The position numbers were made by a program, and so were the translations under genes. From positions 13,176,385 through 13,240,384 of the forward strand of contig NC_092705.1 of assembly GCF_964275005.1 (NCBI RefSeq): 64,000 nt of DNA, in the 5' to 3' direction. The stretch's first letter is position 1, and every line of letters starts with the position of its first letter. The notes beneath the pieces were generated by a model. That model did not search any database. It was not told where the DNA came from and was given only the letters and a program-made list of their open reading frames with translations. The stretch is from Diadema setosum (Eukaryota; Echinodermata; Echinoidea; Diadematoida; Diadematidae). Positions 1 to 64,000 of the stretch are shown piece after piece.

Positions 1-149
1 TTTGTTTTTCCGTATTTGTACTTTGACCTGACACTTCACAACTGACTCAGAAGCACGTATAAATATTTCTAGTTTCACGCTTATTTGGGTCGTGATACAT
101 CATCCTCTGACTCTTATTCATGGTGAGATGATGAGGCTACCGCGTGCAT

Positions 150-248
150 CAGAGAGAGAGAGAGGGGGGGGGGGGGGGAGAGGGGGAGGGAGGGAGGGAG
201 CGAGAGAGAGGGAGAGAGAGAGAGAGAGGGAGAGAGAGAGAGAGAGAA
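150..248 (+). repeat. GA-rich and poly-G low-complexity tract
   Basis: An almost pure purine run: (AG)n, then about 17 G, then GA-rich sequence and (AG)n again. Long polypurine mirror-like tracts can adopt triplex or G-rich structures; nothing else supports a function. Confidence 0.9.
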
Positions 249-573
249 ACACCTTAGCTACACACTCCAATCACGTAAATCTGTATAATGGTATATCATG
301 ACTTGTTTACAAACTCCACGGTCAAACAAAACACAAATTGTAGTAAATGCAATGCAAAAGACGCATGTAATGCGACAATTTTATTGTTGTTGTTGTTGTT
401 GATGTTTTTAAATGTAGGGGCCTATATCAAACAGCCGTGCATGGACGGCAAACATCTAAATGCGTAAAAAGATAACAAGCAGAGTTCAGGAAGAATAAGG
501 ACAAAAGGATGAGACAGAAAGACCAAAAAAAAAAAAAAAAAAAAAGACAGCGTTGAAGAAAGAAGTGACCACT

Positions 574-610
574 GTTCAACCAGGGAGGTGAAACACCTCC
601 CTGGTTCAAC
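574..610. repeat. Tight inverted repeat (17-bp arms, 3-nt loop)
   Basis: The arms 574-590 and 594-610 (core AACCAGGGAGGTG / CACCTCCCTGGTT) are complementary apart from one position and are separated by AAA. A weaker relative (GGGAGGTGGAAAGATACCTCCC) lies at about 7390-7411, so this may be a relic of a small foldback repeat. It resembles a bacterial terminator only by shape. Confidence 0.7.
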
Positions 611-2762
611 AGAAGTGGGCGACACTGTTCGCTTCGTTTCTCCTATTCAAACAGACCGACTTTCAAAGCTATAATAGTGTTTCGGCCTTCGATCGTAGCT
701 GATCGATTTGATCCAACACAATGTTGGCGCACAAGATAGAAGGTTCTTTGAGTCGAGGTGTACATTCGGTCACCTGTTGAAAACATGAGCTAGGGGCGGG
801 CGGGGAGTGGTCAATAATATAAGACTGCCGTGAGGTGGTCGGTGAAGTAGCGGAATTTGGGAGGCCCAGCAAGTGGATCCTGTGCGGTGTTCGTTATCTC
901 ATATAGAGTTAAATCTATTTGCAGATTATCTGGGATATTTCTCATGACGATTGACTTGTGGTTTTTGAGTTGACAGGTGATTCACGCACATCCAGAGTTT
1001 GTGGTTTGGTGCGAATGACGAAAGCAGCTATACAGGCTCGTAAACTTACGTAATTCGCGGATTGGCTGGAAAGTCGGAAGTTGATACAGCGTGGTTGTGT
1101 GTGTGTGCGTGTGTGTGCAGCTGTGAAAGCTCTAACTTTCGACAACGGACAGCTTGCACGCATGATCAACAACCTGCAACGGTGAGCAGAGAGATTCATT
1201 TGGAAAGATAAACCAGCAGCGGCCTAGGGGCCTCCGGCGAGTTGCGGGTAGTACTTGTATCGTGAACAACTCGGGACGCGTTACATGCATGACAGTTCTT
1301 GATATTCTTATCCGTTGATCTTTTTTTTTTCATCTCCCTGGTCACATCTCTAAACTTCCACATACATTCAAGAGACAGGCAAGCCACTGATCGCAATCCA
1401 CAAGGGAACGAATCGGAGGTATGATGCGAATTGTACATCTTTGAACCTGGTTTAAAGTAAGTTTTGATAATCTCTGTTGTTGGTGGAAGTATCACCATAA
1501 TTATTGTGTTCTGTTTTCGTGTACATTGCGTGACGTTCTAAAGTAAATCGATGCCACTAGCTGACCCGGATCCCAAATGCAACACAGGCAATAGCAGCAG
1601 GTACAGTAGGCACATCATCAAGCCCCGGCCCCCGCGCGCCCGGGCATCGAGCTCACACAGTTGACAAGCGTGAGGGGGCAAGGAGGTAGATCGTATACGG
1701 TCCACTCTTGATATCTTTTTGCTCGGTGGCAAAATGTCAGTAAAACTGAAAGCCTCATCTGAGGAAATATTGACTGAGCATTATTTCTTGACAGGATTCA
1801 GCTACCATGACGTCTGAGGAAATTCATTGTCATCTACATAAATTATATGCACACAGAGACTAGAGGAGATACCAGTGACTTTTATATTTTGCATCGATCA
1901 TCACTGTTGACTCAGCACCATCCATTTTCTCTTTCTGTGTTACAGGGTAATAATGATGATAAAGAAAAAAGACAAGTGAGGCTGATAATTTTTAACTTAG
2001 ATTTTGTAAAGTATGGTTTAAGTTTAAATGCAAATTAAGAGCTTATAATGCCATTTATGCATAATTGTTTTCAACAATTTATGCATTCACTGACTTGTTT
2101 GAAGTATTAAATAGTGATTGTGTGATGAAAGAGAAGGACATAGCACATTGATGGAACCAGCAGTTTGTGGTGGTGGCTTTCAAAATCTAAAAGTATCCCA
2201 GGCCCGTAGCCAGGGGGGGTGCGTCGGGTGCGTACGCACCCCCCAAATTCTGAAAGGTCCACTTTTTCATAATAACGGTTTTTAGCAATTCTCAAGATAA
2301 CAATCCAAATAAATATAAAGACACATTATATGCTACGTAAATGTGGAAGAGTACGTTTAACAATGTTAAAAATAATTGTACGAAACCCTTTTGTTGTATG
2401 AACCATCGGATCGTCCCCATGCACACAAACACAAATGTTATGTATCAATTTGTGCGAGCTATTACATATTGAAAACTTTCGGTCATCTGCGAAGCCGCGC
2501 TTCCGCGCGAACGCTACAACACGTAAAACGGGTCAAAAATCGACGCATTTTTCCACAAAATCTGCCATAACTTTTAAACTGTTTAAGAAGCAAACTTGGG
2601 GCGCCCGGATTCTGAAAGTGGACACTTTAGGGATTATTTATGTGTATATATCTTTATTGTAACATTTGTAGCAGTGACGTAAATTAGATCAGAAAAGTAC
2701 CTTATGAGTAGAATTGTCTATGGCGAACAGTCCAAATTTGACGAATTTGAGCATATTTAATT

Positions 2763-3900
2763 AGTACAAACGATTTCTTGAGCCTGCACCGTTTCAGGCT
2801 CTGTTCTGGATACGGCGGTAGAAACTCATTCTTTTTTGTTGTTTATTTTATCATTATTTAATAATCTCTTTTCTAACTTACAGGTAGCGGATTTCTTTGC
2901 AGGCCGAATTTGGAAATGTACTGTTGATTATTACTTATACATTTTCTCATGTTGTGACAGTTCTATTGGTTCTCATTTTAAAGTGAGCCAAAACCTAAGA
3001 ACATTCTCACTTATAATTTCCAAAGAGTATTATGCAGGCACGCAAACTCATTTTAGTTGTATTTCATTTAAATGTAATGGGTAAGAGGGTATGAGAGAGA
3101 ATGGAAGGTGCTGAGCTATGAAGTAAAATGGTAAAGTAAAAAGTTTGTCAGATAGTATTACAAAAGCCTGAATATTGCAAGAGCTCCGGAGTAAAAACAG
3201 TCAGTGAAAAACCCTATGTATGATAGCATTGTGAGAGCGTTAGACTGCATTGTGACGCATCGTTATTTGATTTACATTCTTTATTGATATATTTTCATAA
3301 ATATCTCAGGTAATGAGTCGGATTGGATTACAATTCTCACTTACAGCTTTGTAGAAGTCTGAGTCAACAGTATCACACAGTACTTCAAGACGTATTACAG
3401 TACAAACGATTTCTTGAGCCTGCACCGTTTCAGGCTCTTTGTTCTGGATACGGCGCTAGAAACTCATTCTTTTTTGTTGTCTATTTTATCATTATTTACT
3501 AATCTCTTTTCTAACTTACAGGTAGCGGATTTCTTTGCAGGCCAAATTCGGAAATGTAGTGTTTATTATTACTTATACATTTTCCCATGTTGTGACAGTT
3601 CTATTGGTTCTCATTTTAAAGTGAGCCAAAACCTAAGAACATTTTCACTTATAATTTCCAAAGAGTATTATGCAGGCACGCAAACTCATTTTAGTTGTAT
3701 TTCATTTAAATGTAATGGGTAAGAGGGTATGAGAGAGAATGGAAAGTGCTGAGCTATGAAGTAAAATGGTAAAGTAAAAAGTTTGTCAGATATACAAAAG
3801 AAACTCATTCTTTTTTGTTTGTTTATTTTATCATTATTTACTTATCTCTCTTCTAACTTCTAAAGGTAGTGGATCTCTTTGCAGCCCAAATTCGAAAATG
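2763..3900 (+). repeat. Partial tandem triplication (unit about 0.4-0.6 kb)
   Basis: Copy A is 2763-3156 and copy B is 3399-3792; they are about 95% identical by eye, starting AGTACAAACGATTTCTTGAG and ending GTTTGTCAGATA. A third, shorter and more diverged copy, 3796-3900, repeats only the AAACTCATTC to GCAAATTCG-like part and directly abuts copy B. Copies A and B are separated by about 240 bp of unrelated sequence. Matching short open frames in A and B are a by-product of the duplication; I do not recognise the peptide. Confidence 0.85.
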
Positions 3901-4415
3901 CGTAGAGACAGCTAGTAACCAAATATGCTACTTTAATTTAATGAATAAGAAATAACCATTCCAGTATGTATCTTAGTGTGCACAGTAAGACAGATCAAAT
4001 CAAATAGGAAAACATCTGAGCACTAAACCTTAGGTCTGAATTTGCACTCAACTTCTTCCAATGGCTAACGGATGTTTAATTTTTGAATTTCACTGACCTC
4101 CAAATTTCACAAAGAAAACCTTCTTAGCATGATGGTTAATATGACATTTGACTGATATTGGAGATGTTTGCGAATCGGATCTACTACCTTTAATATTATT
4201 AAATCTAAAATGATTATTTGAAAGTTCGGAAATGCTGGAAATATCCTACCCCAAGGAGGCAAAATATAAATGGTTGACATTTACAATTCATTTTGTTTTA
4301 AAAATTTTCTTATTTATTTTCGTTTTTGACAAACTCGCATACCAACGGCTGATATACTGTATAGTAAAGTGAATGTTTCATCTTCCAAACAGCATCCAAT
4401 GGGATGGAAAACTCC

Positions 4416-4709
4416 AACTGAAAGGTGGACACCGTTTATACTCGCTAAAGAAAACGCGTAATAGGGGTCGTTTTTTCTCACGGATTAGATGGAAAGTGTG
4501 ATGTACGAGCGTATATAATCAAAGGGTATCAAAAAGGCCGAAATTTGAGAAAATGGTATATTGTTCAATCATGATGAAGTACTTCTTTAGGGTGCAGGAA
4601 ACATTTAAGGAATACTTGTTTTTAAGGCCCGAAAAAATCATATGATCATTACTCGTTTAGGGGCCATTTTGAAAGTCCATGTATGAGCATGGTGTCCACC
4701 TTTTAATTG
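4416..4709. mobile_element. MITE-like element with GGTGTCCACC inverted ends
   Basis: AAAGGTGGACACC at 4421-4433 and its exact reverse complement at 4691-4703 bound a segment of about 283 bp. With two mismatches the arms extend to about 19 bp. No transposase is inside. A non-autonomous DNA transposon is the simplest reading; a clear target-site duplication was not found. Confidence 0.55.
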
Positions 4710-4779
4710 TCGCTATTACCCCTCCCGGGACAGTATCAAAGGACCGTTTTGTAATTAACGCAATCCCCCCTTCCTTTAA

Positions 4780-5098
4780 AAATCCTGGCTTCAGGCCTGC
4801 TAACGCGGGTATACAATAGAAAAAATAAAAGTTAAAACAACACCAGGAAAATCACTATTCTCAATTTTGCGGCGCGCTACGCGCGCAGAGTCTCGAACAC
4901 AATTAAACTTTGCAACTTCCTGGCAAAATGAGTTTTTACTATTTCCTAGATGAAATACCGTAACGCGATTGCATGCAACAAACAAAAATAAAAATTTCCT
5001 CGAGACTTTAAAACGTCATTAAAACAGTCAAAATTCAAAATTTGCGGCGCGCTTTGCGCGCAAATTCTTATACAACTTTTGTAGTCCGGTCGTCCAAA

Positions 5099-5183
<85 letters not shown>

Positions 5184-5262
5184 ATCATTGGTATTGGTAC
5201 CGAAGGTCCGTTTTTTTTTAGTGACCGCACCCCCCCTTGAAAAATCCTGGCTACGGGCCTGT
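4780..5262. repeat. Dispersed repeat with TAGCCAGGA-type ends and a microsatellite core
   Basis: AAAAATCCTGGCTTCAGGCC (from 4778) and AAAAATCCTGGCTACGGGCC (from 5239) form a direct repeat. Between them are two copies of a GCGGCGCGC tract (about 4869 and 5043), then (TA)n 5101-5145 and (GT)n 5150-5182. A related terminal piece (CCCGTAGCCAGG followed by a G run and a C run) is at about 2200-2247. Translated on the minus strand the end reads ARSQDFSRGG, a peptide I know as a common repeat-derived false protein in marine animals. Confidence 0.6.
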
Positions 5263-5572
5263 ATCCCATGTATTAACAATATAAATACAGCATTTTTGTC
5301 TGATCATATTATATATTATATATTATATATTATATGTTATATATTTGGATATATTCATATTTGCTTTGTGTATAAGATTAGTATAGATAATTGGATAATG
5401 TATACATAATCATGGTTATAGTTATGTGGATGACAAAATTAGATAAGTCAGTGTATTTTCATCTGCATACAATTTTATCTTTCAGAAAAAGAGTTATTCC
5501 ATAGCTTTGCGAGCATGTTGAAGTAAGCCTTATATGATTGTTTTATGCCAGTGCATAAATGTACCACAATTG

Positions 5573-5599
<27 letters not shown>
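5573..5599 (+). repeat. (AC)n microsatellite
   Basis: About 13 uninterrupted AC units. Confidence 0.95.
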
Positions 5600-5603
<4 letters not shown>

Positions 5604-6178
5604 AGTCAGTTGACTTTAGAGAGCACAGTGTGAGATCCAGAAAAAAAAATAATGCGAGAGGAGAAAGTGACACAGTTATAACTTATATAGGAAGTAGACA
5701 TTCGGTGTATACAGTATGTGTATGCCTGTAATACCCTGTACCGGTATCTGAAGATTTGGTGATTGATCTTTGTCTATTTCTAAGGCTCTTCAGGTCATAT
5801 GAGGATATCATTTTAAGAAAAATCGTGCAGGAATTGTGTTTGTTCTTTTATTCTTGTTGGTTTTTTAAAGAAAGAGAACTGTTGCTAGTAGAATGACCAT
5901 GAAGGAAGCAGCAAACGGTTCTCAGCTCAGTTGTGAACGTACGTGTCTCTTCACACATACTCTCACAATAGAGAGCTCTCTAAAATAAACACGTTTGCTG
6001 TCGGAGCTTGTGATGGAAATGAGTTCAAAGGTCATTCTGTACAAAGAAGATCTTGCCAAACATTGAAAGTTGATACAATGTATGGCATGCCGGGGGAACT
6101 TAATGTATTGTAAATCAGTTTTCCTGAAACTGTGCTGGGAGATATTACTAATTTCTGAGCACAGATACACCATTGCGC

Positions 6179-6240
6179 GCACACACACACACACACACAC
6201 GCACATGCATACACATGCACACACACACATACACATACAT
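6179..6240 (+). repeat. Interrupted (AC)n microsatellite
   Basis: AC repeats interrupted by GCATGCAT-like units; open frames of HTHTH/CVCVC type across it are artefacts. Confidence 0.9.
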
Positions 6241-6267
6241 GAATATATACATATACATTGTATTGTA

Positions 6268-6440
6268 TATCAGGGGCCATTAAAAAAAACATGATTTCAG
6301 GCCATTACATTTCCAAGAATGTTATATCTTTTGGATCAGGAAGCAAAACTTCAAAATAGAATTTCATATTCCTTTTATCTTGGGCCACTAAAATTTCAAA
6401 TTCAAAGATTTTAGTTGTCCAAACTGGCCAAAAAAAAAAA
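6268..6440 (-). repeat. Dispersed repeat, inverted relative of 53945-54135
   Basis: Read on the minus strand it contains CTAAAATCTTTGAATTTGAA and a GTGGCCC motif, matching CTAAAGTCTTTGAATCTGAA with GTGGCCCC at 53960-54000. The copies share GGCC-containing ends and a CTGATC core. No coding capacity. Confidence 0.5.
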
Positions 6441-8075
6441 GTTAGTGTTGAGCCGTGCATTATACATACACGTATACTTACTTATTTTGAATCCCCATTC
6501 CAATGCACTATGGTCAAATTTGTATTTTTTTTTTGCCATTGTAGTCATTGATTTACTGTACATTTATTTTTAAAAACTTGTATTCATTTTGACAGTAATT
6601 TAAAGATGAATAAGTTTGAGCAGTATTTACGTGTGGCAGTTATGCAGATTTTGTCTCCATGGCCATGTCATCAAAGAAGTTTCTTATTTAATCTAATTGT
6701 GAAATTTGTTCAAAATAAGTAAATGCTTCTCAGTCTAATTGTAAGGAAAGCACATGACATCAATATGATTTATCAGTTGTAACTTGTATGAATCTTAACC
6801 AAACAGATCAGTTTGGGGAAAATGCCATTTAACAATGAGTGGATAATATTGTGAATTTACTGCAAGAACATCTGAAATGAATAGTACCATGTGTTGAGGC
6901 AGTGTGTTATTTATCAAAATCACCTTACCTTGAGTAAACCTCTTCAGTTTTGAGCTGTTTGACCTGGAATTAAGATTTACATAACAATTCTCCCTGTAAA
7001 TAATCTTTATTGTGTGTGATTCCCATACGGGCTAGTTTTGCCCAGCAAGCTGCAATTTTCAGGGGCATATACAGCTGAGTGCAAAGCACACAGCAAAATG
7101 CCTGGTTTATCTGAAAACATGCAACTCTGTTCAAAACAAAATACGTGCATTCTTGTGTGCTGTTGGAAAGCTGCCTGTATACAGCATAAACATGTAGAAA
7201 AGGTGGGAAGTCGTATGTCACACGGCACACTTCATTTGAATCACTGAAACCTCACCCGTGGCTGAATTGTATGCTCCAGCAGTTTGTGTCAAAATAGAGC
7301 TCCCCTGAGATTTGATAATAGCCCACACTCTGCTTCAATAGAATGAATGTTTGTTCGGTGGTTCACTGACAAAATTTGGTATAGACAGGGAGGTGGAAAG
7401 ATACCTCCCCGGTATAGATAGGCATTCATCAGTGACCTCAGCATTCATCCAAAGTGAATACTTTCATGTTCAAATGTTATTTTAAACCAGAAACATTGTG
7501 GCATGAAACTTTTGCAAATTGCCACTAGCATTCAGTCCATTGTGTAGACAAAACTTTTCCCCAATGTGCATTTTACTTTCACAAATCTCTGCTCCTTTTG
7601 AAATTTGTGAAAGTTTCATGCACATGGAAATTGCTGGTTTTACAGTAATTTTTGCACCTTTGCTTTTCAATATTTCATTTTGATCGTACAGGCCTATGCA
7701 GAACACCTTTACAGGAAACAGTAAAGAAAAGGCTTTTGTCATAGACTTTCTTCTTCTTTCCTTCTAATTTCTCTACTAAATGGAATCTCTTACATTCTGG
7801 ATGAAAAGTAGATGGCAAAAGTTCCAACAGATTTTTTTTTTTTTTTTTTTAATTTAAATCAGGACATTACGAAAGCTTTGCAAGAATCAGAACTTCAGTG
7901 ATATTTCTTACAATTGTGTCAGATGAAATGGTGGAAGTATGCAAATATATCACCGGAAGAGATGATTAGATACAGAGTGTAAAGATGATTTCGATCATTA
8001 TTTTTTTATTACATGTATTCCAATCTGATCATTCATATCATTGTCTTTCTCTTTTTCTTCCATTATGGATATTAG

Positions 8076-8282
8076 TCAAACTTCACCGGGCTTCCGCTTT
8101 TGAAGATTTGAAAGTGAATTCAATGGACTGTCATCCAAGCATCAAGCCTAGTGACCGCTGCATGCTGTGATTTCATGGCGCGATCAGACACTGGTGCACA
8201 GACTGGATGCCAACTCTGAATAATTAAAGACAGACAAAAGCTGAACTGAAATCTAGTCCTGAAAGGAACCAGAGCTGCCGAG
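8076..8282 (+). other. 5' UTR part of gene 1 exon (predicted)
   Basis: A pyrimidine-rich run followed by TTAG at 8072-8075 looks like a splice acceptor, so the ATG-bearing exon probably starts near 8076 and a non-coding exon lies upstream. An in-frame TGA about 36 bases before the ATG at 8283 supports that ATG as the true start. Confidence 0.45.
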
Positions 8283-8454
8283 ATGTCTTCACCGGAGCAT
8301 GCTGCTGTCAGAGACGAAATCTCTCTCATGCTCCAAAATGACCTCCGACAGGCCAACACCGGTGGAGAAGGGGCGGGTCCGGAGACGGAGGAGACTTCCA
8401 TCAGTGATGGGACAGGAAATGGGCGCAAGGAATATGAGAGACAAAAATCCTCAG
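8283..8454 (+). CDS. Gene 1 coding exon 1: cytoplasmic tail
   Basis: Residues 1-57, starting MSSPEHAAVRDEISLMLQND. Acidic and polar. DEISLM resembles a [DE]xxxL[LIM] sorting signal, which would fit an internalised receptor, but this is speculative. Donor TCAG|GTGTGT leaves phase 1. Confidence 0.8.
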
Positions 8455-8863
8455 GTGTGTGACCAACTGCCTCAAATACTTTCTGTATGTTTGTATACTA
8501 TTTGTGTGTGTGTGTGTGCATACATGTGTGTTTGTTTTGTTTCGTTTGTTTATATGAATCTGCATTTTTATGAAATCTTTCTCTGCATACTATATGTGAT
8601 TAGGCAGCACAGGTGAGTGGAATACTACATGTAGCTGCCTTTGTATTTGTTTCATTGTAAATATGATGCTCATATCGAACAAAATAAGATTCAAATAAAG
8701 AATAATCATTAAAGTGTGTATGTTTGTTTGTGTGTGTGTGTGTGGGATGACACAGTTTAAACAGTGTCTTTAGGTTCATTTTATTTTTGGCCGTGGACAG
8801 GAGAGCAGTAGGCAATGGCAGTTTTCATATTTATCAGACACTTTTTAGTTTGACAGTTTTACC

Positions 8864-8921
<58 letters not shown>

Positions 8922-11900
8922 GTCATACAACCATGATTTGACCACAGCAGCAACTTGTTCCTGCAAGTGAGAAGATACAAGGGATTACATGATCACAAGG
9001 GGAAAATTGAAAAGGAAATGCCATATTTAGAGTATTTCTATACGGCCATTTTTACAATCAGTGGTGTAAAACACGGTTTTGGCACTAATTGGTGTATAAC
9101 TTTCTTATACACAGACAGATATGCATTATTTTTTCTCATAAACTTACCACCCACAGTGTCTACCTTGGGTACCTTAATGAACTTTCCTCTCTTTTTCTTT
9201 CAGATGTGGCATGCATTTACATGCTTGAAATCCAACACTTTTGGTGTATGCACTCTGACATGGTTTTTTTGTCAGATCTAGCATATTAAATTGTTTATTC
9301 TTTTTCATTATTTTTGTTGTTGTGGTGATAGACAGGTATCCAAACTTAAGAACTATTATGTTTACCAGGTTCTGCTTTGTCTTCTTTAAAGACTGAAATT
9401 GTCCAAACTTTATGTTTCGGAGGTGACATTTTCCGTTAACAGTTAACCCCTCTTTTGAGTTAGCTCTTGCTCACAATTATAAAATTCAACTTTGCTAATT
9501 TCCATCAAAACAGAATAGTAATCAGTCTGACTTAACTTCGATCCAAAGATTATTTGATTCAAATAGCTTATCATTTTTTGGTGAGTGTTTATAAATTTAT
9601 GCAACTTTTCCGTTAACTTTTCTGTCACCTCCGAGACAACAGATTTATGTATTTGATTTTTTTATTCTTGACATCAGTTATACATTACATTTACAAAAAT
9701 GTAACATATCCCCTCACATTATCTAAGAAGGAAGGTAGTAGAAATATAGCCTGTTGTTTTCATTTCGGAGCAATTTACAATTTTCCGTTAACACTTGTCA
9801 CCTCCGAAACAATTGTCACCTCCGAAACAACAAGCGTATTATATTTGATAATTTCTCGAAGACAAAGCAATTTTGTTTGATTCTGTCCAATTGACAGGAA
9901 TCTCTTTTGGATGAAAATAGTAATATGGCAACAGGAAGTGAGAATTTTCTAGAGATTAATAAAAGATCTGATAAAAACTAAGAATTACTGTTTCGGAGGT
10001 GACAAAACACTGTTAACAAGAGTTTTTGCTCATTTCTATTGAAGAGAAACCATATCATGTACACCAATGGTTTCATTTATTTTAGTAACATAAGTCTCAA
10101 AGTGGAGAAATCAACTAACACACTCTCACTCTTATTTTTATTACTATACTGTACGTTTTAGTGCAAATTTACATTTTTTCACTTTTTTAACAAAGAGAAT
10201 GCACAAAATACACCCATCTGTTGTAAATATAATATTGTAATCAAGATCAATTCTCCTGCTTTAGTTAAGTAAACATATAGATGCTTTCATCTTAGAAACT
10301 TGATTTCCAATTTAAGCAATTTAGTTGTGAAGATTTACCAATCACAGCTTTCCATGTAGGTTGCTTTTTCTTGTGTTTCGGAGGTGACATTGTTTGTTAA
10401 CACCATATTGTTATGTGATAGTGAAAGGCAAGACTTCAGTTCCTTTTCACTATCTATTAACATTTTCAAATACATTTAATATCTACAAAATCATCACAGT
10501 AGAAGTGACTTTTGTATACCTAGCTCACCAGAATTCCCTTGATACCAAAGTGATACATGTGGCAGTTCATGCATGCCCTAGTCCACAATCTTAAAAAAAT
10601 CATAAAATAATCAAACTCCACAAAAAGGCCACATGCCTATAGCTGGTGCACAACTTGTTCTTGAATTCTTAGTTGTTGTTTTTCCATGTACAACGTGGAA
10701 ATCATAAACAAAATTATGTGATTTTTTTTTTAATATGACAATAATTATTACATTTTCCAAGTTGAACCAACTGTTTATGACATTGTATTTTTAAACATTA
10801 TTGAAGTTATCTGACAACTAAAGTGAACAGAGGAACAAGTCCCCAGGACTGGAAAGGGAAAGATCCAAAAACAAGATTTGTAGTTGTATCTCAATATAAT
10901 TTTGATGACGTGTTTACCTTGTTTTGTTATTATGTTTTATCTTAGAATTTGGCTTTAAGTACTGGAATTTCAAGGAAAAGAAAATGGTTTCTTAAAGGAC
11001 AAGTCCACCTTCATATACATGTGGATTGAGTGAATGCAACAACATTTTACACATCATTGAAAGTTTGGGAAATTGGACAATCCATTCAAAAGTTATGGTC
11101 TTTTTTAAATATCGATGCAATCACTGCTGGATGAGACGACTACGACAATGTATGATGTCACATGCATACAGCGATAAAAAGAAAATATAAGTGAATTTCA
11201 CAAAACTTTACTTTTTGAAAAAAGTGCACATTTCTTCAACTTGCTACTGATGTATGTTAGGGCAATATTATTCACCCTGCCTTCCAAAAGAGAGAAGTCA
11301 AGTGTTCTTTTGTTATGCAAGAAAAGTGAAAATATGTTGAATTTTCTTGATACTTTCTCTATATCCTTGTACACGTGTGACATCACAAGCTATAGAAGTC
11401 TTCTCATTCAGCTTTGACTGAGCAGAAACTTCAAAAATTCATAACTCTGGAACGGATTGCCTTATTTTCCTCAAACTCTCACTGATGTGTTTTACTAATA
11501 TTGCTGTATTTACTCAACTCTCGTGTCTATTGAGGTGAACTTGTCCTTTTTCGGTCCCTTATAGGGTTATGTGAGACCAGTTTGTGTCCGGGACCTTCTG
11601 AGAAGTTGATGGGTAAAATTACTGAACTAAAAAAAATTTTCCCCATAAGTTCACACAAACGCATTATGCTGCTCTCTTCAGCTGGGAAACACAAACTGTT
11701 GTCTTAACCAAACTGTAAAAATTTGCTAAAGATTAGTATGAATTACAATCTAAAACAAAATATGAGCTGGTATCCACTATCATGAAAGAGAATAACTAAA
11801 CAAAATAACAAGTAAGAACTGAAAGAAAGAGCTTATATTTGAAAATTAAAGCCATGAGGAAAGACATGAATGTTCACAATTGTATTAGCTAACACCTGAG

Positions 11901-14900
11901 AAGTTGGGTTGTCTCTGTGTTGTGTCACCTCCAAAACAATAACATGATTTTTTCTCATCTTATACTTTTTACTCTCAAAAGTAACTAATATATATGATTT
12001 GCTGTTAATTTTCAAGCAATTCAGAAAGATACATAAAATATATTTTAGTAATGTCAACAGTTTAAATGAATCTGGTATATAGAAAATTTATCCCAGATGA
12101 ACCAAACACCTTTCACCAGTATTATAACATTTGTATGGTGGCTATCAAGAATGATGAAGAATTCATGAACATCCTTGAATTAATCTATTTATAATACTAT
12201 GTGCAAACAAAAACATAATACAAGTCAAATAAGAATTTTTGCTTTTGGCATTCATAACCTATGTCCCCACCAAAAAATTACAATGGTACCCTCTGCAACG
12301 ATAACTTTAAAGATAGTGAATCAATCTAAAATACAATTTGAGGGATTGAAACTATAACTCATTGCCCACACCTTTAATACAGAAAACCCCATTCAATTTG
12401 CTTCAAAGGTCAAAGACAAATGAGGATTTTTGTAGAGCATGTCAGGAATCCCTTCCCTCCAAGTTCTGTATATTGTGTTTACACATTGATATGCAGTTCC
12501 AAGAGCATCCAAGTGCTAAACTTGGAAGAATCAGACTCTTGACATCCTTTATAACAATCCACATTTCTTTGAGACCACTTAACCAAATTGACTGGGGCTT
12601 TCTGCAAAATAGAGCTAAGATGTTATAATTTAAGACCCCAAAGTAGATTTTAGCTGATTTAATCATATTGGGTGCTATCAATGCAAAAGTCTAATTGTAT
12701 TTTTTTTTTTTTTTTTGGGGGGGGGGGGGGAGACATACTATATGAATACTTGAACACAATGTTAACATTGAATGTCACCTCCGAAACAAAGTTATTCTTC
12801 CCTGGTGTTGTGGAATAAAATGTTCTGAGAGCGAAGAAACATTACTAAAATGATCTTACACACTCATTTCAATTTAAGGTAGAAAATGGAATGCCATGTT
12901 TCTTCAGGTTACAATATCTAGCTTTAAATATGTCTGTCATATTCTTACTGTAAATGAATATTTCAACACAATGTTAACATTGAATGTCACCTCCGAAACG
13001 AAGTGATTCTTCCCTGGTGTTGTGGAATAAAATGTTCTGAGAGCAAAGAAACATTACTAAAATGATCTCACACCCTCATCTCAATTTAAGGTAGAAAATG
13101 GAATGCCATGTTTCTTCAGATTACAATATTTAGCTTACAACCTTCGTCCAAATGGAAGGCAAACTACCGGTGCCCACACTAATTAATGAAGTGTAAAAAA
13201 AACACTTGTTCTGTGTGGTTTATCTGCTTGAAACAGGAGTTAATTTCTTGTTCTCGAGTTATAATTATCAAAAACATTGATACAAAGAAGAAGTTTTGTG
13301 TTATTGTCACTTATTCTCAAAAAAACTGAGTGTTAATATTAATGTCACCTCCGAAACATTCTATTATGTTAACTGTCACCTCCGAAACATCCATGTGTGA
13401 AAAATCCAAGATTTAAAGAAATGATTGGAATTTCATTTAACCTACATAGGAAGGTAGCCCTTCTTAAAGACTTGTTATATAATAGAGTTTGACCTGGCTT
13501 GCCCTCCAATAAATAGTTAAAATCTTAAAAATTGCATGTCAATTGGTATTTTTACCAAAAATTTGTAAATCTCATGTATTTTTTTTTAATTCACTTTATA
13601 TTCAACCCCCAAATAGTTTTGATTCACAAACTATATATTGTTGTTAACCATATAAACTTTGCATGGTGAAGTTTGACTACACAGTTTTGTCATTGTGGTG
13701 CAATTCATGAAAACAAAATTTTGCTTAAATTTACTTCAGGTGCCAGGGTTTTCCTTAAATTACACCAATAACTCTTCAGCTTTAAGGTCTGAATTGTTAT
13801 TTTTTCAAAAATTTGAATACTTTCCAACAGGAATCAAACAGAATAATGAAAAAATATTTTGTTTGAAATTTTGACCCTCTGAGTACAAAAGTTACACCAC
13901 TGATCGTAAAAAAGGCCATACTGCTTCACTCCAAATATTGGGAATGGGGAATTCAAACATGTCCAATATAATGAAGCCAAACATGGACTGAAAACAAATT
14001 CTCTCTTATTTATTGTTGGTGCATGTTGTGCTTCTAATATGGCTCAAGTACTTCCCTATAGGAAGACAATGTGAAGCTGTGGAAACTGTGTTGCAGGAAC
14101 TGCTACAGTTGTAATGCTACCCTGCCAGCTGACAAAAAAAAGGGGGTTTTATAGACATGAACTTAACCCATTCACAACCAGTAGCAACAATTCTAGGGCT
14201 GATAACATGATGAGGGGAATATTTATGATTTACTTCTTAATTTTGCTTCCTTTGTTGGTGTATAGAAAGAGAAAACCCCATTGATTGATATCTGTGAACA
14301 CAATTTCCTTTTGGAATGATGTTTGCTGCAATCAATCAACTTTGTGGTGAAAATGAGTTGTTTACTTTGGTGGATGATGAAACTAATTGGCCAAAACCAT
14401 TCTCAGTCAGTTGAATGGATGGTATACAGTTTTGGTTGGGATGCGGTTTCAGGTTTTAACCTTTTGCAAGATAATTAGAAGCCACTTGTATGAAATATTA
14501 AAGAACATACAATTCTCGGAGGAATTTAAAGTTTTTTTTAGTGATGAAAATCATTATTGAGATACAGTGTATCTAAAAGCAACACAAACAAAGTACTCGT
14601 ATAAAGATAATCCCAGCTTCTATTAGGACCACTTTGTTTTGTTTGTTTGTTTAGATATCTCAGCCATTTCAGAATTGATTTTCATCAAGAAGACACTCAA
14701 TTCCTCTTAAGAATTACATGCTCTTTAGTATTTCATACAAGTGGTTTCTAATCATCTTGCAAAAAGTTAAAACCTGAATCCCCATCTCAACAAAAATCAT
14801 ACCATCCCTTTAACCCTCTATGTGCCCAGACTTGTAGCATATAGCTTGTCACGTTTTTCATCGGCATTCTGTACCAAGGTAATCCATCCAAACTTGATCT

Positions 14901-17900
14901 TCTTTTCAATTAGCAAGTCCTCTCAGGTGTCGCATGCACCTCATTCCAAAGGGAAGGCCATGAACGTGACATAATAGGGTTTAGGGGAATTTGGTAGTCT
15001 CTATTCATTGCCAATAAGTTTCCAGATATCTGTACCAGATGGTGGAGAAAGCTGTCCAGTGCAAGGGCAATCCGTTAACAAGGCACAGTGATGGTTGATG
15101 ATTATCAATGAAAAACGTTGGACAGGAATTTCGGCCTTCACATCAGAGCTAGGGATTACCCCTACCTTTGTATTGTTAGGAAGGTGACTCAGTGACAGTT
15201 CCTGGCTACTTTTAGTTCCTGGTTTTAGTGGCTGTAGTCCTCTAGCTTACCTCTGAAATCCAGAGAATTGATGTAACATTGCCAATTTGCAAAAGTCACA
15301 TTTAACTCTCTTGGCATAAGGATCTTGAAGGGCAAATTCATGACATGTCCACAATGACGATAATTAATCAGCACAAAATTAAGCACACAGAATGGTAAAT
15401 ATTTCATAAAAATCAGAAATATATAAAATATTAAAAAAAAAAGTTGATAAATTTCTAAGTTTCACATACAGTATTATATGTTTTTACAGAATAATATCCA
15501 CAAGTGCCAGTTAGCTGAAGTGCTCATGTGATAGACGCACAACTGTCCTGTTGGTGTATGTATACAAAATATGCCATAAAATCATGTGTTTGGTCCATGA
15601 TTTAATAGCAACTACAACGCTCTACACATTAGTCATCGTCGCTAAGCACAAAGAAAATTAAATGAAGAGGATTCAAGTTTTTCTACTTGATAGTAAGTAC
15701 AAAAAAAAAATGAAGAAATTTAGTCAAGATTATGAATTGCTTAATGGAAACATTGTGGAGTGTGACATCATCACCATATAAAATTTCCATGCATAATTAT
15801 GTGCATGCTACTGATTTCTCCATAACTTTCTATGTGATTTATTGTTCCCGGAGGAATCTGTGATTGTGATAAAATTCTTTTCAAATTTTGACTGTAGCCT
15901 ACGCACAAAAGGATGCGTCCAACACGGCAGTACTGATCATGGGCTCCATGGCCTGTGTGCTGATAGCCATCGCTATCGGTTTCATTGCCGGGTACTACAC
16001 CCACTCTGCCATGAGCAGATCGACGGTTGCCATGACAGCAGAAACCAGAGAGACCATGCGCATGGAGGCGGTGATGGCGGTGTCGCAGGAACAGATAGCC
16101 GAGTATGAAAGGTGAGAGTTGTTATGAAATATATCGCACCTGCCATGAGCAGACTTGCTTTCCCACTAAAAGTCATGTGACTAACACATTACCTCATGGA
16201 GAATTGTAGTTGTGATTATGAATCCATTCTCATCAAGTCCCCTGGAGCTTGAGGAGGTTGCCATGACAACTGTAAATTGTAATAATAATGATAATAACAA
16301 ATTCATATGGAGCACATTTCAAACTTGAAAAGAATTTCAATGCGCTTTACAAACAAACAAACAAATTATACCATAATACAAAATATAACAAAAATTACAA
16401 ATTACTAAGCACAATATATTAGAGTTGCCAGTACTACTGAGATAACTGCATTAATGACTTCAAATTACGATAATGATAATAAATGTCATTTATTTAGCAC
16501 GTAATGCGGCTGTTTCTAAGCATATTGGAAACACAACACAATAAGAAAGTTGAATTAAAATATGGAATATAATTACTAATGTTGTGGTATGTACTCCATA
16601 CAAGCAATGGAGAGAAGGAATAGTTCATTTGATTCAATCAATGAGTTTTGAGCATTGATTCAAACTTGTCTACACTTTGTTTAATTTGAACATGAAAGGG
16701 CAGATTGTTCCAAAGAATTAATGCAGTGACAGAAAATGTGCTATAACCATGACAGGTACAAGTAGGAGGACGATATGATGATTGCAGCCTAGAGGAAAAA
16801 TGGAAAGATCAGGGTGAAGTATAGAGAAGCGGAGAGAAATCAAGTCTTTGAGATAAGATGGGGCAATGTTAAAATCTGTTTCATAAACCACAAGAAGGAC
16901 TCAAATGGTGTGAATGATTTATGGAGTGTGTTCCAGCCCTTGACATGAAAGTGACTGACCTTTATACATTTGCCCCGTTAAAGGCATATGTGTCACAAGA
17001 ATGAGTAAACAACTTGGCCGTGTAATATATGAAAGAAATATATCATACAGTATATATTCAGTATTCCAATGTCTGGTTTTAAGTAAAAACTGAATAATAT
17101 CCCTGTACTCGTGAAAAGTCTATTATTGATGCTCAACTCAGCACATTGTTCCCACGGCAGGCAGTACAGTGTGCTGCAAATTGTTTGATACATGCCTTTA
17201 TTATTTTAGGTTTGTTCTGTGGGAAGCTATTCACAAATTCCTGCAAACAGCTCAGTAGATGAGAGAGAAAAAAAGTCAGCGGGTGGAATCTTTCCGGAAG
17301 TTTATAACTCCAGCAAACCTTGTTGGTAACCCCTCTTTCAGGACATGCTTCCTCCTCTTCTCACCTCCCAGTCCGGAAGTTTTGAGCCGGGAGAAGCGGA
17401 AGGAAATACCAGGCTATGCTTAAAAAACCACTAGAAGTGTTTCCTCACTTGGCTTTTATTTTGTTTGTTTGATTTGTGTGAAGTGCTACCACAACCGTGC
17501 ATTGGTGGTGACCTTTCTTAATTATTATGTGATAATGAGACAGTTAAAAAAAAAAATGGAGTGATATTGTAGTATGATATTAACCAGTATACTACTGCCC
17601 CATCCAGCGCCTGTCTTTTGGAGGTTTTGTTTTGTTTTATTTTTGTGTTGTTGTTGTTTTGCTAGGGATTATTGACTGTTAATGAGTTTCATCTTGAGAG
17701 AGTACAGTAGTCATCTTACCTTTATTGATTAAAACAATTTCAATTTCAGGCTCAATTTTTATTGTCCATTTGGGAATTCATTTCGTTTCAAGTCTTAACC
17801 TATCACACATAAAACATTAAGCAAAGATATAACCACAAATCACAGGACATGCATCATAAAGAGAATTTTAACATATCATAACATACACAACATTTATATA

Positions 17901-20900
17901 ATGTGTTCAAAAATCCAATTTCCATGTAAAAATATGACATTTCATTAACTCTGATTTGAATATTCCCAGAATACAAATTAAAATCATTATAATTCAACAT
18001 TATCAATTAAACAGAACAAAATTGTTTAATATTTTGTGAAATAAATTTACATTGTGCACGAAGCAACATTTTTTTTATTCTCATTACCCAGCTCAAGATA
18101 TGTCCAAGCATGGACCATCCATAGTCCAAGATATCATGCTATGACAAGTAAAAGAAGTTGATCACTCTGTACAAATATATTGAAATGTAATTTTGATATT
18201 TTTGTATCAAGAACAAGTGAAGACTTGAGCAATTTGATGGGCATTTAAATTTTACAGCTCTCCACCTTTTGTAGTTCTCTATAAGACACTGTGTTAGCCC
18301 ACTGTCACAATTTTCTTCTTATTTGACTAGTCACCTTCCAATGCTAACTATGTCGTTGCCTCAATGTCATAGATTTCATTTAAATTGACATTTGATTGCG
18401 GTTAGTCTCCTCCAAGGCTGCCTGCACAAAACTTGCACTGCATCTATGAAGGGTATGAACTATGAACGTATATCAATATTTATTTAGCAGTCATGGTAGC
18501 AATTAATATATCAGCTTCATTCTATGTGATCCTGGACAAAAAAAAAAAAGTTAAACTGGCATCCAAATATTTTATCTCAGTCTACACACCAGTGAGCAAT
18601 GCATCATGGGAAGATCTTCCTGCACGGGCAACCTGACCACAACGATTGTCGATCAGCTCACCTCCATGGGCTTCAAGGTGTCAACGTCCACGTACAGCGC
18701 CCTCGTGTCGTACCCCGACATGTCGCAGCCCACGATGCTCAAAACCATGGACCCCGAAGGGAACACCTTACAGACGGTGACTTTTTACGGAGGGGCCACG
18801 ACGGGACCGCAATACAAGATCTCCCCAATGCGCCTGTCTGCGGGTCCCCAGGAAAACATACTTGCTGGGACTAACGTGGACTCGATGATCGTGAGCAGCG
18901 AAGGAGGCACGTCGTCTATGCCAGTGTATACGCCATACAGTGCCTCTGGGACTGTGGCGGTAATTTTCGAGTTTATTGTTTTGTTTTTGTCGTTGCTGTG
19001 TTAATCACAACGACACTTCCCGGATGTGTCAGTTGTCAGATCAATCCGGTGAAATTAAAGGTACTGTTTACCATTCATAGCAGTGATTAAAAAAAAAAGA
19101 GTTATCACATGTGACGCATATGTGTATGTCAGTTGTATCACACAGCATCGTACCATATAAAAATTTTGCAATAAAGCCTGAAATGTAAGGAGATATCACT
19201 ATTTTTCTCACAAAACCATAACTGTAAACAGTTTAGTCTAGAGACAATTTTATTATAACTATTGTGCGCATTTTGTATATTCAACAATACTTAACATTGA
19301 TTATACTAATTAACTTTTTCACACTGGCTGTTTCTATCCCTAACTCACATTTCAGAACTACATGTATTCTGAAGCATTAAAGCTGGGTTTGGGGTTTTTG
19401 TTTCATCTGCAAATGGTAAATAATGCCTTTGAATTAGTAATTAGTAATAATCAATGAACTATTCATTTTAGCTTGTTCTGCTGATTTCATTAGTATGCTT
19501 GAAAATTAATGAAATGAAAACTATAGGTTCATTTTTTAATGGAATATAGGTAGACCTACAACTATGTGCTTGCCAATGGATCATCATAAGAAGGGATTTG
19601 TTGTGTTATAGTTTTTCATCATTGGTTTCACTCCAGGGGGACTTGATCTACATTAACCATGGCAACGAAGAGGATTATGCTACGATGGCAGACCTGGGAG
19701 TTGATGTCTCAGGAAAGATTGGTCTAGCCCGGCAGGGTGGAATGAGTGCTATGGAGCAGGTATCTCTACCTTCATGTATTAAGAATTATGATTATATCAA
19801 GATACACAGATAATGATAATGATAATGATAATGATAATGATAATGATAATGATAATTTCAATTTCAATTTCAATTTCAATTTCTTTTCATATTTCTTGGA
19901 TGAAAAATTCATCAAATATAACAAAATTAAATAATACATGATATCCAGCTAGGAGGCATAATATTACAAAATGAAATTATACATGATATGCAGCTAGGAC
20001 GCATTATAAAATATTGCAGACATATGGAACATAGTGGTCGATCTATGAAAGTTGGAATCTGAGAATGAATGCTAAAGTTGTATACGATGGAACCTACTTA
20101 GATAATGATAATGATAATGATAAGAATGAGATAATACAAATATATGAAAATGTAAATATTTTAATATATATACAAAAAAAAAAGAATTGATATAATGTTA
20201 TTCCTGATTGAATAACTTCATTATGATCAGTCAGATCTATCAAGATTTGAACAGGGGCAAAATTGTGTTTGATCAGAAAAAATGGGAATTTCATGATTTT
20301 ATGTACACACTGTATGGTAAATAATGAGGGGATGAAATCATCTATTTACTGTTTGCATATTCATATCGACTGTTCAATAACTGTTTCATGAAAATTAACA
20401 AAGCTTCACAATTTCATAACTTATTTAATTTTCATTTCCGAGTTTTATCAAATCTTCACTGTTGTCGGAATTTCGAAGCTTGGGTATTTGTTCCAAGTTC
20501 ACCATGTCACTGCCGGCAACTGCATAGGGATAGCCTAGCTGGCGGTAGTGTTGCTGCCCGTAAAGAAGTAGATGGCAGGTTTGAATCCCATGGTTCCAAC
20601 ATGTTTGTTAAATCATAGATCAGCAGTTTCGATCTTACAAATTTCATTTGTTAAAGGGAGAAGAATTGAAGAAAACTCAAAAACCTCTACTTTCTTTTTC
20701 ATTTCTCTCTCTGAGAAAGATCACTCTTGCTGCCAGCCATGGCATTATGGGACTCCTGCTGTATCCTGACCCCAATGATATGACCTCTGAGATGCCAATG
20801 ACCTCTGTAATGACCCCTGATATGTCTGGAATGATGGGTGACCCTCTGACCCCAGGATGTCCTTCAGTTGGTAAGTCAAACATATATTACAAAGTGGTGT

Positions 20901-23660
20901 AGTAACTGTTATTTTCACATACAGATATTTTCACAAATGAAGAGATCACAGACATTTTCTCAAGATTTTGTTTTTGTGATTTGTCATGGAGGCTATCGTT
21001 AGTGCACTTATGCCTGTCCATTCATGATATTTTCATGTGTTGTTAAATTCGTGGCCCAACTGTGATTCACAAATTCATGAAAATTGAATCCACTGTTGTG
21101 AAAAATAACAGCTCTTACAGTATTATATATCGTCCATTGCCTTTCAGATTTTATCATCAAGGAATGCATATTTTTGAGAAATGTATGTGTATCTGCAGGA
21201 AGTGAAGTAAGAATGTGTGTGATTATTTATTTGTATGTTGTTATTTCAAGATTATGATAGCTTCATCAAAATATGAATTCCAAACATGTTAAATCAATAT
21301 TGAAAAATATATGCTTGTACATATATTTCTAAATAAGGTATATCACAAGTTGATACTGTGCTCTGTGAATGTGACATTCAGATCAATGTATGACATCAAA
21401 GTCACTTCACTTAATAATTGGGAAAGTTAAGCACAAAACATGATGGAAAGTTCTGTATGAAGACTAATTACTGCAATGAGGATTATTTTGTCTTCATTTT
21501 CTTGGAAAGGAAGTGCTGGAACAGAAAGTTCCTGCCCACTGACATCTTGTTTTCTAATATAATTATACTGAAATATCATTAGATGCTTTGTTCCTGAACC
21601 AGGAAATGTGAGCGATGTGTGGGTTTAAAAGTGGTATATCTTGTGTTATCCTATTTCCTCATTCTCTGTGGTATCAGATGGCATTCACAGGTCCTCCATG
21701 GACTCCGCCAACCTTCCCAGCATTCCTGTGCAGCCGGTTTCCATGGAGACCGCCAGCATGCTATTGAGCAATATGACTGGTGTTCCAGCTGATGAGACCT
21801 GGATTGGAGGGCTGAATGTATCTTACCATGTTGGACTCGCAGGAGACAGTAAGACAAGTTGCTATGACATCACATATCATCAGCTTAGAACCAGAAGGGC
21901 ATTATTACAATTTCTTCTTCTTCTTTTTTTGTATTGCGTTATTGGTATCATGCTGTCGAGCTTGATTTTTTTTTCTCCATTATGGTGTTAATTTTGAATT
22001 ATCTTAATTTCAGGAAAACGTTGAAAATCAAAACCACAAGGGTGCTGTTTTACCTCATATTTGGAATAATACTTATAAATTTACCCACTTTTGATTAAAT
22101 AAGCTTCATATTTCATGAAAATTGATTGTTTTGTTTTTATTTATGCTCAAAATCTTAGAACACGATAGTGCCATTCTGGTTCTCAACTGAGAACCAGATA
22201 TGTGTCTTTTTGTCATTACCAGATCATGTGCAGTCTATAATTTAATCATGTGACTCCATAACTTTGATCTAGATTTAAAGTGATTAAGTTCCTCTTTCAA
22301 GTTGATTTAAAAGTAGGCAAACATGATAGCAGAAGTTTCATGCAAAGTGTTTGTCACAATCATGTATGCAAATGAGATGGTTATGATGTCATACCCTCAC
22401 AAATTCCCCATTAACCCTTTGTGTGCTTTGAGTGACGATTGCTGCAAAAACTCCATAACATTGTATACACTGTCCAAAACCCTTGTCACAAAAAGGATCA
22501 AATGGCACACAAGTTCTAAGTGGACATCCTTTTTGTGACATCAGTTTGGGAAGAAGAAATCTTATCCTTGCATCAAGCTATTTAAAGGAACAGTGTTGTA
22601 TTTGTGGAGACGAGGATTGGGCTTTTCACTCTTTGCGAGATACCAAGAAACCACTTATGAAATAGTACAGAGCATACCATTCTGTTAGAGGAATTCAAAG
22701 TTTATTTGATGAAAATCGGGTTTGGAACGGCTGAGATATCCAAAAACAAAAATTGAACAAAGCGATCGTAATCAAAGGTGGGTCCCACCTTTTATTAGGA
22801 TTGCTCTATTTTGGATATCTCGGCCATTTGAAAACTTATTTTCATCAAGTAAACATTGAGTTCCGCTTGGAATTACATGCTCTTTCATCTCATGGAGGGG
22901 GTTTCTCATTATCTCACAAAAAATGCTGAAAACCTAAAGTTAGTCTCAACCAAAACCATATGATCCCTTTAAGAATTGAATTGATTTAGCAATGTTGACT
23001 TTATAAACATTAGTGCAATGATAGCAGCAAAATTACTGATGAAAGTCTGATGATATTCTATTCTATTTTAATGGACATGTGTAATATCTTTTTTTATTTT
23101 TGCAATTTATAGCGAGACAGTCATGGTATGTGGAGCTTGATGTTCACAATGACATCATCCAGAAGCCTATCACTGATGTCGTAGCTACTCTGGAAGGAAC
23201 AGAACAACCTGGTAGGTTGCATAGTGTCTTGTCATTTTTATTTGACAAGGTTGAAGAAAAACAGACAATTCATGTATCCATTGGCTGTGTTTAAACAGAG
23301 TGTTAGTGCTGCAGCATAGTGTCAAACCTTTAAAGGGATATTTCAACATTAAAACATTCAATTTGTAGAGATATGGAATAAAGTGTGTATTGTAATATGG
23401 TGCTTGATAAAAATGTCTTCTGACTCCATGTTACTAGGTATGTTGTTACTTTGTAAAACATTGCTATGTTTCAAGTTAGATCCTTCATAAGATATTTTGA
23501 ATTTGACAGGTATCAGAAAGTTCCTTAATTCAATTATATGAAATTTAAGTGGTGACACAAATGAAAAAAAAAGAGACAAGAGTACATCCAAAGAGGGAGA
23601 GGAATTACAACTATATGAAGGCATGAGATAGATAGATAGATAGATAGATAGATGGGTAGG

Positions 23661-23691
<31 letters not shown>

Positions 23692-26600
23692 ATAGACAGA
23701 GAGATAGATGGACAGATTGATAGATAGACAGATAGATTGTTAGATAAATAGACAGACAGACAGATTGATTGAGAGAGAGATAAATAGATAGACAGGGATA
23801 GATAGATAGAAATAGAGATAGATATATTGATGGAGAAAGAGATAGACAGATAGGTAGATAAATAGAAAGAAAGAGAGATGCCTCTCCCCCATACTCTTTT
23901 TACCTTAAAAAAAAAGATGTAGTAGAAAAGCGCAGGTAAGGCTTATTTTTTATTTTATTTTATTTCTTTTATTTTTGCTTGTTAGCTGATGAAAGCTGGA
24001 AGTGGCACCAGAAATATAAACTGATCCTTCCTCCGCTACCTCTTCCTTTTAACAACACAGTGCCACCCATGTATGAGCTGGAATAGCAACCACAGCCACT
24101 TGCAACAGAGAAGCTCAACCAACATATCATATTTCATGCTCAAAGATATTATACTACATGGTCGCTTGTAAAGGAGATGAAATTCATTCCTTGAGTCAGT
24201 ATTGTGATACCTTAACGAGTTTTAGCACAACCTTGTACAAAGACTGTATGGAAGATGTCACAGAGTAAGTGGAAGCATATACCAAAAGTGACACTGGTGC
24301 TAATGTGCTTGAATAACCTACTCTGCTGCAGACCAGTACGTCTTACTGGGCGGTCACTACACCAGCACAATGACCGCCATGGTGGCCTCTGGTTCCTCCT
24401 CGGCGGTGATGGAGGCGGCGAGGGTCATGAGCGAGATGATGTCAGACGGCTGGATGCCTCGCCGCACCGTCATGATTGGACTGTGGGAAGGCTCGGAGTT
24501 TGGCCATTCAGGATCAACAGAATGGGCCGAGGTATTATAGTCTGTAGCCTTATGATTTCATCCGTAGTGGCTCAAATTTGAAGATAAACATTTCTCTTTG
24601 AATCCCGTCAGCAACAAGTTTCTGTACAATGTCAATAACAGAATATGATGGTGGTTATGAAGGGGTTAAACAGGAAATCACCTTTTTTTTCTTATATTCT
24701 TTATAAATAACCTGTGTTGATTGATATTTGTAGTTAAAATGTTATATTGATGATTTATAAATATAACACTAGAAATTCTGTTCAAAATTTATCAATCTAG
24801 ACAATTTCAGTCATGTCACCTTCTAGTTGTTGTAGATTCCAGGTGGAGGATATATCCTTTGAAGAATATTTATTTTTGTGACATTATCCCATTTTAATCA
24901 GGTATGCTATTTACATGAGCAATTTGCTTACAGTGTTTGAAGCTCTTCGCATTGATAATTTGATGCTGGTCAAGATACGACTTGGTTCTGGTATGATCTG
25001 CATTTTTGTCAAGTTCATTTTTTCCCTTTTTATTCCAAGGAAAACCGAATGGTCTTGGCAGATCGGTCGGTGGCATACATCAACCTCGGAGGAGGGATGG
25101 AGGGATCAATGATAGCCACTCAGTCGTCCCCCCTTCTCCAGGGGATGGTCATGGATGCTGCAGAGCAGGTGAGGACCATCATGAGTATGTTAGTCTTCAT
25201 TTAAGGTGACAGGTTCTTGGTATGATGCTGCTGCTGATGATGATGATGATGATGAGGATGATGAGGATGATGATGATGATGAGGAGGAGGATGATAATGA
25301 GGAGGAAGAGGATGATGATGAGTTTTTGAGTTTTTGTTGAAACAATTACAAAAACTAAACCCAGAATGAAAAATGCCTATTATCTTGAGACAAATCTTTG
25401 CACCAATTTATGAATTGTATTTATTTATTTATTTATGTCTTCTTTAAAAAGCAATTAAGGTAGCCACATTCAGTTCCAAGCAAAACTACTATCCCACAGG
25501 GCCTGTGTATTGATACACTATAGTGTTGTTTCAGCAAGAAATATAATTCTTAAAACATATACAAAATGGTGGTGATAAGATATGTTAAAAGTATCAAGAA
25601 TGTATTACATAAAATATTTGACAGAAAATTCTGCAGATTTGATTGCATTTTCCGCAGTAGGATTCTTTGGGGGCTTTAGGGAGCTGGATATTAAACAACA
25701 GGCAGTTTGCATAATATGTACACCAATCATTAGAAATTTAGATATAGGTAGGATGCTTATAAGACAATGAAGATAATATGTTCCATCCTGATTTGTGAGT
25801 CACATGTAATTTTATGATCCTCATGACAGATTGGGCTTGCCTCCATGGTCAACCTCGGTGTGCTGGATGGGTCAGGCGATCACGTCGCTTTCTCTCACAT
25901 GATCGGTGTCCCGTCGGCGCAGATACAGATAGCTGAGAGCAATTTCATCGACAGCCTCGTAAGAATTCAAAAGACTACATCGCTTTGACATCATTGTTAA
26001 GTTCATTACAGTAATCAGAAATTAGGATTTGGAAGGAATTGATGTATAAAATTGAATCCAGTGCTTCTTATAAGGGAAGATTATGTGTGGTAGCATGGTA
26101 CAGTATGTCCAAAAAAAAAATTACAAATGGATTTTCACATCAATATCTTCCAATATGTTTAAACTGTTTAAATGCTATTTCAGGGTCTTAGAATATAACA
26201 TCTTAGCAATATTTTGCAGGAAATCCCATTCAGTTCAATTAAGTGGTCACAGAGAAATGTGGATCACTATAAAATATGTCATGTGTTTGATTCTTCCAAG
26301 TTCAGCACTTGTATGCTCTTGGAACTGCATATGTGTGAACATTATGGACAGAACTTGGAGGGAAGGGATTTCTGACATGCTCTACAAAATTCCTTATTTC
26401 TCTTTGACCACTGAAGCAAATCGGATTGGGTTTTCTGTAAGATGTGGGTAATAAGTTATAGTTTCATACTCTGGATTGATTCACCGTTTTTAAAGTTATC
26501 GTTGAGGGTCCTGATGTATTTTTTTTTAGACATATGTTATTGAGTGCTGCAGTTGTGCATGAAGATATAGAGGGCACTGACTGTGAAAAAAAAAATGGTT

Positions 26601-28777
26601 TATGTTTTGCCTTGCAGACTGTCCCAACTCCGGACGGGGCTAGGATTCAGAGCATGGCATCCACCCAGCTGGGCCTCCATATGGTCCTCTCCCTGGCGGA
26701 CGACGAGGTGTTGGGCCTGGATGCGGGCGTCATGGCGGACACGGTCATGACCTACGTGGACAACCTCGATGCGGTGCTCGGCGACATGATGCCCTCCGAC
26801 ACCATGGGAATGAGTGAGTGGTCTCACTTGCAGATAATTTCTGTGAAATACTACTGATTGCTTATTGTCTGTTGTTGCTATGGTAATTGCATTATCATCA
26901 TCTTCTCTAGCTTAATGTAAGTACTGTGATTCCATGACATTTGCTCCTCTGACAATTGTTCCCATGAAATATCTGCATGTTAACCCTAAAAAGACTGGGC
27001 TATTTTGGTAGCTCGAAAGACTGGGGGGGGGGGGGGGGCCTAAAGGGCCCCCCCCCCCTTAAGATCTCAGCTGTGGATTGCGCGATCGCCGCGGAAATTT
27101 GCACAATGGTAGTGTGCGATGTAATCTACAAGATCGTATATTTAAATTTTCCAAAATAGTCTTCTTTTATTTTATTTTGATTAATTATGCTAATTTATGC
27201 GAGAAATCAGACTCTTTGATCTAAATCAGTAAATAAAGCTCCAAAAGTGCTCATTTTTGGTCTAATTATTCTTTGTGACATTCTTCTCAAACGTACTTGA
27301 AAAAAAATTCGGTATCAAAATTAATTTCTTATTTATTTTATTGTTTTATGAATTTATTATGTATTTCCTTGTTTTTTCGACCTTTTGTTTTTGCTGTTTT
27401 TTTAAACAAAATTTGTGGCAGACACTTTTTGAAGCATAATACTACTAAAACAAATTAATTTTAGCCATTGAGAGTAAAAATAAGCATATTTATATGAACC
27501 ATGTGAAAAAACTCAATTTGCATTGACTTTGTACACAAAATCACATTTTTGAGCCAATTTCGGTCTCGCGTGCATGTACAAAAAGTTATGTAACTTCAGA
27601 ACCGTACCCCCGGGCGTCACAAATTTGGCGTCAAAATGTGCGGGAAACTCGAAAGAAAAAAGTCACGAGAGCATCGCGGAGAGAGCATTGCGTGTTGCAG
27701 AGTAATCGCGCGAAATGTCGAGGGGGGGGGCCTTTTAGGCCCCCCCCCCAGTCTTTTTAGGGTTAAGCCAAACATAAATTCTACCCACAAACATAACCCT
27801 AACCCTAATCCCAATCCTCACATCAAACTAAACCTATCCCCCTGTTACAACCATAACCCTAACCCTAAGTCCTTGAAGAAAGCAGGAGCAAATGTGGTGT
27901 CACCATAACGTACTGTTTACCCCCACATATTTAGCAAGTATGTTTTTTTATGCAAATTGGGACTTCCCAACAATCTTTTGAGTGCTAAAATTTGTAGATA
28001 TGGAGTACAATGACAAACAGAGAAATGTACATGTGCCTGTCGCATTCATGTTGGGAACAGTAATGTAGTAGTATTTTTGCTTGTTAAATTTGTTAATAGC
28101 CGATGACTCATGAAATTCAGAAGAACAAAAACTCAGTGAAATACATGGCAATACAGTATTGTAGGAAAACAGATCCTTCTGGTATATCTACGTTTCATTT
28201 AAATAAAATCAAAAGAAAATCCAGAATACTTTTCTTATTATTTTGATATCGAGTTAGGCTTGTGAAATATTGTAACAAAGCACATCAAAAGTTAGATGGT
28301 TTTATATAATGTTGTAGTTATTCTATACTACATGTCACATTAGTGTAAGACGGAGAGAATTACTTGATTTAAGAACACAAGTTACTCTTTTAGTGAAAAG
28401 TTTTAATCAACATATAATAGAAGGTTATATGTGTTCACTTCTCAGCATGCAATTTGCTTCCTTTGACGAGAAACTTTTGTGAGAAAGTCATCTTTATTGC
28501 CATTATTGTCTTCATCATATTCTCCATCATCATCATCACCATCATCACCTTCATCATCATCATCACCATCATCACCATCATCACCATCATCACCATCATC
28601 ACCATCATCACCATCATCACCTTCATCATCATCATCACCATCATCACCATCATCACCATCATCACCATCACCTTCATCATCATCACTTTCATCATCATCA
28701 TCACCTTCATCATCATCACCTTCATCATCATCATCACCATCATCACCATCATCACCATCACCTTCATCATCATCACT

Positions 28778-28814
<37 letters not shown>

Positions 28815-30047
28815 CCATCATCACCATCATCACCATCATCACCACCATCACCACCATCACCATCATCACCATCATCATCATCACCTTCATCATCATCACT
28901 TTCATCATCATCATCATCATTATTTTCATCTCTTTCTGAATTCCATTTTCCACAGCCATGCTGAGGTCAGCCGCGTCAGATTTCATGTCAGCCGTTCAGG
29001 ACCTTCAGGGCGTAATCGGTTCAGATTCCATCAGCTCCCCTGTTACCATGGCAATGGTGAACAGCCGTCTCATGTACCTGGAGCGCTCTTTCATGGACAC
29101 AGGATCCGATGGAATGGGGTAAGGAGATGGATTGTAGTGAGGGTTAGGGTTTAAAGGTAGGGGATACCTTTTACAGACCTCCCAAAATGCAGCAAAACAT
29201 TAAATATGAACCTCAGGGGACTTGTTTAGGCCACTGCTGAGAAATTTGGAAGTCAACAGTTATCTACAATTTGAATAATGCACAAAACTCAACTACTCAG
29301 TAGTTCTGTGTGTCAGCCACACTTAAGCCTTTTTGTTGCAGTCTTCTGTATTTTTTTTTATCTATAAACACAAATCTAAAAGTATAAGAGCTGATGTAAT
29401 AACATATAGAGTGTGTGGCAAGAATGTATATAGAAATGTTTGTAAGTTTTGATGAACTTTCTTCACAAAATATACCATGATGGACACACATGCAGTGCAT
29501 GGGTCTGCAAAGGTAGCCTAGTAATGTACTGGAATTTACGGTGAGCCCCGAAAAAAATTCAATTCAAAATCTAACGGTCAATAAAAATGTACTAAATGTT
29601 ACCTTCCACTTTCAATACTTTATGGGAGTTTCTAAAATGATACTCTCTTCAACATACCACTGTATTTATACAACTCTTCATTCAAGGCATGCAAATGGGA
29701 TTCCCTACCTTTAACATCTACAAAGAGCTAATGAAGCAGTATATCAGACCAACTTTATACTATATTGAATTAAAAAATCTTGCTTTTTATTCACCCGACA
29801 CTTTGTCCTCAGCATGAAATGCAAAACAAATAAATTGTATGGAAAAGACTTTCAATTTTGTCTCCTCCTTTTGTTTTGCAGAACTGTGCTGTATGGAATG
29901 CACACCACTGAAACTTTTTCCACTGTGTCAAACATGATGAGGAATGGGACGGAGGGCGTTACCATGGAGATGATGCAGGAGACCATTTCCAGGCTACAGT
30001 GCACCATCCAGGGAGCAACCCAGTCCCTGGGGATGACGCTGTCATGA
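8283..30047 (+). CDS. Transferrin receptor / glutamate carboxypeptidase II family protein, catalytically dead (13 coding exons)
   Basis: Exons 8283-8454, 15898-16111, 18581-18959, 19637-19759, 20720-20870, 21678-21848, 23113-23211, 24332-24531, 25040-25168, 25830-25958, 26618-26813, 28956-29118 and 29882-30047 join in frame with GT-AG introns into 763 codons (human GCPII 750, TfR1 760). Order: cytoplasmic tail 1-66, one membrane helix 68-91, a PA (protease-associated) domain with GDLIYINHG and GDPLTPG, a peptidase-like domain with LLGGH (441-445), WEGSEFG (488-494), STEWAE (498-503) and VAYIN (514-518), then a helical dimerisation domain. This is the M28B layout, so a type II plasma-membrane dimer is expected. 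Aligned to GCPII, H377 and E425 remain, but D379 is T447, D387 is A455, the catalytic E424 is S491, D453 is G520, and the H553 motif is absent. Peptidase activity is therefore unlikely; a receptor or scaffold role is inferred. Four N-glycosylation sequons (N146, N378, N393, N730) fit an extracellular position. The ligand is unknown. The sequence is closer to NAALADases than to TfR. Confidence 0.9.
8865..8919 (+). repeat. (AC)n microsatellite
   Basis: About 27 uninterrupted AC units. Confidence 0.95.
10992..11550. mobile_element. Palindromic MITE, about 560-bp family, copy 1
   Basis: Ends AAAGGACAAGTCCACCT (10993) and AGGTGAACTTGTCCTTT (11533-11549) are inverted with one mismatch. Each arm contains the family block GGATTGAGTGAATGC, then a block ending in TGGATGAGACGACTAC; the arms are complementary to each other over most of their length. 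Related to 47813-48373 and 63500-63880. Nested inside the 9413-13389 region, so it arrived later. Confidence 0.7.
12286..12680 (-). repeat. Dispersed repeat of about 400 bp, inverted copy of 26130-26515
   Basis: On the minus strand it matches the + strand at 26130-26515 along most of its length. Both translate to a peptide with YNILA, FCRK, EMW and CSWNCI blocks, although neither copy looks like a real gene. The two copies are in introns 1 and 10 of the same gene, in opposite orientation. Confidence 0.65.
12753..13139 (+). repeat. Tandem duplication, about 212-bp unit, carrying the motif
   Basis: 12753-12930 and 12965-13139 are nearly identical and each includes GTTAACATTG, the TGTCACCTCCGAAAC motif and a TTCTTCCCTGGTGTTGTGG block. 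The duplication raised the motif count in the right arm of the 9413-13389 region. It follows a T-run/G-run junction at 12700-12730. Confidence 0.85.
14413..14811. mobile_element. Palindromic foldback MITE, about 390-bp family, copy 1 (diverged)
   Basis: Left arm GGATGGTATACAGTTTTGGT and right end ATCATACCATCCCTTT are inverted. The centre has the family blocks GATATCTCAGCCATTTC and GATTTTCATCAAG in one arm and their complements in the other. This is the most diverged of five copies. Confidence 0.7.
15898..16111 (+). CDS. Gene 1 coding exon 2: transmembrane helix and stalk
   Basis: Residues 58-128. A hydrophobic run from A68 to Y91 (VLIMGSMACVLIAIAIGFIA) is the signal anchor, followed by a Met- and Glu-rich stalk ending EQIAEYE. 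Acceptor CTGTAG, donor AAAG|GTGAGA. Confidence 0.9.
16265..16960 (+). repeat. Dispersed repeat cluster (TAATGATAATAA-headed) in intron 2
   Basis: Two heads of the form AATAATGATAATAA (16280, 16470) each precede a block ending near CAATGCGCTTTACAAAC or TTTAGCACG, followed by a conserved-looking stretch with TTGTTCCAAAGAATTAATGC. A similar block (TTTATTCCATGAGGAATGG) is at about 33025. I believe this is an interspersed repeat family but cannot name it. Confidence 0.4.
18581..18959 (+). CDS. Gene 1 coding exon 3: start of ectodomain / PA domain
   Basis: Residues 129-255. LVSYPDMSQP, DPEGN and TPYSASG match the LLSYPNKTHP, NEDGN and PPFSAFS blocks of GCPII. An alternative reading starting at the internal ATG 18606 is unnecessary, since the frame is open back to the acceptor TCTCAG. 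One sequon, N146. Confidence 0.9.
19637..19759 (+). CDS. Gene 1 coding exon 4: PA domain
   Basis: Residues 256-296. GDLIYINHGNEEDYATM and SGKIGLARQG align with GDLVYVNYARTEDF and SGKIVIARYG of GCPII. Phase 0 at both ends. Confidence 0.9.
19809..19882 (+). repeat. (GATAAT)n followed by (TTTCAA)n
   Basis: About seven hexamer units of GATAAT run directly into about four units of TTTCAA, 50 bases after exon 4. A short GATAAT run recurs at 20101-20122. Confidence 0.9.
20720..20870 (+). CDS. Gene 1 coding exon 5: PA domain
   Basis: Residues 297-346. LAASHGIMGLLLYPDPND and GDPLTPGCPS correspond to LAGAKGVILYSDPAD and GDPLTPGYPA of GCPII. A Met/Pro/Asp-rich insert (EMPMTSVMTPDMSGMM) replaces the longer loop of the human protein. 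Confidence 0.9.
21678..21848 (+). CDS. Gene 1 coding exon 6
   Basis: Residues 347-403. LPSIPVQPVSMETASMLL aligns with LPSIPVHPIGYYDAQKLL, and WIGGLNVSYHVG with WRGSLKVPYNVG. Two sequons, N378 and N393. Donor ACA|GTAAGA, phase 1. Confidence 0.9.
22584..22970. mobile_element. Palindromic foldback MITE, about 390-bp family, copy 2
   Basis: Starts AAAGGAACAG and ends CATATGATCCCTTT; the centre has the signature AGGTGGGTCCCACCT flanked by GCGATCGTAAT on one side and its relative on the other. The arms are complementary along the whole element. In intron 6. Confidence 0.8.
23113..23211 (+). CDS. Gene 1 coding exon 7
   Basis: Residues 404-436. VHNDIIQKPITDVVATLEGT matches the GCPII strand HSTNEVTRIYNVIGTLRG at the entry to the peptidase-like domain. 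Phase 1 at both ends. Confidence 0.88.
23626..23880 (+). repeat. Degenerate (GATA)n/(GACA)n microsatellite
   Basis: About 250 bp of GATA units interspersed with GACA, GATT and GAGA variants in intron 7. Confidence 0.92.
24332..24531 (+). CDS. Gene 1 coding exon 8: core of the peptidase-like domain
   Basis: Residues 437-503. LLGGHYTSTMTAMVASGSSS aligns with ILGGHRDSWVFGGIDPQSG, and LWEGSEFGHSGSTEWAE with SWDAEEFGLLGSTEWAE. H445 and E492 are kept, while T447, A455 and S491 replace the aspartates and catalytic glutamate. Confidence 0.92.
25040..25168 (+). CDS. Gene 1 coding exon 9
   Basis: Residues 504-546. ADRSVAYINLGGGMEGS aligns with QERGVAYINADSSIEGN; the zinc-ligand aspartate (D453 in GCPII) is G520. 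Confidence 0.9.
25233..25322 (+). repeat. (GAT)n trinucleotide repeat
   Basis: GAT/GAG units, 65 bases after exon 9. Confidence 0.92.
25830..25958 (+). CDS. Gene 1 coding exon 10
   Basis: Residues 547-589. LDGSGDHVAFSHMIGVPSAQ aligns with [20 protein letters not shown] of GCPII. Phase 0 at both ends. Confidence 0.88.
26130..26515 (+). repeat. Dispersed repeat of about 400 bp, inverted copy of 12286-12680
   Basis: Shares with the other copy the blocks GAATATAACATCTTAGCAAT, CACAGAGAAATGTGGATC and GCTCTTGGAACTGCATATG (each with a few changes). Its frame of about 120 codons is not a gene: it is poorly conserved against the other copy and lacks splice context. Confidence 0.65.
26618..26813 (+). 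CDS. Gene 1 coding exon 11: end of peptidase-like domain
   Basis: Residues 590-654. The GCPII segment with YPLYHSVYET (zinc ligand H553) has no counterpart; instead TPDGARIQSMASTQLGLHM leads into helices LADDEVLGLDAGVMADTVM. Donor ATGA|GTGAGT, phase 1. Confidence 0.87.
26980..27766. mobile_element. TTAA-flanked piggyBac-like non-autonomous element
   Basis: TTAACCCTAAAAAGACTG at 26980-26997 is exactly inverted at 27749-27766. TTAA at both edges with CCC as first bases fits the piggyBac superfamily target and termini. Inside each end is a G-run/C-run hairpin (GGGGGCCTAAAGGGCCCCC on the left, GGGGCCTTTTAGGCCCC on the right) and a CpG-rich block (around 27080-27110 and 27650-27720). No transposase frame, so it needs help in trans. 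Confidence 0.75.
27793..27870 (+). repeat. Short telomere-like CCCTAA stretches
   Basis: ATAACCCTAACCCTAA occurs near 27795 and again near 27851, in C/A-rich sequence directly after the TTAA element. Too short to call an interstitial telomere with certainty. Confidence 0.5.
28511..28926 (+). repeat. (ATC)n trinucleotide tract
   Basis: About 415 bp of ATC/ACC/TTC triplets with higher-order units (CATCATCACCATCATCACC). It ends only about 30 bases before the acceptor of exon 12. The long poly-Met/Val, poly-Ile and poly-Ser frames across it are artefacts. Confidence 0.95.
28956..29118 (+). CDS. Gene 1 coding exon 12: dimerisation domain
   Basis: Residues 655-708. VNSRLMYLERSFMDTGSDGM aligns with MNDQLMFLERAFIDPLGLP of GCPII. 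Confidence 0.9.
29882..30047 (+). CDS. Gene 1 coding exon 13: C-terminus
   Basis: Residues 709-763, ending CTIQGATQSLGMTLS then TGA; compare AFTVQAAAETLSEVA at the GCPII end. Sequon N730. Confidence 0.9.
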
Positions 30048-31021
30048 TGACGGCCAAGGAGACAAATCATTTCATGACATTGTTTCCTATTTTAATGCCA
30101 AAAAAAAAAAAGAACTTTATGAAATCGTGACATCTGACATTTTTGTCAACTCACCCACGAGTCTTCCCGCTACACTCCAAGAGGCTTTCATGATGATTTA
30201 CAGGACAACGTCAGTTTTGTCTTCCAGTGCTCATACGAGTTTCATAGAGTATCCCATTTTTATGTCCTCCTTTTATGTTCCAAACAAACATCGAAGGCCA
30301 AATATATGAGATGGATGCCGAGTGCGTGTGACAAAGTACTTTAGCATCAAACATTGTGTGTTTGTGAGAAATGTGATACAAGTTTAGCAGATGTCAAGCT
30401 GGTCATATGACAAAGTCCAGAGCAATATATGCATTCCTCAAAAGTGTCATTCTAGGGCTCGATTGCATTACCGTCTATACAGCTGTGTTTGCATTGTTCA
30501 TGCAAAATTGGTATTGTATTTGTTTGATGTGGCAGTTTCTAAACTGACTTCACCATTCTTCCAAGAGTCTTTAAAATGCAACCATGCAGAGTATCTGCAC
30601 ATATTTTATTTACTTATTTATTTTTCATCTTTTGCTCCTACATTCCATATGACTGTTACTACAATGTATATTGTATTGACTCATGGCTGTGTTTGCAAAG
30701 TGTGTGCCCATGATAAAGATATGATGTTTTAACCTTGGGTCTCCAAGCTTCCACTTGACACCTCCCACTCATACATAAGATATCCCATTGAACAGTCAGG
30801 GAACATTCTTTCCCACTTCTGTACATTGAAACTTGGAATATTATTCATCATAGCAATGGTCTGGTGGCACTTTGACTTGATACCCAGTGTAATATGTTGA
30901 GTCGTGTCATCCACAGTATAGATAATGTGCATTTCATCCTAACACATTACAGTCAAGATGAAGGCATTTACCATTACATAAAGATGTATGCACATGCAAA
31001 TTTTAAAACATATCGGGCCAT

Positions 31022-31082
31022 CTACGGGATATTCCGTAGTTCGTCCGAACGCCGCAGGGGCCATATACGGAATATCCCGTAG
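31022..31082. repeat. Perfect 17-bp inverted repeat
   Basis: CTACGGGATATTCCGTA (31022-31038) and TACGGAATATCCCGTAG (31066-31082), separated by a CpG-rich 27-base loop. The arms are themselves near-palindromic. Both arms are preceded by or overlap GGGCCAT. May be a small MITE or a transcript hairpin just before the candidate polyA signal. Confidence 0.75.
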
Positions 31083-31236
31083 TGAATAAAATGACATATG
31101 AATGACGTCATTCACTTCCGCTGAGTACTATGACTGTACTATGCATTGAACGGCAGCATGTTATATACCATGTTAAAGAGATTTTTTTCCTCTTTCAAAT
31201 GATATATAACTTGTCTATGTTTTTTTGTTGCTTGCT

Positions 31237-31242
31237 AATAAA
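31237..31242 (+). promoter_or_regulatory. Candidate polyadenylation signal of gene 1
   Basis: AATAAA, with a GT-rich stretch (GTTGTCTGTTTGTCGGCGTG, from 31260) in the position of a downstream element. It would give a 3' UTR of about 1.2 kb. Other AATAAA copies (31085, 32321, 34408) are possible. Confidence 0.35.
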
Positions 31243-31570
31243 GAGCGATTGTTTGGAGAGTTGTCTGTTTGTCGGCGTGTGTGCGCGAACGGTGCTGGGC
31301 CTCTTGGGTGTTTGTGTACAGGTGCGTTGGCCCGATATGGGTTAATGGAGTAAGCAATCATAAGATATCATTTTGAATCATGAAAATTTTTACAGACAGA
31401 GAGCATTTTGGAGAAGATTTTTGCCTTTTAATTATCAAGTCCAACATGGAGGGCAAAAAAAAAAAAAAAAAGACACATATTTATACAATATCAAATAACC
31501 AGTGTTCATGCCATTTTATATTCATTGTCTAATGAAGAGAGAGTGTTGTGGCCATTGCTTTAGCTACATG

Positions 31571-31672
31571 CACATATCGTCTGTTGAGAATGAGAAGGGC
31601 GTTAAGTTGTCTCGAACACTATGGGTTTAGTGGCAACTTAACGCCCTTATCATTCTCAACAGACGATATGTG
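31571..31672. ncRNA. Near-perfect long hairpin (39-bp arms, 24-nt loop)
   Basis: Arms 31571-31609 and 31634-31672 pair along 39 bp with a single mismatch; the core is GAGAAGGGCGTTAAGTTG and its complement. Size and shape fit either a pre-miRNA-like stem or a very young hairpin MITE. The low number of mismatches and no visible family member in the window leave both open, so the RNA call is tentative. Confidence 0.35.
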
Positions 31673-32244
31673 AATAATCTGTTGCAAATGGAAAGTGTTG
31701 ACATACTGTATAAAGTTTATGGAAATTTTAAAATATTGAAAGCAACAGTGATAGTAGTTTGAAATGTCAAATTCATAGGGGTGCACCATAAGACTATTGT
31801 ACGAAACACACAGACATCGTTATATCAAAATATTATCCTGTTGTAGAAAGTAAAGTCACTTCCAGTATTGTCAAAAATATGACAATAAGATAAATGTGTA
31901 CATAGATATATTTATGCAATTCATTTGCCAACAATTTAGGAAAGGAACACATTCCTCTAAGAGCTTGTAGTTTCTTCCAAGAAAACAAACATTACTTTTT
32001 ATGTATATACTAGTATGATAATGTATAATATATAATACACTTATGTCACATCATAGGATTTTCTGTTGATGAATTATATTATATCTTGATGTGTATAACT
32101 ATCTTTCTCTCGACCCTGTTCTTTATTTCAATTTTTCGTTGTACAGTGTTGCTCTCCGTTTGCATTTACTGTTTATGTGATCATTGAAAGGCAGCAATAA
32201 TTCAATTCATCATTATTTTGTTTTGCAATGCTTTTGTCAAGTAC

Positions 32245-32400
32245 AGTGCACTCCCATTATAATGAAGTCCTTGGAACCCGCGGTTTTCTTTCATTACCTC
32301 AAAATTTTATTATAGTCGAACAATAAAGTATGTAAAGATATATAGGTGATTTTGGGGACCTGAATTTTGAGTTCGTTAGAACAAGGAGGACACGGCATTA
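32245..32400 (+). mobile_element. Fragment related to the pogo/Tc1-like family of 46987-47524
   Basis: TACAGTGCACTCCCATTATA matches the left end of the 46987 element with few changes, followed by diverged sequence with TTATAGTCGAACAATAAAG. The right end was not found. Confidence 0.45.
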
Positions 32401-32929
32401 CTCAGATAGATTTCATCTGGTATTTATGTTATGTCTTTAGTGCCTTCCCCATATGCCTGAGTGGATTTATGTATCAAAGTTACGGAGACAGAACTTTTCT
32501 GTAATCATTTTCATTGTCAGAGTGCTGCTCGAAATGATACACTTTGTATTATGTGTTTTATTGTGGCATGCAAGATAGTATGATAAGCTATTTATTTAAA
32601 ATAGATATTTTTAAAAATTTGATCATCCATTATACTAGGATATCAGGATCAAGTTTATTTGTTGTATATCATCATGTGGAAGCAATTTTCCAGCCTTGGT
32701 GAATGCTAGGTCATTCTGATGGACTCAACTGGAGATTCTGACCTTGGAAAATGGGGAAATTTAAAGAGTTTCTTGCAAATTGGCTTTAAAAAATGCAAAC
32801 CACTGTCAGTAATATTATAAATACTTGTAATGTGCCGGTATACATCATGAAGAGATGCCCATGGTGCAGAGAAAGGCGGGGAAAAAAATGTCTACATTAT
32901 GAAGGAAGATATGAGTTAAGAGGATGAAG

Positions 32930-33190
32930 GAAATATTTACAAAAATGCTCATCTAAATAACCAGGTTTTTGAGGGAAATCTTCAAGTCACTAAGAGAGAA
33001 CAGGTCACGAATGTCTGTTTGGAGTTTATTCCATGAGGAATGGACTAGCATATAGAAGTGATCAATCACCCCAGGAATTATGAGTTTGTGGCACAGTGAG
33101 TTAAGATGAGTTTGGAGTTGCTAGAAGGTTGCCAGAAGGCTGCTAGAAGATTGCCAGAAGGATTGTAAGAGATAATCAAGCCACAGTTGT
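32930..33190 (+). repeat. Dispersed repeat with short internal tandem units
   Basis: Contains TTTATTCCATGAGGAATGG, similar to 16700, and then four units of a TTGC(C/T)AGAAGG-type 13-mer at about 33115-33165. Family unnamed. Confidence 0.4.
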
Positions 33191-34727
33191 AATGGGGAGC
33201 AGTTCTGTGTAATGAATGAAAAAAAAAGCTTTGCATTTCATAGTTCTCTCATCTCCTTTTAGAATTTGGCCAGATTCTTGCCATTACTTTGACGCATCCT
33301 CATCCTTTTTTAAGAATTATTTTACCATTTCTGTTTTTAATACCTAAAAACTGGAATTTATCTCAGACATTTACATATAGAAAGTAAAAAAAAAAAAAAA
33401 GAGGTACAGAACAAATGGATGGAAGCTTCCTTTTATTCCTTCTTGTGCCAACATGTTTAGTATTTACATCTTGATAAGGTATAGCTATTCTGCTTCAGGT
33501 CATGGCAGTTTCAGTGAGACAATTGGACCAGACTTAATTGGACATGTATTATTGGATAATATATATATATTTTTTTTTTCTTTCATCAACAAGCAATAGG
33601 GATTGCTTGTAAACAGTTTTAGTTAACTGAGTTATGCAATAAGATGGGTGTATTTTATACCTTTACTCTAAGAGGTACAAATGCAGCATGAAAATGAAAA
33701 TGGCATACAAATGTGTACGATTTTATTTGTATGTATAAGGTGTTGAAATGAAAAAAAATGTGTGTGTTTGTACAGACTCATAATGAAGTGCTATGCAATT
33801 TCTTACCAGTCACTGAAGTAAAAATAAGTGTGTTTTCTAACTTTAAATGTAGAGTATACATGTATTTTGTTTTATTTGAACTGTAAAAAGTAGTAGTCAA
33901 TATGAAATTATTTTGTAAATTGAGTATGAAAGTGATGATTATGAAATCAAAAATTATAAGCTGCCCCATTTTTGTAAAGCATCATATTGTGTGAGTACAC
34001 ATCCTGTAGATTCCAAGTGCCTTCATTAAATGTTGGTGAAATTGCTACATTGTTGGCAATATAGTAAAGAAATTATTATGCCATCTTGAGACATATGTAT
34101 ACTTTTAAGTATGCAAACAAGTTCTGTAGTCTCAGATCAGTTTTAGTGGAGAAAAAGTAAACAATCACCCTTGTCATTTACACCCCAAAAGTCTTGTCTT
34201 ATTTCACTAATGGTAAAACATGTTTAATTTGTATTCATTGCTAAAATGACAAGGTACTGTGAGGCTAGGAATCACAGTATGGTAAAAGTGCACTGACTTG
34301 TAATTCTCATGTCTTCCACAATGAACATGTGCAAAGTTTGGCCTTTCTGCTCGATATGAGTGTGATAATACATTTGTTTCTTTTTTTATCTGTTTTTTGT
34401 TTATACTTTGAATAAATATTTTGTCATAGTTTATGACTGGACTGATGTGACTATGCTACTTCATTTCCTTTCACTACAAGTTATGTTGCACTTATATCCG
34501 TTTCTAGGTAGGAGTCCTGGTGGTTAGGTTTGCTGAACCTGCCTTGAAAATTGAATATAACAAAAGATATTCATGCATATGGTACATGAAACAGAGACAT
34601 TTTCCATGCCGATGCATGCACATGCACATGTCATATGCACACAAAAGTAATATTCACACATATACATCTAAAGATGCATATTTCATGCTGCAAATAGTGC
34701 ATGAGCTAAAATGCACTATGCAGGATT

Positions 34728-34918
34728 ATATGAAGAGTTTGTTTGCAAAAACCGATAAGTCCAATTTTTGCTTCTTTTGACCATAACTTAAAAAACGTAT
34801 CTTTATGTAGTGACCAATATATCATTTAAAAGGTATTATTTTGTACTTTATGACAGAGACCGTACTTCAAAATCATCAAAAATGGACTTATTGGTTTTTG
34901 CGAACAAACTCTTCATAT
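34728..34918. mobile_element. Hairpin MITE, about 190 bp
   Basis: ATATGAAGAGTTTGTTTGCA (34728) pairs with its inverse ending CTTCATAT at 34918; the arms extend about 40 bp through AAAAACCGATAAGTCCA with two or three mismatches. The element is bounded by ATAT at both ends. No coding capacity. Confidence 0.75.
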
Positions 34919-35889
34919 GGACAGCAGAGTGTCCACCATAAAGCAAACACAATATGAGATATCAATTCAATCGACTACAATTCAGGGAATAAATTATGCG
35001 GTTTACTTTCTGTGTCCATCGGATCAGTCTGCCTGTCTTTCTCTGTCTATAAATCCAGGGCCGTGTTTCATAAAGCTTTTCGTAAAGTTACACATGACTT
35101 TACGAACGACTGGAATATGAAGTGCCAAACGTGTGCCCATCTTTTTCTTCCTATTGTTTTAACAAATTACGACTGTATACTGGTTTGGTTTATTTCTGCA
35201 TTTTCTTTCTCCAAATACAATAACAAATGAAAACAAAGTGATACAGAGTATGCAAAAAAAGAGGAGAGTTTAACATACAAATCGATACAAGAAATGTCAA
35301 TTGCATAACAACATCAGTCTGTAATGACATATGAATCAAAACAAGATAGTAAGGCATACTGTATTGATGAACAAACGAGAAATCAATACAGGGGACCGTC
35401 ATCATGAGAGCTTGGTGTGGATGAGGCCCTATCTATATATGTAATACAAACATAATACAACACCAATTATAGATCTACTTTAAAAACTCTTAGTCTTAAT
35501 ATATGAAACACATTTTGCTAAAGAAAGGGAAAAAAAAACAACAAAAAAGAAAAACAGTGACTTGTCACTTTAAAGAAGAAAAAAAGCATGCAGCACCATT
35601 GACTAATAAAGATATCAATATTTCATTACATTGGGACAAAGATACACTTTCAACTAAAAATGTGTGTTAACAAATAAGATTAATCATTACATGTACCATC
35701 TGCAAATTTCAACTTTATCTATTAGGAAACACACTTGGCTTGTCATATTTAAGTCATTTGTAGATTAATCATAAATAACCTTACGAACAGCATGAAATAA
35801 GGCCCAGATGTTTGTGTGTATGTGAGTAAGTTTGTATGCATGTTTGTACACATACTGTACATATGCATGTATGTGTGTTTGTGTTTGTG

Positions 35890-36700
35890 TATGTTTCAAG
35901 TTATTCCAAATGATTGGAATATGAGAGATCGTATGCAGGTCAACGTTCATACTTTTGGTATTAGAATACCAGGTAAAAATTGGGGGTCAAATGAGCACAT
36001 TGTTTAATCTAAATTCTTAGAAAATATATGATTATTAGACAATTTCATGAAGATTATAACTTACAAATATGAGGTGGATGCAGTCAGTGTAACCTTTGGA
36101 AGGAAGAAATTAAGGAAATGCTATTGAGAATAAAACATACAATAATTTGTCGGAAGTACAGGGAACATCAATATAAGTCCCTACATATTGCCTTATATAC
36201 TAAAGAACACCTTTGTAGATTTGGATTTGCATCTGATAAATCATGTTCCTTTTGTAAAAAGGAGGAGATGACATATCCACATATATTTCTTTTTTATGAA
36301 AAAGTTCAAGGAACTTGGTAAGAAATATCAGATAGATTAGATTTGAGGGAAATAGACAGCAGTGATTGGAAATTGATTTTTATGGGGATCCAAGGAAACT
36401 CTCATGGAATCAAAATGTGCAATTCCATTATTTTCATTATAGAATATATTATATATTTGTCCAGATCAAAAGGAGCGCTTCCTTCAATGAATTAGATTGT
36501 AATGATGATTATAGATTATAAAATCAGGAAAAGGAATTATCAATTATAACTTGTAAAATAGGGTTACATTTACTGAAATTGGAAGAGTTAGGGAATTTGA
36601 GTGTAGTACTCTGTGTTTATTGAACTTTTTCAATTATTTTGTTTGGCAGGCTATAGGATGTAATTGTTTGGGTTTTTGTTGTTATTGATTATATGCTTTT
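35890..36700 (+). mobile_element. LINE 3' fragment with reverse-transcriptase zinc-binding motif
   Basis: The frame at 36118-36321 encodes LHIALYTKEHLCRFGFASDK followed by CSFCKKEEMTYPHIFLFYEK, the pattern of the zinc-knuckle domain (zf-RVT) that follows the reverse transcriptase in L1/Tx1-like LINEs (CxxC, then H; the usual last C is replaced by Y). Upstream, VIPNDWNMRDRM may be the same ORF; downstream, 36360-36490 in another frame continues in LINE-like style (IIFIIEYIIYLSR). The fragment is frameshifted and 5'-truncated. Family assignment beyond non-LTR is uncertain. Confidence 0.6.
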
Positions 36701-36865
36701 TTTTCTACTTTCTTACACACCCATAATTAATGTTTCCCTGGCAGTGTCAGCACTGTAGCTTTGTGATTTAATCATTTGAGGAGGTGAAAATGTGTGCAGG
36801 TTCACCGGGTATGAAGTCGGGCGGGGAAGGTACCTTTGTTCTTTTCCCTTTACCTTTTCTTTTCC

Positions 36866-36868
<3 letters not shown>

Positions 36869-36946
<78 letters not shown>
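36869..36946 (+). repeat. (TA)n microsatellite
   Basis: About 38 uninterrupted TA units. Confidence 0.97.
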
Positions 36947-36949
<3 letters not shown>

Positions 36950-37086
36950 CTTTCTCATTCATTCGTAATATTTACAATCATGGAATTTGTTGTCATAATG
37001 AAATTTGTATTACTTTGTTATGAATCAATTTGTGAATTGTTTATATGAAAAAGAAAACAAAATAAAAGACTGACAAAAACAAAAAG

Positions 37087-37118
37087 TGTATGTATGTATG
37101 TATGTATGTATGTATGTG
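37087..37118 (+). repeat. (TATG)n microsatellite
   Basis: About eight TATG units; a (CT)n run also lies at 37470-37488. Confidence 0.93.
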
Positions 37119-37796
37119 TATATGTTGCTAATCTTACAAGCATTTGAGGAATAAAGAATTTATTATCTTACTAAATAAGGAGAACACTTTCTAGCACCTA
37201 TAAGTTTATTTTTGTGAGAAAACATATGCTACATATCAACATTACTTTAAAAAAAAAAAAACTTCTTTTTTTTCCCTGTATATTTGGAGATGTTTCCAAA
37301 TCCATGATCACAAAGTATTTAACATTTCAATTTTATGTTGAACAGTGGATATGTAGATACAAAATACATGATTATCCACAGTAGACCTACATAGTTTAGA
37401 CCTTTTCTGTCAGTGTAATCTATATTGGGCTGCATATTTGTTCATAGAATGCAGTAAAGATTTTTTTTCTCTCTCTCTCTCTCTCTCTTTCAATTTTTTT
37501 GCGTTCACATGGCTACATAGGCGTTTTACATCAAATTTGTCATTGCTGAACACGTGCATAATGTTTTGGCAAAACAATAACATTATGTATAATGGTGCAG
37601 GATTGATCAATAAATCTTAAACAAATACTGTTGGTTTCTCACTGTTGATCATTCCTATTTTGATCTTGACATCGAATGAGCGTCTCTTGAATTGGGACGA
37701 ATACTAAATGTCTACCAGGATATCTTCCGAGTGGGTGTGTCCCCCAAAGTTCCGATGCCATTTACTTTCGTGCTGTGTACTTTTCTCCTTATGTGA

Positions 37797-37821
37797 CCAA
37801 TCAAATTCTACCACATCCACG
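37797..37821 (+). promoter_or_regulatory. ER stress response element (ERSE)-like site upstream of DNAJC3
   Basis: CCAAT (37797-37801), nine bases, then CCACA (37811-37815): one base off the ERSE consensus CCAAT-N9-CCACG, in which NF-Y binds CCAAT and ATF6 the CCACG half. An exact CCACG follows at 37817-37821 with wider spacing. The site is about 390 bp before the DNAJC3 ATG. DNAJC3 is a known unfolded-protein-response target in vertebrates, so the position makes sense; function here is inferred. Confidence 0.5.
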
Positions 37822-38065
37822 TTGAACGCAAACTTTGTTCAAATCTCAAGGATTTTATTTCTTAAATACTTAAATAAAATGTAAATGCACTAATCTTTAT
37901 TTACACATTTAAACCAAAATATTTTCCTTAAATATTTAATTTTAATCGATTTTTGGTGGTGTAGAATAATTAAAAGAACATTTTACGTAATTATTGTCGT
38001 CTACATTTGTGTCACTGCAAGTTGGCACAACCACATAAAGACACGTATTATTGTGAACGAAAGGG

Positions 38066-38074
38066 GTCACGTCG
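38066..38074 (-). promoter_or_regulatory. Possible UPRE/CRE-like ACGT site
   Basis: GTCACGTCG reads CGACGTGAC on the minus strand, one base off the TGACGTG core bound by ATF6/XBP1-type bZIP factors. It lies in a CpG-rich stretch about 120 bp before the ATG. Weak evidence alone. Confidence 0.3.
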
Positions 38075-38188
38075 CGCTCGTTGCGATCAACAAGCACGGG
38101 GAATTAATCCACACCGCGAGCATTTTTATCTTTGGGATTGCTATACGGTCAGGACCACACATGTTCGAGCTTTATCAGAGGACTAAGG

Positions 38189-38258
38189 ATGATTAACTTA
38201 CACAGCTTCTTTTCCTCTCTTCCAGTCCTTCTGGTCACCTTGTCTCTACATTACGACG
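38189..38258 (+). CDS. DNAJC3: DNAJC3 exon 1: signal peptide
   Basis: Residues 1-23: MINLHSFFSSLPVLLVTLSL followed by HYD. Short n-region and hydrophobic core are typical of a cleaved signal; compare FPFLLVLVDLQYEG in the human protein. Donor GACG|GTGAGA. Confidence 0.88.
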
Positions 38259-41200
38259 GTGAGATAAAAAGCATCAGTTCCTAGTTTCTTTTTAGTCCCA
38301 CACGTTAGATAGTATGCTGGCTGGTTCAGTTGACAGAATTACAGAATGACAGCAGCACTTCGTGTCTAGATCTACCGTTCTATACCGTATACCCAGTGGT
38401 AAATTAGATAGTCTCGATCCAACATCAGCTATATTATGTGACACTAACAGCTACAGTTAGTCTTGTAGTTGTAACATTCATGTTGAACCTAACATCATGC
38501 ATCATGCCGAATAGGTTGTAATTGTATGTTTATGCTAGTTCAGTTTTCATGGTTTTGTGTGTGTTTGTCAGTGTGCACATGGTATGGCAGTTGAGTTAAC
38601 TGAGTGAGTGTAGAATTTCAATGAATGAGAATGGGAAGCTTGCCTTGGGCCTTATATAAATCACCTTTATTGTCATCATTGTCATTCTCATTGATTATCT
38701 GGCCGAAAGATCGGTCTGTATCTGGTCATCGGGGATATGTTCCACGGAGACTGCGTCTGGCTTCACGGAATCCCTTTTCATTATAGGAGAGCCGATCGGC
38801 GATAGAGTAAAGAAAAAAAAAAGAAAAAAAAAGGATAAAACTTGAAAAAATCCTCCGGACAGACAGATTTTTCTGTCTAGGTCATGACATTGATCACTTG
38901 CTTGGGTTAATTAATTGTACGAAGCAGTTCCCATTCACCTCCTCTAGCGCCGCGGCGTGGTGCCATGTCCAAATGGTTGCAGTCTGCTCATTGTGTCATT
39001 TGTGATTTACATTCACTGGTTGCAGCCCATTTCAATTTGTAGTTCAATTCTAGTCTATATATATGCATGCCAACATTCATGAACTCGTATCGTGACTCCA
39101 GCTCCAGCTCTGTTCCACATCCGGCCTGATTTTTACACCCGGTTAAATTATGTCTGGTCATCCATCTTTAATAGAATCAAGGCTGAGCTACGAGGCTGTG
39201 AAATCCTTAACACGGCTTTTTGATTTTGGGACTAATCATACCAGAGAACCTGTAGTGGAGCATGCACAATTTTTTTTTTTTTTAAATGACATTAGCGTGG
39301 TGCAACCCAGCCCATATTGTGAACATGAAATAAAGAGGAACTTCAATTTATTCATTGATAGATGCATAGATACAACAGACAGAGATATTTTTTGTTTTGT
39401 TTTTCTGGAGAAATTTGGTTGCACATGTGCAGGGAATTCTATACCATGTTTGATACACATCTTAACCACGATTCATGAAGTGTTGAAATAAAGGCCTAGA
39501 GGCCAAACGCATTTTAGTTGCCAACACATTCTAAAGAAGCAAAGTCATTATTACAGCTGTATATACCTGTTATGACACATTCTACCCAGTTAAAGCAGAA
39601 TAAAGGCCATAAAGTCATAATGTCTCAGTATACAAATTTTTTGTTGCAGAAATCAGCAGAAATTTCCAATCAATCTTGTGTTTGTGAAATTGCATTCTTG
39701 CATGGCAATGAAAGAGCACACATCACACTGTCTATCCTTATACCATGTACCATGGTCAACACATCAATTCACTATTTACAGCAAACGTAAGATATTTACT
39801 CTTTCATGCATGCATGCAAATCAACAGTTGAAGTTTTCAGTACAGTTATTTAAAGTGCATGGTGTCTGTCTGTGAGCTAACTCTTATTCTATGTGGTATT
39901 TTTATTTTGTCAATGAGTAGCAAATTTTCTCTGGAGTTTATTATGAGTGAGTTGAAATCAACACCAAATGAGTTCAATTATGATTTTCTGTCTTTAGCTG
40001 TGCTAACTGTTACATATGTCAGAGATGACCAAATTGATCTATAGGGATTTTATGTTGAAGCAGAAATATTATGTTCAAGTTGCTGATGAAATAATGCACT
40101 GCAAACATAGATGTTGTAACATGCAGCATCACAGAATGGATGTAGCTAACATTGTGTTATGCCGGAGAAATATCACCATGTCAATGAAATATCTTTTCTT
40201 GAATTTTTTGATGAATCATGTTTGCTTCCACAGATGGAGAGGCCAAGTCAGAAGCAGAGGCGAGGCGATACATGGAGAATGGCAACACCTTGTTAGCTGC
40301 CGGACAGCTTGCTGATGCCCTGGCCCAGTACAATGCTGCAATAGGTAAGGGATTCTAACCCGGATTGTAAGCTTTAAGGGAAGACGGTAATGATATTCCG
40401 CTCATTTCTCTAGGGTAATGTATACATTACCTTGGCAGTTAAGTCCCATCTTCATGAAATGTTGAAAATATGATTACTGTTTATGTTAACTTTAGTTTGT
40501 AAGTTATTCTCTCTCTTTCTTTCTTTTTTTTGTTGTTGTTGTTGTTTCAAGTTGATAATGATATGTATATTGTACAAATGAACTTTATACAAAAGTTCAT
40601 TTACAGTGTATATGCCTAAAGAGGAAAGAGTGTTAGGATCAGGGTCTACAAGCATGAAATATAATGCTTTTTCTTGTAAATGACAGTAGTGCTTCTCAGA
40701 TTTTAGATTTTAAAGGTTTTGCATTTTTATGGCAATTATCAGTCCTAACCAACTCTGAACTTTGGGGATAATCTTGACTGCAATCCAAACTGGTTGTTCA
40801 AAGTTTTAAGAATTCACTTACCGGTACTGCATACTATAATATTGTTTGAATACAAAGTGTAGTAGATAGACATAGGATTGATACAGTATTCAAAAGATAT
40901 CAACACTGGTTTGTGTTTAAAATGAGAAATTACTGATGTTCCCTGCAGACAATGACCCTGATAATTACATGGTCTACTATAAGCGGGCTGCAGTCTACTT
41001 GGCCCAGGGCAAGAGTAAGCTTGCGCTGCCCGACCTCAAGAAAAGCATGGACCTGAAGGCAGACTTCACTCCGGCCATCATCAACCATGGCAACATCCTC
41101 TTCAAGCAGGGACACATATATAAGGCACGAGAGGACTACGAGTCAGTGGTGAGTTGATGGGGTTGACATCGACGCAAGTCTGCATGTATACAGACAGTGG

Positions 41201-44200
41201 GCGTGACTGCAAATTGATGCTAGACCAGATGACGTGGTAGTCTATGAAGTACTTGAAATTAACCTGTTGAAGACTAGTTTGGAGTATGCTGCCCCCCCAC
41301 GGAAAAAAGCAGTAACTGACATTTTTATGAATGTTTACTTTTTTGCAAAAATGAATAGTTTACCCAATGCTCTCCAATGTTAATAGGTCAGTTTTGCAAA
41401 AAGAAAAATGAAAGTGACCAAAAATACAATTTTTCACTTTTGCAAAAAGCAGTAACTGCATCCAGTTGATTCAACTTTGCAAGTTTCCCCACGGAAAAAA
41501 GCAGTAACTAACAAAGCCCACGGAAGAAAGCAGTAACTAACAATTTAGTCTTTATCATTCAGACTCTGTATAGTCCTTCCTGTATATTTTTATCCCTAAT
41601 ACCATTTATTTTTTCTACTAATTTTTTTAAAACAATGTAAACAGCAGTTTCTCCCATAATTTAGGAGAGTAGATATAAAAAGATTGTTTCACCATTAACT
41701 TGACCCTGCCCGCAGGGAATCATATGACAAGTTGTAGAAAAAGCTTCTTTCTGGAGACTAGCAAACCTGGCAGACTCAGCGCGCTCAGAGTGCAGAATAC
41801 GCGTGCAGCAGCTGCATGCGCACAAATTCTGCAGCATACAGTAACTAGCTAAACACTGCATCACATGCATCACAGTCACACTGCACAGTATTGCAAGTCT
41901 GGTACAGTCTGTCTGAGTGATCATGCCAGTGCTAACCATGCTGTCACACAGTTTCTGCGGTCCAGGCATGCCTGTAAATCTATCATGAATTGCAGAGGAA
42001 AAGTCATGGTAGCCATGGCTTTGGCCAGAACCAGAAAATCTAGGTGAGCTGAAAATATATTGAAGGGAGATGAGCACTAGTATTAATGCACTAACGTTAG
42101 TCTAATGTTAGATGTAGGCCCTAATGTTTAAAATAGGTCTACCAGATCTAAAGTTACAGAGTAGATCTAGATTCTAATCTATTGTTAACTGTTTAGTGTT
42201 AGACAAAATGTCAGTAGGCCTAATCTAACGTAGATCTAGGTCTAGCACTAACATTGGGCATAGATCTGTAGTCTAGCTTAAGTGTAACGTCAGAGTTCGA
42301 CTAGGATCTAAGACGAAGAGACTTGACTTTATTGTCTAGTCCAGGGTCATGTGTCAGGGGCCAGGCCGGGCACTCCAAAGTTCAATTAGGGTACATAGGT
42401 GTCTACCTTACTTTTACGCAGAATGCCATTCAATCTACAAGACCTAGTCTAGGTCTAGCGATAGGTCCTAGATCTTATAGATCTAGACTAACCAGAAAGT
42501 AGAAGAACTTTATAACCTGGTGGTGGTAACAATTCTCCTCCTTATGGTCATGTGACATGTGCAGTTACTGCTTTTTTTCCATGGGGAAAACAGCAGACTC
42601 CTGGCCGTCTGCAGTTACTGCTTTTTTCCGTGGGGAAACTACCCAGAATCAAGGGTGAGCCACCGCAGTAACTGCATTTTCCTAAATAACATTTAAAAAA
42701 TAACGGAAACATCATTTTTTCCTAGGTATTGTTAGACAACTAGGTATGGTGCATAATCATACCACAAAATTATTTTTGAATGTTTCTGTGTTTTTAAAGA
42801 ATCTGCAAAAAACACAAAATCGCATTTATCTCAGCTCAGCAGCTATGCAGTTACTGCTTTCTTCCGTGGGGGGGGGCAGTATGCTCGGGCAGGTGTCTAT
42901 GGGAAATGTGTGTTATAGTGAAAGCTGCTCGTCCTCAACGGGTTAAGTACTTGAAATATTATTGATACCTGGGGGTGATTCATCAATTTAGTCAGCGCTG
43001 ACATGTTGTCAGTGCTGACAATTTCAGTAAAATCCTTGGTTTTGATTGGCTGAGACGCTCTTGTCACTGACTGTTACCATGGTAATTGTTAGTGACTGAC
43101 AAGTTGTCAGCGCTGACTAACTTGATGAAATACCCCCCTGACCTAAAACTTCTTCACCATACTTTTGGGAAAGGGAAGGTTGATAGGGATCAGTGTGAGT
43201 TGATTTTGTTTTGTTTATTTATTTATTTTTTTTTTTGGGGGGGGGGGGGAGGAAGAAGGAGAGGAAAGAGTGATGTGAAAGATTTAGGGTTTACAATGTA
43301 CAGTGTACAGTGTATGTGTAATGTGGGTCATTTTTGTGTGAGAATTTGCATTTGAAATACCAAAGAAGATTGAAACAATGTAGAAAAACAAAAGTGAACT
43401 CAATTTTACTCTCTCAGAACTTTGTCTAACTCTTATTGAGTGACAGTCATCAGGTAAACTATAGTTGAGGAGACTTGTGCATGAGGCTTGAAGTGTATCG
43501 TCAGTACTGAATGTCTTTCCCTCTCCCGAAACTAACTACAACCTAAAATGTGGGCAAATGGACCTGAAATCCGTACCAAACACTGCGAAATGAAATGCTG
43601 CAATGGCTGCTGAAAGCCAAGTAAAAATGTTGCAGCATTTTGATCACTTCTCAGCCCAGATGGGAGTCTGCAGCGGGCAACTACAAATGTATCAAATATC
43701 TGTTTAGACTACATGGTTTGTTGATGTGGTAAATGCACCGGATGAATTTGATAGCCCCTGAACACCAATGTGTCATTTCCCACCAAACTCTCTCCCATGG
43801 AGACTGGGTTGTGTGCTCAGCTGTGCTAATTTTCTCTGTTATATTTGAGAAATATATATAATATATGCAGAAAGACATTGATTTATCATTGCTGAATAAT
43901 GAATTTACTATTAAACACTAATGGCACCCTGAATCCCAAATGTGTAACATATGTTTGTCCATTCCATATTTTAATGATATTTCTGCAACAAACACAAATC
44001 CTCTTGCTTAAAAATAAACACAAAAGATCGATCTTTCAAAGATACATAGAAAAAAAGGTCAACAGACTGGAAACACAGTTGTCAAAATAGTCAAACAAAA
44101 TGTCATTCTAATTTGCAAACATGACATACAGTACTAGTCTGCTCTGGTATATTCTTAAGCAAAATGATTCATATAAGTCATAATTGTAATTTGCCTGCAT

Positions 44201-47200
44201 TATTTCTCATCAGTGGCTGTAATTCGTCTGTTACATCTCAACAAAGAAGGACAAACAAACAAACAAACAAACAAACAAAGGAGCTCTGACATAATGGTAT
44301 GTGACTTGATATTGATTCCTCATCCAGTTAAAATACGACCGTCTGAACAAGGAGGCTGATAAGCAGCTGGGGTTGACCCACACAGTGGAGGAGAGGATCA
44401 AACTCGGAGACCAGATGTTTGATGCTAACAACATGGTCGATGCGCTGGATGCATACTCCAGAGTCATATTAGTAGGTTTTGACTCGCAGGTCATCCTTAA
44501 GTTCATAAGTATCAATAGTTCACTTTCTTCAAGTGTTGTTGTAGCTGGTCAGTACAAAGTTGCTGTTTTGATCTCACAAGGGTGGCTGGACTTTCACACT
44601 GGCACAAAAAACTGATACTATCTGCCCAAGAGCTGATGTGTTTGAACTTTGATTGTCTGATGCTCAATGTAGAGAATGTGAAAATTGTAATACTGAGTCA
44701 GTCCATTGGGTTGTGTCAACAAATTGCATGATGTCTATGTAACGGAGGCATCAACTCTTTCATTTCTCAATGAAGATCACTTCAAATGTGGTTAAGCTTT
44801 GCTGTGTCAGTATTAACTTTAGCCCCTGCTGTAGTAATGCATGTTCAAATCAGAAATATTTCATGAATTTGCTGCCCCACAAATTAATTTTCTCACCTAC
44901 GTTACATGGACATCACATTTACATAAAATTGGCAATTGATTCTCCAGTCTGAAATTGCAATACCCATGATGCTTGAGCAGTAAAACTTGATGGGATGCTG
45001 CTTTCTTTCTGAAGTCATTACTGGCAGTTATTTGCTTGGTTTTGATGAGGCCTGGATTTTGAGTTCGAGTATGTCACAAGAGATGACCCAACCCTGTGGA
45101 CTGACCCTACTTTCAAATCAAGTTGATGTGTGTGTACGATGTTATTGTTATACACCAAGGATAGTGAAAGAGATGGAGTGTATAAGAATTGCTGATTTGT
45201 CAGAGGCACAGACGAAATGAGACCAAACCTTTGCATTGAGACTGAATGGCCCGAATTCACGAAGGTGGTACAGTTGAAACCACGGTTTAAACCATGTTTT
45301 ATGCAGATTTCTTCTGCGTAAATACGATTGACAGATTGCGTACGCCAACAGATGGCCAGTAGCAAACGCGCATTGATACGCGCATGTCAAAGGTACGCCT
45401 ATTTCATGCTTATTTTATACCATCGTCAAGTTTAAACCACCTTTGTGAATTCGGGCCAAAGTGTCAGTCAGTGTAGCCAATGTATCATTGAAATCTGTGA
45501 GCTTTCGTTCAGCGAGAGAATATTTTGTGGACTTATCGCCATCGCTCTCCACTTCCTCCCGGCAGTATCTTCCCTGGAATGCCGAGATGCACAGGAAACG
45601 GGCCAAGGTGTACCACGAGATGGGGGAGCTCTATAAAATGATCGACGACCTCAAGGCGGTGACCAAACTGGTGCCGGACAGCACGGAGGTCTACCTTGAG
45701 ATGAGCCGACTTCACGACAGCCTTGGAGACTTGGACTTTGCCTTGGAGTGAGTGGCATGGAAATTTACAAGCAAAGCAAACAAACAATCAAGCAAAGGTT
45801 TTGCCGAATTGAAATATTATCTTTGATAACAACTTGTTACTTTAAAGAGGTAGCTAATCACTAGGCTCTCTTAGGAAAGTGATAGAAATCTGTAATTTTG
45901 AACACATTTAGTAAATCTGTCAACATACAAAAGTGTCTAAGAAAGAGGACCAGGATGTGTTTGTGCATATATGCATGTGTGTCTGTATATAGGTGTGTCT
46001 ATGTGCACAACCCAGTTTTGCTTTGGCATGATAAAAAGTGGTCAGGTAAAGATATAGGTTTTGATATTGATCTTGGCTGCTTCAGGAAACATAATGAACA
46101 ATCACTATCAAGAATTAATGCCGGCTTGGTTCCCCTCTGTTTTTCCCTTACAGAGATATCCGAGAGTGCCTGAAGCTGGATCCCGATCACAAGGAATGTT
46201 TCGCCCTCTACAAACTGTTAAAGAAAATCAAGAGATTTTTGGACGCATCAGAAAATTTTATCAGGGATGGCAGGTGAGAATGCCAGTAATCTTTGCATCT
46301 ATCTATCTTTTTATAAACAGTTCTGGAATTAAGATGTTCAATTGGAATTGGTCTTCGACAGCTTTGTTACTGCAGGGCTGCACACTAACCATTTTTTGTG
46401 TTGGTCTGACAGACAGGTCAGACTAATAGGAACCCAGTTTTTCCATGTTTTACTGGTCTGTTCCTGAAAAAGTTACTGGTCCGAAAGTGATTTTTACTGG
46501 TCAGGGACCGTCAGACCAATACCAGTGTGCAACGTTGGCTACTGTCTCAATGTGAAATTCTTCCATATTATCTCTATGTTTTTAATTCACATTTGATATA
46601 GTTGTAATACTTCTTTTATACAATGTCTGTTTCAATAGATAGAGTTGAGATTGTTTCATTGTTATTACTAGATTTTGATAGATACAGAGCTTTATTCTGT
46701 ACTGAAAATTATTTGAACATCATCTGTTTGATGCATAATATTTAAGGTCTGTTGTTTTCATTTTTTGTTTTTTGCCGCAATGAAACATGTAATTCTCATA
46801 CACAATTTTCTTTCAAAATTTAATATGACAGTGTGACATTTCTTTTAACTGCCATAATCACTTGAGAACTTATTCCATGAAAAGACTGGGTGTCTGAAAA
46901 TTAGGAGATTTCTTTTTTCAGAAACTCGATCTGCAATGAGTAATATCTCATATTTTCACCAAATGTTGTCATCGTATTTGTGTATACAGTGCACTCCCGT
47001 TACAACGAACACGGTTATAACGAAATTTCGTTATAACGAAGTAAAACTTCTGGTCCCAAAATTATCGCCATTAATGTCTAAGGTACGAAATTCGCTTATA
47101 ACGAACACGGTTATAGCGAAATTTTCGTTATAACGAAGTCTTTTCCGAGCCCCACGGGCAAAGAAAAACAAAAGAAATGTGCTTTGTTATAACGAAATGC

Positions 47201-50200
47201 GGACCGCTTTCGAAAATACGTAGCGGAACAAGCATGGGCGAACGCTTCACATCACGCTGTGTTCGCTCCGTGTGTCACGCACAGTTTCCGTCAATTTTAT
47301 GCTTTCTTTAATGTGATTATCCAAACGAAATTTAAAACGTACAGTGTACCATCCCGTTTCACATAGCTGCACAGTGTAAGATGAGTATTCAACAAACAGA
47401 ACATGATATATGCGTGGTTTCCTTGGTTTTGTTATGTATTGTATTTGTTCGGTTATAACGAAATTTCGTTATAACGAAAGAAAACTGCTGGTCCCGAGCA
47501 TTTCGTTGTAACGGGAGTGCACTGTAATAAGTATGTTGCAAGATTTATCATACTGATTTGGCAATCATTTTTGTTCTGCCACCCATTGCTAGGTATGATG
47601 ATGCAATTTCCAAGCTGGAGTCCGCAATTGAGACAGCAGGAAGCGGAGGCATATATGAAATCAGAGCCAATGCCAGGATATGTCACGCCCACAGAATGGT
47701 AGGCAGGAAGCATTTCTGAATCCTGGACTTTCCACTTTATACATTTACTTCTGTTTTAGAATTGAATACACACAACTTGTTAGTCTGCCCTAAAGTAGTG
47801 TACCTAAAAGTTAAAGGGAAGATAAACCCCAAGAACAATGTGGATTGAGTGAAAGCAGCAACATTAGAAGAACACATCAGTGAAAGTTTGAAGAAAATCG
47901 GATAATCGATGCAAAAGTTATGAATTTTTAAAGTTTTGGTGTTGGAACCGCTGGATGAGGAGACTACTAGAGGTTATGACGTATGAGTGGACTACAATAT
48001 CAAGAAAATATAAAGAAAATACTACAAAAATCCATTTTTCATGAAAATTACAAATTCCATCAACTTGATATTGACATATGTTAAGGGTAGCAATTATTCC
48101 CCCGCTCTCTGAAAGCGGTTGGTCCACTGCTCTTTCATAATTCTAGAAAAGTGAATTTTTGTTGAATATCCTTCATATTTTCTTTGTATTGTTGTCCACT
48201 CATATGTCATATCCTCTAGTAGTCTCCTCATCCAGCGGTTCCAACACCAAAACTTTAAAAATTCATAACTTTTGCATCAATTGTCCGATTTTTCTCAAAC
48301 TTTCACTGATGTGTTCTACTAATGTTGCTGCTTTCACTCAATCCACATTGCTCTTTGGGTTTACCTTCCCTTTAAAGAAATGGTATAGTTTTGGTTGAGA
48401 CCTAACTTCATTTTTGTAACATTTTGTTTTTGCTTTTTGTGAGATGATGAAAACTTCTTATGAAATGTGAAAGAGCATGTAATTCCAAGAGGAAGTCAAT
48501 GTTTATTTGATGAAAATTGGATTTGAAATGGCTGAGATATCCAAAACAGAGGGGTCATGATAAAAGGTGGGACCCACCTTTTATTGTGATCGCTTTGTTT
48601 TACTCTGTTTTTAGATGTCTCAGCCATTCCAAAAATAATTTTTATCACATAACCTTTGAATTCCTGTTAGAATGGTATGCTCTGTACTATTTCATAAGTG
48701 GTTTCTTGGTATCTCACAAAAAGTTAAAAGCCCAATCCTCATCTCCACCAATACTATACCATCCCTTTAAAACTTGTACTGTAGGTCTCATGGTTGAAAG
48801 GCTAATGCAACTGTGAAGACATTTCTGCATCAACTATAAATTCTGTATCAAATGTGAGATCTTTCAATAGATTTAAGAGTAAATGAAGTGTGCAGTGCAT
48901 CTTGGAAGTTAGTGAAATAGTTGATATGTTTGTTTGTGTTTTTTTGTTTTTTTGGCAGGGGGAGACTAAGATAGTTTGTAGATATCTTTATGGGGAATTA
49001 TTTTCTTCATGTGATCTGATACTTCTTTTATCGTAGTTAAAGATAAATCATGGTTCCAATTTGACTGCAGAACTGTGAATTGTCATTTTTTGGCTCTAAA
49101 ATGGAGACCTATGCATAGGAAATGTTAGCGGCATGCGATTCAATACAGCTGCTAGGGTGTATTTTGATTATCACATTCTGGTAAGGTTCGTCCCACCCAC
49201 TACTGAACGGGAGGGCACTTTCAGAACAAAAGTAGAATACACTGACTTATTATTTCACCCTTATGATCTCAAAATAATCCAAACAACTCATCATCCTGGC
49301 AAATCATGTCTTGCAAGTTTCTTGGTAGAGCTTTTCAATTTATTGTAAGCAAATTCCAAATGGTGGAAGGTGAATTTTGAGTCCTGTTGAGAAGTATGTT
49401 TTAGCTTAAAGTCAGTGGCTAAATCACAATTTTGTCTTGAACTGTCTTTTAGTATCGTCGTGACCTTTGTGTTTTCTCCGCAGGCACAACATACAAGCGA
49501 GGCACTCAAGATATGTGGTCAGGTTCTAAACCAGGATCCAGAAAATGTAGATGTTTTAATAGACAGAGCAGAAGCGTGTATACAGAACGAAATGTATGAT
49601 GAAGGTGAGATATACCAGGAATTATTCATTTATTGTCGTTCTCTCATTCTGAAAGTTTTTTGTGGACATTTATCTCAGGATACAATTTCACGGAATGATG
49701 CATTGATTGGCAATCAGGCAAGATCGCTCAACAAAAATTTTAGTTAGGGATGCTGTACAGACCAACTAAAATGTGTAGTCCTGTGAAATCATATGTTTAC
49801 AAACACACTTACTTCTGGCGAGATACAGGTACACCTTTAATACATAAAACAATCTATATGATTGATGTTCAGAATTTGTGATCCTTTGTATTAAAAAGGT
49901 GCACAAGTCTTGAAGAGAGACTTCTCGTTCATGCTGGTTCATTTAGTGTGATAGAAAAAAACAAACAAACAAACAAACAGGATTTTACCACAAGTAATTG
50001 CATGTTTCAAATATGACAGATTAAAAAAAAAGTCATTGCTATATTCTGAATGTAAAGTAACTGAAGCATTACTGTGTAGTAGGCACATAAAAAAAGTCTG
50101 GAAATTTTTGTTTTTTTATAATTGCTTTTTTGCTAGGGTGGTGTACCTATATTTGCATTCAAAATGCTTTCTAGTGGATTGTAAGTAAAGTAAAAGTTCA

Positions 50201-52535
50201 CTTTGCTTGTATTTATATATTTGCATTTCTTTCTGTGTCAAATAAACTTTGAACTGAGCCTTTTGGAAGAAAACAAAGATTTGCTGCAATAGTAATTCAC
50301 ATGGGATGCTACTGTAATCACCATAGCAACAAAAAGTTGCAGGATTTCATGTAGATGATGAAGAAGATGCAGTTATGAAACATATTTATTTGATTATGTG
50401 TTTTTATGCAATAGAGAGAAGACTTCCCCCTTTTTACATGATTAAAGCTTGCATCCTCTTCTGTGCCCTGTCTTTGCAGCTGTAAGCAGTTACCAAAAGG
50501 CAGATGAAATAGAGGACTCACAACGAACGCAAGAGGGTCTCGACCGATCACAGAAGCTCTTAAAACAGTCCAAAAAGAGAGATTATTATAAAATTTTAGG
50601 TGTTAAAAGGTGAGTGATGCATGTCATTGTGTTTCTTCAGTTACATCTCCAGTTTGCGTGTGGTAGCATGTTGTTAAAAGCACTGTCAAGAGAAAAGTGA
50701 GTGAGCTCCTTTTTGAGGAGAATGTCAGAAATTAACATTTCTTCCGTACACGTAGAATGATATTTAAAACCCTGGAACTCTCAGAATATTAACTTGTGGC
50801 CTCAGTAGCAGAAGTCAGTTTCTTATACTTGAATACCAGATGTGTAGTTTTGAGACCATGCAAATGTTTTGTTGTTTTTTATTTTTTATTTCTCCTGGCA
50901 AATGTGACCCAACATGATATTCACCCTTAAAGTAAAAACGTTTATAGATGATCAACAAAGCCATTTATTTGCAATTCCTTTCCAAGTGACACACTTTAAA
51001 GGGATGGTACAGTATTGATGGAAATGAGAATTGGGCTTTTAACTTTTTGTAAGATACCAAGAAAACACTTATAAAATAGTACAGAGCATACCATTTTATG
51101 AGGAATTCAAAGTTTATTTGATGAATATCTGGTTGGGAATGACTGAAACATCTTAAAACAAAGTAAAACAAAGCGATCGTAATAAAAGGTGGGTCCCACA
51201 CTTTATTAGAATCGCTCTGTTTTGGATATCTCAGCCATTTCAAAACCAATTTTCATCAAATAAACGTTGAATTCCTCGTGGAATTACATGCTCTTTCGTA
51301 TTTCATAAGAGGTTTCTCATTATCTCACAAAAAAAATGTGAGAAACCTGAAATTAGGTCTCAACTAAAACTATACGATCCCTTTAATGTCAAGCCACGGC
51401 TTGGTGAATTGAGTACATGAAACATTGTCACTTCTGGGATGGAGAAACCACAGAGTGAGGTGCGCACTGATGAACTATGACACTGAATTGAATTCTTGTT
51501 ATCCGATATCTGCCTCTGCAGAAATGCTGTCAAGAAAGATATATTAAAGGCATACCGCCAGCTTGCCATGCAGTGGCATCCGGACAAGCACGAAGGCGAC
51601 GACAAGGCCAAAGCAGAGAAGATGTTCATGGACATCGCAGATGCCAAGGAGGTGTTGACAGATCCAGGTAAAGTGCTGTAAAACTGGGAAAATTTTCACA
51701 CAACAAGAAACTAGCATGAAAATAAAAGCATACGGATATCTTTGCTTGCTATGTATGCCAGTGATTAATGTCTTAATTCTGCAATATAAAGACATGCAAA
51801 ACTCATCTTACTCAGCTGAGCGCGAAAAATTACTAGTAAATGTAAAAAAAAAAAATCCACTTTTGGGTGAGTTGTGGGTTATTTTGTTTCTACTATTTTA
51901 AAATTTTTTTAGTGTATTTGCTTTTTGTATGACTGTTGGAGCCAAGAAATACTCTGCCACAGTGAAGCACAATGATTGAAATAAAATGCAAGTCTGACAG
52001 TGACATGTGACATACTAATGGTGTTTAAGAGATGATTATAAGTTGCTTTCCTTCAGCAATGTATGAAATATGTGGGACTAAGAAAACTGCACTGCTGCTG
52101 AAATATCAGGGACATATATATATCACATCTTTTGGACATTGATGATTTCAAGGATGAATTCTTGTGTAAATTTACTCCCCCATGGTTTCTACACATTATA
52201 GAAAGAAGAAGGAGAAAAAAAAATTGTAGTATTGTTAGCTTATATAACTTGCAAATGCTCACAAAGAGCAATTTAGTGACATAAGATAAGTTTGATAGTG
52301 GCAGAAATATGGATATGAGGTGATTTGATGTTGTTGATTGTGTTTGTATTATCAAGAACAGCAACAAACAAAAAGTTTTGTCTGTCTTGTTTTTGCAGAG
52401 ATGAGGCAAAAGTTTGATGCCGGTGAAGACCCGTTAGACCCGGAGCAGCAGCAGCAGCATCACCACCACCACAATCCCTTCGGTTTCAACCCCTTTGGCG
52501 GTGGGGGGTTCCAGTTCAAGTTCCACTTCAACTAG
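38189..52535 (+). CDS. DNAJC3: DnaJ homolog subfamily C member 3 (p58IPK/ERdj6), 11 coding exons
   Basis: Exons 38189-38258, 40234-40344, 40949-41148, 44328-44471, 45566-45747, 46154-46273, 47593-47698, 49484-49604, 50480-50609, 51522-51667 and 52399-52535 join in frame with GT-AG introns into 488 codons (human 504). A signal peptide (1-22) is followed by tandem TPR units to about residue 345 and a J domain at 385-450 with RDYYKILGV and an intact HPD (414-416). The tail ends FQFKFHFN, as in vertebrates (FRFKFHFN). The protein is an ER-lumenal co-chaperone: the TPRs hold unfolded clients and the J domain stimulates the BiP ATPase. In mammals it was first described as an inhibitor of PKR/PERK. 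Near-identical blocks such as LLAAGQLADALAQ and KSKLALPDL make the assignment secure. Oddities: a QQQQHHHHH run (460-468) replaces the Ser/Trp-rich part of the human tail, and several introns carry MITEs. The ERSE-like site at 37797 suggests stress induction. Confidence 0.97.
40234..40344 (+). CDS. DNAJC3: DNAJC3 exon 2: TPR 1
   Basis: Residues 24-60. NTLLAAGQLADALAQYNAAI matches KKLLAAGQLADALSQFHAAV in human. Phase 1 at both ends. Confidence 0.95.
40949..41148 (+). CDS. DNAJC3: DNAJC3 exon 3: TPR 2-3
   Basis: Residues 61-127. DNDPDNYMVYYKRAAVYLAQ, then GKSKLALPDL, then GHIYKAREDYESV. Confidence 0.95.
41259..42946. mobile_element. TTAA-flanked small element split by a hAT-like insertion
   Basis: TTAACCTGTTGAAGAC (41259) and GTCCTCAACGGGTTAA (ending 42946) are inverted termini with TTAA at both edges, as in piggyBac-like MITEs. 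The flanking halves (41263-41290 and 42878-42942) match the intact 93-bp copy at 57213-57305, including CATTTCCCATAGACAC on the minus strand. The insertion at 41291-42877 interrupts it. Confidence 0.75.
41291..42877. mobile_element. hAT-like non-autonomous element with subterminal motif arrays
   Basis: Starts GCCCCCCCACGGAAAAAAGC and ends with the inverse (GCTTTCTTCCGTGGGGGGGG then GC); the terminal repeats reach about 28 bp through AGTAACTG. An exact 8-bp duplication AGTATGCT flanks it (41283-41290, 42878-42885), the hallmark length of hAT elements. Further copies of CACGGAAAAAAGCAGTAACT lie at about 41489 and 41519 in the left arm and, inverted, at about 42562 and 42611 in the right arm; half-copies are at 41447 and 42666. 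Length 1587 bp, no transposase frame. The interior is CTAG-rich (42065-42510). Confidence 0.78.
42970..43142. mobile_element. Hairpin MITE (GGGGGTGATTCATCAA ends), about 170 bp
   Basis: GGGGGTGATTCATCAATTTA plus GTCAGCGCTGACA on the left is inverted on the right as TGTCAGCGCTGAC then TGATGAAATACCCCC. The core has GATTGGCTGAG. The ends resemble those of 54951-55124. Confidence 0.7.
44328..44471 (+). CDS. DNAJC3: DNAJC3 exon 4
   Basis: Residues 128-175. LKYDRLNKEADKQL linker, then a TPR with VEERIKLGDQMFDANNMVDA. Phase 0 at both ends. Confidence 0.93.
45247..45460. mobile_element. MITE with GGCCCGAATTC termini, about 210 bp
   Basis: TGGCCCGAATTCACGAAGGT (45247) is inverted as ACCTTTGTGAATTCGGGCCA (ending 45460) with one mismatch. 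The inner arms share GGTTTAAACC-like and TACG-rich blocks. It sits in intron 4, about 100 bp before exon 5. Confidence 0.72.
45566..45747 (+). CDS. DNAJC3: DNAJC3 exon 5
   Basis: Residues 176-235. YLPWNAEMHRKRAKVYHEMG, then IDDLKAVTKLVPDSTEVYLE and LHDSLGDLDFALE; compare ISDLKAASKLKNDNTEAFYK and LYYQLGDHELSL in human. Confidence 0.95.
46154..46273 (+). CDS. DNAJC3: DNAJC3 exon 6
   Basis: Residues 236-275. IRECLKLDPDHKECFALYK matches VRECLKLDQDHKRCFAHYK; ends FIRDGR. Confidence 0.95.
46376..46532. mobile_element. Imperfect hairpin repeat with GTCTGAC blocks
   Basis: GGCTGCACACTAACC and TTGGTCTGAC on the left mirror GTCAGACCAATACCAGTGTG then CAAC on the right. Internal copies of TACTGGTC and GGTCAGAC. 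Probably a diverged MITE. Confidence 0.45.
46987..47524. mobile_element. TA-flanked pogo/Tigger-like non-autonomous element
   Basis: CAGTGCACTCCCGTTACAAC plus GAA at 46987-47009 is exactly inverted at 47502-47524, with TA on both sides. Repeats of GGTTATAACGAAATTTCGTT inside both ends give long inverted structure. These ends resemble Tc1/mariner-group (pogo) transposons; no transposase is present. CpG-rich interior (47210-47290). Confidence 0.78.
47593..47698 (+). CDS. DNAJC3: DNAJC3 exon 7
   Basis: Residues 276-311. RYDDAISKLESAIETAGSGG aligns with RYTDATSKYESVMKTEPSIA; ends RICHAHRM. Confidence 0.93.
47813..48373. mobile_element. Palindromic MITE, about 560-bp family, copy 2
   Basis: Starts AAAGGGAAGATAAACCC and ends GGGTTTACCTTCCCTTT. 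The arms are nearly perfectly complementary for over 150 bp (TGGATGAGGAGACTACTAGA on the left, its inverse on the right), much tidier than copy 1, so a younger insertion. It abuts the next element without spacer. Confidence 0.82.
48374..48768. mobile_element. Palindromic foldback MITE, about 390-bp family, copy 3
   Basis: Starts AAAGAAATGGTATAGTTTTG and ends ATACTATACCATCCCTTT; the core has AGGTGGGACCCACCT. Begins exactly where the 47813-48373 element ends. Confidence 0.82.
49484..49604 (+). CDS. DNAJC3: DNAJC3 exon 8
   Basis: Residues 312-351. EALKICGQVLNQDPENVDVL, then DRAEACIQNEMYDE; compare EAIRVCSEVLQMEPDNVNAL and DRAEAYLIEEMYDE in human. Confidence 0.95.
50480..50609 (+). CDS. DNAJC3: DNAJC3 exon 9: last TPR and J-domain helix I
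   Basis: Residues 352-394. QEGLDRSQKLLKQSKKRDYY then KILGVK, matching EGLEKAQRLLKQSQKRDYY and KILGVK. Confidence 0.95.
50998..51384. mobile_element. Palindromic foldback MITE, about 390-bp family, copy 4
   Basis: Starts AAAGGGATGGTACAGTATTG and ends ACTATACGATCCCTTT; core GCGATCGTAATAAAAGGTGG then GTCCCAC. In intron 9 of DNAJC3. Confidence 0.82.
51522..51667 (+). CDS. DNAJC3: DNAJC3 exon 10: J-domain core
   Basis: Residues 395-443. KAYRQLAMQWHPDKHEGDDK with HPD encoded at 51577-51585, then IADAKEVLTDP. The J domain is intact and predicted able to stimulate BiP. Confidence 0.97.
52399..52535 (+). CDS. DNAJC3: DNAJC3 exon 11: C-terminus
   Basis: Residues 444-488. MRQKFDAGEDPLDPE, then four Gln and five His, then NPFGFNPFGGGGFQFKFHFN and TAG. 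The FDxGEDPLD and final FKFHFN blocks are family signatures. Confidence 0.96.
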
Positions 52536-53802
52536 CTCGGGGTGCCCACTGGGCTTTCGTTCGTCTTGTTGGACATTCATCTGTTTTCTCGTGCGTTCCA
52601 ATACATGTTTTCCTCCTCCCTTATCAACGTTTGGGCTGTTACCATGGTTTCATCATCGCTGCTTTGCATTGTGGGATACCAGCACCTGAACTACTACATT
52701 TCGGAGACAATGAGACTCTGTACAGACAATGCTTCTTCTGCTTTCCAATGCACAGCTGGACCTTTTCAAAATACTAAACTAACTCTTGTCATACATAGGG
52801 TTTCAGTGTGTTAACCATTCCTAAATGTTATCATAGCATAGTGTCTGAGTGACACCAGTATTACAGACAGCATAATCTGGGACTAATGGTACACAAATGC
52901 ATTCATGTGTTGCTCCAAATAGAGGATAATCTTCGTATTTGCTCCTGTAAATTTTGATGACTCAGTGCAGTGGACTGGACGTAAAAATATTGAACTCTCC
53001 TTTTGCAGACAAAATTTGTGGACAGTATGAAAGAAGAGCAGTTTGTTATCGGGAGGCTCTATATCTTGGTATTGGAAGCGCTGAGGAGACACCTCATCAT
53101 AGATCGTGGGGATGCCACTGTCCAAGTTGATGCACCTTAACATGTTCCTTATGGAAACTCAGTGTGCCATGCATTAACCCCACATGGGAATACAAGATCA
53201 TTGTGGAGTCAGAGGGTATGATTTCATGGGGAAAAAAAGTTGGCTTTAAATGAATAATGAGGTCCTTTGTTAGTCACTCCACATGGTACTAGGATAGATA
53301 TCTATGTGGTTTGATATTGGAATGTCAAGTTGTGTAAGGAGTGATAATCACAGCCAAAAGTCAACAAGTGCTCCTGCGTGATGTGATATGTGGGAATGCT
53401 GCAGGTGCCCACATGTACACATCGTACCAAACTAATGACAGAGAAGAAAGTAGTGGGGACTATTCCATGGTGCATGCTGCCATGCTTTTTGAATGTCCAG
53501 TGCATTGTACTGAATGGTCACTGTTAGTCTCGCCATGACACATCATAGGGACTTGTCAGTCCAGCTTCGTAGGGTCACCATGGCATTAGTCCTGCTGACC
53601 CTATGATTTGCTCTTTTTATTGCCCAAATAATGAACTGATGGGACTCTGTTAGTATCAACAAGGTAGATATTTGTTCTGCCAATGAAAGATAGTTTGAAT
53701 CATATCAAAAATTCTTAAGTCTTTGTAGTGATGATTTTCTTACAAACACCTCTAGTGCCTTCTATCTATTCCATTTATTCTTTATGTTTGATGTATGCCT
53801 AC

Positions 53803-53843
53803 ACTCACACACAAACACACACAAACACACACACACACACACA
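53803..53843 (+). repeat. (AC)n microsatellite
   Basis: AC units with ACAA interruptions. Confidence 0.92.
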
Positions 53844-53944
53844 AGAGTATGTAGTTGATTCTCTGTTCAAGTGCTCCAAGGAGAAAGGTCAATGTACAAT
53901 GTTCATCACAGTTAAACACAGAGTTCAACATTAACTTTTTTCTC

Positions 53945-54135
53945 CGATGACCCATTCAGGCCACTAAAGTCTTTGAATCTGAAATTTTGGTGGCCCCAAA
54001 AGGGAATGTAGAGGCCTAAAATAAGGGGAAATATAAGAATTCAATGTGAATTTTAGCTGCCTGATCTGGCCACCAAAAGATAACCATTTTGGAAATTTGG
54101 TGGCCCGACATCAAGTTTTTCGTGGCCCTTGCCCA
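53945..54135 (+). repeat. Dispersed repeat, relative of 6268-6440
   Basis: CTAAAGTCTTTGAATCTGAA and several GTGGCC motifs near both ends (TGGTGGCCCC, TGGCCACC, GGTGGCCC). Probably a diverged MITE. Confidence 0.5.
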
Positions 54136-54950
54136 CCACTAATGTCGATCCCTGCGTAACACATCTTCCACTTCTTGGGTCAAATCTTTGATTGTTGCCG
54201 TGTCGATACATGTCTGCTAGAATGTTTGTGGGCACTGCCTTAGGGTGAATGGTCAAAGACTCCCATAGAGTCCTGCAGTCATATATCATATAAAAGGGGC
54301 TGGCTGTGTGGTGGATAGATAGTCAATTCAGTTTGGCTACCAAACAGCTGTACATGTACATGTGCCAAACTGCCTGTAGAGGGCAGTGTTTTACTTTGCA
54401 GTCAACATGATCACTAGGTTTCTTGCATCAGGCCTTGCTTTCAAGAGTATCCACTGTCCTGGCTCACAGTTCCTCTCAAATTCCTACATATGATTTGGAA
54501 TGATCTGTATTGACGGCCAATAGTAGACACATTGTTGGGGAAAAGGCGGGAAATTTTGGTCATTCTGTGTTCAACTAGGGCTGTACCACTTGATGAATGA
54601 CTGCTTCTTAATATTGTACTGTACCAATCCTCGCCTATGCATAAATCTGTGTGCTCTTTTGTGTTTCTTAGAAAATACTGGGGTGTTGCAAAAATCTTAG
54701 GGATGATCTATTGCATAGTGAGCAGGTAAATAATAAGAAAAAACAAAATTAATGGTCAACGACTTCCTCTGAATTACTGCGTTAAAAGTTATGTGTTTGT
54801 CTCCAAAGCAGATGTTAGATGTTGAACCAGCCAGTATGTCTATTTCATATACAAGTAGTTAGATGAGCATAGCCAGTGATGTTGCTCTTCACTCTCCATA
54901 ATTCAGGTTGTACTCTTAGACATGTCTGACAACTACAGGTCATGTGACAC

Positions 54951-55124
54951 CAGGGGGGCATTTCATGAAGGAACTTGTCGGATAAAATGTCCGGCAAGTC
55001 AATTATATCCGACAAGTTCAGAGAAATCAGCCAATCAGACTAAAGAATTTCTCAAAACTTGTCGAATATAATTGACTTGTCAGATATTTTATCCAACAAG
55101 TTCCTTCATGAAATGCCCCCCTGA
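54951..55124. mobile_element. Hairpin MITE with CAGGGGGGCATTTCATGAA ends, about 175 bp
   Basis: The left end CAGGGGGGCATTTCATGAAG is inverted as CTTCATGAAATGCCCCCCTG on the right. Arms continue through GGAACTTGTCGGATAAAATG with few mismatches; the core has AGCCAATCAGACT. Confidence 0.8.
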
Positions 55125-56216
55125 GCTCAATGACAAAAAAATATATGACGAGGTACTTTTGAACCAAATCTATTATAATCTCTACACTCTTTTCCATCCG
55201 ATGGAGCAAAAGTGAAATTTGTGTATTCAGTAATGTTCGCTTTCTGATTGTTATACTTCTTATTTCAGTGCAATTTTTAAAATTCTTTTGTACTGTGGTG
55301 GGAAAGATTTTGGAAAAGGGATCCAACAGTGAAATGTTCCTTCCATGATACAGCCAGTGGTAGTCATGTGATCACAATATGGCGGAGATTGTCACCAAGA
55401 CTTCCTGTGGTAATATTCAAGTACTTGTATGTACGGCCATGACTTCTTTTGTCAGGACTACTACTAAAACACTGATCATGTCAGTGCTTATTTACGTCGA
55501 TGTAGGGCAATTTGTCTATCGGTTAAAATGATAACAACTTGACGGAGGAATATCATCAATTTGAATAAATTCCACAGAAGGCCTCCAATAGTCATGTGGG
55601 TAGGAACATTTTTGAATCATCACCTCATCTCGTCCTTTTCATTGCCAAGTGAGCAATTTTAGTCATGTGAATGTGATTTTGTATGGGTAGAAACAAGAGA
55701 TTCAAACCAAAAATGCAACAGATTACTTGGTGTATGCGAAGTTCTACAATGTATTTCTCAAAGTGCTGTTCTCCTTTTGTGAGTACGCTTGGAAGTTGAA
55801 CATCAGGCTGGGATGAAGTGCCACAATCCAATGAAATGAAGCACATTATATTTTGCCTTCCAAACAGTGCACTACTGAATTTCTGTGCATCCTAGAGGGT
55901 GTATACCTAAAGTTAATGGCAGCGAACAGACAGCAATAAATTGGTGGTCTAGAATGTGTCTATTAACCTCCGTCTCAAGTCATGTTTCCTCTTTTGATTC
56001 TTTCGTTCACCAAACTTTGGGGGTGATGTTAGAGAGAAAAAAAAAATGGAATGTTACAGCGATCATTGGGAACTTGCAAGGTAAACATGTTATACAGACT
56101 GTATCATTTGTCATGCAATTGTTGAAACTCATGTGTGAAAATGTAAACATCCTTCATCCACTTGAGGTTGCAGATTGGTGTTTCAAGAGCTGAAAGAATT
56201 TGATAGAAAATGTGTA

Positions 56217-56675
56217 TGGTTGGGGCACCACCTATCGACAGGGCACCTTCCCATCGACACCCTGCGTATCATGGCTGTTTGCGTATAGAACGAAAAAGTA
56301 CGCGCGGGATTAAGTGTCATTAGCTATAAAAACAATAAAAACGAAGAAACTAAAATCAAACTCAAACAAACCAAGCTAAAAATTACACATCCGATCAGTA
56401 ACGACGCATGGCTGTGAAATTCACGTGTATTACCTATGGAGGAGAGGGGGTGCCGATCGCAAGGTTCCCTTTTTAGCTGCGCGAAGAAAACGGAACGCAC
56501 GCACTAAAATTGCGCTATTTTAAAACGGAGATTCATAATCAACGAGACGGTCACAACATTCAAAACTGCAGTATTTATGGCATATTTGAGGTAAGAATTA
56601 GGCGGATTTGTATTATATTTTTAGAATAAACAAGCTACAGATCCTTAGGGTGTCGATACGTGGTACCCCCAACCC
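56217..56675. mobile_element. TA-flanked MITE with GGTTGGGG ends, about 460 bp
   Basis: GGTTGGGGCACCACCTATCG on the left is inverted as CGATACGTGGTACCCCCAAC on the right with a few mismatches; TA lies at both edges (56215-56216, 56676-56677). The interior is CpG-rich around 56280-56520, unlike its surroundings. Confidence 0.6.
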
Positions 56676-57212
56676 TACATGTAGACATTATCAATTTCTT
56701 TTGGGTCAATCAATGGACCATCCTGTGTCAAATTCGTTGTGCCGTTGGCGAACTGTGGATGGAATCAGGTGTTGGTTTGAGACCAGATTTCACTTTATAT
56801 GCCATGTGACATACCAATAATACTTCTGGTACATTTTTTGCAATCCTGGATCATTCCTGTATGAGAACACAAAAAAGACCAGTAAATGTTGGTAATGGGA
56901 ACTGGAAGTTTCTTCGTTAGTTACAGTTCACCTCAAATAATGACTGTTGTGTCTTATGTGTCTTGTGTGTATTTAAGTTTTGTGTACTTTGACTGGTCTA
57001 TGATTTAGTTCTATTTTCTGATTAGGCTGGATGTAATAGCAAAATCAAATCCTTTATAGTGATTCATGGCAGTGAATCAGAGAAAAAGGGAATGGTTTTA
57101 TTATTCTCACATGTGGTCAAGATGAATATTATGTAAATAAAAAGATTTTCTTTACAAAAGAATGTTAAAATGGTTTTTGTCATAATTATGTGCATGTGTA
57201 ATGCTAATCTCA

Positions 57213-57305
57213 TTAACCTGTTGAGGACGGGCTGATTTTGCTACAGCGCACATTTCCCATAGACACTTGCCCGAGTATACTCGGAACTCTTCCTCAACAG
57301 GTTAA
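57213..57305. mobile_element. Intact 93-bp TTAA-flanked MITE
   Basis: TTAACCTGTTGAGGA and its exact inverse TCCTCAACAGGTTAA bound a short element with CATTTCCCATAGACACTTGC inside. It is the uninterrupted counterpart of 41259-42946. Confidence 0.8.
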
Positions 57306-57681
57306 TTCAAATCTACAGTACAGGAGTGTAAATACAGTAAGAAAGATAAGACTTACAGATATATAGAAACAGAGCAAATGGATAGATGGATGGAGAGATA
57401 AAGATGGATTGTCAGAGACATGGATGGAAGGTGGATTGATAGAAGGTTAGAAGGGCTGATGAATTAATGGACAGATAGAGATAGAGAGTGGTAAAGGTAC
57501 ACAGTGAATATCACTGAAGATGGTTGTTGAGTGTGGTGTGTAGAAAAAGAAGAGTGAAAAAAGAGAAAGAACGAAAGAATGTAGAGAAAATAGTTTGTGG
57601 TTTTACTGTCACATTATTGTGATAATATAGGACTTCATGTGAATCAGATTCCTACACATCTTGTTAATCATTTCCAGTTTG

Positions 57682-57688
57682 AAAAAAA

Positions 57689-57722
<34 letters not shown>

Positions 57723-57724
57723 TA
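57682..57724 (+). repeat. Poly-A followed by (TA)n
   Basis: About 25 A followed by about nine TA units. Confidence 0.95.
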
Positions 57725-57963
57725 AGACACATGGACTTCCAACACATTTCATTTTTTGTTTTTATTCTTCATTTCATTCATTGATAAGAGATATGATTTC
57801 CAAGGCAAGATGACATTGTCAAAAGAACACTACCTAGGAATGACTGACTGACCACATATCATGCATCAAATATAATGATTTCATTGTTCACATACACAAT
57901 AGGCACTTTTGAATGGAAAATACACAAGAGTGTAGAAACAAAGCAGAAGGTGACAGAGAATTA

Positions 57964-58150
57964 CAGTGGAAGCTTGTTATAGAGAGGTTGGACACAACGA
58001 AACCCTCTCAGAACAAGGTGATTTTACAGGTCCCGGCTCATTCATATATTCTTGTTTTTGTACCCCACTACAGCAGGAAACTTACCTCATTGCATAACAA
58101 AATAAACTTGTGGGTTCTAGGTCCTTGTTATAATGAGGTTCCCCTATACC
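57964..58150. mobile_element. Diverged TA-type MITE
   Basis: TACAGTGGAAGCTTGTTATA on the left and TTGTTATAATGAGGTTCCCC on the right are imperfectly inverted; the style (TTATAACGA-like blocks, GGTCC in both arms) resembles 46987-47524. Confidence 0.45.
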
Positions 58151-60377
58151 ACTTTTAACAGCTCTCACAGATAATTTCCTTTTAATATACAATGTACTAT
58201 TATGAAGCATGTGCTTGAGAAAGTATATGTCAGGTGCGAAGTAGATAAAATAAGTAATTTTGAATTGCAGACATTTGTATTTGAGTCACAAGAGACAAAT
58301 AGGACATTGCGAGCATCAAATGACATTGATCTAAACAGGGGCAGCATGATTAGCCTGACAGTATACTACATCACAACCACAAATAGAAACGGCTTTATTC
58401 TAGTCTGTTCACCAAAATGGGCAGCACAACTGTAACAATTGCAATAACCCACACAAGCAGCTTTGCTTTTGCACAAGTTTCAAAGCATGGACTTGTTACA
58501 CAAAAATGTCCAAAATTAAGCTTTTGTTCTTTAATGTCAAGGGAAAGACATCAACCATAATTAAAAAAAACAAAAAAACAAAAACAAACAAACAAACAAA
58601 CCCTTGTGCAAGCTTGCTTGACTCTGACATAAATTCTGCAATGAATACAATACTTCAGAGATCAGTAATGGTTCCAACAAACACAATTACTTTAAGAAGT
58701 GTCCCTATACAACCCTCGGCCTTGACATAGACCCTATACAAAATGCAGACTATCAATCACCAATCAAAGACATGTTAATAGCTTGCACTGTCACTTGTGC
58801 GCAAGAAAGTATCGTAAATTGCCTTGGCAGAAAAATATATAAAAGTTGATTTCATAGCATGATGAGTTGGAAAGGAATAAATAGGGAATGCAAATGACTC
58901 CATGTAGACTTCATGAAAAAAAAAAAGTCAGAACCTACAGACTTAAACTAGTACACACAATGCTATTTACATATTGCATTCTACTTTACATATCTATGAA
59001 ATGAGGTAAGAGTGGTATAAAAAGAATTTACATCAAACAAAACTGAATACGCTTCTGGGTGGATATGGACACTTTGAACACAGACAATTTTGTACCATCA
59101 AGCTCTTTCTTTTGTTTTACACAGCAGCCTAAGATGTCCAAATATCAGGTACCTAACAAAATTGATATAATTAAATATCAATGATTTGTGTATCATAAAG
59201 ACTTTTTTTATTTGTATGAACAAAGACACATTTGCACACACAAACATGTACAAGTTATACATGTACTTATTTACCACTAAACGCACCAACAGATTCACAC
59301 ATTGATGTGTTAGCTGTGCCCTCCTTGCACACACTTAAAAAAAAAAGAAGAAAGAAATCGGTTGTAACCTGTGTGAGTGTAACTACGACAAAAAGGCCAC
59401 AAGTTCTTCCAAGCATTTCAAAGCTCCCAACACAAACCCCACAACACTGCAAAAGAGAAAGATTCACAAATTTTGTTGAGATTTCATTTGCATTTGGTAG
59501 AATTAAAGACTACAAATAATCAGACTATCAATCACACAGGCTTAAAAGAAACAAACAAAAACTTTCTCCAGCATGCCGCATTATTTTCTCAATGTAGGCC
59601 TACCTTGTATCAATGTCCACAAAAGAGCAAAAGGGTGCTACAAAATGTGACAGGCGCAGCTATCAGAATGTTGCTTCCCATAAATCTCACCATGAGATTA
59701 CTCGCATGGCATTTCTGTAAATCTTTGAACAATGAAATTGCGGCTCATAAATTTGCAGTGTGCAGCAGTGAGAGGAGTGGTTTTTCAAAGCAGCAAGAAT
59801 ACACACACTTAAAAAGTAAAATTCTGTATTTGTCCATTCAGAGGTCTATAACAGCTTATCACGCAAAAAAGAACACAGGAAGGTATTGTCTGATCAGAAA
59901 GTTTCATCAGTACTTTGTGTCACATGGTTATCTTAAAACTTAGGCAGCTTGGAAACATGTTATACAGTACTTTCCCTTTTTATAGGACAATGCACTTAAA
60001 GAGTGTCTAAAAAAATGTCTCTAAAACCAAAAGTCACCGGTCATCTAAACCCCCTATCAGAGGGGGTATACAATTTGTACTGCCATTAATGTGAAAATGA
60101 CACATTTCAAAATACAATCATTTTTACATTGTTGTATGTTGCACTATTCTGAAGCAATGTGAAGTCCACAATACACACAAGATACATTAAAATGACACAG
60201 AAGAAGCTGATATGATCACACATAATGCATGTCCCCTTTCAAAATACATGTACAATGTAATATGTAACCATGTATAAGTGTCATCATATCTTAGGACACA
60301 GTGCAAATACTAATTCTCTGCAGGTACATGTGAGTGTACACAAGAAAGATTGGAATAAAAATATTTCTCTCTTTTTA

Positions 60378-60761
60378 AAGGGATAGTACAGTATTGGTGG
60401 GGATGAGAATTTGGCTTTTAACTTTTTGCGAGATAACAAGGAAACACTTATGAAATAGTACAGAGCATACCATTTTAAGAGGAATTCAGAGTTTGTTTGA
60501 TGAAAATTGGGTTTGGCATTACTGAAACATCCAAATACAAAGTAAAACAAAGCGATCGTAAAAAAGTGTGGGTCCCACACTTATTAGAATCGCTCTGTTG
60601 TGGATATCTCGGCCATTTCAAAACCAATTTTCATCAAATAAATGTTGAATTGCTCATAGAATTACGTGCTCTTTCATATTTCATAAGAGGTTTCTCATTA
60701 TCTCACCAAAAAATGTTAGAAATCCGAAATCGGGTCTCAACCAAAACTATACGATCCCTTT
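60378..60761. mobile_element. Palindromic foldback MITE, about 390-bp family, copy 5
   Basis: Starts AAAGGGATAGTACAGTATTG and ends ACTATACGATCCCTTT, with GCGATCGTAAAAAAGTGTGG then GTCCCAC in the centre. Closest to copy 4. Confidence 0.82.
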
Positions 60762-61899
60762 AAAGTGAAATATGATCTTGTACATACAGCAAAGGAAGAA
60801 TGGAAGAGTTGAGACAATGTACTGAGAAGAAGTCAACATTTTTTCCCTCTTTCAATGTTGGGCAGATACAACAGATATCAAATTGAAACATCACTCAACA
60901 TATTAATGAAAAATTGAAATCACAGGGTCCACATATAAATACTGGCAAGACAGAAATATTGCATGATTCGTAAAAAGCACAGACATTACACACTCAAAGA
61001 GGCAAATATGTAGTACTACTACATACATGAATACTGCAACACATTACCTTCCAGTAAGAAAAATAAAAGAATTTTAAAGTTTGTATTCAATGGCACTTAA
61101 AATGTCCATGCATGTCATAACTGAAACATGATTAAATACTGGAAATACAAGCAATCTTCTTCAAGTCATTCACATGTTGTCTATCACATACATCTAAATC
61201 AATCTATTTCTCCTATAAAGGGTAGTATGTACATCTAACTTTGCATAAACTGCATCCCTTCCACATTATGAACATGTCTGATCTTCATTTGTTTCACAAA
61301 ATGTATCCCCATACCAATGAATATGTGTACTCCAGTGAAGGTGCAATGAGGACTTGAAAAACAATGATCAAATCTAATAATGAAATCACATCAATCAAAT
61401 CAATGTATCTCTGCCTATATTCAAAGCACCAATACCCTATCGATTTGTACTGATGCTTTGCAAACAGAGAAACAGTGCATCTGTTCCACACAATATACAC
61501 ACCAACAAATAATTATGGCAAGCTGTCTTGATCTTTGAAAGATTTTCTTGTTCTACATGCATCACATAGCAAATTGATTGTTCTTTAACCTTTAATGTTA
61601 ATTACTTGTATGTATTCCCATAGCCAGATAAAAACAATAAGGCCTTTGCAAAGAAATACAGTGCATACGTGTATACTGATGCACATGTTAGCAAATAATT
61701 ACAGCAAGCTGCCTTGATCTTTTGAAGGTTTTCTTTTTTGTTACAAATTGATTGTTCTTTAACATTTTCTGTTCATTTTGTATTCCCAGATAAAAACCAT
61801 ATGACCTCAAATGAAAAAAAAAAATACTGTTTGCTACTCAAACACACCATTAGGTTAAGATAGCATTCGTATTCTTCTCAGCTTAGTTAACACAAAAAA

Positions 61900-61968
61900 C
61901 AATTTGATCACAAATAACAATTTGATCACAAATAACAATTTGATCACAAATAACAATTTGATCACAAT
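61900..61968 (+). repeat. 18-bp tandem repeat, about four units
   Basis: Unit CAATTTGATCACAAATAA repeated 3.8 times with no internal differences, suggesting recent expansion. Confidence 0.93.
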
Positions 61969-62539
61969 AAGATATAAATATCTAAAGTACTGAAATCAAC
62001 CTTAATACAACTGGGAATGAATGTGATGAAAGTGTGAGGCCTTTATATCAGAGCCAGATTTCAGATTCCATTAACAAAAAGGCAATGGGGATACAGTTAC
62101 AACATGTTCAAAATTAGTACATTAAGGCATTCTCAATGCATTTCCATGCATCTTAAATGCAGTCATGCAAACTACAGCTGCCCCAACCCCAGCCCCACAA
62201 AGAAAAACAAAATAATAAGAGGTGGTCTGCATGAAACTACTAAAAATTAAAGGTTTACTATTAAAAAAAATGCAAAGTTGAAATGAGGGACAATCCAGAA
62301 ATTGGTATTTTACTAAATCAATCAGGCTGGTGTGATTATGGGCTATGAATGACAATTCTGATGTATGCAATTTCTTACATTTCAATTTTTTCTTTCATGA
62401 TAATCTATTGCATAATTTTTGCCAGTTCCAGAAGAACTGTTGTAATATATTGTGTCTAAGAGTCTTTATATTTTTGTTAAAGTTTTTTTTTTCAAGTTGT
62501 TTCATTTGTTTATCACTTATGACTATTGTGGAAAAATAA

Positions 62540-62578
62540 ATCAAATCAAATCTAATCAAATCAAATCAAATGAAATCA
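62540..62578 (+). repeat. (TCAAA)n short tandem repeat
   Basis: About seven pentamer units with single changes. Confidence 0.85.
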
Positions 62579-63029
62579 GGAATGCTTAGCAGCTATTATG
62601 GTGACAGACAGACTGTAAAACAAAGACCAAAATAAGATGCACTATTTTCACATCTACATTGTGGTTCATTTTGATTCACTTGATTTGGTGCATTCATTGC
62701 ACAGAACAACTAACTTTCTGTAAAAAACAAACAAACAAACAAACAAAGATTGCAGATATGAACGTCCCATATCGATGCTCAAAATTGTCAGGTTGCTAAA
62801 CACTCACGTACAAAGAATGAGAGTCTTGGGAGTAAGAAAAAAAAATGTTGCTCCTATGGATCTGAGACATTCACAAGTATTGGAACAAAAGTGGTCAAGC
62901 AAACAAATGACATTGTTCCTTTGGCAGAATAATGTTCAGAAGGCATAGACAATGACAGCAATTTCATCGTGTCATCTCTGATTGTACGGCCCGGAGATCA
63001 AATACCCAACAAGATTGGATATGTCCACA

Positions 63030-63094
63030 TCAATTGAGCAGTTGATCAATAAAACGGAGGTGTTCCATTCCAGTCAACATTAGCACCTGGCCAC
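63030..63094 (-). CDS. Possible last coding exon of an unidentified minus-strand gene
   Basis: On the minus strand a pyrimidine-containing stretch and TTGCAG precede an open frame of 65 bases: two bases to finish a codon, then GQVLMLTGMEHLRFIDQLLN and TGA. The residue mix looks like a real C-terminus and the acceptor is good. It is short, I cannot name the protein, and upstream exons would lie beyond the window, so chance is not excluded. Confidence 0.3.
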
Positions 63095-63499
63095 CTGCAA
63101 GTGATCAAAGTGATAAGAACATTTCTTGCAATTCATGGAGTAATTTTTTTTTAAGATACAAGCTGCTTTTTTCAAACATTTATACACATCATTGTTGTTT
63201 AATCGTCACTCTTGAAGTAATCAACAACTACAAAGAAAGAGAAACTAACCAGAAATATATAGATAAAATAATAAAACTACAACTGAAAAATGAGCAAAGA
63301 AAATGGGATTCCATTCAGTTTTGAGTCTGAGACCTCCAGATTGCTACACTGGTGCTCTTACCCACTGATCAATGGAAAACCTTAGTACAGTGTTCGCCCA
63401 AGAAACCCCCTTCCTTTTCAATGCTCATATGGTCAGAAGCTCACATAAACCTGACATAAGGCAGGATAGAAATCACCTTGTGACGTCCTGTATGGACAG

Positions 63500-63880
63500 C
63501 GATATAAAGAAAACACAAAGAGAATTCCACAAGATGTCCTTTTCCATGAAAGTACAAATTCTGTTGACATGTTACTGACCTTTTTTAGGGGTAATATTAT
63601 TCCCCTGCTTTCTGAAAGAGAAAATCAACCGCACTTTCTATATGCTACAAATATAAGTATACATGTATGTTGAATTTCTTTATATTTTCTTTTTATCATC
63701 CACACGTTACAAGACATTGTAGTCTACTTATCCAGCAATGGTGGTACTGAAACTATAAAATTCTTAACTTTTGAATGGACTGATCGAATTTCCTGAAACT
63801 TTGCATAAGTGTTCTACTAATATTCCTGCATTCCCTCCATCAATCCATGCATGTATTTCAGTTTCATTCTCCTTTAAGGC
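63500..63880 (+). mobile_element. Partial copy of the about 560-bp palindromic MITE family
   Basis: Contains the right-arm blocks TAATATTATTCCCCTGCTTT, CTGAAAGAG and GTGTTCTACTAATATTCCTG, ending CATTCTCCTTTAAGG. The left arm is largely missing or too diverged to see. Confidence 0.6.
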
Positions 63881-63952
63881 AAGGGTATCAAAAAGTCGAA
63901 AAGAAGAGATGATGAATGTGGGAAATGTGATGGACAGAACATGAAAGAGGAG

Positions 63953-64000
63953 AGAGATAGATAGATGGAGAGAGATACAGAATACAGACAGACAGACAGA
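63953..64000 (+). repeat. GATA/GACA microsatellite cut by the window edge
   Basis: GATAGATAGATGG, GAGA units, then GACA units running to the last base. Confidence 0.9.

What the first reader, a model, noticed from the sequence alone, without database searches (positions are those of the whole stretch)
9413..13389. Composite motif array TGTTTCGGAGGTGACA + GTTAAC, 11 copies in both orientations
Seen directly: a 16-base motif recurs 11 times in 4 kb (starts 9413, 9623, 9796, 9814, 9989, 10374, 11923, 12773, 12985, 13343, 13374). Eight copies are identical; the other three differ by one base. Most have GTTAAC within 13 bases, always on the same side of the oriented motif. The outermost copies are inverted. 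Spacing is irregular, so this is no simple tandem repeat. The likeliest explanation is a large non-autonomous DNA transposon with subterminal binding-site arrays. A regulatory array for a DNA-binding protein is the alternative. I do not know a described family with this motif.
Basis: partly seen in the sequence, partly recalled or inferred. Interest (0 to 1): 0.7.

Follow-up and report, generated by a model that had tools for sequence, protein, structure and literature searches.

The report
Intron array of identical protein-binding sites
What looks like a long intron of an animal peptidase gene carries eleven nearly identical 16-letter DNA words, most with a second short word beside them, that look like docking points for an unidentified protein and may be spaced as nucleosomes are.

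Summary
In detail: 11 copies of TGTTTCGGAGGTGACA with at most one mismatch, none with 2-3. In 8 of 11, GTTAAC starts 0-7 nt downstream. The array lies in the inferred first intron (8455-15897) of a glutamate-carboxypeptidase-II-like gene. Copy flanks average chance identity while the 16-mer is 96.6% identical, so the word itself was kept. Two other repeats interrupt the array. With them removed, the 9 site clusters fit a ~194-bp, nucleosome-like lattice (R 0.957; 1 of 10,000 random sets). I noticed that pattern before testing it, and without the removal it is weak (R 0.80). A 47-nt inverted repeat (79%) brackets the array, so a transposon origin stays open, but no second copy in the window, clear target duplication or transposase match was found. 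Best reading: a multi-site regulatory or architectural element for a long-site DNA-binding protein with a GTTAAC partner; neither protein is identified. The host-genome search did not complete (12 calls), so the decisive test remains undone.

The parts
9413..9428 (+). 16-mer, exact; GTTAAC at 9435 and 9442
9623..9638 (-). 16-mer, 1 mismatch; GTTAAC at 9612
9796..9811 (-). 16-mer, exact; GTTAAC at 9787; first of an 18-bp tandem pair
9814..9829 (-). 16-mer, exact; second of the 18-bp tandem pair
9989..10004 (+). 16-mer, exact; GTTAAC at 10012
10374..10389 (+). 16-mer, exact; GTTAAC at 10396
11923..11938 (-). 16-mer, 1 mismatch (the CpG is lost); no GTTAAC nearby
12773..12788 (-). 16-mer, exact; GTTAAC at 12761; in first unit of the 212-bp tandem duplication
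12985..13000 (-). 16-mer, 1 mismatch; GTTAAC at 12973; in second unit of the 212-bp tandem duplication
13343..13358 (-). 16-mer, exact; ATTAAC in place of GTTAAC
13374..13389 (-). 16-mer, exact; GTTAAC at 13368, directly adjoining
12739..13136 (.). 212-bp tandem duplication (94% over 186 nt) that doubled one site
   Evidence: its 11 differences are listed
9023..9069 (+). left arm of the 47-nt inverted repeat that brackets the array (candidate TIR, or a second kind of binding site)
13892..13938 (-). right arm of the same inverted repeat (37 of 47 identical)
10994..11549 (.). MITE-like repeat nested in the array gap, with inverted ends; relatives at 47838-48341 and 63496-63832
12262..12735 (.). 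second nested MITE-like repeat, flanked by TA on both sides; relative at 26525-26111 (78%), also flanked by TA
   Evidence: ends set by eye output
8455..15897 (+). inferred intron 1 of the GCPII-like gene (donor GT after 8454, acceptor AG at 15897, phases agree); no transcript seen
   Evidence: read; gene family (pieces at 19.6-24.5 kb only)

Best explanation
The array is a multi-site cis element. One sequence-specific DNA-binding protein with an unusually long site (about 16 bp, probably a multi-finger zinc-finger protein that works like CTCF, Su(Hw) or REST) binds each 16-mer, usually with a second factor, or a second part of the same protein, on GTTAAC a few bases away. The sites sit at about 194-bp steps, so all can lie in linkers between nucleosomes. 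Occupancy would open or phase that chromatin, and the element would act from intron 1 on the GCPII-like gene as an enhancer, silencer or insulator. Shown: the sites, their composite structure, the chance-level flanks, the two nested repeats. Statistically supported but noticed before tested: the 194-bp lattice. Inferred: the gene model, the protein, the nucleosome link, the regulatory effect.
For: 11 copies, 8 identical, none with 2-3 mismatches. Mean pairwise identity outside the 16-mer is at chance (0.27-0.31 against 0.281) and 0.966 inside, over 53 of 55 pairs (the two tandem pairs left out). GTTAAC 0-7 nt downstream in 8 of 11. The array is interrupted by diverged repeats: the first has a terminal branch of about 0.23 substitutions per site in a 3-copy comparison, the second is 78% identical to its one relative. 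At 10% decay, 3 or fewer mismatches in 176 bases would have P 1.3e-5. Lattice after removing the two nested repeats: 9 site clusters, R 0.957 at 194 bp, 1 of 10,000 random sets. The left cluster alone, nothing removed, gives 191 bp (100 of 10,000); the right cluster alone, second repeat removed, gives 193 bp (763 of 10,000). All 11 site centres lie within 16.4 bp of a node, which would fit a linker of about 47 bp. First introns often hold enhancers (general knowledge).
Against: The lattice was seen in the distances first and tested afterwards. Without excision R is 0.80 for the 9 clusters (211 of 4,000), and the wide scan then prefers 96 bp; removing the first repeat alone does not help (0.81), the second alone does (0.97). 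Random excision lengths reach the observed R in 261 of 4,000 trials (all). The right cluster without excision shows nothing (4,163 of 10,000). AT content is not higher at the nodes (0.655 there, 0.70-0.72 furthest away) and its amplitude at 194 bp ranks only 15 of 150 periods. The nested repeats date the array only if their divergence arose after insertion; at the divergence of the 212-bp duplication (about 3% per copy) the few mismatches need no selection (P 0.22). A few copy pairs do share flank similarity (up to 0.60 over 40 nt upstream and 0.475 downstream; 9594-9639 with 9772-9812 at 83%, gapped and GTTAAC included). No known factor for this word was found. The bracketing inverted repeat is left as a coincidence or a second motif.
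Confidence: 0.5

Rival explanations
1. A large non-autonomous DNA transposon (about 9023-13938, 4.9 kb; 3.9 kb without the nested repeats). The sites would be read by an element-encoded protein, either a transposase accessory protein (En/Spm TNPA-like) or an anti-silencing protein (VANC-like). The copy in this intron is a fossil or an exapted one.
For: 47-nt inverted repeat around the array (0 of 500 shuffles). Non-coding interior with motifs in both orientations. Dense clusters of long sites are known from mobile elements: 12 Su(Hw) sites in the gypsy insulator, whereas endogenous Su(Hw) sites generally stand alone (PMC2374998, passages); VANC21 motifs massed in non-coding parts of VANDAL21 (PMC5735166, passages). 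GC of 30-34% inside the stretch against 36-38% in the 2 kb to its right is weak support, since several other parts of the window are as low and 7500-7999 is at 33%.
Against: No second copy of the arms in 64 kb. No Pfam match at a curated cut-off in 10 of the 27 ORFs of 50 aa or more; the other 17 were not searched. No clear target duplication (a 4-bp AATG is possible but weak, by eye). The arms differ pairwise by 21%, the motif copies pairwise by 3.4%. The inner arm is better conserved than the outer end, the reverse of what a TIR should show. 5 of 274 real-DNA control pairs reach the same arm score.
Confidence: 0.33
2. Remnant of an old tandem or satellite-like repeat of about 194 bp in which only the 16-mer and GTTAAC survived.
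For: The lattice of about 194 bp and one real 212-bp tandem duplication.
Against: Motif orientation flips between neighbouring nodes. Self-identity of the excised stretch at lag 194 is 0.287, rank 37 of 101 lags; the top lag is 212, from the known duplication, and lag 189 is second at 0.301. Survival of the 16-mer alone would still require selection.
Confidence: 0.07
3. Origin or maintenance array of an integrated DNA virus (EBNA1-site-like or baculovirus hr-like; both recalled).
For: Form only: many identical long sites in both orientations.
Against: Exact composite pattern: 0 matches in viral contigs. The 16-mer alone: one match, in one 8.3-kb contig. Arm core: 0. The ORFs were not searched against viral families.
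Confidence: 0.03

Closest known systems
gypsy insulator of Drosophila (12 Su(Hw) sites in 340 bp; PMC2374998, passages seen)
   Same: About a dozen copies of one long protein-binding site in AT-rich non-coding DNA
   Different: There the sites are packed in 340 bp inside a known mobile element; here 11 sites spread over 4 kb in both orientations with a GTTAAC partner, and no mobile element is established. The motif is a different one.
VANC motif arrays of VANDAL transposons in Arabidopsis (PMC5735166, passages seen)
   Same: One motif massed in a non-coding stretch, partly multiplied by tandem duplication
   Different: VANC21 motifs are 9 bp, same orientation, often in tandem repeats. Here 16 bp, mixed orientation, two small tandem pairs only, and no element protein recognised. 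Animal, not plant.
En/Spm (CACTA) subterminal TNPA sites (recalled, not looked up)
   Same: Motif in both orientations towards both ends of a DNA transposon, if this is one
   Different: TNPA sites lie close inside the TIRs; here the first site starts 344 nt after the end of the left arm and the arms are weak. No CACTA ends seen.
CTCF-type nucleosome-phasing sites (PMC12961432, passages seen)
   Same: A long-site factor that could act as a boundary for phased nucleosome arrays
   Different: CTCF is described there as organising about 10 nucleosomes around a bound site; here many lattice nodes would carry a site of their own. The motif does not look like CTCF's (by eye, from recall).

Membership tests
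TIR DNA transposon, non-autonomous | terminal inverted repeats | tested here: inconclusive
   47 nt, 79%; 0 of 500 shuffles but 5 of 274 real-DNA pairs reach the score
TIR DNA transposon, non-autonomous | target-site duplication at the ends | tested here: inconclusive
   ends not fixed; AATG possible, weak (by eye output)
TIR DNA transposon, non-autonomous | several genomic copies with common ends | not testable with these tools
   The genome search not answered in 12 calls; one copy only in the window
TIR DNA transposon, non-autonomous | transposase, its own or of an autonomous relative | tested here: inconclusive
   10 of 27 ORFs of 50 aa or more searched in Pfam, none at a curated cut-off; a relative could not be looked for
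VANDAL/VANC-type anti-silencing array | VANC gene or relative that binds the motif | not tested
   only ORFs under 100 aa in the stretch; no VANC model was run against them by name
gypsy-type Su(Hw) insulator | array made of the Su(Hw) core consensus YRYTGCATAYYY | tested here: not met
   the repeated word is TGTTTCGGAGGTGACA, which does not contain the consensus quoted in PMC2374998; compared by eye
Homotypic cluster of transcription-factor sites | several copies of one site in a short non-coding stretch | tested here: met
   11 in 4 kb; chance mean 0.43 per 64 kb at up to 3 mismatches
Homotypic cluster of transcription-factor sites | bound by a factor in vivo, with effect on a gene | not testable with these tools
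   no expression, ChIP or accessibility data on hand
Tandem or satellite repeat | head-to-tail units with homology along their length | tested here: not met
   lag 194 ranks 37 of 101; mean flank identity at chance; only the 212-bp and 18-bp pairs are tandem in the array
Nucleosome-phased site array | sites at one nucleosome-repeat-like period | tested here: met
   about 194 bp, R 0.957, 1 of 10,000; found post hoc and, for the full set, only after removing nested repeats
Nucleosome-phased site array | nucleosomes actually phased between the sites | not testable with these tools
   needs MNase-seq or ATAC-seq

The most novel reading that the evidence does not exclude
A new kind of invertebrate architectural element. 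A long-site (CTCF- or Su(Hw)-like) protein not yet described occupies an identical composite site in the linker of many nodes of an about 194-bp nucleosome lattice across 4 kb, so that the DNA encodes a pinned nucleosome array. It may have been delivered by a transposon and then kept by the host, since the sites look far less decayed than the repeats nested among them.
Probability: 0.25. Interest if true: 0.75.

Novelty: new variant of a known kind. Interest (0 to 1): 0.52.

Why it matters
Regulatory sites are usually short and degenerate (general knowledge). Eleven near-identical 16-mers with a frequent partner word, chance-level flanks and nucleosome-like spacing would be a clean natural case of a site array written to match chromatin, and a handle for finding the protein that reads it. 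If it is transposon-borne, it would be an animal counterpart of the VANC arrays or a relative in kind of the gypsy insulator. Either way the motif is an exact word with which one genome-wide search can decide.

Tried and rejected
Coding repeat: the 16-mer reads as VSEVT in some ORFs, but spacings to GTTAAC are 0, 3, 5, 6 and 7 nt and orientations mix, so no frame is kept. Rfam at gathering thresholds: no match in the window. tRNA: none. Viral or prokaryotic source: exact composite pattern absent from viral contigs and genome contigs (the tool warns that records near the window's own genome may be left out). Literature for the motif: six words of 13-15 letters gave one unrelated cancer paper; six words of 11 letters gave 64 papers, 40 listed, none about this motif by title, probably primers; none opened. 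Six words from the first nested repeat's family, the arm and a tandem repeat at 56.2 kb: 0 papers. Topic searches on sea urchin transposons and repeats and on homotypic clusters in phased chromatin gave listings in which I saw nothing on this motif. Long decayed TIR reaching from the arms to the array: not supported (global score equalled or beaten by 127 of 500 resamples, local by 187 of 500). Sequence-level period of 194: none. AT-rich linker signature: not seen. Transposase: 10 of 27 ORFs searched, nothing at a cut-off.

Not done: Pfam search of the other 17 ORFs of the stretch; search against viral or defence families; comparison with orthologous introns (no eukaryote collection on hand); identification of the organism (it looks like a marine deuterostome invertebrate, recalled and untested).

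After the report check: searches were added. The number of joined peptidase pieces was corrected to four, the GC argument was weakened, and further results against the lattice were added.
Full report
Observation. The scan gives exactly the 11 copies reported, 8 exact and 3 with one mismatch, and nothing at 2 or 3 mismatches in the 64-kb window, against a shuffled mean of 0.43 and a maximum of 3. GTTAAC follows within 0-7 nt on the 3' side of the oriented motif in 8 of 11 copies (read; P about 1.6e-19), although GTTAAC as such is at background frequency in the window (19 against 16.3). Nine of the 19 lie inside the array, 10 in the remaining 60 kb. After a complexity filter the motif is the most frequent 16-letter word of the window (8 exact copies). 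About nine occurrences are independent, because 12773/12985 come from a 212-bp tandem duplication and 9796/9814 from an 18-bp one.

Setting. The window is animal DNA by its genes. Four ORF pieces at 19.6-24.5 kb on the + strand, joined, match glutamate carboxypeptidase III and II (E 2.6e-35 to 3fec), and one of them matches Peptidase_M28 above its cut-off. Reading the DNA, a first coding exon would run from ATG 8283 to 8454 followed by GT, and an exon with a hydrophobic stretch begins after AG at 15897 in the matching phase. So the array most likely sits in a 7.4-kb first intron, beginning about 1 kb after exon 1. This gene model is my inference. The hydrophobic exon had no Pfam match at a cut-off, the exon-1 peptide itself was not searched, and no transcript was seen.

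What was kept. Anchored on the motif, mean pairwise identity of the 60 nt on each side is 0.27-0.31 (chance 0.281), against 0.966 in the 16-mer, over 53 of 55 copy pairs (the two tandem pairs left out). Exceptions exist: 9413/9814 and 9413/13374 show 0.60 and 0.55 over 40 nt upstream, the best downstream pairs show 0.475, and 9594-9639 matches 9772-9812 at 83% with gaps, GTTAAC included. Some old local duplication may therefore be involved. Copies of a bare 16-mer with mostly unrelated flanks are not what plain neutral duplication leaves. Selection for the word, in the host or earlier in a mobile element, is the simplest cause.

Nested repeats and age. Two other repeats interrupt the array. 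One is 10994-11549 with inverted ends and relatives at 47.8 and 63.5 kb. The other runs from 12262 to 12735 and is flanked by TA; its relative at 26.1-26.5 kb (78%) is flanked by TA as well (ends set by eye). In a three-copy comparison (462 shared columns) the first has a terminal branch of about 0.23. If even 10% divergence had accumulated since insertion, 3 or fewer mismatches in 176 motif bases would have P 1.3e-5. The caveat is that part of that divergence may predate insertion. The 212-bp duplication (11 differences in 186) is too young to decide (P 0.22 at 3%).

Spacing. Raw distances look irregular. They are near multiples of about 190-200 bp once the nested repeats are set aside. I noticed this in the distances and then tested it. 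First test, with a rough length for the second repeat (445 bp): R 0.93, 2 of 5,000 random sets. With its ends fixed by the TA flanks (476 bp): R 0.96 at 194 bp, 1 of 4,000 for periods 150-250, 2 of 4,000 for 60-500, 0 of 4,000 with a gap-based null; repeated as R 0.957, 1 of 10,000. Without excision R is 0.80 for the 9 clusters (211 of 4,000; the wide scan then prefers 96 bp, 91 of 4,000) and 0.80 for all 11 sites (42 of 4,000). Removing the first repeat alone gives 0.81, the second alone 0.97. With both removed, leaving out the duplicated copy or the copy at 11923 changes little (2 and 5 of 4,000). Without 11923 the set reaches R 0.94 at 187 bp even unexcised (9 of 4,000). The left cluster alone, which needs no excision, gives 191 bp (100 of 10,000), and the right cluster alone 193 bp (763 of 10,000; 4,163 without excision). 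All 11 site centres lie within 16.4 bp of a node. With all 11 sites and the pair structure kept in the null, 0 of 3,000 random sets fit as small an arc. Against over-reading: random excision lengths reach the observed R in 261 of 4,000 trials, AT content is not higher at the nodes, and sequence identity at lag 194 ranks 37 of 101. A lattice of this period with sites confined to a stretch of about 47 bp beside 147-bp cores (recalled) is what sites in nucleosome linkers would give. Nucleosome repeat lengths vary by species and cell (PMC12961432, passages: sea urchin gastrula 218 bp, sperm 240 bp; about 190 bp in heterochromatin of cultured human and mouse cells). The organism here is not identified.

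Transposon test. An inverted repeat, 9023-9069 with 13892-13938, 37 of 47 identical, brackets the array. No shuffle of 500 reaches its score, but 5 of 274 random pairs of real 1-kb pieces of this window do. The arms have no further copy in the window. By my count on the alignment, the inner 21 nt match 20 of 21 and the outer 26 nt only 17 of 26. Between arms and array there is no more inverted similarity than in resampled sequence (127 of 500 as good globally, 187 of 500 locally). Ends and target duplication could not be fixed. The stretch has 27 ORFs of 50 aa or more, all under 100 aa; the 10 that I searched have no Pfam match at a cut-off. The low GC of the stretch (30-34%) is matched elsewhere in the window. 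So a mobile origin is possible, not shown.

Elsewhere. The exact composite pattern has no match in the viral or prokaryote collections, and the arm core none in the viral one. The 16-mer alone has one match in a viral contig, which chance would give in a collection of that size (my estimate). In the paper library, six words of 13-15 letters found one unrelated cancer paper, and the 40 listed of 64 papers for six 11-letter words are not about this motif by title. The host genome search did not complete (12 calls).

Comparison. Nearest in working are the gypsy insulator, with 12 Su(Hw) sites inside a mobile element while endogenous sites generally stand alone (PMC2374998, passages), and the VANC motif arrays of VANDAL transposons (PMC5735166, passages). 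I do not file the array under either: the words differ, and spacing and orientation differ. It does meet the plain definition of a homotypic site cluster.

Verdict. A real, strongly non-random composite site array that I could not find described. Most likely a multi-site cis element for a long-site DNA-binding protein, possibly nucleosome-phased, with a transposon origin as the main rival or as its history.

Noticed in passing
14410-14814, 22582-22972, 48426-48770, 50996-51386, 60375-60763: A family of repeats of about 400 bp, 69-76% identical and partly self-inverted, at five places in the window.
   Followed up: partly
36073-36321: ORF with a zf-RVT-like match (E 2.6e-5, 25.2 bits, just under the cut-off of 27.5): probably a remnant of a LINE-type reverse transcriptase.
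   Followed up: no
40921-41157 and 45449-45751: TPR-repeat exons, the first above Pfam cut-offs, the second below them; by recall a DNAJC3/P58IPK-like gene on the + strand.
   Followed up: no
47014-47479: Word GTTATAACGAAA seven times in both orientations within about 470 bp, another compact inverted-word cluster.
   Followed up: no
41306-42860: Word AAAGCAGTAACT seven times: four + copies starting at 41306-41527 and three - copies starting at 42563-42849, partly a 29-bp tandem repeat.
   Followed up: no
9429-9440, 9606-9617, 9781-9792: TTTTCCGTTAAC is shared by three of the sites on the + strand whatever the motif orientation; may be a third sub-site (read).
   Followed up: no
9062, 13760, 13892: TGGTGTAA occurs only three times in the window, all near the two outer ends of the array region.
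   Followed up: no
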